A stretch of 64,000 nt of DNA. It comes from Symbiodinium sp. CCMP2592. Taxonomy: Eukaryota; Sar; Dinophyceae; Suessiales; Symbiodiniaceae. Under the pieces are notes generated by a model that searched no databases, was not told where the DNA came from, and was given only the letters and a program-made list of their open reading frames with translations. This document shows, in pieces, positions 1 to 64,000 of this stretch (positions are counted from its first letter, which is position 1; every line of letters starts with the position of its first letter). The translations under genes were made by a program, and so were the position numbers. Location: positions 186,001 through 250,000 of the forward strand of contig CAJNDT010002902.1 of the NCBI GenBank assembly GCA_905221615.1, given 5' to 3'.

Positions 1-289
1 TGTCCTCCCTCCATTTTGTCGGGTCCAGCAGGAAAGCGTCTCCATGTCGACTCCCTATGGTCAGATGGAAGTCTTGTTCCGTCAGCCATGCCGCGCCAGG
101 ACACTCTCTCGACTTGTACGTCTGGCATCGGGTCAAGCAATTAAGCAAGTTCGTGATCGAACTGCAAAGTCGGGGAGGATTCCCGACTTTGACCAAGCCA
201 GCTGTACTGCAACATGTGCACAATGCCTTGCTTCGTGGATTCGTCTCGTTGCAGCACTGACAGATCGTCGGTAGTTGCAGATGGTATCG

Positions 290-822
290 TCAAAGTTCAA
301 AGTGCACCCCAGGCCCAAAGGTGTGCATCACCTGTCTTGCAAGAAAGCTTGGTCGGCACGAACTGCAGGTCGTCTTCTTTCGAGTCTGGACTTTCGCAAT
401 ATTTGGGAGAGTGGCTTCAGAAGCTGCTTCGAGCAGAAGGCGCGCCTCGTTCTCAGCTACTGCAAAGAGGTTTTCGCCCTCGGCAGCTTCCAGGCACTTC
501 TCGGCATCCACCGTTTCTCGGTGCGCTTCGCGAACTCAATCGGTCGACGAGCCGCTTGGCTCTCCGCTTCACACGCCCGGCGCGAGCTGTTGCTCTCAAC
601 TCGCGCTCGTGAAATTGCTGTAGAACTCCTCCGGCTCCTGCCTGGTCGGCCGATGCCTTTCCCCAGCACGGCTCGCTCCGTGTCCTCAGCTTGGTCGTCG
701 TCTTCCGGACCTGGCAGCTGCTCGGCAGCTGCCTCGAACCATGCGGCAAGTGCGACATCTCGCAGAACCTCCATGGACTCTATGGCCAGCCGCCTGAGCT
801 TCTGCTCTTCGCAGCCTTCCAT
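290..822 (-). CDS. Exons of an unidentified charged helical protein (fragment)
   Basis: Minus-strand frames here read as Glu/Arg/Ala-rich helical protein. One segment starts near 822 with EEQKLRRLAIESMEVL and another (about 511-340) contains CLEAAEGENLFAVAENEA. The composition resembles coiled-coil or long-helix proteins, and no family motif was recognised. The reading frame changes between the segments near 540, so at least one short intron or an indel separates them; I could not fix the boundary. The orientation agrees with the other host genes of the window. It may be the 3' part of a gene whose other exons lie to the right. Function unknown. Confidence 0.4.
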
Positions 823-3606
823 GTCTTCGTAGCTCCGTCTCTACGGGAGCCCAGTCTAAGTAGGCCCAAGCAAAATGCTTGACCCCCAGAGTGGAGGTAA
901 CATAGGTAACGGGTTGCATGGTTCCATCGCTCACGAAACCGACACAAATTAACTTTGATAACCGATGCAACACGAGAAGAACTGGGGTCCATGCCAAAGT
1001 TGATGCCAAAGTTAGTATTGAAGAACAAGTGCCTTAGCTTCGCCAGGCTTCACCGCGACCAGCCCAGTCCAACAAAGAACCAGTCCGAAATGGCCAAGTC
1101 GCACCAAATGAGCAGCACCACGAGGACCGACCCGACCTTTTGCTACCTTTGGAAGGGCTCGAAAACTTGGCTCCATCCATGCCTCTCAGGGAATTGGGAA
1201 CTGCACCCATGCTTGAAATAAAGCAACAAGATGGTGTGAGATACGGCTCCTGCCTGAATCTCTAATAGGAGGGGCAACGACTCGGAATTGTGCCTAAGCT
1301 CATATGAGTCGTATTGAGTCATATGTTTGGCTTGATTCAGAACCAGGACTGAAGCCGCCGCCCGTCTGCAAACGAGATGCTCAGACAAAGATCGATATGA
1401 TCGAACTAGAGCTGCCTCGAGGCCGTTTTCCAAGGTCACATCCTGAGGCAGGACAACGTGAGAGAGGGAATGAACAGGAAGCAAAACAGCGTGTTTAAAA
1501 AATGCGAAGGTTGCGGCCCGTCCTGATCGGGCGGCTCCTTCCAACAAAGGGCGGCCAGGAGGAGGAGGACGCAGCAGCAGATCCCATAGCAGAAGAGCTT
1601 CGGAGCAACCTGAATGCAGTCTCCAAAGCTGTAGCTCTGTGGCAATGTGCACTCACGGCACGGGGAGATGTGCAGCCAGGCCACGGAGGATGCGGACATC
1701 AGTCTATGAAGGTTGCAGAAAACGTCGGGGAAACGCTACACGGATGCTTGATCAGCTGGGCGCCACAAGTGTCCTGCTGCACCCTCAAGTTCAAGCCTGG
1801 CGCAATCTATAACAAGTGTTCCTGCAAGGTGATGTTGTAGACTGATGGCTTTCATGCAGAGAGCAGGGCCGCACACGCTTCAGCTCCAAGTCCCCTGAGG
1901 TTGCCGCTGCCTGTGCGGCTTCACATAGAAAGGAAGCTTGTAACCAGCGACCTGAAAGCGATGGCAGAGAGGTTGGCGAGAGACGCGTCGGGCGAAATCG
2001 GCGTTCGGCGGGAGGTTCGCTTGGACAGCGCATTGAGCAGCCAGTCGATGTCACCGACGCCGCCTATCTGAAACGAGCGTTCGTCGGATCCTAAATCCTA
2101 AACACTCAGGCAGGTGGAAAGCAAATCGCGGGCTCCTCAGGGGAGCGAGACCGAATCGGCGCAGCTCCAGGCCTAAGTTCAGCAGCTTCACAGCAAGACT
2201 GACTGCCCCTTGCGACAGGGCAACTGCACGCCCCTTTTGGCCGGTCGTCGCGCGGCTCAACCCAGGTGCAGCGCTGCACCCTCAGGAATAGGTTGGCTCA
2301 CCACAGCCTTCGGGGCTTTAAACTTTAAACTGACCAGACGGTTTCCAGATTGCCAAGTAGTACCGCTTCTACCTGGAGTTGGCGCCTGGATGGTGAAGGC
2401 ATGCTTGCTTCCCTGCAGGATGCGCAAGCTGACGTTCGCCTGCCAAAACCAACAGGTTCACAGTGACAGAGGCAGCAACTGTGGACGATGGATAGGCCTT
2501 CTCGCAAGGCGTGGCTCCTGCTCTCAGCCGTGCGAAAGACGGATAATAGCCGACGCCGACCTTTGCAGATGCGGACATCCCCGTCTGCAAGACGGATCGT
2601 GCCTCTTGGGTCACAGCCGGCTTGCCGCCAGCTGTGTGCTCGATACGTCCGGCGATCACCGCAGCGAGGATCTCCTCTGCACCTCCGCTCAAGGCTGCTC
2701 CAGCTAGCCAGAAAGCCAACACTTGCAGGGAGCACGCTCATCGCTCCAGCGCACAGCCGAGCAGAAGTGCGCAACCTCGACACAAAAAACTAAGCTGAAA
2801 TCTTCACCATTCAGAAGCATTGAGGACACTCTGAGCGATTCTTGCAAATCTCAGAACTCCGCTTTCTGGACTGAAGTTGAGCATCCTCTGGCTTGTTGCA
2901 TGACCACCTGAGAAGCTGTGTTGCTGTCAAGCTGTGCTGCAGGAATGCTGCGAGCCGAGGTGCCCCAGAAGGCTTCAACAAGTCACCTGGCCGGAGCCGA
3001 CCTTCCTCCCAATCACGGAGTATCTCGGCGCGGCATGCCGGCTCCACAGACGAATCATGCCAGCTTGTGACCACTGCTTGGCCAGTTGCTTCCAGACCGA
3101 CGAGAGTGAAGGCTCCTGACTGGATTGCTGGACCCCAGACGGCGTGGGGCGCTGGGACTCTGGCAAATTACGTGCCGCCACGCGTCCCACATGCCCTTGC
3201 GTGATGGACAGCTCCGGGCCTAAGCCACGCAGCACATGAGCTCACATATAAAGTCCACAGCCGCGATTCCGTCGCACCTACGAGGCTTTGCCACTGTTGA
3301 GCTCGAGCGAGTCGGACTCCGGGTGTCCGCACACATTATGCACGGACTGGATGATGCGGAACGACAACGTGCGCAGTAATTCACCTGCACGTGCATGGAA
3401 ACGTTAGCTTGAACGCAGGGCTCGGTGACGACTGGGGTCTTCCACATCCATGACCTGCTGGCACACGGCACATCGCAGCAGCGTTTGAGTGGCGCCGCAT
3501 CGAGCACATAGGCTTGCGCGCCTTAAGCGAAATTGAAACAATCAAACGGTTTGGGTAATTTCTCGCCCGTGCCCCTTTTCTGCGTGTGGCATCTGTGCAA
3601 CTCTTT

Positions 3607-3657
3607 CTTGCTTGCTGGCTTGCTTCCTTGCTTGCTCGCTCGCTCTCTATCTCTCTT
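3607..3657. repeat. Imperfect CTTG/CTCG microsatellite
   Basis: About 40 bp of tandem tetranucleotides, CTTG grading into CTCG, followed by a short CT-rich tract. Several units are substituted, so it is an old or imperfect array. Confidence 0.85.
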
Positions 3658-4197
3658 TCCCTGACCACGCATAAGGGCAAGCCGGCAAGCCATCGCAGTG
3701 GCCTCTATCGTATGTCTCTTCTTCCACGCAACCACCCCTCCGCCAACCACCCCTCCGCGCGCGTACGCGCCGACGAGCGGTGTCTTTGCTTTGCTTAGCT
3801 CAGGGGCGTAGGAGACAGGCAGTCCCTGCCTCCCGCTCCGTGGAGCGGCCCCATCCCGTCATTTTGACAGGTGGGCTCGGCTGTACTGGAGGATTTCGGG
3901 AGGCAAGTGCCCTCTTGCAGTAAAGTCGAAATCACGGCAAATGAACAAACTCTCCAACCAACAAGTTCCCTGGGCACTTCGGCTTCCTGTTATGGGCTGG
4001 TGCCCTTTTCTGTTTGGGCGTTTGCCCTCTGTGCTAGTGCTACTAAGCCCACCTTACCTGCCTGAGCCCTGCCTTCATCCCGAACGGAAGCCTGATCCCC
4101 GCGCACTCACTGCCTTCGACTTTCCGCTCGACCCTTGCCTTCTCGGGTGCCCTCTGCTCTGCTGTGTCCGCCCACGCACTTGTAAACCGCCAGCGGT

Positions 4198-4236
4198 GTC
4201 TGTCTCTCTCTCGCTCTCTCTGTCTCTCCCTCTCGC
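4198..4236. repeat. Imperfect TC microsatellite
   Basis: A TC-rich tract of about 39 bp with single-base interruptions (TCTCTCGCTC, TCTCTGTCTC). Confidence 0.8.
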
Positions 4237-5032
4237 ATACTCAGCAAAGCGCATGGCCGGCACCGGTTGCCAGGCCAAGGGCGGCTCTGAACAGAGAATG
4301 TCACCAACGAACAGGCTCTTGGCAGCAAGTAGGACCTGAGCACTGCAGCACCGATAAGCAAAGGCCTGCGGCAATGGCGTCTGCCGCCCGGACTCCATCC
4401 GGTCGGCTTGCAACCAGGCTGGAGGGCAGGGCCTGCATGGCCTGCGGCTCTTCGGAATCTCGCAAGAGGCTCCGATCCGACGCAGCCTTTGCCTCGCTGG
4501 GCTCTGCAAGAGCTGGAGAAGGTCGTGCTCGGGACGAGCAGACGGTGCGGTGCAACGACCAATGGATTCCTTGAGAAGCTATGCGGCTACGCGGGTTTCA
4601 TCGCGGGTGCTCTCCTCAGGCCCAGGCTGCCACATTTGTCATTGCAGTATCGCACCTGGCTCAAGGAAATAGCCGGGTCACGCACTCAGATCATCGAACA
4701 GTTCTGCGCCGCTGGCCAATTAATCCGAGAAGGATCGAGAAGCTGACGGCCCCTTGTAGCTGGCAGCCATTGGATTTAGGAGTCGGTTTGACTCACGTTG
4801 GTTTGTCTTTCGTGGTTTTGTAGCCCTGCGCGGAACCCGCCAAACCTGCCGGACCCCGAACTCCAAACTGCAGCGCCCTGCGCGAGTCCGAATCACTACT
4901 CCAACTACTGTGCAATAGAACAACTCCAAGGGCAAGATTCATGCCGGATTCGATCCTGATCCGGTGGCTGTTCTTTTTCGGACAGCCCACACTTTGTCAG
5001 TGGTTTACCTGAGCAAAGGGGAGGCCGGCATT

Positions 5033-6683
5033 TCAGGGCGAGGTTGTGGTTGTCGGCGGGGCAGCTGTGGCGGCTGGCGGCTTGGCAAGGGCTGTGCAGG
5101 CGACGACAGCAGGGAGGAGCGAGCTGGCCAGGGCAACAGCTGCCGATATCTTGAAAAGCGCAACCTCCCCCAGACAGTGAAGAAGGAGACCTCCAACCCA
5201 GGCAGCACTTCCCTGACCGACACCTACCCAGCAAGAGCCCACGAGGCTCTGCATCGTTGCTTGGAGCTGCTCCGGTGCGATGTCGTAAACCTCAGATGAC
5301 CCAAAACGGACTCTCCTGTTTGCAAAATGCTGCAGCGGGTACCCTGCTCGCCACGACCTGTCAAAGCAGTGCACCAAGCCTTCCGTGTAGCTGAGCCTCA
5401 TCCAGCGTAACAGCCGCATTCGCAATCGAGAAGGTGATTCCATGAAGCAGCTCTCCAGGAAGCACCCAGGCAGCGTCCCAAAGCCACGCAATCCAAGCCT
5501 GCAGGGTCAGCTGGTGAGAACTGGACAAACAGACCATCTTGACGCAAGGGGGATGAATTGCGAAAACAGCCGTTTCGCTGACATGCCTGCCGAAGGGCCG
5601 TGCAAAACAGTGCCAGGCTCATGATCGGCCTGGACTGCATGCTCTGACTTCGATGGTTTTAGACAACGATTCATCCTTATCTTGGCTAGTATCCCTCCAG
5701 CAGCAACCAGGAATGCAGGCAAGCTGCATGATTCCAAAGCGGTCGATGATGTTTTTGGCGTAATAGAAGAAGGGAATCTCAGAGATGATCATGCACACGG
5801 CACTGAGACCCATGATCGTGGAAGATCCGTGCTTCAGGTGTTGTAGCCTGACGTATGTGTACGTCTGCATTATGCCCTCCCCGAACCCCAGAGCCACCAC
5901 GATTGCAAGCGTCACTGCTACGCGTGGTGTCGTGACGAAGCGCATCAACTCTGCTGGTCTTGGCCGCGAGTGTAAAGACTGGGCGACGCCTTCGTTCACG
6001 TCTTGACTTCCTTCGGCAGAGACCATCTCACTGGATGTCGACAAGAGCTGCTCACGCGAAGCCGTGCGGGACAGGCCTACAGCAATGCCAGACATTGCCA
6101 AGCCAACTGCCAAGCTCTCCAAAAAGATAATATCATATCCGAGGGATGCATTCAGCCACTGCGCAAGAAGTCCAGTCAGCAAGGATCCCGTGGCAAAGCC
6201 GACCCCTCCCCACAGCCTCACTTTGCCGTAAGTTTCCTTTCCAACATAGCGCAAAGTGATCTCTGTTAAAAGACCACCAGGAGAGCATGCTGCCTGCACA
6301 CACACCAATGACAATACCCACCCAAAGCACCAGCGTGCCGGAGCTAACCGAAGAGCCGGCCACACAGCACACTGGCAGCACGCCTTCAGCAACGAAGTCC
6401 AAGCGAACAAGTAATGCCTCTTATGAGCTGCCGTTCGATCTGCTAAGAAACCTATGAGAGGGCCGGTGATAATCGGTGCCACGAGCCCTAGCGCGGAAAT
6501 GAGACCGATTGCAGGGCCTGGAAAGCCAGCTCGCTCAAACAGAATGACAACAAAGCCCTGGGGCCTTTGAACTGCCCATGCAAAACCCGACAAGAACTGC
6601 AGCAAGATGAGGTTCACCACTGTAGCAGAGCCCACGATTCGCGTCTCGGCCGACCCAACATCTGCATTCTGAGCACAAGTCAT
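5033..6683 (-). CDS. Major facilitator superfamily transporter, MFS_1_like/MFSD6 type, three exons
   Basis: A polytopic membrane transporter; the substrate cannot be told from sequence. Exon 1 (6683-about 5694) gives an N-terminal helix (VNLILLQFLSGFAWAVQRP), the loop GPLIGFLADRTAAHKR and a segment (TYGKVRLWGGVGFATGSL) typical of MFS_1_like proteins. Exon 2 (about 5510-5403) carries WVLPGELLHGITF, the family's late-helix signature. Exon 3 (5290-5033) carries IAPEQLQATMQSLVG and ends at TGA. Phases agree throughout (330, 36 and 86 codons), giving about 451 residues, a normal length for the family. The intron at 5291-5402 (112 nt) begins GATGAG and ends CTGAG, a GA-AG intron. The intron-1 donor (GATACT at 5693) is less certain. 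The start chosen is the ATG at 6683, just before the first helix; an upstream frame is open but not membrane-like. Confidence 0.85.
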
Positions 6684-7132
6684 ACGTGCTGTACAATCGG
6701 CATGGCGGAGCACGGAAACTGCTGTGCCAATCCGCGCATAGCGGGGACGTGGCGACTTACGGCATCTTACGGCTCTGAGCCGGGACTTGCGGCCGATCTC
6801 ACGGGAACGTCTCTGCAAGGTACGTGTAACAGGCGCGAGCCGGCTGTGCACAAAATACGTGCCTGCCCACATCCGCCACATGCCCAATCTGCACCAGCGG
6901 ACCCGCAGGAACTACCTGCATTGGGGGTTTGCTGAATTCCCACTGCCCGGATTGCTGCTGTCCGCATCATGAGTTTGACGCGAGCTGGGCGCCGATCATC
7001 TACTTGCTCCGTATGGGATCACCTCGAACTGTTCTGCAGCTCAGAAACAGAATGCCTTGTGACTGGTGCTCGTCGGGCGCGGCCTCGCCGACGCCGTGCC
7101 GGTATCGACCGAGTTCGTGCGGCGGCGCTCGT

Positions 7133-8127
7133 TCAACTAGGCGGCCTGCAGGTCAGCACAGGCCAGCAGCTCAAGCACTCAAGCAGCACAATCGCTTGCG
7201 ACTGAAGTCCCACTTCTTTGCACTTCTTTGCAGATTTCCACGCGTCAACTGGGGATAGCAGGTTCTGCTTCCTGGGGCCGATATCGATGTGATGTGCGTG
7301 CAGTGAATGTTGCGTCGCCTCCCGCGACATATTTCTTGCTGTATTGCGTCCGGCCTGGCTTGTCGCAACCGCTTTGCGGTGGTTGGAGAGGCGATCACAG
7401 AATGGAGAAAGGTACTTCTGGAATGGCGCCCAGTGGACCAACTGACCGCGCGTTCGGTGGCCCTGAATAGCTTCGCCAGCGCTTTCCATGCCCAGAGGCA
7501 GGCTCTCGAAGCCCGTCAACTGTTGATGCACGAGGGAATCAAACGGGAAGATTCCTTTCGAAATGTGGACTTGATGCAGCTTTCTGGTGTTCAGCATTCG
7601 ATAGCATTCGTCGGAACTGCAAGGGGCGAGGGTTTCAGTCGCAAACGAGTTTCCAAAATTCATGCCGCTTGTCTCGATGCTTCATCCACGGGCCCTGTCG
7701 CACTGCAGATCGCGATAGAATCAGGAGGATGTTTCCCTACCTCTGCGGCCTGCAGCAACAAAGTCAGCCCATGCTGCTGCGACACCCGTGATGTCAGTGT
7801 CGTCCAAGACCTGTGAGATGTGTCGCACAGAGAACTTGTTTTGGATCTCGTTCGGCGGACACCGAAGGCTCCGGCGAGTATGGAAGTCTTCTCTGCCTCG
7901 TGCGCCATCTGACAACCTCGGACTCGGACACGCTCAGAGCTGCGGGCCCCTGCTTGCTCAGGATGCAGAGAGCGAACAAAACCGCCACTTCCTTCCTCCC
8001 CCTCCATGCACCGCGCTGACGTCGACGAAAAGTCGGCTCTGTGCCGGAGCCCGGCGCTGCGATCCACTTTTGTGGACTGCAGCATCGGCGGCACTCGAGT
8101 CCCAAAACCTGGCCGAAGCAGGCCCAC
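7133..8127 (-). CDS. Candidate exons of an unidentified minus-strand gene
   Basis: Minus-strand frames contain protein-like stretches. One at about 7865-7740 includes NKFSVRHISQVLDDTDITGV followed by an alanine-rich helix. Another at about 7663-7400 includes CYRMLNTRKLHQVHISKG. They lie in different frames and would have to be joined through short introns. I recognise no domain. The region lies between the MFS and tetraspanin-like genes and shares their orientation. Treat the coordinates as the envelope of possible exons, not as a single ORF. Confidence 0.3.
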
Positions 8128-8535
8128 ACCTCCGGGAGACTATGTACATCTCTGCCTGAAGGGGCAGGGTCTACCTGTCTACCTGTCCCTTGGGGACAGT
8201 CCGGCCTGTCACAGCGCTGTACAAACTGCATGCCCATTCAATCTTGGACGCGGGTGCAGGGTTGAGAAAGCCAGCTCATTCCTGGACTGCGGCAAGCGGA
8301 GTGCTTCAATTGTCGAAGCCGTTACATGCGCAAATTCAAAACCAATCAAGCCCGCCTGATCTTTTGCCATTGGCGCCATTGGTTGGACCGACTGCTCGGC
8401 GCGGGTCTGCCTCCATGGCAGGTTTTCCGCTTGCTGAGTGAACCCTAGAGGTTTGCTTCAGTCAAGTGTGCCGTGCCTGATGATATAGAAAAGGTTCATG
8501 AGCTGGACCTGCTCGAAGAAGCAACTCCCTCAAAT

Positions 8536-10071
8536 TTAACCTAAACATACTCGGTTTGTGAACTGCCAAACAGCATAAGGCCATCGAGTCCATGCCACGC
8601 TGATGAAGAGAACGACACATCCGGCGATGATCCCCGCAACCAGCATGTTTTGGCGATAGATGGAGACAGTCACGGCTATGAAATTCTCGTACCCTTCAAG
8701 CCCGGATCCGCAGTAGTCCTCCAACACAGGCAAAACCAAAGCAAAAAAAGTTGGAGCATGGATTGGACTCGGGTGCTCCTGACGGCACTGCTCCAAGGTA
8801 AAGCCAGCACCGGCTGCCATTTCGATGATCTTGCACACACCCTGCCCAAAACATAAGCAACGACGCCTCAAGAGGAAAACAGCCGCAGAACACGAGTGCC
8901 TCTGCTGATCCAAACTGCTCGTCGACGCCAGAAATCAGAGGACCTGACTCACAACTTCCTCACCCCAAGGCCGCTCTAGCTGACTCCAGCTCTGCGCTGC
9001 CCTGTGCAACCAAGCATCAGAACCGGGGATGAGAAGGATCTGCCAAAACAAAGGCCTAGTTCATCTTCGAGCACGCAGTAGCTGCATGCTTTGTTCAGCT
9101 GCTGAGGCTTGGACCGCGTCCTCTGCGAGGCCTTCATGCTGTGTCTGGCACTGCCGTGCTGCCCCGTTAGCAGCACGAAGGTCGAAGAGCTCCGTTGGTT
9201 CGCAGCCTGACCATTGCTTTTCTCTCCCGCCCACGTGCCGTCAAATCATGCGCTGCATCGAAGCAGCATGTCTGGTACGTTCGGCAAGCGAAAGATTCCA
9301 TGCGAGCATATAGGTCCTGGTCGCGCACATGCTGTGCAAAGCACAAGTCAGAAGTCAACACAATCGACATGCTTGCTGTCAATGCAAAAGGTTGCCAGGC
9401 GGCTGAGTGGGCTCCCTCATCTGACCAGGTCCCACCAGATTCACCAGCCTGGCATTTCAATTCTCCGCAAATGCTGTTGCCAATAGGCTTCCAGCTTTTT
9501 CGGGCTCGGAGCCAGGGGTCGCCTATGAACACCGCCTTGCAAGCCAGCTTGCTGCGCCTGCAAGGAACTTCGGCTGAGGCCATCCACATCTTGCGCATAC
9601 TTGGCCTGCAAGAGCGACATGGTGCTGGCACCACGGTTCTAGTCATGCGACTGTGACATTGGTTGATCGGCGAGCAGCGAACAAGCCCGCTGTGCAGATG
9701 AATATGATGAGCATGACCACACCAATCAGCAGATAGATTGTCATCAGGCAGCGGTAGCCCTTCCTCACTGTCGTCAAAACACGAAAACAGCTGCATGCCC
9801 TCACACGGTATGCTTCGTCCACGGTGCCTCACGGCGTAGATCCCGAGGCCAGCCAACAAAGCAAGGCTGACACCGGCAGCTAGCACCACGTAGACCGCAG
9901 TGGTGCTCATGTAGCCTTCGATGACCTGCTGACACGGAAGCTGGCATTGGTCTTCTTGAGAAGCTCGCGCGCCTCTTGATTGTGCAGCACAAACCCGCAG
10001 GCAGCGGCAGCTATGAGCCCACAGATGAGCACAATGGTGGTGAGGATGTAGAACATCTTCTTGGACTTCTC
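8536..10071 (-). CDS. Tetraspanin-like four-transmembrane protein, multi-exon
   Basis: Probable membrane organiser of the tetraspanin type. Exon 1 begins near 10071 with ATG at 10056 and holds helix 1 (FYILTTIVLICGLIAAAACG). Exon 2 (9925-9828) holds helix 2 (YVVLAAGVSLALLAGLGIYA). Exon 3 (9763-9658) begins with the short inner loop KGYRCLMTIYLL and helix 3 (GVVMLIIFICTAGLF). The loop between helices 2 and 3, with its Arg-Cys-Leu, matches tetraspanins. Exon 4 starts at 9605 (KYAQDVDGLSRSSLQAQQAG) in the expected large outer loop. The last exon (about 8840-8536) has Cys residues, GSGLEGYENF and helix 4 (NMLVAGIIAGCVVLFISVAW), then a stop. The 20-nt gap between exons 1 and 2 starts GC and ends AG and restores phase. 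Exons between 9.5 and 8.9 kb are unresolved. Confidence 0.65.
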
Positions 10072-10863
10072 CTGTCCCCGCACATTATCCCATCAAGAAA
10101 GATAAAAGTTTCTTTCGTCTCTCCCGAGTACCAGCTATCCTGCCTGGCGCCCAGAAGGGCAGAGGCAGCTCTTGCAGCACAGGCCCCAGAAGCAGATGTT
10201 AATTGGGATCAGAACGACCCAGGACCTGCAGCTTCGATCATCTCACGTTGGGACAACATTGACAGCCCATTCGGGCAGAACTGGAGTCTGCAGACGAACT
10301 TGCCAGCTTTTCACTTTCGCCAAGCAACAGCCCAAGCAGTGCTCGCATGCAAGGATCACCCATGAAATCTTCTTGGCACTCTTTCAGATTGGAAGCATGA
10401 TCAAGCAGTTCGTTGGCCCATTTCTCTGGACCTGGCCACTGCATCAACGCCCGACACCCATGCACTTGGTCGGCAGTGCTTCGTTCTGGCCTGCTGACGC
10501 CACCTCGCCGGCCGGCGCATTTTTGCAGGATGAATACCCCAAACTGTCGAGCACGCTCGCATCGCCTGACGCCAAAAGAAAACTATCGCACAGACCACTG
10601 GATTTCGTATTGCAACAATTGCAAGAAGCCTCGCCTGTGAAGCACTCAACATCACACAATGACTTTCCATTCTCGATTCGGCTGCTGCCCGTGCAGCCAG
10701 GAACACACTTCGCCAAGGCTTGGTCCGTGCTGCTTGCCTTGGGCATAGCATAGCATTCTCACGCCGCCATGACGCCTAGCCGCCTAGCCGGCCTGGCCAG
10801 GAAACAGCTTCAGCCGAGCAGCTGCGTTCCACGTTCGGTCACACCTGGAAGAGGCCAGCCCCG

Positions 10864-12707
10864 TCACCGTCTGCACCGATGGCCTCGCAGAGTCGAGGCG
10901 ACCCGACAGCCAGGGCAGACAGGGCAAAGGGCAACTGCGGCCCACCTCTCGCCACATCTGCTGCTAACAAAGGCACACCCGCGGCCCTGTCCCCAGTGAA
11001 CACAGTCCGCATTGCCTCACATCGGCGAGATCGGCGTCAAGGCTGGATGTGGCACATCCAGTGCAGCAAAGCGACTGTAGTTAGCAAGATAGTGGCCCAT
11101 GTCCTCGAAGGCCGCCAGCGTAACGGCCGAGACTGCATCACCATTTCCGTAGGCCATGACATCGTCTCGAAGCACTCTTGTCTCGTGATGCGAGTCACGA
11201 CCATATGGTGGCCAACTCATCAACGGCAAGCCCTGCCATGCATCATCGTCATCGCAGCCGAAGAAGGCTTTGGCAACTTCGTATGTGCGGGTCCCTTTGA
11301 CAAAATGATACACCACATCTTCGGCTCCATCAGCATCAACCACTCTTCCTGGCTTGATGTCAGGGCTTGGCTTCTGCATAGCATTTTTTTCAAAATCTGT
11401 TTCAATCCAAGCATCTCTGTTCCAGGAGAGTACGGCGCTCCCCTGAACTTCCGTAGGCATTCAACCATGCACGTGAGCCAAAGCCCAGTCCATGAAACAC
11501 TTCGTGTATGACCAATGCCCTTGCAGATGACATCAAGGTCTCGCGCGGTATTGAAGAAAAGTCATATCTGGAGTACCAATTGAAAACAATGTGGATAGGC
11601 CTTCCGTTCTGATCTGTAGAGCATGAGCCTCCAGTGCCGCCAATACCAGGCACTGGAGACGGTCCAGCAATGCTCAGCACGACGTCCGCCTGGACGCCCT
11701 CTTCGCAGAGTGCATCCTTGGCTGCTCGGCTACCACTTGGAAGGGCTGAAGCCTCTGTTTGGACTGTCGCGACTCGGACTCTGCAGGCGCTTAGGGCTTA
11801 GGGCATCGGATACCGAACAGATCACACTTTAGAAAGACTGCTTTTGAGAATAAACAACACAATTAACAGATATTGACAGATAAACACCAGAACGACAAGC
11901 ATTAATGTCTCATCTGGTCTCGGGAACTGCAACATGCGAACCTTTCACACAATCAGCACTGCAGTAGCTGCCCAACTGATTGGTGGTTCTCCACATCGAT
12001 GGAAAGGAGCCTTCTGATTTCTGGAATTTTAAGTTCCCGTGCACCGGCTTCAAATTTAAGTACTTGGGGATGTCTGCCCCGTGCTTGTGAACTGCATCAA
12101 TGACAAAATCGCGCCAAGTCGGAGTGATTACATCCTCAGCTGTGCATCGGCACCATTTGTCCTGAGTCAAGATCTCCATTGCGACTGCATCACGGTTGCA
12201 GTCATCCGGGCCTGATCCTGTGGGCTTTGGCTCAGTGGGAAAATTCACACGGTACCAGTCACCCTCGTTGAAACAGTACCTGTCACGCAGGAGAGGGTTT
12301 GCTTGTACCTTGTCCTCGTATAACGTGTCAAAGTTATAGTGGATGCGGACAGGGTTGGTATTGGACTGCGACAGGGTCCCACCACCCAATCGTCGGTCTT
12401 TCCGGCCCCTAACATAGCTCTGGGCATCGTGCTGCAAGGACCTCCCGTACTTGTCCACGATCTGATCCAAGAGGGGCTTTGGTGAGAGACCTCGGAGTGG
12501 TACTTCAAAGCCTTCTGATAGCCTTCTCCCCTCGAAGTCGTCTTTGGCACGCATGGCATCGGCGCGGATCTCCTTAATAATCTTCCCTGCGTGCTCCATG
12601 CCACGCATTTCATGGAGAGCATGTCCAGCAGCATCGGAAGAGACGAGCCATGCAAAAAGACAGGAACAACTCAATCTCAATCCATTCCGGGCCAGCGGAG
12701 AGGCCAT
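10864..12707 (-). CDS. Leishmanolysin-like (GP63, peptidase M8) zinc metalloprotease, four exons
   Basis: Secreted or surface zinc endopeptidase of family M8. Exon 1 (12707-11922) starts at an ATG followed by a signal-peptide-like segment (LRLSCSCLFAWLVSSDAAG) and contains CFNEGDWYRVNFP plus several conserved Cys. Exon 2 (11752-11416) holds the catalytic motif HEVFHGLGF (HExxHxxGF). Exon 3 (11348-11073) contains VKGTRTYEVAKAFFG, the downstream His region SHHETRVLRDDVMA that should supply the third zinc ligand, and FEDMGHYLANYS. Exon 4 (11015-10864) has HWGQGRGCAFVSSRCG. Phases match at every junction and sum to 517 codons, in the range of the family. Introns are 169 nt (GA-AG), 67 nt (GA-AG) and 57 nt (GC-AG). 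The last junction and the exact C-terminus are the weakest parts; the family usually has a longer Cys-rich tail. Confidence 0.85.
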
Positions 12708-12939
12708 GCCCTGAGAGTGGCCCGAGCACATCAGCTTTGTGCAGTCTGAACTGGTGTCAGACACCTTGCACCCTTTGAGCAAAGCACACAAGTCATCAAG
12801 CCAGGTCTGACAGAACAAAGCCAAGCAAATTTGCCTCAACACCCTGGACAGCAACTTAGGCTGTAACAGCTTTCAAGGTCTGCTAGTGCTTGCCTGTACC
12901 TGAAAGAGTCGGAAAGATGCGCTTGACCAGAGATGTCAA

Positions 12940-13516
12940 TCATAAGATCCGGGCGCAGTCGGCCACCGTCATCTGAAAGACACGGGGGCAAGGAAATAAG
13001 TAAGACCCTCGCTGATGTCCGCCGTCCACGTGGAAAAGGTCGAACCGCACATTTGGATGCTGCTGGTAGTACTCCGGCCTGTGCACGACTGCGAGATCGA
13101 AACTTGTAACCCTGACCATCGCGGCTTCTGCAGCAACTAAGCTATTAGCAGGGTAGTGCCGCTGGATCCTTCTACCAGGTGTAGGCCTCCGGTCTGGAAA
13201 TGAGACGGGGATGACTCTTGCCAGCCAAGGCCCGAGCGATCCGGCCCGAAGATCGATTGCAGCACCTCGATTCGTCTGAAACATGATCCTGAAAGCAGAC
13301 ACGGTGCACATGTCAAACCGCGCCTTCGCACAAGGCTTGGTGTACGTGTGCTCACATAGGTCGAAAGCAACAACCTTCGCTCTCGGGTTTGCAAGCCTCA
13401 GATGCTGCCTTGAAGCCAGTGGGTTGCAGCAATCCTGGTGCTTCAACCGAGTCGCATCATCAAGCAAACGGAATGACCCGCATTGAAGCCAACTTCGAGA
13501 AGCACAGGCTCACATC
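12940..13516 (-). CDS. SAM-dependent methyltransferase (class I, VDGGH type), micro-exon gene, partial
   Basis: Small-molecule-type class I methyltransferase fold. I reconstructed six consecutive exons: 13516-13459 (LLEVGFNAGHSVCLM, the SAM-binding glycine loop), 13408-13324 (VVAFDLCEHTYTKP, the acidic end of strand 2), 13265-13238 (QSIFGPD), 13186-13150 (LHLVEGSSGTT), 13078-13012 (EYYQQHPNVRFDLFHVDGGH) and from 12972 (TVADCARIL). Phases agree at each junction. The order and spacing match methyltransferases with a VDGGH motif. Introns are 50, 58, 51, 71 and 39 nt; four start GA or GC, and the last has no clear donor. The first exon lacks a start, so more exons lie upstream, possibly including a minus-strand frame at 13918-13700. 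The 3' end is uncertain. The substrate is unknown. Confidence 0.75.
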
Positions 13517-13519
13517 CTC

Positions 13520-15265
13520 GCGGGACAATCCAGAATCCAGACAGTTGTCATCCGACAAACGTGAGGCAAGAAGTTGTGCTTGGGGCCGTGCTTTGCTCAC
13601 ACAGCGACTGTGACAATGAGAACAAGTTCCTGTCTGAAACCCCTTTGGCGTATAGACTTCGACAGAATCCGAATCAGAGTCGCGGCTGTTTGCGGAGCTT
13701 CAGTTTCTTACGCCCGAGTGAACATGGAAGCTCTGTCGTGCCTCTGTTTCGCTTCCATGTCTGGCTGTCGTTCCCAAGAGTTCCTTGATGTAGCTCTTGC
13801 ATTGGTGCAGCACTCGCCACATGTCTGAGATCATGTCTGAGCCAAGACACCACGTGTGCATTATGTTGCCTTCACACGGCTCACCGGAGGCCTGCAAGCA
13901 AAGTCTCAAAAGTAACATCTACTTGCACCTACTTGAAAGTGCCGCCACACCGCAGCCTCGACGCACCTCCGCAAACTGGCGAAGGCATCGGAAGACAGGG
14001 CCTGTCCGCTCGCAGCAGTTGCAAACTTGGCAGATTGAAGTTTCTGCTGGGCCTGCCTCCTCAAAGGTTCTCATCGACTACATGCCCAAAGTCTCCATGG
14101 CGGCGCCTAAGCCCAGAGGACTCTGACCCCTTGGGGAAAAATCCTATCCTTGACTCGACCAGCCTCAACCTTCCCCGCTTGAAAAGTGCGGGCTGAGACT
14201 TACAGTAGATGGAAGCCAGTTACCCAAAGAGACACAGAGCAACAGCGGCCTGTGCTGCAATCGCAGCACCCGCAGCGCGCCATTGCAAAGCTATTGCCCG
14301 GCATGGTATGTCGACAGCTCAATGCACACGAGCATATACGGTCATTGCTGGTGATTTTCGGGGATAAAGATACCAAAAGCCATGGCGAATGGCTCGTTGC
14401 TGTGCCCTTGTTCTCGATAGGCTCTCGGGCGAACGGAGATGAGCAAAGCAGGGTGAGCAGCCTACCAGTCGTTTTGACATTGGATGACCGTTGGCACACC
14501 GCAGAAGATGCAAAATCTCGCCGCACTGAGCTCGCCAACACAGCCCCACCTGGCAAAGGGGGCAGTTCCTTGGCCACGGGGTTGACACTGCACTACTGCG
14601 AGTTCAGGTGAAGCTGAGCGGGGACTTCGGGTTGGCTGGGGGAGCAAAAGCTGCAGGTGCCCAGCCAGCACTTTGCTAGGGCGTGTGGTGGCTCTGATGG
14701 TACTGGACTTGAAGGCAAACACCGAGCTGCCACATGCAAAAACGACGCTTCCGGGTCTCGGCTGATACTGAGAAGGAATTACTTGCGAGAGTGGCTTCCT
14801 ATCGTGCAAAGGAGACTGGGCGAGGTCAGAAAGGTTCGCACGGCCTCGAACCCTCGAAGTCACAAAGCCAGCAGGCTGAGAAGGTCACCCCCGGCCCGAA
14901 CCCAGCAAAGGGACCCAACAGACATTCGCAAAACGCAGATCTGAATCTGAGCAGCACGCGACCCAGCGGTGGGAGGGCTGGGTCATAGCACCCTGCGCCA
15001 CATGCCTCAGGCTTCTGTTGCAAGGGCAAGCATCCCCCTGAGATTTTTGATGCATGGTGGCCTGTTTTCCACCTGCGGGCTGCCGGACACACTCGCTGCT
15101 GGGCTTCCTGACAGCGGGCTCCGCTGCTGTGCTTCGCCAGAGACAGCGTGAGATCCGCGTCCGCGCGCCTCCCACCGCAGCCTGGGCAGCTTGGGCCTGG
15201 GCCGCCGCGGGCCCCGCGGGCAGCACGAGCCTCTGGGCACTGCAAGGCACTGGGCGTGTCCGCAG
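13520..15265. other. No firmly recognised gene; probable flanking exons and introns
   Basis: A minus-strand frame at 13918-13700 (SDMWRVLHQCKSYIKELLG) reads like an exon and may belong to the methyltransferase gene on its left. A plus-strand frame at 14186-14611 (141 codons) is the longest open frame but has no motif and competes with open minus frames. Minus-strand Ala/Gly/Gln-rich frames near 15.2 kb may continue the repeat protein on the right. Confidence 0.45.
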
Positions 15266-15268
15266 TCG

Positions 15269-16050
15269 TCAACTTATGCACCAAGCGCAGCTAAGTGGCC
15301 GTGGTACCGGTGATGCCGGCAAAGTGACTCCGCACTGTGCCGCATGAAGGAAGGGAGTCGGAGCCGTCAGGAGGTTTGGAGTTTGGACCGTTTGCGCCCT
15401 GGCTGCTTGTGCCGCTTCAGCAGCCGCCTGTGCAGCTTGAATCCCCTGCACAGCTTGCATCTGGGCTGCTGCCTGAGCAGCTTGCGCAGCCTGGGCTGCC
15501 TGGGCAGCTTGCGCCGCCTGTGCTGCTTGTGCTGCTTGCGCCACCTGTGTTGCTTGCGCTGCGTGAGCTGCTTGCGCCGCCTGGACCTCTTGAACCGCCT
15601 GCATCTGGGAGTGGGGGTGGGAAGCTCCACAACCCACAGTTGGGACGAAGCCCTGTGCCCCGTGCGCCGCCTCGACAGGTGAGAAGACTTGCACCGCGAC
15701 TTGCCCTGGCGGGCCGTCGTGCGCCATTGAAATGGGCTCCGATGGAGGTGGCCCAGAAAGCAGCTCTGCCATTGGTTGCCTCGGCCAACGAGGACCCCAG
15801 GAACAGGCTACTCAGAAAAACCCAGTGCCCAGCCAAGGAGCTCTTGATAGCCGTCGCTCATCGGCACGAAAACCCCAGCGTGAGAGGTGGGGTTGGCTGC
15901 TCGCATGATCTTAGCAAGGCCAGGCATGAAGTCGCCCATGCTCTGCGGCACCGAATGAATGCGTTCTGTGGGCAAGGCCGAAGGAATGGTGAGACTTTTC
16001 GGCGATGTGGGTTGTGGCGGAGGAGATCTTCCGCGATTCGCCCCACTCAT
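15269..16050 (-). CDS. Ala/Gln-repeat low-complexity protein, two or more exons
   Basis: Two minus-strand frames read as protein. The upstream one (16050-15808) contains RIHSVPQSMGDFMPGLAKIM and GVFVPMSDGYQELLGWALGF. The downstream one (15772-15269) begins MAELLSGPPPSEPISMAHD and runs into a long Ala-Gln-Ala repeat of about 75 residues. A short intron near 15.8 kb should join them. The repeat is encoded by non-identical codons, which suggests selection at the protein level and not recent slippage alone. No domain was recognised; such tracts are usually disordered or helical linkers. The C-terminus is unresolved. Confidence 0.45.
15418..15606 (-). repeat. Minisatellite coding for (Ala-Gln-Ala)n
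   Basis: Degenerate tandem units of 9 or 15 nt, on the plus strand variants of GCAGCCTGGGCAGCTTGC, covering about 190 bp. The units differ mostly at third codon positions. Confidence 0.8.
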
Positions 16051-16724
16051 GCACTGAGTTCCACCGCAGCCTCAGCAGGGCAAAGTGCAAAGCCAGCAGT
16101 GCAGCTGTTCCTGGTCTCTGAATCTTCCAGCGGTCGAGCTGCAAGGGATTGGTGCGAAGGCAATGCCTTGCCGCACTGCGGGTGACGGGGTCCGCACTGG
16201 AGGACTCAAGGAGCGGGCCTCGTGCGGCTGCGCGGCTCGAGCGGTGAGCCAAAACTGCCATGCTTCCGTGCTGAGGCTGTCACGAAGCGATGTCCAAATG
16301 GCTTTGTCGGCGACTGCCTGCGTGGCCCAGCCCAGCTAGAACACACCTTCGCGCCTTCAACTGTTGCCGCATTTCTCAGCCCGTGGCGCAGGCCATACCA
16401 TTCCTTGGCATGATCACTTCGGCAGGTATCCACTCAAGGAAAGTTGACGCCGCAAATCTGCAAAGGATCGGAACGGCGAAGTTGATCGCAGATCAGGACT
16501 GGTCGGAGTCAGGAAACCAGCAGGCCTTGCATGCTGTAGTTTGCATGGGGTCGACAAATCGCATGCCAGACAAGGCCACATGGTGCAGCAACTGCTCAAG
16601 GAAGCTGCAGCTGCATCACATTTGGTGATGGTGCTCCGCCGGGCATGACCTCTAGCACTGTTGCTGTACAGCAACACAGCACAGTGTAGCAGAGATCCCT
16701 ATGACAAGCAAAGTGACCGTAGCT

Positions 16725-17315
16725 TCAAAAACCAAGATCTGGACATCTGGAGGCCTGTGAGCAACTGGCTCGGAGATGAAATTCCTCAACCAATTGCAAA
16801 AAAATGTCCAAACAACTGCTGGTCACTGGCTCGCTCGAAGTCCCTGAGCTCTGCACATGTCCACAATACCTTCGACAACGACGGTTACGACTACCGCTCC
16901 GCGTCTCGTCAAGACATTGGGGCCTTCCATCCGGCTGTCGGTTTGTACCGATCGGGTGCTTTTTTCGGACTTCGGCACCTGAGCAAACACCCGCATGGGG
17001 TGTTTCCGTTGGCATTGTTGCTTCAGTTGACTGATTGGCCTCGAGTGGCTCGCACAGCAAACCTGCTTTGCGAATTTTGAGGGGGAAAACCTCTATAAGC
17101 TCTGCAGGCAGACACCTCCGGCCGTCAGCTTTCGCAAGCGCTTTGGCCCTGATCTCTTGAGCCAAAACCACGCCGCAAATGTACGACTCGCCTGAACCCA
17201 GGGCCAAGGGCTCATGAGGAAAAACACCGAAACCAAAAATGCATCCTGTTTCGGCTCTTGGCAATTTGAAATGTGTCGCACCGCTCTCACGGAGCCACCT
17301 TTCCTGCGAAGGCAC
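16725..17315 (-). CDS. Conserved-looking ORF of unknown function
   Basis: An open minus-strand frame of about 196 codons. It begins with a GTG, so it is probably an internal exon; a possible AG acceptor precedes GAAAGGTGGCTC at about 17305. The first 90 codons look like folded protein (FGFGVFPHEPLALGSGESYI, AQEIRAKALAKADGRRC); the rest is polar and basic. I recognise no family. A 12-bp match to the 3' end of the dinoflagellate spliced leader lies inside it (17156-17167). The start is not determined. Confidence 0.4.
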   Translation of the reverse strand: MPSQERWLRESGATHFKLPRAETGCIFGFGVFPHEPLALGSGESYICGVVLAQEIRAKALAKADGRRCLPAELIEVFPLKIRKAGLLCEPLEANQSTEATMPTETPHAGVCSGAEVRKKHPIGTNRQPDGRPQCLDETRSGSRNRRCRRYCGHVQSSGTSSEPVTSSCLDIFLQLVEEFHLRASCSQASRCPDLGF

Positions 17316-17317
17316 AC

Positions 17318-19570
17318 ACGCGCGGAGTGGCGTGCGCAGCCGACGGTTGCAGCTCTACTTCAACTATAAGGTCTGCCTGTCTGACACTTCAGCCGTCCCA
17401 ACCTTCAGCCTTTTACGCGGCCTTAGGCATGTGCGGCTTCGTGGGCCCTCAGGCACGCTACAAGTAGGTTGGCGTCAGTCGAGACAGCTGCATGATGAGC
17501 AGTTGGATGTGCTGGGATGCGCATCTTCTGCTGTCAGATGTATGCACGTGTCCGCACGCATGCAGAAAAAGGAGCTTTGGTGTTCGGTGACTTCCCCAAC
17601 CTCTTCATCATGCATGCTGCAGCAAGAAAGCATGGAAGTGAAGCAGACTGCGGAGGGTGGCAATTGAACAAAGCTTCAACACCCAAACTCACCCGAAAAA
17701 AGACACGAGAACGGCACCAGCAGCAGCAGCAGCAGCTCAGACGCGTGAAGTTGGGCTTGCCACTGACCAGCAACCCTTCAGATTTGGTCCTGCATCGTCT
17801 GTGATCGCGGACCTAAAGGGCGCATAAGCTTCAGCATGCCGGAGAGGTCAGCTGGCAAAGGACCTCGCGAAATGATGCGACAACACGACAAGTCTCTGCA
17901 CCTGCACACCCAGGAGCCCACAGAAGCCACTGATCAGGTTGCCTTCGACCAGCAGCCCTGCAGAATGTATGTCGTCGCGTCTTCTGTGCAGGGACTACGG
18001 CCTCCTCAAAAGTCTTCTGTGCGTTGTGTTCTGCCCGAGGTGTGCCTGGTTTGGTCGTAGCTGCGCATGGCCAGGCTGTATGCCATTGTGCGTGTTCTGA
18101 CGGCTTCCCCCTAACTTCGGCTCTTGTGTGGTCTCTTTTTGCTTTGTTGCTCTTTGTTTTCTTGGTCTTCTTCTGGGCGTTCTGCATCTCCTCTTGGGTC
18201 TCGCTTCTCGTCTCTTCGGTCTCTTTTCAAGTGCCCGACCAGTCCCAGAAGGCGTCGTCCTACTCATGTTGTGTGCCCTGATTTGTTGGCCGGTCTCTTG
18301 TTTCTTGCTGGTACTGTAGAACTCGTACCCGACGTCATACTCGACGAGGGCGCGGGCTTCGGCTTTGTCCGCGTAATCATTGGGGCCGTTGGTGGCTTTG
18401 CCCTCGGCTTTGACTGTGTTGTGCGACCTTGGTCTCCCTGTGGCTTCTGCGTGGTCGGAAGTCTGCGAGGATGCTTTGGTTGACCGCCTCTGGGTTTGTC
18501 CTCGACGCCTCCATCAAGAGCTTCGGTGCTGCGCCATCTTGTGCCGCACTTCCATGTAAGATGCAGTCAATGGCTCCTGCTCCCCTCGAGATCTGGACAC
18601 CCTTCTGGCGCGCTTTCGACCCACTCGGTCTGCTCACTTTCGCAGCTGTGTGGAACGCTGGAATTATGCGCGCATTCGCCTCTTCCTCACTTGCGAAGGG
18701 GTTGCCCAACAGTAGGAGAAGAGGGGAGCATGCACCGGCGGGGCAACTTCGCAGAAACAGGAGGCCTACCGATTCCAGCACCTCGAGGACCTTCGAGAGT
18801 TGCTGACAGGTTCACCGCTTCTTAAACGACGACGGGGACAAGACGATAAAGACTTTGTGCATTGGGAAGAGACCAACAGCGAGGGAGCGTCGGCGCAGGT
18901 CTATGTGCTATGATGGAGAGGAGGAGGAGGAGACCTGCAGAGCCCACTCCAAGGGAAGGGCGACCAAGAATGAGAGAGAAGGGGCACCATCCAAGCGGGG
19001 ACACACCGAGGTGCATGCTTGGGGCCTCGAGGGGTGAGCGAACGAAGATGGCGGCAGCAGAAGCTGCAATGCTTGATCGAGGTGTTGCTATGGCTGCGCA
19101 GACCAAGGATAAACCTCCGGGCTGCTGGATCCAACAGCTTGAGCCATCTTGCTCGCTTCGGGGCATGGGCCCGCGAGGGAACCCTGGCCCGAAGGCCTAC
19201 ACCCTCCACAGTCCGCGCGTCTCAAGGTCTGTACGGCCCCTTTCGGGGATGAGAGAAGCACTCGTTCCCACGACTGAGCCCTCCCCACAAAACACCGCTC
19301 CTGAACCATCTCTCACTCTCTCGCCCTCTGCTGCTGCATCTAAACGGTCCCAGTGCATGAGTCAGCACAACCACCACCGGATCTCACACATCTCATCATA
19401 AGATGCACTGTGGCCTAGAAATGCTGCATGCAAGAAGATGCGCGGGCACCACCGATCCAAGTCCTCGTGCCAGTCACAGGTGTCTCGACAGGTGCATCTG
19501 GTGTGGCTGAGTGGTCGTCTGGGTCTGCTCCATAAGTGGCATCACCTCAATCACAAAGGTCCGCTCTGTA
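17318..19570. other. No recognised gene; Lys/Arg-rich minus-strand frames
   Basis: Minus-strand frames at 18.8-17.8 kb contain polar stretches such as ADKAEARALVEYDVGYEFYS (about 18390-18330) and a Lys-rich segment (QKKTKKTKSNKAKRD, about 18175-18130) in different frames. They could be exons of a basic, poorly structured protein, but no motif or consistent splice pattern was found. A (CAG)n tract lies near 17,718-17,735. Confidence 0.35.
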
Positions 19571-19572
19571 CG

Positions 19573-19720
19573 CGCAAACAAGCAAGCAAGACAAGAAAAC
19601 AAGCAGAAAAAGCAAGGAAGCAGCTAAGCTGGAGAAGGAGTATGCAAAGCGAGCAAGCAAGCGATCAAGCATGTATTCACCCAAGCAAACATACAGGAAA
19701 GGATGCAAGCAAACAAACAT
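19573..19720. repeat. Imperfect AAGC/CAAG-type tetranucleotide repeat
   Basis: An A-rich tract with many CAAG, AAGC and AAAC units, interrupted by other sequence. It is of the same kind as the CTTG array at 3.6 kb read on the other strand. Confidence 0.7.
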
Positions 19721-19734
19721 TACCATAGATGTTA

Positions 19735-20119
19735 CAGCTTCTATCAATACTACTTAGTTACTACTACTATGACGATAGCGATAACTACTACTTTCAGCAC
19801 TACCAGTACTGTTGCTATGAATGTTACCTTTCTGATACTGTTTCTGCTGCTATGACTTTTGCGAGGACCATTAGTCTTACTATTGCCAGTACTGCCATTG
19901 CTATTGCTAGTGCTACTACTATTTACTCGTACTGGTATTACTACTAGTACCATTCCTATTGCTACTACTCTTACTCTGACTCGTGCTCTTACTAGTATTT
20001 TACTATCACTCTTACTCATGCTCTTGCTCTTACCCTTAGTCTTAGTCTTAGTCTTAGTCTTACTCCTACTCCTACTCCTACTAGTACTACTACTACCACC
20101 ACTACTACTACTACTACTC

Positions 20120-20155
<36 letters not shown>

Positions 20156-20157
20156 GA
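19735..20157. repeat. TAC/ACT-family trinucleotide array, imperfect
   Basis: About 420 bp built from TAC, ACT and CTT-type trinucleotides. It is heavily substituted on the left and becomes almost pure (CTA/TAC)n at 20,100-20,153. It is the first of four TAC-type arrays around the retrotransposon. Confidence 0.9.
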
Positions 20158-20201
20158 CCGAGGTTTAATCTGCTGCTGGCAGCCTTCATGCTTGGACTCC
20201 C

Positions 20202-20486
20202 GTGGCCGTTGATTCCATGCTGCTGGTGGTGCATGACAGCGCTTCGGAAGAGGAAGATGCTGGAGGTGAGGCTCTGGCATCGACTACGATTTCTGCTGGG
20301 GCAACTGCAGACACTTCCTCTACCGCTGGCCTTCATGGGAGCTATGCAACCGCAGACGGCACAACTGGAGTCAGCATGGATGGCGAGAGCGGGCCGGTGC
20401 GCTTCTCATATTATCCCAATTGTGGGAGGGCAGAGCCCAGGATTGACTTGAATGGCATGGATTTTTTTTGCCGCCCGCCTGGCTAG
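20202..20486 (+). CDS. Short plus-strand ORF of uncertain status
   Basis: A frame of 94 codons immediately after the TAC array. It is acidic and Ala/Thr/Ser-rich (DSASEEEDAGGEALASTT) and ends with a more ordered segment (VRFSYYPNCGRAEPRIDLNG). It could be an exon, a fragment of a mobile-element ORF, or chance. No family was recognised and the surrounding sequence gives no support. Confidence 0.2.
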   Translation: MAVDSMLLVVHDSASEEEDAGGEALASTTISAGATADTSSTAGLHGSYATADGTTGVSMDGESGPVRFSYYPNCGRAEPRIDLNGMDFFCRPPG

Positions 20487-20793
20487 GACGAACCTACGAT
20501 GCAGGGTACACTCATGGCAACACAAAATCTATGCAACTTCAGTGCGCTACAACGCTGCTACACGTGTCTGTCCGTTTGGAATGCACGCTCGCATGCAAAC
20601 AGTGCTCACAGGGTATGTGTTTCACACGCCCGGCTTCAGTTTCAAGCTCAGCACTCTCTTTACACAGCTCAGCACTCTCTTCGCAGTGTCGTACTGCAAT
20701 ACCCCCTGCTTTGTGTTCTCCGCCCGCAGTTTGGTTGCCCTGCTCGCCAACTGCTAAGCCCACGCTTTTCAACGTCCCAGTCTCCCTTCTAGT

Positions 20794-20944
20794 ACATGCA
20801 GTGGCATGCATTGTCGTCAAGCGACCATCCTCATGGGACAGCAACGGTCAGCTGTCAAATGCCAGGTACGGGTCACAAGCAGCAAACATGCAGTGGCATG
20901 CTTTGTCGTGAAGCAACTTTCCTCGGCAATCCATGGGACAGCAG
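20794..20944 (+). repeat. Direct duplication, two diverged copies
   Basis: A unit of about 55-60 bp starting ACATGCAGTGGCATGC and ending CATGGGACAGCA occurs at 20794-20847 and again at 20886-20944. The copies have diverged and contain small indels. Confidence 0.75.
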
Positions 20945-20954
20945 TTGCCTTGAA

Positions 20955-21177
20955 TTCAACAAATTCAACGAATACAGTTGGTTAGATTCCACGAATACTC
21001 CACGAATACTGTGAATTCCGAATTCTGAATGTGTTGGATGGCATGGCATGGATTGAACGTAGCGGTCGGTAGGTCTTCCAATCAGGATTCATCAAAACGA
21101 TGAAGCTGCCACTGAGCGGCCGGTCATTTTTACTGTCCTCCCTCGTCGAGCACATGGATTGTGTGACGTCCGCAATG
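20955..21177. other. AT-richer spacer with short ACGAATACT repeats
   Basis: GAATTCAACAAATTCAACG is followed by variants of ACGAATACT(C/G) at 20,968-21,015. No gene was seen. Confidence 0.6.
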
Positions 21178-21179
21178 CA

Positions 21180-21180
21180 A

Positions 21181-21231
<51 letters not shown>
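21180..21231. repeat. Pure (TAC)n array
   Basis: About 17 uninterrupted TAC units followed by a T run. This is the second array of the TAC family next to the retrotransposon. Confidence 0.95.
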
Positions 21232-21233
<2 letters not shown>

Positions 21234-21404
21234 TTTTGCAGCAGGCCTCGTTGTCCAGCTGCCCGGTTACAGCAAAGAGCCCTCCCTCGCTTCTTCAAAG
21301 CCAGGAGAGGAGTCGAGCTGACACTCGCGACGACACTATCTGATACGACAATACCTTACTATACTGACTGATTGCAAGACTGTGAAATTCCATGAGCTCG
21401 CTCA

Positions 21405-21405
<1 letters not shown>

Positions 21406-21470
<65 letters not shown>

Positions 21471-21590
21471 GCTACTACTGCCACTACTGCTACTACTGCT
21501 ACTACTGCTACTACTGCTACTGCTGCTACTGCTACTGCTACTGCTACTGCTACTGCTACTGCTACTGCTACTGCTACTGCTACTATTACT
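21406..21590. repeat. (TAC)n grading into (TGCTAC)n; 5' flank of the retrotransposon
   Basis: About 22 pure TAC units, then mixed TGC/TAC units, ending TGCTACTATTACT. The retrotransposon begins immediately after. The last 13 bp recur at its 3' end. Confidence 0.95.
21578..21590 (+). repeat. Left copy of presumed target-site duplication
   Basis: TGCTACTATTACT, identical to 29697-29709. The ATT interruption makes the match more specific than plain TAC units. Confidence 0.6.
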
Positions 21591-21621
21591 CGCCAAGCTC
21601 CAAGACCGTGTCCGCAGAAGG

Positions 21622-24600
21622 ATGGCCAGGAAGATGGAGGAAATTTTCCAGGCCAATAGAGCCGCTGGACTCAGCACGGACCCAGCTGCCTCATCCAGTG
21701 CTGCATATAAGGATCAAGTTTACAGTTCATCATGTCAGCGTCTGCACCAGCTTGGTCAGCCTTGCAGGAGACGACACATGTCCCTTTCACTTAGACCTGC
21801 CATGCTCTTTGCCTTCGCCCCTCTCAGGTCCAGCCCACCAGTGGCTCCGACAGGCCAAGCTGACACAGGCGGGGATTGCTTTACTGAGTGCTCGGTGTTG
21901 CAGACCTACGCACCTAGGTCCTGGAAGCCACCTAGGTGGGTTCCCTGCTTACAAATCTTTGCTGCTTCCTCAACTGGCTATTGCCTGCAACACTTGCGGA
22001 TATCAGGCTCGTGTCTGCCGACATGTCGGACGCCCGACGGCAAGCCCGGATCCTCGCAGGTCCTCTTGCTACCCTGCTGGGGCTTTGAAAGGCCACTGCG
22101 CTCTTCCACATGTGCCTATCCAGGCCTTGAACGACCTGCGTGTACATCTACCACCATGCCGGCCGGGCTCACATGTACATGGACCTACGGTGCCTCCCCA
22201 CACCGTGATGACTATCGATGTCCTGTGACTCGAGGTATGTCAGCTGCATTGGCAACAGGTCCTTCTCTGTTGCACGTTCACTCCACAATTGGTGTTCAAT
22301 ATAGTCACCACACCTGGCAGGGGTGGCCGGATGCTTTCCTGACTGACCAACCTGAACAATGTCTGGTGTGCCTTCGTCACACCAGACCATCTGCTGGTCT
22401 TGCTTCGGTACGATGCCCACCTCCACCACCAGGAGCTGGTTTACAACCCGACGGGCTCTCAGTTCTTGTGACCGTCACTCCCAGGAGGACGATAGCTCCA
22501 TTTCGCTGTTCTTCCAGCCTGCCTCCAGGTCTGTCTTCGCCACTGGGCGCAGGCCAGAGGGTCGAGCAGGCATCACCCTGGGACTCTTACTTGCCCAACT
22601 TGTGCAGGATATCCCGGGCACGTGGCTTGCCTATCGTCTGGCGGACCCATGCTGTGAGTGGTGTCGGCTTGAGTACCGTAGATGCACACCATATGCCACC
22701 CGTATGCAACAAACCAGCACCTCGCAGGCTAACAAGATCAGATCCCGAGAGCATGACTCTGAAGTGCAGTTGCTACACAAAGCTTCCCAAACGGCACTGG
22801 ACCTGCACACTATGGATTAGCTGTGTAGACAGTCTGCTGCACCGCACACCGATGCCGATGCAAGCATTTTTGTCAACATGGACAACTAGCACTATAAGGT
22901 GCCCCTCTCACATTCTCAACACACCTGCTCTGAGCTACTCCGGTCCCAATTCCGGAGACCGACATTTTCGTACGGCTGACAACCTGTCATCTTTCAGATA
23001 CCAGCTGGTTGTCCATCTAGCCTCCGAACAGTCGGTAGGGGCGAGGGTTGTGAGCGGCTGCCACCCGCTCACGAGACCGAAACTCACCTTCGTGGTGAGG
23101 GACGGGAAGCCGTGGCAGGAGCCCAATGAACTACACTCTGCTGTGAGGGCAGTCTTGCGGGACCCCCCACAAAACCACACTATTCGCTCTGACCCAGGAG
23201 TCACTCTAGGCACTGCTTGTTCCCCTAGCCTGACCTCCTCTCTGTTTTCAGCCATCTGTTCATCGTGGGCTGGTCAAGGAGACCAGACTGCAGGCCCCTG
23301 TGGCGTGCCAAATAGCATGGACAAACTGCTGCCTGGATATGCTCCACCGCAGTCAAAGCCCCGGTATTTCTTCCTCTACAAACAGGGTCTTCCTGTTCGT
23401 CTTGTTGCCATCTGGGCTCCAGCACTTCCACACCTTACCTCTCCTGGCCTTCCTCGTATTAGGAGGCCTCCCTCTGGAGTACAACCACCAACACCTGCAA
23501 CCCGACCTACCAACACTGCCGACAGGTGTCGCCCTCCGCCAAACACTGATCGACCTAGTGAGGCCCCTGGCACGTCGACGCACTCTAAGCTGTGCCCTCG
23601 TCCTATTCTGTTTCTCTCGACTCTGTTAGCCCTCCCAAGGTCGATCTGGGGAGTGCCCTCTGCACACCCTCTGCACTCTGCAGTAGCGGGTCACTCAGGA
23701 GAACCCAGGCCGGTTGCAGCCAACCCCACTGAGTACACATTTGCAAGGAAGCGATCTTACAAACGTGCCGTACGTCGTGCTGCACAGGACCAGGCCCAGC
23801 ATACGGTTTATCGGGGCCGTGTCTGTACCCTGCAACAGCTTTGCAAAGGCTATCGGGGCCATCGGCCCGCCCCCCAGGCTGAGCGTCGTATGCAGCAGGC
23901 CGCTCTGAAAGTCTCCCAGGGTCGCTTGTTGTTCCTCTCTTGGAATGCTGGAGGATTGTCCCAGGCCCTGTGGCAGGAATTCTTATTAACACTTGAGAAT
24001 ATGCCGCCTGACGATCGTCCCCAGATCGTGTGTGTTCAAGAAACTCACTGGACGGATAAGGTGGCACCCCAATTCCCCACCGCTACGTGGGATGTGTACA
24101 CCTCCCCGACCACTGATAACAAATCTGCTGGGCTCCTGATTCTCCTCAACAAGCAGACTACCCGTAACTGCAGAATTGTCTACGCCGACCCTCAACCGGG
24201 TAGGGTGCAACACCTGAGGATACTCCATGACCAATGGGCAGTCGACCTGCTGCACATCTATCAAAAGCCGCACAACTCTCATCCACTCGCCCTGCAATCT
24301 TCCAAAACCATTCGCTTAGCTGTTTGGGAGTGCATTGGTAAGATCCTGGCGGCCCTACCTGCCCGCAACACGGTGATCATGCTTGGAGATTTTAATACCC
24401 AGATCAAGCCATGTGCTGCAGCTGGCACCAGGATTTGTTCCGGCAACAGCTCGGGAACACATCCACCTGACCAGGCACGGCTGCAGCATCTTGTCGAGGA
24501 CTTCTCCCTCCTACATCTCAACTCATGGTGCAAGGCTGCTGGCCCCACGTACCATCACAACAAAGGTGCCAGCCTCATTGACCATATTATCATGCGTTCT

Positions 24601-27519
24601 TGCCAAGCGGATGACCGTGCTCGTCAGGCCAAACCTCTCCGCCTGGGACTAGCTGCATGGAGGCTTGGTGGCTACCATTTACCACTGAAGGCCAGTATCC
24701 CGCTTCAGCGCTTCCACACTCTCAACAAACCGGTGGCACCAAAACGAGCATGGGACCATTGGGGCTTGATTCAGGTTTGCCGCTCTGCTTGGGATCCGCG
24801 AGTACAAAGTCTACGTGCTGCCGTCCAGGCATCCCTACCTGGGGTCACTGATCTTGGGCAACTACATGCTACTCTGATTCACTGTGCATCCCAATTTTTC
24901 CCGCCGCCCACAGGTCAGCATCGGCTAGCACTATGGCAGACACCACCAATGCAGGATGGTATTCGATCCATGTGGCAGGCCTACCGAGCCTGGAAGACTG
25001 CCAAAGCTCAAGATCGGCACAATCCGCTTTATGTATCCAGGTGCTATCATCACTTCAAGACGGCACACAAGGCCTTTCGTCAAGCCGGGAAAGAAGCTAA
25101 GAAGCACTGGTTCCATGGCAGGCTCCAGGAATTACAGGCTGCCGCCTCTTCGGGTGACTCCCGCAAACTTTATGCTGGCATCCGCACCCTAGCTCCCAAA
25201 TCCTCCAAGCCGAAGGTTCAACTGCGAGATTCTGGTGGTCATCTGCAGGACCCTAAGATCCAGCTACAACAGCTGGAAACGCACTATCGTAAATTATATG
25301 CTGCAGACGAGGATACCAGCATCCAGGGCCCCCAGCGGACGCCAATTCACATCGAGGTCACGGAGGCCGAAATGACCCTGGCACTTTCGCAATTGTCACC
25401 CCACAAAGCTACACCTCCAAATCTAGCCACAAACTCTTTATGGAGGCTGACCTCGGACATTGTCGCGCCTCTCTTGTGCCAATGGTGCCGGCAATGGCCT
25501 CATATACCAGAGCTATGGCGGAATGCTTGGTTGACTCTCGTTCCTAAGATTCCGCGACCACTCTCACCAAAGAATCTCAGACCAATAGGGTCACCTGAAT
25601 CCAGCGGCCGCGCATATGCTTCCATACTTCAGGCGAAACTGCGCCCCTATGCAGAGAGGTTCCTTGCGGATCAGGCACAATTTGCATATCTACCGGGTCG
25701 CAATGCTGCCCAAGCCATACATCGTGTTGCTGCTCACTGCAAGTATGTACAGGATCGCTGCTCGATCTCAACACCCACGGTTGTGGATCGTCACGCACAA
25801 CAACCGAAACCCTGCCCACATTTTGCAGGTGCACAACTCTCACTGGACTTGTCCAGCGCTTTCGACCTCATGGACTGGCGCCTGCTGGACAAGGCTTTAC
25901 TTGCATCTGCCGTTCCGGCTGAGTTAAGACACCAAATCATGTCCTGGCACTCCGAGATTTCCTACGTCCTTACCCACCTTGGGCACACTGCCAAAGTGGA
26001 GGCCCAAAGAGGACTTAGACAAGGGTGTAAACTGGCTCCGTTGCTCTGGACACTTGCCCTGGCACAGATATATCGTGAGCTCCTTGCAGAGGAGGACTCG
26101 CTCCTCACAGCCCCTTGGCTAGAGCAAAGCTCCACGATTTATGCAGATGATATACATCAAAAAGATACCGTGCAGAACACTCGTGAGCTGGACGACATGG
26201 TGTATCGCTTTAGTAAGATCCTCGATGCTCTTGCTGCCCATGGTATGGTCATCAACTCGGCCAAATCAGCACTGTTGCTGAGACACAAGGGAAGTTTCAT
26301 CAAAGGCTGGCTGCGACGACATCTCATACACAAACCTGAGGGAGACCTACTACGCTTTCGTAGCCCCCTGGGAAAGGTGTATGAAATTCCGTTGCGTGAC
26401 CATCACACGTACTTAGGCATTCGCATCTCATATCATTCCCAGGCCAAACAAGCAGTCACCTATCGGCTACAGGCTGCGAACCAGGCATGGCAAAGACTTC
26501 GTGGTGTATTGTGCTCTACCAGGCACCTTGCTCAGACACATCGTCTTAGTCTATGGAAATCCACAGTGCTTCCCACGCTGCTCTACGGCATCGCGGCATC
26601 CAACCCAGGTGCCAAGGATATCCAGCGTATGCAGCACATGATGACCAAGCGGGTCCGAGCCATCACCCGATCTTTTGCACATCTTCAGAAAGAATCCACA
26701 CACGACCTCCTGCATAGATGCTCTCTGTTCACCATCTTGGAGCATCTCCAGAGGGAAGCCGCCGCCTTGCATCGCAGCCTGACTGGCCTGAGTACCCAAA
26801 CGAGCTTCGTGACCCAAGCCCAGGTGGAAACAGCTCGAGACACAGCTGCTCTGCTACGCTTCACCTACAGGTGCAACGCCAATGGCAGGTACCTCTCGGT
26901 GACAAAGAGGGCATCACTGAACCTGCTGTACACCAGTGCCAGGAATGTCATCGGGTCTTCACCTCCTTTCGGCTACTACGTTCTCACGAGGCTAAATGGC
27001 ATGGACTCAAGACACCTGCTGCTGTCCCAGTGCCTTTTGATAGGTATGCACATGGAACAGAAGGACTTCCAACGTGCAGACATTGTGCCCATCCCTTCCG
27101 ACAATGGGACGGACTTGTCAAACACATCAAACGCAATCGGTGCCAGGTACTCCGTAGACTTGCCACAAAATCTCCTGCTGATGCCCAACCCTTGGCTCCG
27201 AGATCAAGTGAACCCGATCCTTTACCAGTCCTTGCATCGGTCACCCTGCCACCTCAGGCCTCCTCTCAGGAGACCCACATCCTCCAAGAGGCTCAGGCTG
27301 CTACGCCTACTACTATTCCTGACGTTATACCTGAACCCCCTGTCACAGATGCTCCACTGCAGGACAGCTCCACTACACCGAGCCATGAGGCTGTTCCCCT
27401 TCATCAGCAATCTCATGTTCTCGCAGCGCTACGTGCACGCAGGTGGACTGACCTCCTTGAGAAGCCGGAGATCCAATCGTATCTCCAGCACCACTGCCCG
27501 CTGTGTTACCAGTGGCTAG
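21622..27519 (+). CDS. Endonuclease-reverse transcriptase ORF of the LINE
   Basis: The frame is open from inside the microsatellite to a TAG at 27517-27519. The first ATG inside the element is at 21622 (MARKMEEIFQANRAAGL). Residues encoded at about 23922-24650 form an exonuclease-endonuclease-phosphatase domain: FLSWNAGGLS, CVQETHW, IMLGDFNTQ and SLIDHIIM give the Asn, Glu, Asp-Asn and Asp-His catalytic motifs. Reverse transcriptase follows at about 25,500-26,450: LVPKIPRPLSPKNLRPI, LSLDLSSAFDLMDW, RGLRQGCKLAPLLWTLAL and the YADD active site (TIYADDIHQKD, at 26,140). After about 26,870 the likely coding frame shifts to the zinc-finger frame, so the last 200 codons are probably non-coding here. 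The region before 23.9 kb is open in this frame but has protein-like pieces in the other two. Confidence 0.8.
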   Translation: MARKMEEIFQANRAAGLSTDPAASSSAAYKDQVYSSSCQRLHQLGQPCRRRHMSLSLRPAMLFAFAPLRSSPPVAPTGQADTGGDCFTECSVLQTYAPRSWKPPRWVPCLQIFAASSTGYCLQHLRISGSCLPTCRTPDGKPGSSQVLLLPCWGFERPLRSSTCAYPGLERPACTSTTMPAGLTCTWTYGASPHRDDYRCPVTRGMSAALATGPSLLHVHSTIGVQYSHHTWQGWPDAFLTDQPEQCLVCLRHTRPSAGLASVRCPPPPPGAGLQPDGLSVLVTVTPRRTIAPFRCSSSLPPGLSSPLGAGQRVEQASPWDSYLPNLCRISRARGLPIVWRTHAVSGVGLSTVDAHHMPPVCNKPAPRRLTRSDPESMTLKCSCYTKLPKRHWTCTLWISCVDSLLHRTPMPMQAFLSTWTTSTIRCPSHILNTPALSYSGPNSGDRHFRTADNLSSFRYQLVVHLASEQSVGARVVSGCHPLTRPKLTFVVRDGKPWQEPNELHSAVRAVLRDPPQNHTIRSDPGVTLGTACSPSLTSSLFSAICSSWAGQGDQTAGPCGVPNSMDKLLPGYAPPQSKPRYFFLYKQGLPVRLVAIWAPALPHLTSPGLPRIRRPPSGVQPPTPATRPTNTADRCRPPPNTDRPSEAPGTSTHSKLCPRPILFLSTLLALPRSIWGVPSAHPLHSAVAGHSGEPRPVAANPTEYTFARKRSYKRAVRRAAQDQAQHTVYRGRVCTLQQLCKGYRGHRPAPQAERRMQQAALKVSQGRLLFLSWNAGGLSQALWQEFLLTLENMPPDDRPQIVCVQETHWTDKVAPQFPTATWDVYTSPTTDNKSAGLLILLNKQTTRNCRIVYADPQPGRVQHLRILHDQWAVDLLHIYQKPHNSHPLALQSSKTIRLAVWECIGKILAALPARNTVIMLGDFNTQIKPCAAAGTRICSGNSSGTHPPDQARLQHLVEDFSLLHLNSWCKAAGPTYHHNKGASLIDHIIMRSCQADDRARQAKPLRLGLAAWRLGGYHLPLKASIPLQRFHTLNKPVAPKRAWDHWGLIQVCRSAWDPRVQSLRAAVQASLPGVTDLGQLHATLIHCASQFFPPPTGQHRLALWQTPPMQDGIRSMWQAYRAWKTAKAQDRHNPLYVSRCYHHFKTAHKAFRQAGKEAKKHWFHGRLQELQAAASSGDSRKLYAGIRTLAPKSSKPKVQLRDSGGHLQDPKIQLQQLETHYRKLYAADEDTSIQGPQRTPIHIEVTEAEMTLALSQLSPHKATPPNLATNSLWRLTSDIVAPLLCQWCRQWPHIPELWRNAWLTLVPKIPRPLSPKNLRPIGSPESSGRAYASILQAKLRPYAERFLADQAQFAYLPGRNAAQAIHRVAAHCKYVQDRCSISTPTVVDRHAQQPKPCPHFAGAQLSLDLSSAFDLMDWRLLDKALLASAVPAELRHQIMSWHSEISYVLTHLGHTAKVEAQRGLRQGCKLAPLLWTLALAQIYRELLAEEDSLLTAPWLEQSSTIYADDIHQKDTVQNTRELDDMVYRFSKILDALAAHGMVINSAKSALLLRHKGSFIKGWLRRHLIHKPEGDLLRFRSPLGKVYEIPLRDHHTYLGIRISYHSQAKQAVTYRLQAANQAWQRLRGVLCSTRHLAQTHRLSLWKSTVLPTLLYGIAASNPGAKDIQRMQHMMTKRVRAITRSFAHLQKESTHDLLHRCSLFTILEHLQREAAALHRSLTGLSTQTSFVTQAQVETARDTAALLRFTYRCNANGRYLSVTKRASLNLLYTSARNVIGSSPPFGYYVLTRLNGMDSRHLLLSQCLLIGMHMEQKDFQRADIVPIPSDNGTDLSNTSNAIGARYSVDLPQNLLLMPNPWLRDQVNPILYQSLHRSPCHLRPPLRRPTSSKRLRLLRLLLFLTLYLNPLSQMLHCRTAPLHRAMRLFPFISNLMFSQRYVHAGGLTSLRSRRSNRISSTTARCVTSG

Positions 27520-29561
27520 CCACTCCTACCAGCATCAAGTATCATCTCACCATGCAACATCCAGAGTGGAAAGACTGCCAACCTGCGACTCTCAAGCTCC
27601 TTACTGGTTTCCGCCGACATACTGTAGTTCCATGTCGATACTGTCATCAGCGAAACATCAACAAAGATCGACATTGGAAACAGTGTCATGTTCTGCATAT
27701 CTGTGCATTTCTAGCAGCGCATCATGACGCTCACCGCGGATCCCATGGAGCTGGACGAACAGGAGAGGCAATTTTGGGCCCAGGCTGGTCCGGTCAAGCG
27801 GGAACAGGAACCGAGAAGAGATATGCTGCAACAAGCCGAGCAATCCAAGAGGCAGCGTCTGGCACCGCAGGACCGGAACAAGGGCAAGGGCAAGGGTACC
27901 AAGGGCAAAGGCAAGGGAAAGCAGGGCCTACCAAGTCCACCAAGTGCACACCCGACCATGGGTTACACAAATGGTTTCGGAAGCCATCCACCCAATCCAT
28001 GGACACAGACACAGGACCTGCAGCCACTGGGAAGTCAGGATCCAGAATGGATGGAGTACAGGATGAACCGACTGTCTCAGCTGGTCCTTCGTCAGGAGCA
28101 AATCATCTCAGCCATCCGTCAGGATCTGGTCCTCTACCTCTTTGTACGATCTGGACCAGAAGGGATGGTGCCAGTTCTATGCGAAGCAGCGGAGAAGTGG
28201 AGGAAGATGAAAGAGGAAGAACCCGAGAAGATCACTTACTCCCTCAAACTCATGCTCTTCAAGCAACTGCTCATCACCTTACATCAGAGGTTGACCAACA
28301 TGATCGCGGACGAGGATGCTCTCGCCAAAGCCAAGAACCTGAACTGGATCGACGATCAGAAACATTGGAAACATCTCACATGGAATCCCTCCAAACAATG
28401 TCTGGAAGTAGACAACTCAGTGAGGCCAATACCGGCGGAGGATCTGTTGGCCCAACTGGTTCAGATGAGGAAGGCTGTTACGGAGGAGACCCTGGTGAGG
28501 TTCAAGTCCATGCGGAAGCTCACCACGGAGGTGACCTCCGACTGGATCCAATTCCAGATCTGCTTGTCACTTCGCCCAGAGGGGGGAGCCATGTGGAGTA
28601 CGCTGAACCAGTGGATCGGTCAAGCATCGTGGCACACACTGGGATGCAGGCTCCGTCGCGATCGACCGAACTACGACACCCTGGTCCAGGAAGTGTGGCA
28701 GCATCAGATGCCATACTGAGTGTGCGCCCTAGTCTCAAGGCCGTTCTTCGATTGATCTTCCACAATCCATCGAATTTGTGCTACCTACACTCTACCATCT
28801 ATGCCCTTCTGTGGACAATCCTTCAGGCCAGGCTACACGATGCCTATATCTCGCCTCCACCGCAGGCTCTTACCATGCTGTGTCCACCAATCACTGATTC
28901 GCCCAATTGTCCCATTCAGGTGCTCCATTCGGTACCGTGGCTTATGCTGCTGCAAGCTTGGCCTTCTGTAAACCGTCAGCATGATGCAGCTGAGCTGATA
29001 CAATACCTCTTACCCAGGTTTTCGCATAGTGGGTTCAATGGTGGCTGGGAGGCCAGAAACTTTGCACCTGGAGGTATTGCCACTCTTGATACGGGGCCTA
29101 CCCAAGCTCCAATAGCGATTGTGCTACCGGCAGGTCCAAGCTTGGAGCTTCAGGCAGCCATTGATGGGTGGAGTGCTCAGGTCACAGCCCGTTATGCACT
29201 GCTGACCCCGTCTCCCATGCTCTGCATACAACTTCAGCGATTCACGAATGCCGAGGGAGTCATGCGCAGGGACACCAGACCACTGGCTATGGCCTCGACT
29301 ACAGTTCGTATGCCACTCTTTGCAGGGCTGCACACTATGCAAGTTCGCTATGTTCACTACCAGGTCGTCGCTGTACAGCTTCACTACGGGGCCACTCCTG
29401 ATATGGGGCATTACAGAACTATCCTACGAGGACAGCCGCTGTTTGGTGCAGAAAAATGGTGGATCACTGATGACTCCTGCACAGCAAAGTCAATTGGCAC
29501 AGAACATGATGGCAACATATATATAGTGTGGCTACGTCAGGTACTTCCTCCTGGTGCCTGA
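26718..29561 (+). CDS. Zinc-finger and ubiquitin-specific-protease-like (C19) ORF of the LINE
   Basis: A frame open for 947 codons. Its N-terminal part has Cys/His fingers: CQECHRVFTSFRLLRSH (26,930), CRHCAHPFRQWDGLVKH (27,080), CPLCYQWLATPTSIKYH (27,495) and CRYCHQRNINKDRHWKQC (27,630). The C-terminal part (28,720-29,558) shows the USP boxes in order: Cys box NPSNLCYLHSTIYALLW, QQD-like box RQHDAAELIQYLL, strand LCIQLQRF, His box YQVVAVQLHYG then GHYRTIL, WWITDDS with the Asp, and IYIVWLRQ. Catalytic Cys, His and Asp are all present, so it could be an active deubiquitinase-like protease. The middle (27,724-28,719) is polar, low in structure, and overlaps another ORF. Initiation is unclear: the first ATG at 26718 lies in reverse-transcriptase sequence, so a frameshift from the upstream ORF is an option. 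Confidence 0.7.
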   Translation: MLSVHHLGASPEGSRRLASQPDWPEYPNELRDPSPGGNSSRHSCSATLHLQVQRQWQVPLGDKEGITEPAVHQCQECHRVFTSFRLLRSHEAKWHGLKTPAAVPVPFDRYAHGTEGLPTCRHCAHPFRQWDGLVKHIKRNRCQVLRRLATKSPADAQPLAPRSSEPDPLPVLASVTLPPQASSQETHILQEAQAATPTTIPDVIPEPPVTDAPLQDSSTTPSHEAVPLHQQSHVLAALRARRWTDLLEKPEIQSYLQHHCPLCYQWLATPTSIKYHLTMQHPEWKDCQPATLKLLTGFRRHTVVPCRYCHQRNINKDRHWKQCHVLHICAFLAAHHDAHRGSHGAGRTGEAILGPGWSGQAGTGTEKRYAATSRAIQEAASGTAGPEQGQGQGYQGQRQGKAGPTKSTKCTPDHGLHKWFRKPSTQSMDTDTGPAATGKSGSRMDGVQDEPTVSAGPSSGANHLSHPSGSGPLPLCTIWTRRDGASSMRSSGEVEEDERGRTREDHLLPQTHALQATAHHLTSEVDQHDRGRGCSRQSQEPELDRRSETLETSHMESLQTMSGSRQLSEANTGGGSVGPTGSDEEGCYGGDPGEVQVHAEAHHGGDLRLDPIPDLLVTSPRGGSHVEYAEPVDRSSIVAHTGMQAPSRSTELRHPGPGSVAASDAILSVRPSLKAVLRLIFHNPSNLCYLHSTIYALLWTILQARLHDAYISPPPQALTMLCPPITDSPNCPIQVLHSVPWLMLLQAWPSVNRQHDAAELIQYLLPRFSHSGFNGGWEARNFAPGGIATLDTGPTQAPIAIVLPAGPSLELQAAIDGWSAQVTARYALLTPSPMLCIQLQRFTNAEGVMRRDTRPLAMASTTVRMPLFAGLHTMQVRYVHYQVVAVQLHYGATPDMGHYRTILRGQPLFGAEKWWITDDSCTAKSIGTEHDGNIYIVWLRQVLPPGA
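27724..28719 (+). CDS. Nested ORF of the LINE, unknown function
   Basis: A 331-residue frame with its own ATG and a TGA stop, one frame away from the zinc-finger/USP ORF that spans it. It begins MTLTADPMELDEQERQFWAQ, has a Lys/Gly repeat (NKGKGKGTKGKGKGKQG) typical of nucleic-acid-binding tails, and then a helical region (QLVLRQEQIISAIRQDLVLY, LMLFKQLLITLHQRLTNMIA) that looks globular. A stop in this frame shortly before the ATG supports separate initiation. It may be a nucleic-acid-binding accessory protein, but I recognise no family. The alternative is that it was joined to its neighbours before frameshifts. Confidence 0.55.
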   Translation: MTLTADPMELDEQERQFWAQAGPVKREQEPRRDMLQQAEQSKRQRLAPQDRNKGKGKGTKGKGKGKQGLPSPPSAHPTMGYTNGFGSHPPNPWTQTQDLQPLGSQDPEWMEYRMNRLSQLVLRQEQIISAIRQDLVLYLFVRSGPEGMVPVLCEAAEKWRKMKEEEPEKITYSLKLMLFKQLLITLHQRLTNMIADEDALAKAKNLNWIDDQKHWKHLTWNPSKQCLEVDNSVRPIPAEDLLAQLVQMRKAVTEETLVRFKSMRKLTTEVTSDWIQFQICLSLRPEGGAMWSTLNQWIGQASWHTLGCRLRRDRPNYDTLVQEVWQHQMPY

Positions 29562-29696
29562 CGCTGAGCAAGTGTAGTCTTAGTGGATGGAGCTGGCACT
29601 GCCCTCCAGAACCCAACAGAGGTTCCGATACCCCGAATACCGGGCTATCGTCAGCTCGCTAGGCGAATCCGGACACTTCGCTGCGTGGTGAATGAA

Positions 29697-29709
29697 TGCT
29701 ACTATTACT
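29697..29709 (+). repeat. Right copy of presumed target-site duplication
   Basis: TGCTACTATTACT, identical to 21578-21590, directly after the 3' end of the element. Confidence 0.6.
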
Positions 29710-29775
29710 ACTACTGCTACTACTACTATAGCAATACCGACAGCGATTTTAATAGTACTAGTAATGGTAATAGTG

Positions 29776-29827
<52 letters not shown>

Positions 29828-29906
29828 TAGTAGTAGTTGTAGTAGTAGTAGTAGTAGTAAAAAAAAAACAGTAATAGTAATAGTACTATTAGTACTAATA
29901 CTACTG
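29697..29906. repeat. TAC array followed by TAG array
   Basis: (TAC)n-type units to about 29,730, mixed sequence, then (TAG/GTA)n from about 29,775 to 29,858, an A run, then more TAG/TAC units. TAC and GTA are complementary, so the two halves can pair. Confidence 0.9.
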
Positions 29907-29909
29907 TAG

Positions 29910-30400
29910 TGTTGCGACTAGTATCCTATTCCTATTCCTAATAGTAGGGGAACACGAAAGGGAACAACTTGAAAAAATAAAAACTACCGAACCAAATGAA
30001 AAAACTCCCGATATGTGGCGACCGCTCTGTACCTGCGCTGTCCACAACAGTGCATCCATACACCGTCTGGGGCTGCCACCGAGCAACGGAAAGCCTTCGC
30101 TGCTCAGGTGCGCCTTCCAGGAACGAGGCAGGAATTTCAACAAGCCTCGTGCGTTGTTGCAGCTCTGAGTCTTCAGCCCGAATCTGGTGAAGCCTTCCGG
30201 TGAGGATTTCCACCTGCATGCATGGTATGCCCGTGGTTCAAACAGAGCTGGCCAAACGGGGGTAAGTCGCAGCACTTGCACGGCTACGGAACATGCAGAC
30301 ACTTGCACAACTCTGCCACATCATTTTGTTGATTCCACCCGGGACGAAACGTCGCGGGTATTGTTCACTCCAGATCCACATCGGCCTTTGTTGTTCAATT
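29910..30400. other. No recognised gene
   Basis: Open frames on both strands are short and lack motifs. The region separates the microsatellite from the coiled-coil gene on the right. Confidence 0.5.
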
Positions 30401-30409
30401 GCATCGTAC

Positions 30410-33400
30410 AGAACACGGTCATTTAGCAGGAAACGAAGCGCGAATGACTCAGGCACTGGCAAGAGATGCTTCCTTGGTAGTGGGATTCTCCAGCCCAAAC
30501 CGGATTAACTGCAGCGCATGCTACCATGATGTAGCAGAAACAACGCGGCCGAGATGCAAGAGCCGACTTTTTGCTCTTGAGGACATCCATCTCCATGGTT
30601 CGTGCCTGTTTCTTCGCCTTGTAGTTGGCGATGAGCTTGTCACATTCCTGCAAGCTGACGCAGCTGCTGCATCGACACAAGCCTGCCTACTTGCCTCCCA
30701 AAAAGTTCAATTCTGCCATGGCTCGGCGTTCAAGGTCGAAGCGAGCTGATCCGTTAGGCCCATCTGCTCCTTCAAAGCCTGGATTAACGCACTCTTTGGG
30801 CGGTTTAGGGCTCCATCCTACTTCTTTTTGGTGGGAGATGGGCGTGGGATGGCATTGCCGGCCTTCTGTCTGTCCTGGATGCGCTGGGACTCAGCCGTCA
30901 GGGCTGCCTGACCTCCAACGAAGTCCGTCAGGGTGTAGGCATCCTTCCGCCGGGAGGCCCGAGCCACCTTGCGGGGCACCCGTCGAAGAAGGGACCGGCA
31001 TGATTGGGATGGCCTTTACCAGCTCCACGTAGGCGGCCTGGTCGGCGGCCTCGCCTCAGCCAGAACTGTTGTGCTCCTCTTCGGCTGTGGCCTGGTAGGC
31101 TGCTGTGCAACTGGGCGTCGAAGTTTCACTTGTTCGACTTCGGACCGGACTGCGTCGATGACTGCCTGCAGCGACCTGCCAGTACCAGCCATGAAGCCAC
31201 ATGCAGCAGTTCACTTTCGTGACCCCGACCTCAGCGCAGCCTTGGTGTCCGTTCCGGAGGTAGTCTCCAGGAGAAAGCCGAACTCCTGAACCACTCAGCT
31301 TGTCTGCAGCACACCTTGTCTTGAAAATGGGCGAAGGATGGCGAAGGTCCTCGTCGTCTTTCTTGGGTTTTGGCCCATCAAGGGTGCCACCCTCGCGGTG
31401 CTATGAAGACTGTCTCTGCACACCAAGAGCTCGCACGCAACCGCTTCCAGTCGGAGCCTCGTCTAAGTATTTCTGAAGAGAGTTCATGGCTTTGTGCATC
31501 ACCTTGGCACTAGGCCCGTGCAATGAACGAACGAAGAAAGAGAAAGTCTGTGCATCCTGGTGACATCTACAGCCGCAGCACCTTGGCATTTGTTTGCTGC
31601 ATCTATGGGTGACACTGAGAGGATACTCAGCCGCCACCTTGCGCGATGGATGTTGCCAAGTGCTTGTGCTCCTTCTCGCGAAGCTCGGTGGCTTTGGCCA
31701 CCACCCAATCAACCCGAGTTATCGCCGTCCTTTGTTGAAGGACGACTGCACTGGGCCCGGGTGACTCGTGAACATAGGAACATCTGTCATCCGTGCTTGC
31801 GGTTGAGATCAGCAGCTTCTCAGCGGCAACGTCCCTCTCCAGGGTTTCAAGCTGCTCACTCAGCCTGGGTGCCACAATCAAGTGCATCAGCATCAGTTGC
31901 AACATGGATCTCGTACCTATTGCTGCTGGGAATCGTAGCGATGTCAGCAGCCTTGGACTGCGCTTTCTCACTAAGGGCTGCCTTAGCTTCCTCGGTGGAT
32001 GCCGTTTCGTCCTGACGTGGACGCAAGCGCTCTTGCCCACAACAAGCATATCCTTTTTTGACGGAGCCTTGCACATTTGAATCTTGAGGTTGTCGTCCTC
32101 CTGTGCCTTCTCCAAGACCTAACGGTCAGAGCGAAGCGAAAGATCTGACAAAGAGATACATAGGCTGCCTCGACGGATATGTGCTAGCTGAGATGAATGC
32201 AGAGACCATGGAATCGACGAGCTTGGTGATCTTCTCTAGGGCAGGACCTTCTGAAACAAGATCCCAACCCTTCATGGTGTCTTGGGCAGGGCTTTCAGGA
32301 TTGAGCTGCACATCTTTACGGGTTCATCGAAGGAGCTTGGCTTTCCTCTGAGAGCACGTTGTTGCCCGGAGGTGGTGTGCGCATTCTGGTGCCTGCTGAA
32401 TTGCTGCACAACAGCTTCCCAAAATGTCCGTGCCCCCTGCCTCTGAGCCACTTGCAAGAATGTCACAAGGGATGCAGGCTTGAAAATCTCCAGGTCGGTT
32501 CCCGACAGCCTGCAGCTGCAGCATGTCTGCCCCGTCCCCGCATCACTGCAAGCTTAAAAGCACAGGCTGGCACATGAGCTTTGCTGCGCCCTGCAAAGCT
32601 TTCTGCTCTTCCTGCATTTCCATCTGCCTTGAAGCCCACATGAAGGCAGGAACAACTAGGTTACTAGGACTCCAAGCGGCTTGGCTCTGATCTTCTTGCT
32701 TGCTGAGTGTCATGGAGGTATGCTGGCCGCGCCGAATTGTGCACCAATTCTGCAAGCTCTTGCCGAGCTTGTCCGCATCATCCACAAGAGCGGCTGTGTC
32801 CTGGCGAGCGTCTCGTCAACCCGCAATGCTGCACACGACACTGTCGAACTGCCTGACGCTCCATGCGAATGGTTGCCATCTGCTTCTGAAAGGCAGCATC
32901 TCGTTCGCCCTTTTGCTGTAAGCTCCTGCAAGACAAGAAGTCCCCGAGAAGAGACAGGACTCAAGGCAAGGCTTGTATCCTCTGTAGAGACTTGAGCTCG
33001 TCTGTCTTCGCCTTCCTCGAGGTCCAGAAGACAGAGATTGAGATGAGACTTCTGCTACTTGTATCTTGTGTTCCTCTGCACGGTCTGACTGCTGCCCCGG
33101 ATTCTGCATTGCGGCAAAGACCGCCGCTCTCTTCGCCTCTTGAGTCTTCAGCTCCTTCATGTCTTTCTTCACGCCATCCTGCCGCTTGCAGCGCTCTGGC
33201 AAACAGTCTAAACCGAGCTCAAGGGTCGCGGGTCAGTCCAGCATGTTCTTCAGCATCTCCTGAGAACGTATCACATGCTGGCAAGAGCCCTTGGCACGTT
33301 TCGTGATGCAGAGCTAACACTACCAATGAAGTGCAGTGGTGAGGAGCCAAGACTTGAATCTTCTGGCCGGCAGTTGCATCTGGAGCTTGAAGCATCTCTA

Positions 33401-35300
33401 TGAGTTCTGTGGCGCCTCAATGCCAAGTACAAAAAGCACTCTCGCAGAGTGTCTAAGCCAAGCCCCAGTGTGCTTGGCAGTCAGACGCGAAAACATTCAA
33501 AACGACAGCCACCACAGTGCTGCAAGGATGCTGCTCGCCGACAGCGTAAGTCTCTGGAACGCTGCGTCACCCGTCTGCACAAACTTTCCGCCCTCACCTC
33601 ACGGAGGGCCAGACAGGAAGTCGCAACGTCCCATGCGCAGGAAGACGCAACAAACCCCGAGCCGAGCGCCTGCAGACCTGAGGTAGAAAGGCTGACATCA
33701 CAAAGCATGTGCTTTGTGAGTCGCGATTCAGCCACTGCAAGGTTTAAGCCAAGACACTCCGAAGTCTTCTGCTCACCGATGGATGCTCCGACCTCCTCGC
33801 GTCGTGCGCGGGCTATCGTGAAGGCCAAATCCTGCCATTGCCTGCAACCTGCGCCCTCAAGTGCCGTTGCAGGCATCAGCAACAAGTGGGAGAGGGAGGG
33901 AGCGAGCAACGTGCCGTTCCTTGGCAAACATTGCAGCAGACGCGCTCTGGACAAAGGGATCAAACACTCACTCGGACTGCCGAAATCAGCCACGGAGTCG
34001 CCCATCCAAAATAAATACAGACATTCGTGACCGTCATACGAACATCTACGAAAATGCACGCAACCTTCGTATTTGAACCTCGGCGAGGGCCGAATGCCGA
34101 TGCCATTCCCGAATGTACTTCCGCTCAGACCCGCCGACACGGGGTTACTCGCACTGCTGCACATTGCTTGAGGCAAAAACGTCGGTGCTGACGACCAACG
34201 ACCCCTGTCCAGAGCCAGCAAAAAGAAATCGGTAGCAGTCCTGTGCAGCGAGAAGCTCTTGCAGCCGCTCTTGGTTTGCCGTCAGGGTGGCAAGCTCCTG
34301 ACCAGTGGCATGTGTTCCATTACGGCCGATACGGGAGACCGAAACTTCACTGTCCTTCTTGTAGCTTTGCGTCTCGTCGGCACGAATGGCTTCTGCCGTC
34401 TGGAGAGCAGACTTGCAAGATGCCGCATCGTTCTCATGAGCCTCGAGAAGAAACCACAGAGAACGGCAGGTTTCTGCTGTGGTGCACTTATGCTCTCCTG
34501 CCTTGATCTCTTCCTGGAGTGCCTGTCGCTTCCTCTCTGTCTCGACCAGCGCCAGCTGCAGGTGAGGCAGTTCGGACTGAGACTCCTGCTGCCAGACTGC
34601 TTGTCAAGGCGGCAAGCTGCTCAAAGAGCTCAGAAACATCGGCGCCAGCAGGCCTTGAGGCTTTTTTCCAGAGAGGTGTCTCCCTTTGCACCTCGTCTGG
34701 CTCAGCTTCTCAAGCTAGACTAGACTGTGGCAGGGCAGGTCACGCAGTCCAAGAGGCAATAGCTTCCGAATTCCTCGTGAAGCTTCTTCTCTCTCCTGCA
34801 TTGCAAACGTATCGTGTGAAATCGTTCACACACTGCTCAGCTCTCAGCTCCTGTCTCGCACGTCCACCCGCTTAGCTAAAGCCTTCAGCACCCGAATGAC
34901 CTCCTTCACCGGTGCAGCGGCAACCTCAACTTGGAGACTGCCACCGGCATCGGGGATTCTGTCAGACTGGCCTGGCCATCCTCCATAGGCTCTGCACCCA
35001 CTGCAAGAGATGACACTCCTCGTCATGCTTTGACAGCATGAAAGCAGCATCTGGCAAAATTCTCGAGGACGCCTTGCCCAGCAAGCGTCTCACCGTCCTT
35101 GCCTGACTGCGATGAGTTGACACGCTTGCAAACACGAGAAGCAGTAGCACTTGCAGCGATTTACAGCGTGAAGTGGCCTTGGAGGTTGGCATCCAACTCT
35201 GTCGAACCAATTGAGCTGTCCTGCCAGGACGAATCAAGCGAAAGCAAAGGGCTCTCCAGCAAACCGTCGCAGCCAGTCTCCATTCGTCGGACACGGCTAG
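30410..35300 (-). CDS. Long coiled-coil protein gene, many small exons
   Basis: A series of minus-strand helical exon-sized pieces in changing frames. Examples: RRLLGKASSRILPDAAFM (about 35.1 kb), VKEVIRVLKALAKRVD (34.9), LALVETERKRQALQEEIKA (34.55), ASCKSALQTAEAIRADETQS (34.4), DGVKKDMKELKTQEAKRAA (33.2), KGERDAAFQKQMATIRMERQ (32.9), ALEKITKLVDSMVSAFIS (32.25), STEEAKAALSEKAQSKAAD (32.0), LSEQLETLERDVAAEKL (31.85), DFVGGQAALTAESQRIQDRQ (30.9) and CDKLIANYKAKKQARTMEMD (30.6). They are rich in Glu, Lys, Ala and Leu with heptad-like spacing. The pieces look like one structural or scaffold protein, but the joins were not proven and two genes are possible. No family was recognised. The span is an envelope and includes introns. 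Confidence 0.55.
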
Positions 35301-36880
35301 CAACTAGTCACCATCTACATCAAGCCAGCTCTGCGTTCAAATCTCGAGCATTGAGATACAGCTCATGGAATGTTCTGTGCGGCTTCTCTTTGGCCACATT
35401 CTACCGTCACCGTTGGCCGGTCCTGAACGATCAAACGTATAGTGGCTTGAACAGACGGGCCACTGGTCCGGGCTCGGATAGCGTTCTTTTTGCATTGGGT
35501 GGTTGTGCATTTCTCAACATGCGGCTAGAAAGACTCTAGCCCGGACCGGCGAGTACAAAAATCGCTGCAGTCTTGCTTCGTTCGAGATTTGTGATTGGTT
35601 ATTGGGGGCGAGGTGTCCTGCTTGTAATGTTCGTAATGGGGAGTTGGTTGGAGGTCGGACATTTCGGGTTCTTGATTCTTGTGGGAACACAGCGAATCTG
35701 ATTTACCATGTTCGGGTGTGCTGGCACTGGCGCTGCGTCTTTGATTGCGGGTTACTGTGGCCATTGGTCAAGACATCATATCGCATGTGTCGAGGGGTTG
35801 TCCTTGAGGGCAAAGGCGACTGGCAAGGATAGCCATAGCCATAGCCATGCCTGTGGCAAGAGGGCAGAGGGCCCTTCTGCGACTCCTGCGACCTTTAGAT
35901 CGCTTCTCCTGCCTTTCGAGAGAGCCTCATGACGTCACCTGCCCGATGCATTACTGCGGCTCAAGCCTGCGACGCAAACTCCCAACGGCCCCCACCTCAC
36001 TTCATTGAGGGCAAACCCTGGAGGGTGCTCTGCCCGCTGGATTCGAGCCAGATGGTCGCGATTCGGCCCAGATGCCCCCCATAACCAGACATGGCATGCC
36101 GCATGCCCACTGGCTCGAACCCCGAAACCCCGGCCTCCAGCAAACTCAGAGGTTGGCCCTGACTCCCCTCGAAGTGTGCCACACTTTGCACCTGCTCGCA
36201 ACGGCGATAGCTCGCAGCTCGCTGAAGCCGTCTTTCAAGCGACCTCAAGCTGGGCATGCTGGGCCCTTGGCCAAGGTGCGGCTCGGGCGGCCTCCGGCTC
36301 CTCAAACGAATCTCGGGGATACCGGACAGCTTGTAAGACTCTGCAAAGCCTGGCACACTTCGCTTCCCGCCCAGCTCATCTCGCACTATCCTGGCTGGCA
36401 TTTCATTGTGGCACAGGCTTCGGTATCTGACGCTGAGCTGCTGACTTCAGGGGTGCATCAATAGGCCTGCAGAACATGCGGCAGGCAAATCTCCGAAGAC
36501 TCGACCAGGTAAAATGGCCGGACTGGGATTGAAGCTCACGCTGCCCCGGCGGATAGTGCCCATGGCATACACAAACATAGCCTCAAGGCTCAAAACTGCT
36601 CCCTGATGTGTTAGAAAGTCCCCACTAGGCCGGCGACGTTTCTGGACTCTCCTCAACAGAAACCTGAACTTAGCATCTGGACTGCAGGCGGAAGGGGTTG
36701 GGGGCTTCTACCGCCTGCACTAGGGCCGCTGCGCCATCTGGCCAGCGTAATATGCGGCAAACCTACTGTGGCACGAGGCTTCGAGAACTCGACACATCGA
36801 GTGTGATTGTACTCGGAGTCGAGGAGACCACGTTTTGGCGAAGGCGACCAGCCCAGATGTGTTTTCGTCGAGCCTAGGCT
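35300..36880. other. No recognised gene
   Basis: Open frames on both strands, without motifs. A minus frame at 36401-35997 and plus frames over the same bases compete, and neither looks decisively coding. Confidence 0.45.
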
Positions 36881-36884
36881 CGTA

Positions 36885-37220
36885 TCAATCGGGATTTTCG
36901 TGATGGTAGGCTCGCCGCGAAGCCGGTGATTCCGAGGCGCCGGCCTGTGCAACAGGCCGTGCCTCACTCGCAATTGTGAATACAAACTCGTGATTGCTGC
37001 CTGGCGATGATACTAAGATGCTTGCTGGGCTTCTGCATCGTGCACCTAAAGCTGAGAATTGTCGAATGATGGCGGATGCAGCCGGATCCATAGTTTCTTT
37101 CAGCATGTCTGCTGAGTTTTGGGCGATGGGGTTTGAGCCTTGGAGAGGCAAGGCGCCGCATGCCAATGCAAAACAGTGTACAGCAGACCCGGAGAGCGTT
37201 CTGCCGGGGAGCTGAAACAT
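36885..37220 (-). CDS. Candidate exon of unknown function
   Basis: A minus-strand frame of 111 codons with a protein-like segment (QNSADMLKETMDPAASAIIR, then ASILVSSPGSNHEFVFTIAS). No family was recognised. Likely one exon of a larger gene; the limits are not determined. Confidence 0.3.
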   Translation of the reverse strand: MFQLPGRTLSGSAVHCFALACGALPLQGSNPIAQNSADMLKETMDPAASAIIRQFSALGARCRSPASILVSSPGSNHEFVFTIASEARPVAQAGASESPASRRAYHHENPD

Positions 37221-37224
37221 TGCG

Positions 37225-40200
37225 GCAGCCAGCTTTGCAGCGTCTTCGCTTCGCCTCGCCCAAATCTGTCCGATGCGCTTGCGAGGTGATCAGCCTCGTG
37301 GCCCCTCTCCTTCCGTCTGCTCACCCTTGCCAGACAGCCGATCTTTGCCGACGGACATGGTCCACCCTGGAAAGATGCAAGAACCTGTGTGTCTCTGACA
37401 TGCTTCTGTCAGTGCCTGGTGGCTTCCACAAGAGGCAGATTGTGTCTGACTCCACAGCAACGGAAGGCTCCTGAGAAGGCCCATGCTCGACTGCCACCTG
37501 TAGCACTGACAAAGCAGCAACCAGAACCCGCCTGCCCAGGAGGAAGAGAAGACTGTGGGCGACCTAGGCTTCACGGGCCAAGAATGAGACTGCTGGACAG
37601 CACTGTTGGTCCTGAGATGCTTTGTGGTGAGCAGCTGGCTGCTCGGCACCGCCTTGTCCTTACGCTCAGCCATCTGGCTGCAAAGTGACCTGCCAAGACC
37701 TCACTCGAAGCTTGTCCCACAGTGACGTCTCAATTGCAATAGCTTTTCCTGAAGCGATATGTCCGCTGCAGTCCCGCCCAGGCTCTGAGAAGAGCCTGGA
37801 GGCCTAAACTAAACGTCCTATGCCGGTGCCAAGCACCATAAATCAATTCCATGACAATGTACCAGGGGCCATGGGTCAAGAGTGCGGAAGAATCAAAGGC
37901 TTCGTGTCCCAAGCCGTGTTCCTCGAAGCAACTCTGACTGTGTAGAATAGATTTGGAAATGTAAGGAACATGGCTTTGCACATAGCTGTTCCGGCCGCAA
38001 CAGCTCGGTCTCATGCTCCAGGGCAAAATGCTTGGTCTGACAAGCTTGGGAAACTTGTTAGCTGGCCTTTCGCTTCGCTCGGCATACACCTGCAAGTAGA
38101 CTCCACAAACACAGATTCCAAAACTGAACGGCTCTCCATAATCGCAAGCTTGCAGCAAGAGGGCATGGTGCATTGAACCATGCAATCGTGGAAACCCCGA
38201 GCATTGACGGTCTTCTGGATCAAGACCTATGCCCTCGTATTTCGATAGGGAGGCGCTGGCATGCCACAAACTCGGGCATACAGCACCGTGGGGGTAAGGG
38301 CATTTGGAGGTGTACATTTCAGTGCTTTAGTTAGGCTGCTTCCGCATGTCCGGTCCTCGTACGCCCCTGGTGAATAAACGACGGCTTGCCAGGCAAGAAG
38401 TGCATTTACAGCATACGACTAGAGGATGTCAATCAAGAAACGCATCTGCTCTCCGTGTGCCTGACAACGACATGCTGAACCTCTTGCGTAGCATCGGATC
38501 TGAGCCATGTACGCTGCCCACCCCATCTCAGATGCTGGCAGGCATTCCGCAGCTCTCTACATCGCTTTCCCAATCGTCAAGCCGGAGGGCTTGATCGTGA
38601 GAGCGACACAGTCATCGGAACAGTGGGTTCTGCAGCGAGGCGAACAAGGCGTCCGGCGATAAGCTCCGGCAATCACTGGTGTAGCTAGCTCGTGTTATCG
38701 GCAGCTAGGCCTCTTGCTCGCCATCGGCTGCTTCTATATAACGAAAAACTGCAATTCTCACACTGTGAGTTGCTTTCGGGATGCAAAAAACACCATGCCG
38801 GCATCAAATTGAAAGACGAGAGGGCATGATGCTGGCCCTATCCCGAGACTGCAGCTTTGCTGCAGGATCTTGCCTGCAACGGCTGCTGCTCAAACTAACC
38901 GCACCTGGGCTACGGCTGCCCATGGACGACCTCTGGGGGTTCCTCGGTTGTTGCACCACGACACACCGCAAGATTCGCATCGAATCGTCCACATACCAGT
39001 GCGACGAGCAACCAGGAGCAGTTCACTTTATGGTCCAACCCACGCCCCTCACGACGACCCCAAGTTCTTGGCTTTATTCTCACCTGAACCTGTGGATGCC
39101 CCAGTGTATCAAGGCCGGGGGCAAGTGAAAAAGTGCCCTCGTCCAAGAAGCTACGGCTGGTGGCCCCTGCTCCGGACCAGCGGCTGCTTGCAGCGATTGC
39201 AATATCTTGGATGCAGGTGAGGGCAGCCAACACCGATCCATTTCCTCGGGTTGAGCTTGCCACAGCCGACTACGCGCCACGAAGCTGCAGTGTGCTGTGG
39301 ACACATTTGGCAATCCACGATGCTGGGATACACTCTTTTCTCAGTTCGTGTTGGGGCGTCTCTCTGACTGTGGACATCCAAGAGGCTGCCTCCTCGACTC
39401 TAAACTCATGAACACCTGCTCACGGCTTGAGTGCATCTTGAGCCGAGTGAAGAGGTGTGCGCCTGCCAGAATGCAAGCGCCGTTCTGCAAGTCCTGCGTG
39501 GGAGGATTTTGGCATGTGTTCAACAGCTTGTTTTTATAAAACCAATTCACAAGCAGCTTTTCCCGGCCTTTGGCTCGGACGGCTCTAAAACCTCGGGGAC
39601 TTCTTGAGAAGCGCCGATCGGCCAGGCGAGAAAACCACTTGGAGTCGGGCACAGGAGAGCCTTCTCCAAGTTCCATTCGTGGACTTGTTGTCCTGAATCT
39701 TCCAACCTCGGCTCCGTCACAGCGCGCCGCTGCCACGCAGTGCTCTTCCCACAGCGTGGCCCTTCTGCGTGCAAGTCGCCCTTGGCGGTTCTTTTCAGAA
39801 AACAATGCCTTCGCGAAACATTTGCCAGCATGGGGTCGCTGATCTGGCACATTGCAGCAGCATTGACAGCTTCCGAAATTGTCACAATCCCCTTCCAACC
39901 TGGACGGTGCAGGTGTCCGCCCGACCGACGGTGCACACACTATCGGTCAGGAGCAGCCTACCAGAACGGATGCGGATTCGGCGCTTGTAACATGTAGAAG
40001 CAGGACGTTGGAGGCTCGGGCCTTTCCCCCATGCGGGGTCCTGACACGAAGTCAATCTCCAAAGGCGCCTGAAGATTTGGGTTGGTCTTGGGCGCATTTT
40101 GAGGTTGCAGTGGGCTTCTCGGCAGCAGGCCCACGGCAGTGACCTCAGCGAACGGCAGGTATGAAAACCCGCGGGGCTCGCAAAAGCTGGGCTCATGACG

Positions 40201-41120
40201 ACGAATGAGGACGAATGTCAGGGATAGTCCTGCAAGGGAAACCAGGCAACCCCCACGAAAGCCAGCAGGCCACTCTTGTGAGCTGCGCTGAATTCTGCCC
40301 AACTGCTGCGAATGCTGAGTTCACCAACAGACAGGTAGCACAAGGTGCCGCAGCAGTTTAATTGACCCCAGCTTGAGTGTCCCCCTCTCACTTTGAATGC
40401 CCGAGCACTCCTCGCATCCTGGAAGCCATGAGGAGATTGGCACATCCTCGGCCCAATGCTCTCACGGCTTCGAAAGACCGAAGATGCCGTGATTCGAGCG
40501 ATCGTGACCTGGATTTGCGATCGCGGCACTTGTCAGCTGGTGTGTCCCAGGCTTTTCGTGGTCTCCCGCCTCAAGCCGCAAATGGTCGAAATCCGCCGAG
40601 GCCAGAAGCCGGGGCGTCTAGATCCGTTTTGTGGAATCATGCAATTTCACAACGGATCTCGGAAACGGTTCCCTGGCCGCTCTCGCGCTGCAAGCTGATA
40701 AGTGAAGACTCTTAGACTCCTGAAGCCTGGCTTTCTCTGCTCTTGTGCGGTAACAGCCCATGCTTGCCGCAGGTTCGCTGAGGACAGACGCAATCTGCTC
40801 CTGCACCTCTTCATCCGGCTCCTGGCGTCTAAGCAGCGTGCTTCAGCCTCTTCAGATCACCACGACCAAGCACGCTGCCTTTTCCTCCGCCCAGTTGCTA
40901 ATCGACAGGCTGCGTGTGAAAGACGAACTGCCTGACCACGAGCTCAAGAAGTTTCTTAAATCTACATGTCTTGCCATGCCTTGCAAAGAGGAGGAGCTCA
41001 TAGATCGAGACATGGCAGACATGCGCTGCCCTCTCTGGCTATGCCACCTGGCATAGACAGGGCCTGTTCTCTCTTCGGCTTCTGTTGTGGGATAAGATGG
41101 GCTTTTCCATATGTTCTTGT
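37225..41120. other. No firmly recognised gene; scattered minus-strand candidate exons
   Basis: Possible exons without known motifs occur at about 38317-37730 (SYVQSHVPYISKSILHSQSC), 39940-39540 (KNRQGRLARRRATLWEEHCV) and 41000-40850 (HVDLRNFLSSWSGSSSFTRS). The last may belong to the FHA gene. I see no repeat or RNA gene. Confidence 0.4.
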
Positions 41121-41127
41121 CTCCGGC

Positions 41128-41478
41128 CTGTGGGCATTGCAGTGACCACCACAGAATCGAACCACCAGCTCGGCGTTTCCAATGCGTATCCAATCGCCAC
41201 ACTTCAGAAGCTCCCCCTCCGGTTGGACCTGCGAACGACAGCTCTGCAGGATCTCACCCGCGTCTGATAAAAGAGCGCACCTGCAAAAACGTGCCCCACT
41301 TGGAGCCAGTGTCCATGATCTGGTACCTCTCAGTTCTTCAATCGCAGAGCAAGCGCACTTGAAGGATGTGCACGGTCGACATGCTTGACATTCTCTCCTG
41401 TCGGAGTCGGCATTGTAGCAGATGGCAAGGTGGGAGCGAGATGCAATGGGCTCGCTCATGAACTCGGGCATGATCAAC
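41128..41478 (-). CDS. FHA-domain protein, three exons of a larger gene
   Basis: Forkhead-associated phosphothreonine-binding domain. Exon A (about 41478-41398) encodes IASRSHLAICYNADSD, with the Ser-Arg-x-His core that contacts the phosphopeptide. Exon B (41326-41281) encodes YQIMDTGSKWGTFLQ, the Gly-Ser-x-x-Gly-Thr core. Exon C (from 41228) encodes LLKCGDWIRIGNAELVVRF, the last strands. Phases agree. The introns are 71 nt (GAGAGA donor) and 52 nt (GTGCGC donor). The N-terminal strands and the rest of the protein lie in exons I could not place. FHA proteins usually act in kinase signalling or DNA-damage response; the partner domain is unknown here. Confidence 0.75.
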
Positions 41479-41539
41479 GTGAATCAATACTAGGAGTGCA
41501 CGGGTACATGGGGCCCCTGCCAAGTCAGGAAGCATCATT

Positions 41540-43170
41540 TTGCGCTTGGACCCTGCCGCATGACAAGAGTGAACGGCGGAGGCTCACAGGTGCCACGCCT
41601 CGCCCCAGCTTTGTCCTGGATATCGCGGCGAGCCATGCTGCCCATCTGCTAACTTCTCAAGGCACGCCACTGAGGCATCGACACCCCCATCGTGGAGGTA
41701 ATACTGTTGGGGCTTATGAAGACAGCAGGCATCTGGGAGGTCTGATCCGAGCGGCTGTAATGTCCTGGAAGAGACGCGAGAGCAGGTTTCGTCGTGAGTC
41801 TTACGACCTTGCTCTGCCCCATCCTGATGGAAGTTCCAGGACTGGTCGGTCATGTGCCAGGTCACCAGATGCGACACGCAGCAGGAGCACACGCCTTGAG
41901 CAGTGTAAGCAGCCTCGGTAACTCGCAGAAAAAGCGACGCAAGCTGAAATCACCCACCTCCCGCCAGGCTTACCCAGACCAAAAAAACTTACTGCACCTT
42001 CAGCGCGGGCTCAAGCATAGGCCCATGCTAGTAAATACCCGGGGACTGCAGAAAAAGCTGAGGTGCTGTTGACTGCAGCAAGCGCAGCGACGCGCAGATG
42101 ATCCTGCGAGAACAAAGCTGAAGCACAATCATCGTAAGACTCCACTGCCGACCCCTTTCAAGGCCTCTTCAGCGCACTGCGACCGATCTACCTTTGTGGA
42201 GGCCCACCACCTCGCTTCCGAGTCACTCAACCTTGGTGCCGCATCCAAAGGACGTCTCTGACTAATTATCGCTCGCAGCCTATGTGATAGGCCTGGCAGG
42301 GCCGAGCGGCTCTTCAACAAAGGTCTGCCACTCCACGCGGGTGCCAGGCTCTGCCGGGCCAGACCGCATTCGGGGATCCTGTGGAGTGCGCCTTCGTCGC
42401 CAGTCTGATGCACTTCAAAACCCAAATGCGCCAGCCTGCGTCGCTTTATACTTGCTGCCAGAACACCCTGCCACCAGTGAGTGAATTGCAGTCGCAGAGT
42501 GTTCCGAAGCCTGGCGAAGCTGTGGCCAGGGACTTATAGCCTTGATCCCAAACCCTTTTGGCCAAGGGACTCGACCTCTGCCCTGGCTGCTCTCAGCACA
42601 CGCAGGGCTCATGACTGGAAGTACAAGCCCAAACGACACGGAATTTCCACAGCCTCAACGACAATGCATAGGCGACTTTGGGCGCGACGGGGGATCGCCC
42701 GAGTCGGGGCTGATTGCCACAAAGCAGCAACGAGCGGCATGTGAATGGGGTAATCGAAGAGATCTACGATGATGGAAGCGAAAACTCAACGGGCACATCA
42801 ACAGTCGCCAGGTGTACCACCAACATGTCTGAAGATTGGGTCGGCTTGAGATTCCTGACTAGGTTGTCCTGCAAGATCCAGCTCTCTTCGCCTCAACTCT
42901 GGGCGCGATGAAACTGTCAGCGAGGCCACGGCATTCGGTTGCGATTGAGCGAGGCCACGGCCTGTGCTGCCTGCGCACTGCGTCTCGGGCATGATCGCTT
43001 CCTCCTTGCGTGTCGCCCTCCGGCGAGAACATGTCGCACCTAAGCAGCCACAGCTGCATTGCATGTCGCCCTCCGGTTCCTCTTCGTCTCCAAGCCGCTT
43101 GGTCGATCCTCTGGCGGAGCTGGCCCGGAAAGGCCGCGATAGATAAGCGCAGCTGTACCCTCCTCCAATG
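41540..43170. other. No recognised gene
   Basis: Short frames on both strands, none with a motif. A minus frame at about 43170-42800 continues from the exon at 43.2-43.46 kb but is polar and probably intronic. Confidence 0.4.
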
Positions 43171-43179
43171 CCTGGAAAT

Positions 43180-43460
43180 ACTGCAGGTTGGACGGCAGTT
43201 TGTTCGACGATCTCTCGACGCGCCTCCTCTAGCAAGGCATCCAGCAAGTCCGGGATTGAATGCTCGTAGGTTTCAAGCAGGCAATCCCACTGATACTTGT
43301 GCACCTTAAGCAGTTTACCAAAGGACGAAAAGCACAGCTCTGTCGCGGCCAAGCATTCGTCAAACGACAGGGGCATCTGTGTTCTGAACTTGTTGACCAT
43401 GGGTTTCTGGATGCTGATGACACGCTTGCAGCTCTCCAGCTCTTTCGGCAATTTCAGGGG
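43180..43460 (-). CDS. Helical exon of unknown function
   Basis: A minus-strand frame with a clear folded-helical character: LKLPKELESCKRVISIQKPM, then FDECLAATELCFSSFGKLLK and LETYEHSIPDLLDALLEEAR. It probably ends at a splice site near 43,190. No family was recognised; helical bundle or repeat proteins are possible. Confidence 0.5.
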
Positions 43461-43585
43461 CGTGTACGCATCCACGACGACCACGACCGACGCAACCCCG
43501 ACACGACACGACACGACGACCACGACGAAGATGATACCAGGACACGACGACTTTGATTACGACGGCGACGGCGACGACGGCAACC
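43444..43585. repeat. Cryptically simple ACG/GAC-rich tract
   Basis: Dense ACGACC, ACGAC and GACGGC units over about 140 bp, with no single perfect period. Confidence 0.75.
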
Positions 43586-44023
43586 CTCTCGGCGGCTGGC
43601 TTGGTTTTTGGACTTCTTGACCACGCGACGTCGCAAAGGTGGCAGTATGTCCTGCGAAAAGTGTCTCGCGAGGGGCAAGCCTGAAAAGCCTGTTCACATT
43701 GAAGCTCGCGCACAAAAGGGAGGGAGGGCGGGAGGGAGGAACCGAGAAACAAATCAGGGAGCAGACGGAAAGCACAACGGATATAGCGACAGTGTGGGAG
43801 AAAGTGCGAGAGAGAAGGCTGCACATACATGCGGTGATCAATTTACCGGTACTTGTGCACACAGACAGAGAAATCGCAAATGATCTGCATTTTCCGGAAG
43901 AAGCAAGGGTGTGAAGAGTTGTGCACATGCACAAGTATGACAAGTGGATATATGTGTCTGTATATGTGGTCAGGTACATACATACGTACATACGTACATA
44001 CTAACATACATACTAACAAAAAG

Positions 44024-44054
44024 TCCATCCATCCATCCATGCATGCATGCATGG
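44024..44054. repeat. CATC/CATG tetranucleotide array
   Basis: (CATC)n followed by (CATG)n, about 30 bp. A looser CATA/GTAC tract precedes it at 43,970-44,015. Confidence 0.85.
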
Positions 44055-44106
44055 TTGCGCCTTTCTGCATTTTGTTCCGCCTTTTTCCTTCCCCACATTG
44101 CTACCT

Positions 44107-44257
44107 CCCCTTCTGTGGAAGGGCTTGGCCTTCCGCTTCAGAGTTTAGTTCACTCACCCCCCGCCTCCAACATTTCTGAGATGTTGCACAAGTCTCCCCT
44201 TCCCGCCCTGTGGGGAAAGGCTTGGGCCTTGAGCCACTGAGTTTAGTTCCCTGCCCC
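44107..44257 (+). repeat. Diverged direct duplication
   Basis: Two copies of a unit of about 53 bp. They share an AAGGGCTTGG/AAAGGCTTGG core, then GAGTTTAGTTC, then a C-rich end. They lie at 44107-44160 and about 44206-44257. Confidence 0.65.
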
Positions 44258-44365
44258 CTTGTGGAATGTTTGGGTGTTTTAGGCTGCAGGGACGAGTGAG
44301 GGGCATTTGGGAGAGGCCCGGCAACGCACAGAACACAACATAAGACAACCATGCCTGCCTTCATA

Positions 44366-44560
44366 CATGCCCACATACGTACGTACCTACTTGCCCGCCT
44401 GCCTGCCTACCTACATACCCACGTGCCCAGATGCCTAGATGCCTACGCACGTGAATACACACGCACATACATACGTACATACATACATACATACGTACAT
44501 ACATACGTACGCACATAAATACATACATCTATATACATACATACATGACATGCACATGTA
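44366..44560. repeat. CATA/CGTA tetranucleotide repeat tract
   Basis: About 195 bp of CATACGTAC, CCTACCTGC and CATACATA-type units. It is imperfect and changes unit type along its length. Confidence 0.85.
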
Positions 44561-44689
44561 TATGCTTGCACCACCGACACACAGAGAGACGGACAGCCAG
44601 ACAGACAAACGGACAAATAGCACGAATACAGGATGATTTCTTGTGACCTAGACAGGCGAGTGCGTGCTGGCATTTAGTTTCAGCTCACG

Positions 44690-44912
44690 CCGCGGCAAGC
44701 ACATGATGCAAATCCTTACAAAGTACTGCAGTGCACAATCGGTCCTGCGCACAGAAGTCTTTGAGAAACTGCTCCTGCAGGCCGTCCACAAAATCGTGCC
44801 AGCTGATCTTGGTCAGGCCACCTCGGCCGTCCAGCCAACACCATCTTGAAAAATGTTGACAACTGCACCGTCCTCTACACACCCGGTCCGACAATCTTTG
44901 TAGCAGCATCAC
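44690..44912 (-). CDS. Candidate exon, possibly EF-hand-like
   Basis: A minus-strand frame contains LDGRGGLTKISWHDFVDGLQ followed by EQFLKDFCAQDRL. The Asp-Gly-rich turn followed by a hydrophobic residue and Trp/Phe resembles a degenerate EF-hand, but the calcium-binding spacing is not canonical. Part of a larger gene; the joins are unresolved. Confidence 0.3.
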
Positions 44913-44999
44913 CGGGATGAAATGCTTTTAGATTTGCAACTTGCAGCTGCATAGGTGCACTCAGCTGCATTGAAGCGAGTCGCAAAAGTACATGTCCCA

Positions 45000-45470
45000 G
45001 AATGCCCTACCACCAATATCGCACAGGCTGGCCACCGCAGCTTCCTCGGACAGCAAAGCTCCAGGCAAGCTGCACGAAAACTACGTCATCACTCTGTGCT
45101 CCCCGTCAGCACGTCTTGGACATGGCTAGTCTGAGTCTATGCAGCAGTAAAACACGAGCCTTCGCATGTGACAGCCACTGCCTCAGGTTGGCTGCGACTC
45201 TGCTCAAAACCAGGTACATACCCGACGTGTACATAGCCCATAGCAAACTTCCGGACGGGCTGCTGCAATGCCTGCATGTGCATCCGTTGCAATGTATGGG
45301 ACCTGCGCTGGCAGGCCAGCTCTTTCCACACCAATTGGACCCAATGCCTGAAGGATCCAGGGATGATTCGTAATTCAGTTTCTGTCGGCAAAAGATGCAT
45401 TTACACGCTGGCCTCGTCGCAGAAAGATTTGCAGTCAGACCGGGAACATCAACCCGCAGCAACTGTTGCA
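45000..45470 (-). CDS. Candidate exons of unknown function
   Basis: Two minus frames hold protein-like pieces: FRHWVQLVWKELACQRRSHT (about 45350) and LSRVAANLRQWLSHAKARVL (about 45200). They lie in different frames, so an intron would separate them. No family was recognised. Confidence 0.3.
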
Positions 45471-45699
45471 AACGCTTTGCCTCGATTTGGCAGCCTAAAG
45501 TTTAGCGGGAACTGCTGGATGCCTGCTGAAACCATGGAAGCGCTGCCAAGGAACGGCGTGTGTTAGCAGTGCCCTATCACCTTTGATGTCGAGGAACACA
45601 AAGTACACGTAGGCATCACCCACCTGACGAGGCCCGCGCGGGCAGCCGGGAGCCCGTGGTGATCCCAAAGGCAGGGCATGCGCTGACACTGGCCTTCCC

Positions 45700-46880
45700 A
45701 CACCAGTCGGAGAAGGCCTCCGGATGTGGCTGCAAGGAATGGGACAAGGGAAGGGGCTCGGGAAATAGGCAGGGGAAGGTATATTTATCAGCCCTGTCGT
45801 GTCTGCAGCCAGCGTGGTCCACGTTGGCTGCTGGCCAAGGGCTCACAAGCTTTTGTCCAGAAGCAATTTTCGCCATTGAATGTCATAACACCGATTTTTT
45901 CCAAATGTGCTGCTTCTGCAAACCGCAGCACTTCGCCGATGCCTTCGAGGCAACGCCATAGATCTTGCAGTCGCCGATATGATCACGCTGGTCGACAAAA
46001 CTACATCGGGTCGCTGCCGTGGCGTCCATGCGGGCTCAGAGAAAAGAAGCAGTTGCCAACATCGGAGCAAACGAGAAAACAATATGCGGGTCCCCTTCAT
46101 GTCTCGACGGCCCGAATTGGGCCGACTTTCTCGGTCTGAACAAATACACACTGCATTCGTGCATCCTAACATAGGTATGCATAGGTGTGCCAAAAGCAAG
46201 AGCTCTTCACAACGGTCGCCTCGAAATCCTCCTCGCAGTCTTGTAGCAAAACTGGTAGCGGAGGAATGCTGGTGCTAGAGCCTAGCGCCCAGGTTTGTGG
46301 ATCCAACAGGCCGTGCTCAAAGCTCAACGAACCTCGCTCACCCGACGCAAGGCTTCCCAAGGCCTGCAAGAGCTGCAGATGTAGCCGAATGCAGCATGAC
46401 GACTGAAACTTGAAGTGCTGCTGGCGAACGTCACCCATGAGCGAACGAAAATGTCGAAGCACGACCTGCAGGCCAGTACTTGAACCCGGAGACATCAAAA
46501 CCAGCAACCTCTTCAAAGAAGGCCTCGTCAAAGTAAGCGGCCAAGGCAAAATCGAGCACGTCATCCGGGTCTGATGCCCCTTGCAACGCGAACTATCTGG
46601 GCCCGATGGGTGCGGTCCGACAACGGTCTCAGGCTCTGAGGACTTCGCGGTCCAGGATTTTTATGAAATCCCGGATGGCTGCGAGCGCTCTGTTGGACAG
46701 CTGTGGCTGTGTGCTGCACAAACTGCCCAGATATCCGACCTGGAATTGCGTCACAAGGTCCCACCAGAAAGCAGACGATCTGCCGTTGCGGATAAGCACT
46801 AAGGCACGCACCGTTCTCTTCAAAAACCCATGTGGTGGGTTCGAATTCTCTGCACACTTGCGCAGCCTGGCAGACACTAG
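45700..46880 (-). CDS. Unidentified multi-exon gene
   Basis: At least four minus-strand exons look coding. They contain FWWDLVTQFQVGYLGSLCST followed by ALAAIRDFIKILDREVLR (46,790-46,630); DPDDVLDFALAAYFDEAFFE (46,575-46,509); VVLRHFRSLMGDVRQQHFKF continuing as an 80-residue helical and loop region (46,465-46,190); and LWRCLEGIGEVLRFAEAAHL (45,960-45,840). The intron between the second and third (46466-46508, 43 nt, GTTGCT...GCAG) restores phase exactly. The last piece may be a separate gene. The protein looks globular and soluble; no family was recognised. Confidence 0.5.
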
Positions 46881-46889
46881 ATAGTTGCG

Positions 46890-48660
46890 ACGTCACACTA
46901 GACAGTCGTGACGTCATGAGCCCGTGAGCCCGCGCAAGGATGTCACAAGCACGATACGTGGAACCAAGCAATGAATCTCTAGCTAATCGCACCGGAAGCT
47001 ACGAGCGGCGTAACAAAATGCTAAATGGTGCCCGGCAGCTGTGTAACGAATGTGCAGCCTGAAGGCCAGGCAGAGTCTCTGGCTTGGCAGCAACATCTGA
47101 GACACCAAGGTTCCCCCCCGCCTCGGGATCCTGCAGCTTTAGCGCTGCAGGCCGGCACAGTGCTTCTGCCAAACCTTCCCAAACCAACTCTGCGTCTCTG
47201 CATAGGGACATCATGCAAGCTAATCAAAACAGGGCGATTCAAGCAGTCTGACAAGCTTGTGGCGCCTCAGCCGTTGAAAGAAGCCAGAAGAACCATCAAA
47301 GTGCATTTGGTTGCAAAGTGCCTCTCGACAATCAGCGATAGCCAATGAACCACTTCCGGTATTGTCGGCTTCATGGTGAGCGGGCCTTGTAAGAGTATAT
47401 GCAGGCCTCCAGCCCACAAAGGAAAAAACGTCGACACCCAGCAGGCTTCCGCTGCGTCGTGCCGCTTGAACAAGCAAAGGCTGCGGCCGGACAATCTCAT
47501 ATCCCCCCCTGCATGTTTTTTTCCACAGGAGCTCTCTGGCGCCGCATCGGCTTCGATAAACTCCAAAAACGAAGATCTCAGCCCTCGGTCCTTCGGCCTC
47601 TCCTGCATCCCTGCATGCGGCATCGGCTTCGTTTCCACGTATTCTTGGCTTCCCGCTGAAGCTCTTCTCCGTGAGGCAGCCGGCGCTGTGCAGCACCTCA
47701 CGAAACCACCACCCCTCCCGTCCGACACCCGCGGGGCCTAAACCTGGGTGCCTGTAGCGAACCCATTACCAGCTCAGAGTCGGGAAGCTCGGAGCTAGTC
47801 TGCAACTCCTGCGCACAGGAGGATCTGTATCCTGAAATGAACAAGCACTGACTTGCACTGGTCTTAGCAGTCTTAGGGCCATGCCTGCTCCATCTGCAGG
47901 AAGTGCTTGTCGATGTCTTCACTGATGCACTCCCAGAGCTCAGGACGGCTGGAGCTGTCTCGGTTTGGAGACGAGTCCGAGGAGTCTCTTCGCCTTTGCT
48001 CCGCTTTGCTCCGCTTTGCTGGGCCACTGGCCATGGCCGAGGCCCTCGAAAGCCTGGGCCAGGACCAGCACCTGCCACGGGGAGACGCGATTCGCACACG
48101 TCGCTTAGCAGACGCACAGAGCCTCCTTCGGCCGAGCCTGGGGCATAGCCTAAGCACCAAAAGCGGTCATCGGCATAAGCCCCGCCACTTGCACGCCTCG
48201 ATCGCGGCAAAACCCACTGCGTCCAGCAAGGGAGGCGTCGATGCAACGGATTGCGCGGAGGACCACCTCAGCATGCCGTAGACAACCCGCCAGCCGCCCG
48301 AGCCTTCCCTCAGGGAAGTCCAAGTGCAAGAGAAAAACGCAATGCCGACCAGGCCCTGGAACTGGAATCCTGGGCGGGGTAAACAGCTGCCCCAACATCG
48401 CTCCAGCTGTGCCATGCTTTTCCCACTCAGCTCCGAACCTGAAATTCGCCTTTGCACTTCACCCAGAGATTGGCCAAAGATGACCTCTTGGCTCCGAGCG
48501 CTTCCCGCGCTTCCCGAGCTCGGCATCTGCTACTTCTGCGAGTGCGGGGCCGGTTCGTGCGAAGACTCGAAGCTCGCAGGTTTCCACAGCCTCACTTGGC
48601 ATTTTGAAACCCTCTAAGTGAACAGCCACTGACAGCTACTGGAACTGGTGCTTCACACTG
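46890..48660. other. Candidate minus-strand exons without recognised function
   Basis: Pieces that read as protein: IPEVVHWLSLIVERHFATKC (about 47,340), and RPELWECISEDIDKHFLQME (about 47,900), which ends at a stop at 47,873 after a Lys/Arg/Ser-rich stretch. A (GCTTTGCTCC)-type triplicate lies at 47,993-48,020. The joins could not be made. Confidence 0.35.
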
Positions 48661-49028
48661 CTTTGGTCAAGACATGTTTGCCAAAGCTTGCGGAGAGAGC
48701 TCTGCCTTCCAGTCTTCGTGACACTTCGAGCAAAGAGCAGAAGCGCACAACCTGAGTGCCAGACGATTCGTGCCTGTCCAGCTTCACCCATGGACCCAAG
48801 CAGCATGGCACCGTTGTACTCCGGGCGACTAAGTGCTCATGACAGGTTCGACCTAGGTGCACCACTGCTTGCGCAAAAACACAGCGACATCCAGAAAGCA
48901 ACGTCTGCAATTCAAGAGCACCAATATCTTAGGACGGCGGAAGGCTGCATCGTTTTGGTTTTGCAGAAGCGGTAAACGATATCAGGAGCTAGCGTCGGCA
49001 CCAGAACGATCGGTCACTCGGCCATCTC

Positions 49029-51690
<2,662 letters not shown>

Positions 51691-51699
51691 CTCATATGA

Positions 51700-52640
51700 C
51701 GAGCCTCTACTCGGCGGTAGCAGAGCATTTTCCTAACTGATCGAGCACTGTCCCAAGGCATCCAGTTCGCATGGAGCGAGAGCTTGCCAAAGGCCAGTCT
51801 CTGGCAGAGCTCCATACTCACAGAAAGATCGGCCTCCGCTGCTTTCAAAAGCTGCTAGCAGAACCTCCTTTCTCAATGGGATCTGTATCCTGATATGCAG
51901 GCAAGCAACAGAAAACGATGAAGGTTCCGGCAGGCTTTTTGAGGTGCGGGATTGCTAACCTTGCAGAGCACGCCCGACATTCATCATATTCATGCGATGC
52001 CAACCTTCACGAGCACAGTGTGCAGTTCCGCTCTTGAGGTGAGAAACTCCAACTCCTCGGGTAGCCGAACATCACCACTTCCCGAAGCGGTGCGTAAGCC
52101 ACGGCAAGAGAAGCGCGTCTCGAGCGAAGGTCCGACGATTTCTAGCACTTCCACATCTATGCCGACCTTCCAATTCCAAATCAAACAATGCGGGTCACGG
52201 TCAGCGTACTAAGCTTAGCCGAGGAGAAGGTGAGGAATTGCGTTTTGGGCTCTGTCTCCAGCCTCAGCACCGTCAGCTGGAGCACTTGCTTCCTTGTCGA
52301 TCTGGCCCGGCGGCTGCAAAAGTACACGTGAAGAGCCATCAGGTGAGATGTCGATAACACCTGATTGGGCGCCGGGCTTGGCAAGACTTTGTATATTTCA
52401 TCTACGCCACAAACTCTCAAAACTCTCTTTGGCAACTGCATGCCGCCTCCCGACCCCGATTTCCACGTCCTTACGTCTTCCAGGAGGTCATATCCTGACA
52501 GGGTACTAGCCGCTGAACCTGCCGTTGCTGTTGGCTGCCACAGGCATTGTCTCCTTTCTCGTCGGGCGAATCGGGCGCTGGTGTTGGTGTTGTTGGGTGT
52601 GTCGGCTGATTGTCCTGCTGTCGCAATCTGCACAAGCAAC
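51700..52640 (-). CDS. Candidate upstream exons of the FKBP/TPR gene or a neighbour
   Basis: Minus frames contain MELCQRLAFGKLSLHANWMP (about 51,820), LPEELEFLTSRAELHTVLVK (about 52,050), VIDISPDGSSRVLLQPPGQ (about 52,350) and YDLLEDVRTWKSGSGGGMQL (about 52,500). They look coding but are in different frames. Their relation to the FKBP/TPR exons is inferred only from orientation and distance. Confidence 0.35.
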
Positions 52641-55230
52641 TACAACGAAAGATGACGAAAGCATACCTGTCCTCGACTGGTGGCGTCTGCTTGCCAGCTG
52701 AGCTTGAAGAGCCTGCATTGACAGGACACAAACCCAACATCCCATGCGATGGGAAGACATAAGCATGGCACCCACTGCTGGCGACTGGTCCGTTCGCCGC
52801 CTGTCTGGAGCCTGAGCCTGCATGGGGAACTCTCGAATCGAAGGATTCAAGGTCAGCTGAATCAGTTGATGCCAATCCGCCTCGCCCGTCAAACCAGCAA
52901 AGCACCCGCACGCTGTCCCCATTGCGCACCGACGTTCAGCTCTGACAGCCCGCAAAGGTCCAAGGTGCAAGTCAGACCTACTCGAACGAACTCTGATATG
53001 CTCTGCCACTGCTCGTGAGTGCTGCATGCGCCGTAGGTGAAACGTTGCTCAGCGTGACGTGTCGACTTCAGCCAAACTAGCACACATCGAGCAAGCGGAG
53101 TCCTGGTGTGCAACTGCAAAAGCATGCGAGAGCTGCGTGCATCTGGGAAGATGGCAATCCCTGCGCTTCGAAGCTATCGGCCTGACCAGAATACGAACTC
53201 GGTTCAACGATGTCTGCACCAACACCTTTGAAAGAGATGAGCATCTGCTGGGTGCGTACTCGCTGCACCCTCGGCAGCCTCAAGGCACTGTTGTGCCCTT
53301 CGCGCAGCAGCCCTCGAGACAGTGCCGCCGGCATGGAGCTCAGTGGCGGGCTCCTGGACAAGAAGGAAGCGCACGGAACACAGCGAGGCCCTTGGTTTGG
53401 GCCCCGGCCTGCCCAACGTTGCCGAGCTCTTGGGGAGTTAGCCTTCCATCCCCGCAGAGAGCAAGTGAAACTGCAGAGAAGACAAGCTCTCGGATGCCGG
53501 AACGGCACAGAAGCAAAAGCGGGGTCGTTGCGAATTGGCGACATGTGAGACTAGACGGAGGTCGTCTAGGGCCGTTGCTCCTTCCGTTTTCGGACTCCGT
53601 CTGTATCTGTCTACTTGGTCGGCATGCGACGGACCTCGGCGAGACCGCGACGGCCGCAGACGAGGGCACCTCTGGCAAACACCAGCCTCGCCAGGGATTC
53701 GCAGTCTGACTTCCCAATCACACCGCAACCGTGCCCAACCTGATGACTCCAGCTTCCCGAACGCTCGACCTGCAGCGCAAAGTGTGTTGCGGCAACACAA
53801 CCAACCGCACCAGCAGTGGTATCCGAATATGCTTACTGATGATAAATCATGCCTGTCCCGGTCGCCCAGAGCAGACCAACTGGCAAACTTACGCAAGAAA
53901 ACTTAATTCTGTTCAGATTCTCGGACGAGAGGTGCGGACAAAAAGCTAGCACGTCTCCCGGCAGCACTCGATTCGGTGACTCGGTGATTCTGACACGCCG
54001 GCATGGCGCCACACCGTACATGTCCAGCTGCCGCTTCGCAGCATTCTTCGCAGCTTCATTGCGACGGTTCTATTCAATCAACGTGTCCCCGTGTGAGGTC
54101 TTGAGACATGTCTCCATCTTGACATCTGGTGTCAAAGTGGCCAAAGGGCACAGCAAATGACGCCTGGGGGCAGCATAGCAGAAAGCTGCTACAGTGCAAC
54201 AGAACATCAACTCAGGAAGGAGCTCATGTTTGCAACGTCCTGCCCACCGGGGCCAGCAATGACCTCCTGCGACCGCAGGGAAGCCTTGCCGGAGGAACGC
54301 TTGACGCTTGGAGTGGCAAGTCCATGATCATACTCTGAGGCCGCAGCAACGGCGGAGGGTGGCCAGTCTTGGCTCTGCGATGTTCTCGGAGACTGTCCAA
54401 TGCTCGCCAGCTCCTGCCAAGGAAGAGGCAGCCTTTCTCGCATGGACGCGTCCATCGCTCTGAGCATCGCATGGAGTTTTGCCCGTCCCGTGGGTGGATC
54501 TCGTCTACCTCAAAGCTCCGAAGCATCAAAACTGCCCTTCCACATGAGACCCTTACGACGCATCTGAAGCGGTGGCACGAGCACACAGTATCGACGAAAG
54601 GGATTCGAAGAACGACCTCAAAGGATGTCTTGGTAGGTTTCGGCTGAACAGTTTCTCTTGTGCTTCCGAGGCATTGTCGCATCCCAAGGCTCGAATTTGG
54701 CGAGGGCTTGGCCTGAATCGCAATTGCAAGCTCCACGAAAGCACCGAAATAGTAAACACCCGAATGTTGAGTCAGGTGCCACTATTTGCCAGCCTTAGGC
54801 GAACCAGATGGGAGTCGTCTTACCGGAGCACACCGGTCAAACATCACTGAGGTGTATGGAGCCATGCATCCCTTCAATCATCGCGGCAAGCAGGCAAAAC
54901 CACCCGAGGACCCTGCCCTTGCAGTGTGAAATTTCGCACGACTCCCGCTCACCTCCAGCATGCACGAAGCATCACGAAAACCAGGGTGACGTTGAATTTC
55001 GCCAGCCCTGACTTCATCAGATGTGCCTTGCAACAGCAGCTTCCAAAGCAAGCGTGTCCTAGTCAGGGGCATGTTCTCAGTCGGCAGTCTGCTTGGAAAG
55101 GTTCCGGCTGGCGACATTCAGCTGAGCACCGAGCCACAGAACCGGGCGCTGCAGAATCTCAAGACAGGTTTGCGGTGCCTTCGACCATCAGGACTGGTTC
55201 AGCTTGAGACAGGAAATCACGAAAGGGTGA
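52640..55230. other. No recognised gene
   Basis: Frames are open on both strands for 100-200 codons in places (53059-53709 plus, 53896-53438 minus), but neither has a motif and they shadow each other. No repeat or RNA gene was seen. Confidence 0.4.
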
Positions 55231-55235
55231 GCGGT

Positions 55236-55958
55236 CTACGATAAGTCATTATAAGTCACCGAAGCCTTCAATACTTCGAGGGGGAGGGGCAGGGACCTCC
55301 GTACAGGCCCTCCCTTAGGCCCGTTTCGCTTCAATCGAATGGTTCCAAGAGTTTGATTTCGCCTGACAAGAACTTCTGCGAGCTCGGAGAAGCTTTCTGG
55401 CGTCACTCTCTTGCAAGGGGCGGTAGCATCGGCACCTTGAGCGTCGAGTTCGTTGATAAGCAGCCTCGCCAACCACTCCACGTACTAGTAGCTGCTTCAC
55501 TGCTGATGTTTCGACGTGGCCAACCATTCTCGAGCTTGGTGGCCTGCACCGAGTGGCAGTAGAGGTCGCTGGCACCTCGTTCATGCAGCCTCAGTCAAAC
55601 ACCGTCCAACAATCCCTACACCTGGAAGCTCCATGAACAGAAATTGCCCCGGCTGTTGAAACTTCAAGAAGACTCTGAAGAGCTGCGGCAATGCAATGTC
55701 CGCTTGGAAACATGCCTTCAAGCTCTCCCCACCTTCTGATAGGAAAGCCAGAGACAGGCAGCCCTCTTTGGGGCTGCTCGATTCAGTGTGCTGGGTCTGC
55801 CGCGGATGGCAAGCCACCTCCTGACTCGTCCACAGTAGCGGCTGGCTCACTTGCTCGCAGCCACAAGGAGAAGCTCTGCTGGGTTTGTGCCTGGAACATG
55901 ACACATCATGAGACACGCGTGGCAGCATGGCACAGTTGCAGGCCTCGCTCTCCAGCAA
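55236..55958 (-). CDS. Candidate exons of unknown function
   Basis: Two minus pieces look coding: ACFQADIALPQLFRVFLKFQ followed by PGQFLFMELPGVG (about 55,730-55,600), and SFSELAEVLVRRNQTLGTIR (about 55,400-55,340). The second resembles a leucine-rich-repeat-like alternation but is too short to assign. The joins are unresolved. Confidence 0.35.
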
Positions 55959-55959
55959 A

Positions 55960-58360
55960 GATGCACGGCAAGAGCTTCGGTCTGGAAGTGCCTGGAATTT
56001 CGAAACTCCAACTCCTTGCCTTGCACGGAGCAGCCCTCAGACCCATGCACGGGCGCGGCGGGCGTGGCAGGCCACCTCGACTCCAGGCCTCAGCCGCACT
56101 GCGAGTCAGGGGCACAGGGAAAAGGAAGCCCTCTCCGTTCTCACTCCGTTTTAGGGCCTCTCGGCTGTCAATGAAGGTCGTGGGACAGTTTCCGGTAAGC
56201 TTGCGCTATGCTTCCGTTGTCGACGTTTCGCATTTGTGCGACAGTAAGCATTCGAGCGCGGAGGAGAAAACGAGGCTCGGAAGTCCGAGAACGTCCGATG
56301 GTTGCATGGGTGTCTCGGTGTGAGGAAGCAAGGACCCTCGCAGAGCAAGCGGGACCTGGGCTCGCAAACATCGTTGCTGGACATGTTGGAACAGGGCGTG
56401 TGCTTGTGGTCTTCTCTCTTCCTCCACCCCTGCCTGTAGCCTCGACTTGGCAGTCCTTGTTCAGGTTCTGCTTTTATGTCGCCAAGAGCTGAGGCTGCGA
56501 CAGAAGGTACAGCAAGATCAGCATGGCCGCGGGGGCAGCCTGGAAGTGGCATGCTGGCCCGCTGAACTTCTTCATGTCTTCTAGACACAAGAGGCACTCA
56601 GCTTGCATTATTCAGGGTTTCGGCGCGGCTCAAGGATCTGGAGGCCAAGCAAACTACATCCTGCCTCGGAGATTAAGTAGTACGGCAGGATCAAGGCACA
56701 AGGCCAGAACTGCCTCAGAAGACTATCGGCCATGGGCACGGCTGAGCACATGCTCCGTCAATTTCAGCCGAGCCACTTGTTGGCACAGAACAAATAGAGA
56801 ATGCAGGCGGAGCGGAACAAGAACGACGCCACGCAAGCAGTCACCACGGCCCAAACGCGGAAAACACCTTGAGACAGCATGTTCCACGTTTGATGTCTGC
56901 ACTAGTCGCAGGAACTCATGTGTCGTCAACAGACAGATATCGGCATTTGTTCTCTGACATCCGCTGCGAGTTAAATGCGAGCCCCAATCCGATTCTGGAT
57001 AGGTCCCGAAAAAAGGGCCTTGCACTGTTCCGCACGAAGACGAAGGACGAAGGCAAGTAGGTGCAGCCCAGACTCTCCCCAACACGGCCTCAACTTGGGT
57101 TGAACAAGGTACCGGGAGATTCTCCGGGCTCCTGGCATGTGAATGGAAGTTCTGTGGCGCTCCGGACTTTCAGGCTCCATTCAGCATATTCTGACTGGCC
57201 TGTCCACTGCAGAGCTTGCCTGAAAGCAGGCTGCACCGGATGTAGCCCGTCATCGAACCACACGCAGGCGATGATCAGAAACTGCTTTTTGCCGCAGAGC
57301 GTTTCGTCATATGGCATATGGTACAGGGGCCATGGCTTGCTGCTACGCAGGAGCGCGAGAAGCACAATAAGTTTTTGTACAACACGTCATGCTGCGGGCA
57401 GTTGAGGCCTCATTGCCCTCAGTCTATGTAACGTTCAAGTGCATTAGCTCGTCAGATTCGCGGCTGGGTCATGTTTCAAACCATATCTCCCAGACGCGTT
57501 TCCTGGATGCTCGTGGGATGTGCATCGCGCCAGCTTCAGTCCTCCAAGCCCGCAAGGCTCCTGGGAAAGTCATCTCTGCGATGGAGAGGAACATGCCGCT
57601 AGTCAGTCACATCACGGGCGGTATCATTGCAGCTTGGGTGCCTTGCGACTTTCTGTTGCAAGCTAAATTGGTCGACGTCCACGCTCAAATCTCTGTTCTT
57701 TTGGCGCCGTCCCTGTATGATGAAGCTTTGCTCATCCACCTGACAGAGCAAAGCGCACGTTATAGCGAACCCATTGCAATCATGCCAACCCGGAAATGAA
57801 GACGTTTGCCTAAATGACTTTCGCAGCCACCCTCGCCTCTGCTTCTTCGGAGATCGGTGAAATTGGGCAAGTGCGCGACTCGGGCTGCTCTGACATTGCT
57901 TCATCTGAACGACGAAACCTCGCACACATCAGCTGAAGCCCCTCCCCAACATTTTGCGATGACTACGTGCGAGCGAAGAACAGCTCCTGTGTTGTGGAGT
58001 TCAGGGACCTCGACGGGCTACTTCGCAGTGACCTGTCCGTGACTGGCCTGGTGCTTAAACCACCAGCCGATGTGGATGGCGCCTCATTGCAGGACTGTTC
58101 CGGACCTCTGAGAGCACTTCTGTCGCAGCCGCCGCTGCAGCTGTTGCAGCAGCTGTTGCTGTTGCCACCTCTAGCGGTACATGAGCAGCTGATCAGCCCC
58201 TCAGCCTTTGACTGAAAAAACTGCAGAGGTGCAGAATCGGATTCCATCGATTGTAGTGAGGGTGCAAGAACACTCACCAGCTGCTGATGTGCACGAAGTT
58301 CACTGGATACCTCGGCACCGATACGGTCAAGAAGGCAACGCCCATCGAAATTAAGTTCAA
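55960..58360. other. No firmly recognised gene
   Basis: Two plus-strand frames deserve mention: 57389-57799 (MERNMPLVSHITGGIIAAWV) and 57967-58215 (VVEFRDLDGLLRSDLSVTGL, then a Leu/Gln tract). A minus frame at about 56,235-56,168 (SIAQAYRKLSHDLH) is weakly J-domain-like. None is supported by a second motif. Confidence 0.35.
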
Positions 58361-58364
58361 GCTC

Positions 58365-61300
58365 TAGACTCTGGACTGATGCCGCGGCGCTTGGCGCAAG
58401 CGATTCTCCATCTCTTTCGTAAGTTGTTCACAGCAGCTGGCTGCTGCATCGCAGCGATCAAACCGCTCGCAAAAGCGATCCTGCAATGGCACCGCATCCG
58501 CATGGCACGGCCAGGGCGGCGAATTCCGCTTCACTTCCGACTCCGCCGACCTCCAAGGAGCTGGCTGTGACTCGCGCTGCTCGCTCTGCGGCTTCGAGGA
58601 AGGAGTCGTCTGACCCACGGGAAAGGAACTCGACCACGTCTCCTCGCGTGATACGAGAATCTACAGGCACCACTCAAAAAGGCATTCAGGCGAAAAGTGA
58701 CTGCCAACTGCAGCAGGGCTTCGGCGTGCTTCTTCCTGGAGCAATCGCAATTTCCAACATGTGGCGAAAGGTAAAGCAACACTGGACCCAAAACCCTCCC
58801 TTCCATCCAACGTAAACAGGCCTAACATCCTCGTGCCAAGTCTCTGCTATTTCCCTTGTACTGTCCATGGCTGATCGGAGCTGCCGGATCTCCTCGGCAC
58901 ATGCCATCGATTTCAAACTGCTGGCGGAGGCGGCAAGCAAGCTAAGCTGCAATAACACTACCCTCTGACACCATGTCTGACACCCACATCCAGCCCGCAC
59001 TTACTTCCTGGCCACTCGTATCCGTCCTCGGCAGCAAGTCGGACCTGGTCGCTGCTGGCCTCTCGGTTGGGCCGGTTAGACAACGCTCAAGCAGAAACCT
59101 CAGCGGCAGCAGATGCCGCCACAAAGCGATTGCCTGGCCGTTGCTTCTTTGCAGAAGGCGTCGCTCCAGGTCCTCACAGATCTAGGTGGGCACCGCGAGA
59201 TTCAGCGAATGAAGCTACTTTGGTTTCAATCTCCTGCCGGAATTCGCTGACCAACTGCTGTCGTTCCTCATGCAACACTTGCCGACTCGTCTCGGTCAGG
59301 TTCACCTCCTTCGCATGGAGTACAGTTCAAAAGTGTGAAAACCTGTTTAGGTGCAAGAAGATAAAAAGATATAAGAAGTATCCGCAGGTCTGGCTTGCAG
59401 CTCGGTGTCCAAGTCTTTGTGGAGCTCGGCCGCCAACCTCTGGCTCGACCCCTGTGCCTTTACAAGTCGGACTTCCAGTTCCGCACTCATCTGCTTCATA
59501 TCTTCCGAGAGTTTGTGCAGGGTTCCCTGCTGCTGGGTTCGCATGTTGTCCAGTGTGTGCCGAAGCTCCTCCATAGCCATTTCTGATGCCGAGAACTTCC
59601 TCTCCAGTTTCAGCTCCATCTCTCGCCGCAGCTCTTCGCCCTGCCTTTGCGACTGAGATGCTCGAGCTTCGAGCTCCTGGCGCAATTCCCTCAACAACTG
59701 CTGTGTGGACATTCCGTTGTCTGCCAGCTTCTGCTCGAACTCCTTCCGCACTTCGAACGCAAGCTTTTGCGATCTTACGTCTCTTACATCTTCGAGAGCA
59801 CGTGCATCGCTTTGCATCTGCCGGTCTCGATTTGACATCTGTGCGATCTGCGATTCGAGCTGACATCGCAAGTCCTGCGATGCCAGGTCAACCTTCCGTT
59901 CCAGTGCTTGCAGCATGCGGTCCTCAACGTCTGATTGCAAGCTGGGCCCTGACAACAAGGCCATCGGCAGATCCTTCATGACAGAGACCACGTCCTGAAC
60001 TTGCACTTGCAAACGCTCGGTCGTCTTCTCGGCAGTGTCCGCTCGCTTGCTCAAGGTGCCCTCCAGGTCTCGCAACTGTTGCGCGAGGAAGCGGAGCTCT
60101 TGACTCGTGGAAAGGCTGATGGAGTTGAGCCTGGCATCCATTTCGTCGACCCGCTGCTCCGCTCGCGGGTTGGCACCATGCGCTTCGAGCTTTGCCTGGA
60201 CCAGGTCCATGCGCTGCGAAAGGTCCTGGGTTCCGATAAGGATTAATTACCCTCTGCCAAAAACGCAATCGGGTTTCAGGGGTTCCTCCGCTGAAGCTGA
60301 GGTCAGACGGCTTCACTTTCACTTCTGAACTCGGATTTTGCTGGGACACGTGCTTAAACAGTTGCAGGATGTGGCACGGGTCCTGAATCATGGGCTTCTC
60401 GGTCGCGATTTTCTCCCTGCTTTCCCTGCTGTGTCCTTCCACCACTTTTTCCAGGCTCGAGGCCAAGGCTCGAACGTCCCTGAGCTCACGCGTCAAGTGG
60501 AGGAGCTGCTCGCCGTGCTGCCTGAGAGCAGGGGTGAGGGGCGTCCTGGGGCTGGGGGGAAGGAACGGGTCCCCACCTCATGTCATCTTGCGCCTGTCTT
60601 TGCCATTCCTTATGGACAGTGTCGCCCTCCTTCGACCCAGCTCCTTCTGTGTTTCGTAACGCATGAAGCAGGTCCCAATGCTGCTGGGAGAAGTATTCCT
60701 CCAAGGTGGCTAAGCGAGCGCTTGCAGGCTCAAGCTGTTGGAGCACAAACTCTTGGCACTCGATGCGCAGCGTGTCTGACGCTTTCTGCAGGGCCTCCGC
60801 ATAGTTTCCAGGATCCTCGTCCGACAAAAGCGCAACATCGGACTCGGCGTTCTCCACACGGTCAGCCAACTTCTTCAGCTCCGACGACATGCCGTCCCAC
60901 TGCGAAGTGAGACGGTCATGCACGGCGATCATGCTCTCACCGACATGGTCTTCAAGCTCGTGCAGTTTTTGCTCGTGCGCCGCGAAACGTGCGTCAAACC
61001 CATGCAAGGTTTCTCCAAGTCGCAGAACTTCATCTTGAATTGCAGATGTCTCGTTGAAGCCAAACCGTCGAGCCTGGTTTCTGAACTCGTTCAAGCGCGA
61101 GTCTAGCTCCTCACCTACGCGTCGCATCTCTGTCAGTCTGGCTTCAAAGTTGAACGCGCCGAAAGCTGCCTGCACGTCTTGCAGTACCTGCGGCATTGTC
61201 AGACCAGCTGCAAAGGCGGCTGAGCTGCTAAACAACAATCAGCAGCTGAACCGAAGCGGACTCAAGAGGCGATAGCCGATAGGCTAGGGCTGAAAATTAG

Positions 61301-61590
61301 CATAGAACCGGCTGACACTACCAAACCAAACACTCCGATGAGACTCCAGGGCAACCCTTTGAGGCAAGATGTCGCTCATAAGGTTAGCCTCAGAGTGCAT
61401 GGATGAGAGGAGCATAGCGACGCGGTCCACCAAGGAGTCGATCTGAGGTTTCAGAATCGTGCTGTCAAGATGGGCAACAAGATCGACAAGCAACCCAGGC
61501 GGTCGTGAGGTGAAGGTTCGCCTTTTGTGTCGCTTTGCCAATATGTCACTAGGTCTCTTGCGTTTCGAACTCCAATTATTTACGCACAAC
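58365..61590 (-). CDS. Long coiled-coil protein gene, six or more exons
   Basis: A structural-type coiled-coil protein. Exon 0 ends at 61334 (HLDSTILKPQIDSLVDRVAM). Exon 1 is 61207-60577 (LTEMRRVGEELDSRLNEF, GFDARFAAHEQKLHELEDHV). Exon 2 is 60521-60251 (LTRELRDVRALASSLEKVVE). Exon 3 is 60225-59395 (277 codons; ELRFLAQQLRDLEGTLSKRA, QQLLRELRQELEARASQSQR). Exon 4 starts at 59305 (TSRQVLHEERQQLVSEFRQE). All phases agree. Introns are 126, 55, 25 and 89 nt. The 25-nt gap (GTAATT...CCCAG) is unusually short. Helical pieces continue to 58.4 kb (AEEIRQLRSAMDSTREIAET at 58.9 kb; CCEQLTKEMENRLRQAPRHQ at 58.4 kb). Heptad-like spacing and Glu/Arg/Gln richness suggest a cytoskeletal, flagellar or scaffold role, which is inference. 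Confidence 0.75.
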
Positions 61591-61942
61591 TGGGCACGAG
61601 CGCCAAAGCGAAGAGCTGAAGCGCTTCTATCTCGGACAGAAGGGCTTGCTTCTTCGGCATGGCTGCATGGTCTACTTCCTGCTACCGGCAGCCGCCTCTA
61701 ATACGGCAATTCTGTTCGGCCCTGCACCAGCATATTTCAACTTGTCATGTTTTCTCCGCCCCTCCGCCAAAGCAAAGAGTATCAATCCGCCAGGGAAGCA
61801 CCCTCGTCTTCTCGAACGTCTCGGGACGGCGAAGCTACAGACAAAGAAAGCTGTCAAGCTGCGCAGCTTTATGAGGGGAAGTTCGGCATGGCCACGAATA
61901 AAAGACTCGGAATCACGGGCATGAGCTTGAGCTGAAACTGCG

Positions 61943-62635
61943 ATGGTTAAACTTTCACGACGCGAACCTACGATGGTGCAGAAGACGCTCGGGAGCATAT
62001 TTGACAGAGCGTCACTTCAAGGATACTTCTTCTACCACTGGGCATACAGCAACTGCTCCTGCTTCTGCTGCGCTGTCACGGACGCACGGAGATCGCAGAT
62101 GCCGGTTCCGGCCCATGTTCCAGAAACGAGGCCGGCAAAGGACTTCTCGGCATCCAGAAGAGAGGACGAAAGGTCCGGGCCTGGCGGCTTTCCGCCAGTG
62201 CTAGTCTGCCATTGCCAGTGCACTCGAGCGCCAGGCGACTGCGTGCTTCCAAGCTGCTACTGCGGACCAGGGCACTTTGCTGAGGAAAACGGAAGCTCCC
62301 GCTTCTGGATTTCGGAGCTGGCACAGGCACAAGTCCCATCGCTGCCATTGCCAAAACCCAGAAATACAGACTGCAAGACGTCGGCTTTAGATGGGTCTTC
62401 GGCCTTTGGTGTGCAGATTGGCGGACTTCGAACGTATTACTTTGCCAACAGCTTGAATTTCCAGACAAGGCCACGTCTGAACACAGAGCTTGCAGAAACT
62501 GCTCGTCTGCCCGACCTAGTTCACAAGTACATCGGGCACAGGCCAAGCCTGACCGACGGCGCTCTCCGACAGACTGGTGCCTGCATGCGAATTTCTGAAA
62601 GAGTTTCCCTTTGCCGAGCAACCTGGCCAGCCTGA
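61943..62635 (+). CDS. Plus-strand ORF of uncertain status
   Basis: A 230-codon plus-strand ORF with ATG and stop, Cys-rich in the middle (LVCHCQCTR, VLPSCYCGPGHF). A minus-strand frame of 181 codons overlaps it, so openness alone is weak evidence. The plus orientation would be against the local trend. No family was recognised. Confidence 0.25.
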   Translation: MVKLSRREPTMVQKTLGSIFDRASLQGYFFYHWAYSNCSCFCCAVTDARRSQMPVPAHVPETRPAKDFSASRREDERSGPGGFPPVLVCHCQCTRAPGDCVLPSCYCGPGHFAEENGSSRFWISELAQAQVPSLPLPKPRNTDCKTSALDGSSAFGVQIGGLRTYYFANSLNFQTRPRLNTELAETARLPDLVHKYIGHRPSLTDGALRQTGACMRISERVSLCRATWPA

Positions 62636-62639
62636 ACAG

Positions 62640-63540
62640 GAAGCTTGAACCTCGCTACCTCGATCAGGGCAAAGCAAGAGTTTGCAGTGCCTTTCCTTGG
62701 TGACTTGGAAACGGCATATTGCAGCATGGCTGCATTTGATGATCCGAGCCATCCTGCCCGTTTGCTCCAGCTGCTCCGTGCTTTCGTTGGATGAGGCCTG
62801 CCCAGTTGCAGAAGATCCACCGACACACTGACTTGACACAGCTTCCCGGAAAAGCCCTGACATGAAATATCAGGCATCTTTTCTCCACCATTCTCTACTC
62901 GAGGGTCTGCACTTATGGCCGTCTGAAGTCGGTGGAGCTGGGCTGGACGGCGTCGAACGACCCTTTGACTTTATGCCAGGGAATGCGCAGACGAAAGACC
63001 AGGGCCGAAGGTGCAATTTGGCAGAGACGCACCGAGCTTCCCAGGGCATGCTTGTTCAGAGTCAAATGTCCCTGAGCCCTGAAACCCCCAAAGACGAAGT
63101 CTCCTGCAAGTTCACCGAAGGTAGTCCGAACATTTGCAAAACTGTCTTTCCTCAATCCATAGGCCATAGTCCCTTCCACAGGTATCTCTTCAGGGTTTCA
63201 CAACCTCTTCAAACATTCCAAAAAGTTGAAACCTCAGGGAAAATCGAACGATTCGGATCGTCGCCGACTGCTGCGGTGAATCCAAAAGACTGAGCCCGGG
63301 GGCCGAACAACAGCACAAGCTTTGAAGCTCAAATCATCCCCAAAACTCGAAAGGCCTCAACATCGAACGGCTGCCTCAAGGAATGAGAAGTCAGTAACAT
63401 ATGGGACAAAGACCAATCCGAGCCACTGGAGCAAGGAATGCCTAAAGGTAAAGGTAAAGGAAGAATGTCAGCGGTGACTGAAGGAAGGAAACCAAGAGGA
63501 ATGGAGTCAGGATATGGAATGGTATGGGGACGCATGGTCT
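62640..63540. other. No recognised gene
   Basis: A plus frame at 62862-63293 is open for 143 codons but has no motif. Nothing else was seen. Confidence 0.4.
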
Positions 63541-64000
63541 TGGGATGATAAAACCGAAGCCGAAAGCACTTAGGCATGCCTTTCCGAAAGGCTAGTGGAA
63601 GCTGATTCTCGATCTTATGATGGCAACATGCAGTTGACTCGCCACAGAGCAGAACAGACAACTTTGAACCGTCGCACGAAATCTGGCGATAAGGGGAGAT
63701 GATCCAATATACATGAGCCAAACCGAAAAACACCAAGAACAACAGCCAAATGCTTCTTTATGAACATGCGAAAGAAAAATCAATAAGCGTTGAAAAACAT
63801 GAATAATCGCAACAAGTAGCAAAAACGGGAAGACAAATCATGAAACTGTAAGAAAATGTAAGAAACACGCCGAGACCTTGCGGGTGGATATAACAATATC
63901 AAAGAACTGACAATGCCGAACCAAATAGAAAACAATGGGTAAAAAATGCAAAACAAGAAAGCTGAAATCGAACGATTCAAAGTCGCCAAAACACACAAAT
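63540..64000. other. AT- and A-rich right edge
   Basis: Composition shifts to clearly A-rich on the plus strand (many AAAA and GAAA runs), unlike the GC-richer rest of the window. Minus-strand frames here are hydrophobic because of the T-rich codons and are not convincing genes. Possibly an intergenic or transposon-derived segment. Confidence 0.5.

Follow-up and report, generated by a model that had tools for sequence, protein, structure and literature searches.

A LINE family of Symbiodinium sp. CCMP2592 carries a putative ubiquitin-specific-protease-type (C19) domain and a second reading frame nested in its polyprotein linker

Among the closest described parallels to the element reported here are the NeSL and Utopia non-LTR retrotransposons, which carry a cysteine protease of the ubiquitin-like system, an Ulp1-like one, within the reverse transcriptase (RT) protein; that protease is N-terminal and is accompanied by a restriction-like endonuclease (PMC4640811). 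In place of these two features, the window (the whole stretch of 64,000 nucleotides analysed here) has an APE endonuclease and a C-terminal ubiquitin-specific-protease (USP, C19) domain, together with an overprinted spacer. Ulp1 domains have also been described in Ginger1 and Mutator elements, OTU domains in Helitron and Ginger1, and a peptidase C19 domain in a Trichomonas transposase_11 protein (PMC2836005). These elements share with ours a deubiquitinase-type domain in a mobile-element protein, and the Trichomonas protein shares the C19 class, but they are DNA transposons that have no RT, and the consulted portion of that source reports no nested second ORF (PMC2836005). Within Symbiodinium, SymbioLINE-Dnmt elements are likewise LINEs with a captured enzyme under purifying selection (Ka/Ks < 0.2), although the enzyme is a DNA methyltransferase and resides in ORF1; neither 'ubiquitin' nor 'protease' occurs in the main text of that paper (PMC5890265). 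The hepadnavirus envelope ORF provides a parallel for the nested frame, this second gene being entirely contained in the polymerase ORF, again in a reverse-transcribing element (PMC5604429); we claim no sequence relationship, and the nested frame described here, X, is a predicted ORF for which no relatives were found in Pfam or the PDB.

The element in the window is an APE-type non-LTR retrotransposon (LINE), as an initial annotation had proposed and as judged from its matches to PF03372 and PF00078, which lie in one ORF in an order identical to that of its relatives (Table 1). The endonuclease (EN) motifs QETH (24037), GDFN (24385) and SLIDH (24571) and the RT motif YADD (26140) were located by motif scan. 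We know of no LINE with its own USP-class ubiquitin protease; the initial annotation had said as much of APE-type LINEs, and a literature search agreed, finding no published LINE with a USP, most subscription journals lying beyond its scope. The copy terminates at ...GGTGAATG(AATG), a 3' end common to seven other loci (L030-L036), where ACT/CTA-type triplets also abut it, few in L032 and L033 and up to long runs elsewhere. Its precise 5' base is inferred to be 21591: positions 21592-21666 match residues 432-456 of P0031 at 92% (tblastn), and neither residues 1-690 of P0032 nor residues 1-400 of P0035 have a tblastn match anywhere in the window. The triplet microsatellite on either flank masks any target-site duplication. 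Of 43 direct-repeat families at 17000-33000, the 20 largest include no LTR-like repeat, and the absence of LTRs, the dispersal of at least 43 USP-bearing copies and the 3' end shared by eight loci all fit a LINE. The window copy carries a frameshift downstream of the RT, across which P0016, P0021, P0022, P0025, P0026 and P0029 each align as a single protein, first in frame 1 and then in frame 3 (tblastn); frame 3 is open over 26718-29561. C2H2 Pfam models match P0016, P0025, P0027, P0028 and P0040, with the curated cut-off passed only by P0040.

Table 1 Features of the LINE copy and its flanks in the window
Feature	Position	Strand	Frame	Basis or remark
(CTA)n tract directly 5' of LINE copy	21405-21590			
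LINE copy, 5'-truncated	21591..29698	+		tblastn matches to relatives; 3' end common to other loci
APE-type endonuclease domain	23929..24624	+	1	PF03372 E 1.1e-6; limits from profile of relatives
Reverse transcriptase domain	25504..26748	+	1	PF00078 E 4.1e-19; limits from profile of relatives
Frameshift region of window copy (RT to finger/USP frame)	26835..26862	+	1 to 3	tblastn
Four C2H2/CCHC-type zinc-finger motifs	26937..27728	+	3	motif scan; starts 26937, 27075, 27495, 27633
ORF X, 331 aa, nested in polyprotein linker	27724..28719	+	1	
Polyprotein linker, overprinted on X	27726..28733	+	3	about 330 codons without a stop
USP/C19 domain (putative)	28734..29549	+	3	PF00443 match, motifs, dN/dS 0.16
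USP oxyanion Asn	28764-28766			
USP catalytic Cys	28779-28781			motif scan
USP QHD box	28974-28997			
USP LxxxLxRF strand	29220-29243			
USP catalytic His	29409-29411			motif scan
USP catalytic Asp	29469-29471			motif scan
Short conserved 3' untranslated region	29562..29698	+		common to seven other loci (L030-L036)
Microsatellite tail	29699..29870	+		ACT/TAG-type triplets, then A10; window sequence

The end of the polyprotein frame is confirmed as encoding a homologue of the USP-type (C19) cysteine protease domain, with putative activity. PF00443 (UCH) matches window frame 3 at E 8e-6 (26.1 bits; curated cut-off 23.9) and the 314-aa C-terminal piece of that frame at E 2.5e-7 (31 bits); it is found at E <= 0.01 in all 13 rows comprising the window and 12 relatives, and far more strongly in L013, a locus with an RT in the same genome (78.7 bits, E 2.2e-19), with P0023 and P0040 under the curated cut-off at 19.4 and 20.3 bits. 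The motifs on which the initial annotation had based its C19 assignment were all located, namely NPSNLC (28764), RQHDAAEL (28974), LCIQLQRF (29220), GHYRT (29406) and TDDSC (29466), and its catalytic Cys, His and Asp are indeed kept in the window. Across the window and 12 loci, Cys and His are present in 13/13 and the third position is Asp in 12 and Asn in one; among predicted proteins, Cys occurs in all 12 rows with a letter there (that of P0021, a spliced gene model, being doubtful), His in 13/13, and Asp in 11 of 13, with Glu in P0019 and P0023. The oxyanion Asn, five residues before the Cys, is retained in 11 of 13 including the window, L019 having His and L023 having Asp in its place. The motif order (Cys, QQD, LxRF, His, Asp) is that of cellular USPs, and sequence comparison with the PDB matched ubiquitin-specific USPs, among them USP4, USP12, USP15, USP36 and USP46, whereas the LINE domain is shorter, is fused to a retrotransposon Pol and has no CxxC zinc-finger pairs, which are common in USPs but not universal: 24 of 25 USP domains (four incomplete) have no CxxC, and L014 has one. 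Ubiquitin binding by the LINE USP therefore need not be canonical.

Comparison of copies and relatives confirms the USP as a standing part of this LINE in Symbiodinium sp. CCMP2592 rather than a chance host fragment. At least 43 copies in the same genome carry a USP at least 92% identical to that of the window, none with a stop; 12 of those listed lie within a single frame that is open for 3848-3851 aa, with the RT match in a frame of equal length. Conversely, 55 of the 56 listed RTs at least 45% identical to the window RT are followed downstream by a USP match at a distance of 1.7-2.8 kb, the sole exception being cut by the contig end. The initial annotation had placed the USP in a second, separate frame; this does not hold for the relatives, the window copy being frameshifted at about 26.85 kb. 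A single predicted protein contains EN, RT and USP in P0025 (2023 aa, with 26 member sequences), P0027, P0039 (EN match 24.3 bits, slightly below the cut-off of 24.5) and P0041, and the full chain of EN, RT, zinc fingers, linker and USP is found in P0025, P0027, P0039 and P0040; among 12 loci of this genome that bear an RT, 11 have it in a single ORF. In the distant relative L038, X is present and no USP can be recognised in the continuing ORF. Viral contigs and prokaryote genomes yielded no confirmed relative. Pooled USP dN/dS within the subfamily is 0.16 (21 pairs from seven copies including the window) and 0.13-0.19 in other families (5 pairs), about three times that of the RT (0.05, 4 pairs; EN 0.04, 5 pairs). 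In a tree, a branch (98/97) separates 20 LINE USPs from ten host-like USPs found in the same genome, and over 19 elements RT and USP identity are correlated (r 0.90, 0 of 5000 permutations; rank correlation 0.34). The initial annotation had named three outcomes that would speak against it, namely the lack of a significant C19 match, loss of the domain from all other copies and a host gene fragment present only in the window; none of them was observed. A host USP fragment lying downstream of a LINE by chance, which nothing beyond the window taken alone would favour, can be dismissed given the architecture common to other copies, the dN/dS, the tree and the RTs followed by a USP; a chance or pseudogene USP was also rejected, on the open copies, the dN/dS and the same RTs.

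A 331-aa ORF within the linker had been absent from the initial annotation. This ORF, X, combines a basic KGKGKG tract with a conserved domain and lies in the +1 frame relative to the polyprotein in 16/16 elements read. The polyprotein linker and X appear as an overlapping (overprinted) pair with both frames kept open. Across X, the polyprotein frame has no stop in 13/13 copies, where synonymous shuffles predict means of 5.2-12.5; both frames are open in all seven subfamily copies, window included, and in three further families (unshuffled). Between the seven subfamily copies, the amino-acid difference is 0.017 for X versus 0.068 for the linker frame, and X is conserved down to 21-28% identity. 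Its nesting would account for the curious linker. Searches found no Pfam relative for any of 13 members, and PDB matches reached E 0.73 at best. Where only proteins are available, an X hidden in the linker is decisive in P0016, P0025, P0018 and P0027 (z 125-171) and suggestive only in P0039, P0040, P0024 and P0023, with z of 1.9-3.1 against controls of up to 2.5 and, in a second, banded version with another profile weighting, 4.1, 4.6, 3.2 and 2.1, respectively, against controls of at most 2.0. An AG acceptor-like TTTCTAG stands just 5' of the X ATG, in register in 7/8 loci. Spliced-leader trans-splicing as the source of the X message is unsupported: a pattern search of the genome for spliced-leader-plus-X copies inserted by retroposition had no matches (nor did its control), and the window contains no spliced-leader relic at <=3 mismatches.

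Protein turnover is one of the weapons that hosts use against LINEs. We propose, with a probability of roughly 65%, that the C-terminal USP of Pol acts as a deubiquitinase or ubiquitin-like isopeptidase on the element's own ribonucleoprotein (RNP), delaying its proteasomal loss; ubiquitin as the substrate is our assumption. The tree suggests that an ancestor of this LINE lineage gained the USP once; purifying selection has maintained the domain, with catalytic Cys, His and Asp retained. The long low-complexity spacer may tether the USP to the RT and zinc fingers, where it could remove ubiquitin attached to Pol itself or to host factors present at the target site, and proteasomal loss of the RNP would be delayed. 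The spacer itself would be the out-of-frame reading of the second gene X, the better conserved of the two frames, and the polyprotein frame, open as observed, may mainly have to remain so, keeping the USP attached to the RT. Perhaps X is a nucleic-acid-binding partner protein in such a two-protein overprinted LINE. The wider picture, of an old dinoflagellate lineage in which a dedicated deubiquitinase, tethered through the nested X, counters ubiquitin-based host control, is one that we put forward tentatively and would not yet favour.

An unlikely alternative is that the substrate is SUMO, NEDD8 or another ubiquitin-like protein, as for Ulp1 and USPL1 in cells. The absence of CxxC finger pairs is compatible with this, as are the Ulp1-like proteases of NeSL and Utopia (PMC4640811) and the preference of USPL1 for SUMO (PMC8983731). 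The PDB matches, to USPs specific for ubiquitin, argue the other way, as weak evidence. Retroelement polyproteins frequently encode their own protease, and the very long single frames (up to 3851 codons) holding an upstream region, EN, RT and USP could suggest that the USP cuts Pol itself, at a ubiquitin-like fold or a mimic of the ubiquitin tail. We consider such processing quite unlikely, since a USP ordinarily requires its ubiquitin-like substrate to be folded and the listed Pfam matches include no ubiquitin-like domain in the window frames, P0011, P0016, P0018, P0020, P0023-P0028, P0030, P0035, P0039-P0041 or the L037 N-terminus; to our knowledge, moreover, most of the LINE proteins described so far undergo no processing.

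Distinctly unlikely, too, is a USP made outside Pol, as an X-USP fusion arising by splicing or frameshifting after X. The stop of X lies only 14 bases upstream of the conserved USP start, and public gene models such as P0011, P0012, P0013 and P0026 join the two across some 41 nt, with tblastn breakpoints at 28695 and 28737. A fusion would have no need of the linker frame that is open in the 13 and 7 copies examined, however, and the models of P0002, P0005 and P0007 join the frames at other places, as expected if software is bridging two frames. That the domain has become a non-catalytic ubiquitin-binding or structural module is very improbable: the L038 ORF that continues without a recognisable USP and the replacement of the oxyanion Asn in 2/13 could be read in this way, but Cys and His are invariant, with Asp or Asn third, in 13/13 at 25-34% identity to the window, and USP dN/dS is 0.13-0.19. 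A catalytic USP acting on the RNP is the reading that we retain.

Sequence evidence confirms that, in this coral-symbiont alga, the copying enzyme of a jumping-gene family ends in a selected USP-type domain, and a point mutation of the Cys codon could probe whether a retrotransposon escapes ubiquitin-based control. The nested X makes a clean example of how a eukaryotic mobile element can accommodate a long overlapping frame. Genome annotation is affected as well, with some public gene models bridging the two frames by seemingly artificial introns. In P0041, known from the protein model alone, the predicted order is different, with the USP read before X in one predicted protein.

The initial annotation had claimed a USP-like (C19) domain in a LINE at 28715-29561, and this observation is correct, and stronger than a reader of the sequence alone could know. 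The Pfam profile UCH (PF00443) matches the window frame above its curated cut-off and scores 31 bits against the C-terminal 314 aa by itself; the motifs of the ubiquitin-specific protease (USP) family are found where they had been placed. An APE-type endonuclease (EN) and a reverse transcriptase (RT) lie on the same strand. The domain belongs to the LINE, with EN, RT and UCH in one chain in relatives. The public protein P0011 (NCBI 'Pol [Symbiodinium sp. CCMP2592]') is 100% identical to the USP stretch and to 24001-27240; the strain is given as S. tridacnidorum CCMP2592 in a genome paper (PMC8045281).

Features of the LINE copy and its flanks
Feature	Position	Strand	Frame	Remarks
Triplet microsatellite, 5' flank	21405-21590
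EN		+	1	PF03372, E 1.1e-6
RT		+	1	PF00078, E 4.1e-19
Uninterrupted frame	26718-29561	+	3	PF00443, 26.1 bits, curated cut-off 23.9 (hmmscan)
ORF X	27724-28719	+	1	331 aa, between last zinc finger and USP; frame 3 open through the same bases
USP domain	28734-29549	+	3
Triplet microsatellite, 3' flank	29699-29870

Among the relatives, which are predicted proteins and in some cases possibly spliced models, EN, RT and UCH lie on a single chain in P0025 (2023 aa, 26 member sequences), P0027 (2059 aa), P0039 (1998 aa; EN at 24.3 bits against a cut-off of 24.5) and P0041 (2027 aa, S. microadriaticum); in P0040 (2264 aa) EN and RT are accompanied by a UCH match under the cut-off (20.3 bits), and P0016 (1564 aa, 25 members) combines RT with UCH. 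A profile search of the window's own genome (1.098 Gb), with 149 of 1371 PF00443 candidates scored, gave at least 148 matches, from which 20 places were fetched as a non-random sample, mostly chosen for long open frames. RT is present at 12 of the 20, and EN, RT and USP share one uninterrupted ORF in 11 of these; at locus L017 EN sits in a different ORF, and at L023 the ORF length is unreliable, the frame passing through unread bases at its start. The other eight places, with a USP and no RT within the 6-10 kb read, were handled as host-like genes. Several USP matches per contig, some about 3 kb apart, occur on contigs C994, C2844, C1987, C417 and C5128 of this genome (G000), in a pattern resembling tandem arrays; at L015 (C1987) and L020 (C994) the stretch read contains no RT.

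When the window USP was searched against the same genome (141 of 2145 candidates scored, so that counts are lower bounds), at least 143 matches were found. At least 43 copies, counting the window itself, share 92% identity or more with the window USP over an alignment that starts at query residue 1 and extends to residue 266 or beyond (of 273); none of the 43 listed contains a stop codon, and 12 lie within open frames of 3848-3851 aa. The window RT gave at least 102 matches (101 of 3438 candidates scored), and its frames at the same 12 places are equal in length to the USP frames; in open copies RT and USP are in frame. Comparing 98 RT rows side by side with the USP list, among the matches listed, 55 of the 56 RTs of at least 45% identity (window included) are followed by a same-strand USP 1.67-2.80 kb further downstream; the lone exception begins at contig base 3, with its downstream side off the contig end. 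Below 45% identity, 7 of 42 RT matches have a USP among the matches listed, the USP list comprising the best candidates; three of the 35 remaining places were read, and two of them carry a USP (E 9e-46 and 1e-42). At the third, L038 (G000:C5022:220200-224500), the USP profile recognised no USP at E <= 1; this related element has X in the usual frame and an open C-terminal region, and may represent a loss of the enzyme.

The window copy is 5'-truncated: 21592-21666 matches part of the relative P0031, and residues 1-690 of P0032 and 1-400 of P0035 match nowhere in the window. There is also a frameshift near 26.85 kb, where alignments with individual proteins, among them P0016, P0025, P0026 and P0029, pass from frame 1 to frame 3. 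Because of the truncation and the frameshift the copy is not intact, though its USP frame is. It terminates at a 3' end common to seven other loci, followed by a triplet microsatellite. Such repeats flank the copy on both sides, and the 3' end of the seven loci likewise enters ACT/CTA-type triplets; a microsatellite tail or a target preference is a candidate reading.

The USP domain is under purifying selection, yet it evolves faster than RT, as judged from dN/dS. Pooled within the subfamily (21 pairs, 7 copies including the window), USP dN/dS is 0.16, with 0.15-0.20 when the window is paired with each of the six others and 0.13-0.19 in other families (five pairs), where the medians are 0.04 for EN (five pairs) and 0.05 for RT (four pairs). 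Active-site residues are kept: the window and the 12 loci all have the catalytic Cys and His (13 of 13), with Asp at the third catalytic position in 12 and Asn there in the remaining one, and the oxyanion Asn is substituted in two; among the aligned proteins, Glu replaces the catalytic Asp in two rows. In the tree, one branch (98/97) parts 20 LINE USPs from 10 host-like USPs, of which L001 and L007 were read for only 1.5 kb per side. RT and USP identities correlate across 19 elements (r 0.90, 0 of 5000 permutations; Spearman 0.34). The tree and this correlation fit one acquisition and shared descent, and neither amounts to proof.

ORF X is overprinted on the polyprotein frame in the linker between zinc fingers and USP, and was read in 16 elements (12 loci, three families and the window). 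In 20000 synonymous-codon shuffles of the window X, the polyprotein frame acquired 10.8 stops (SD 2.4, minimum 2) against none in reality. X occupies the same relative frame in all 12 RT-bearing loci, where the polyprotein frame is again free of stops while 2000 shuffles of each copy give means of 5.2-12.5, zero being attained by some shuffles in 3 of 13 copies; the third frame over X has 9-25 stops. Both frames are also open in the three further families (unshuffled) and in six further subfamily copies; L035, one more subfamily locus, has stops in all three frames within the 1.5 kb upstream of its USP. For proteins known without their DNA, we asked whether the linker conceals X in another frame: z was 125-171 for P0016, P0025, P0018 and P0027 in the expected frame, with none in the other, and 1.9-3.1 for P0039, P0040, P0024 and P0023 (controls up to 2.5); the banded form of the test gave these last four 2.1-4.6, with controls reaching 2.0. 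Of the two frames, X is the more conserved (amino acid difference 0.041 versus 0.274 between L013 and L018, and 0.017 versus 0.068 in the window subfamily), so the linker sequence seems little constrained beyond staying free of stops. No relatives of X were found in Pfam or the PDB. Since the USP of P0041 precedes an X-like domain (residues 1394-1613 and 1761-2023), opposite to the arrangement in the window, the two appear to be separate modules. The public gene models P0011, P0012, P0013, P0026 and P0020 cross from one frame to another over very short gaps, such as the roughly 41 nt from X to USP, and P0020 apparently extends as far as another USP-like segment some distance away, which matches UCH weakly (E 0.027).

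The USP would cleave ubiquitin or a ubiquitin-like protein. Its target would be the protein of the element itself or host factors close to the RNP, and the spacer would serve as a tether. We prefer self-protection of the RNP because the USP is joined to RT instead of being free, and because what is preserved of the tether is its openness and not its sequence. The leading alternatives would make the USP a polyprotein-processing protease, give it SUMO or NEDD8 as substrate, or have it made as an X-USP fusion.

Mobile elements with an accessory protease of the ubiquitin system are already known. Ulp1-like proteases are described in NeSL and Utopia elements (PMC4640811), Ulp1 and OTU in DNA transposons and a C19 domain in one Trichomonas transposase (PMC2836005); Symbiodinium LINEs carry DNA methyltransferases (PMC5890265), and Dualen-type elements encode two endonucleases (PMC4640811). 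The word 'ubiquitin' does not occur in the main text of a paper on accessory-domain retrotransposons (PMC6338049) or of a dinoflagellate genomics review (PMC11453091). Nothing we found describes the combination seen here, in which the Pol of an APE-type LINE is fused to a USP and a second ORF, nested and conserved, forms the spacer. By title and abstract, no LINE with a USP was recognised in literature outside most subscription journals, and an earlier record is possible. Repbase Reports presumably fell outside the literature covered.

The upstream protein of the family seems to include a WW domain: L037 (G000:C5300:35500-40200) has one (PF00397, 28.7 bits, cut-off 26.9; frame 368-4699) within the upstream region of an open frame of 3851 aa, and P0032 and P0033 also combine WW with RT. 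Between the upstream remnant and EN, at 21670-23400, several frames are open simultaneously (frame 1 throughout, frame 2 at 21392-22228, frame 3 at 22359-22820), and either frame 2 or frame 3 of this interval aligns with short segments of P0031, P0032 and P0033, perhaps marking a second overprinted stretch.
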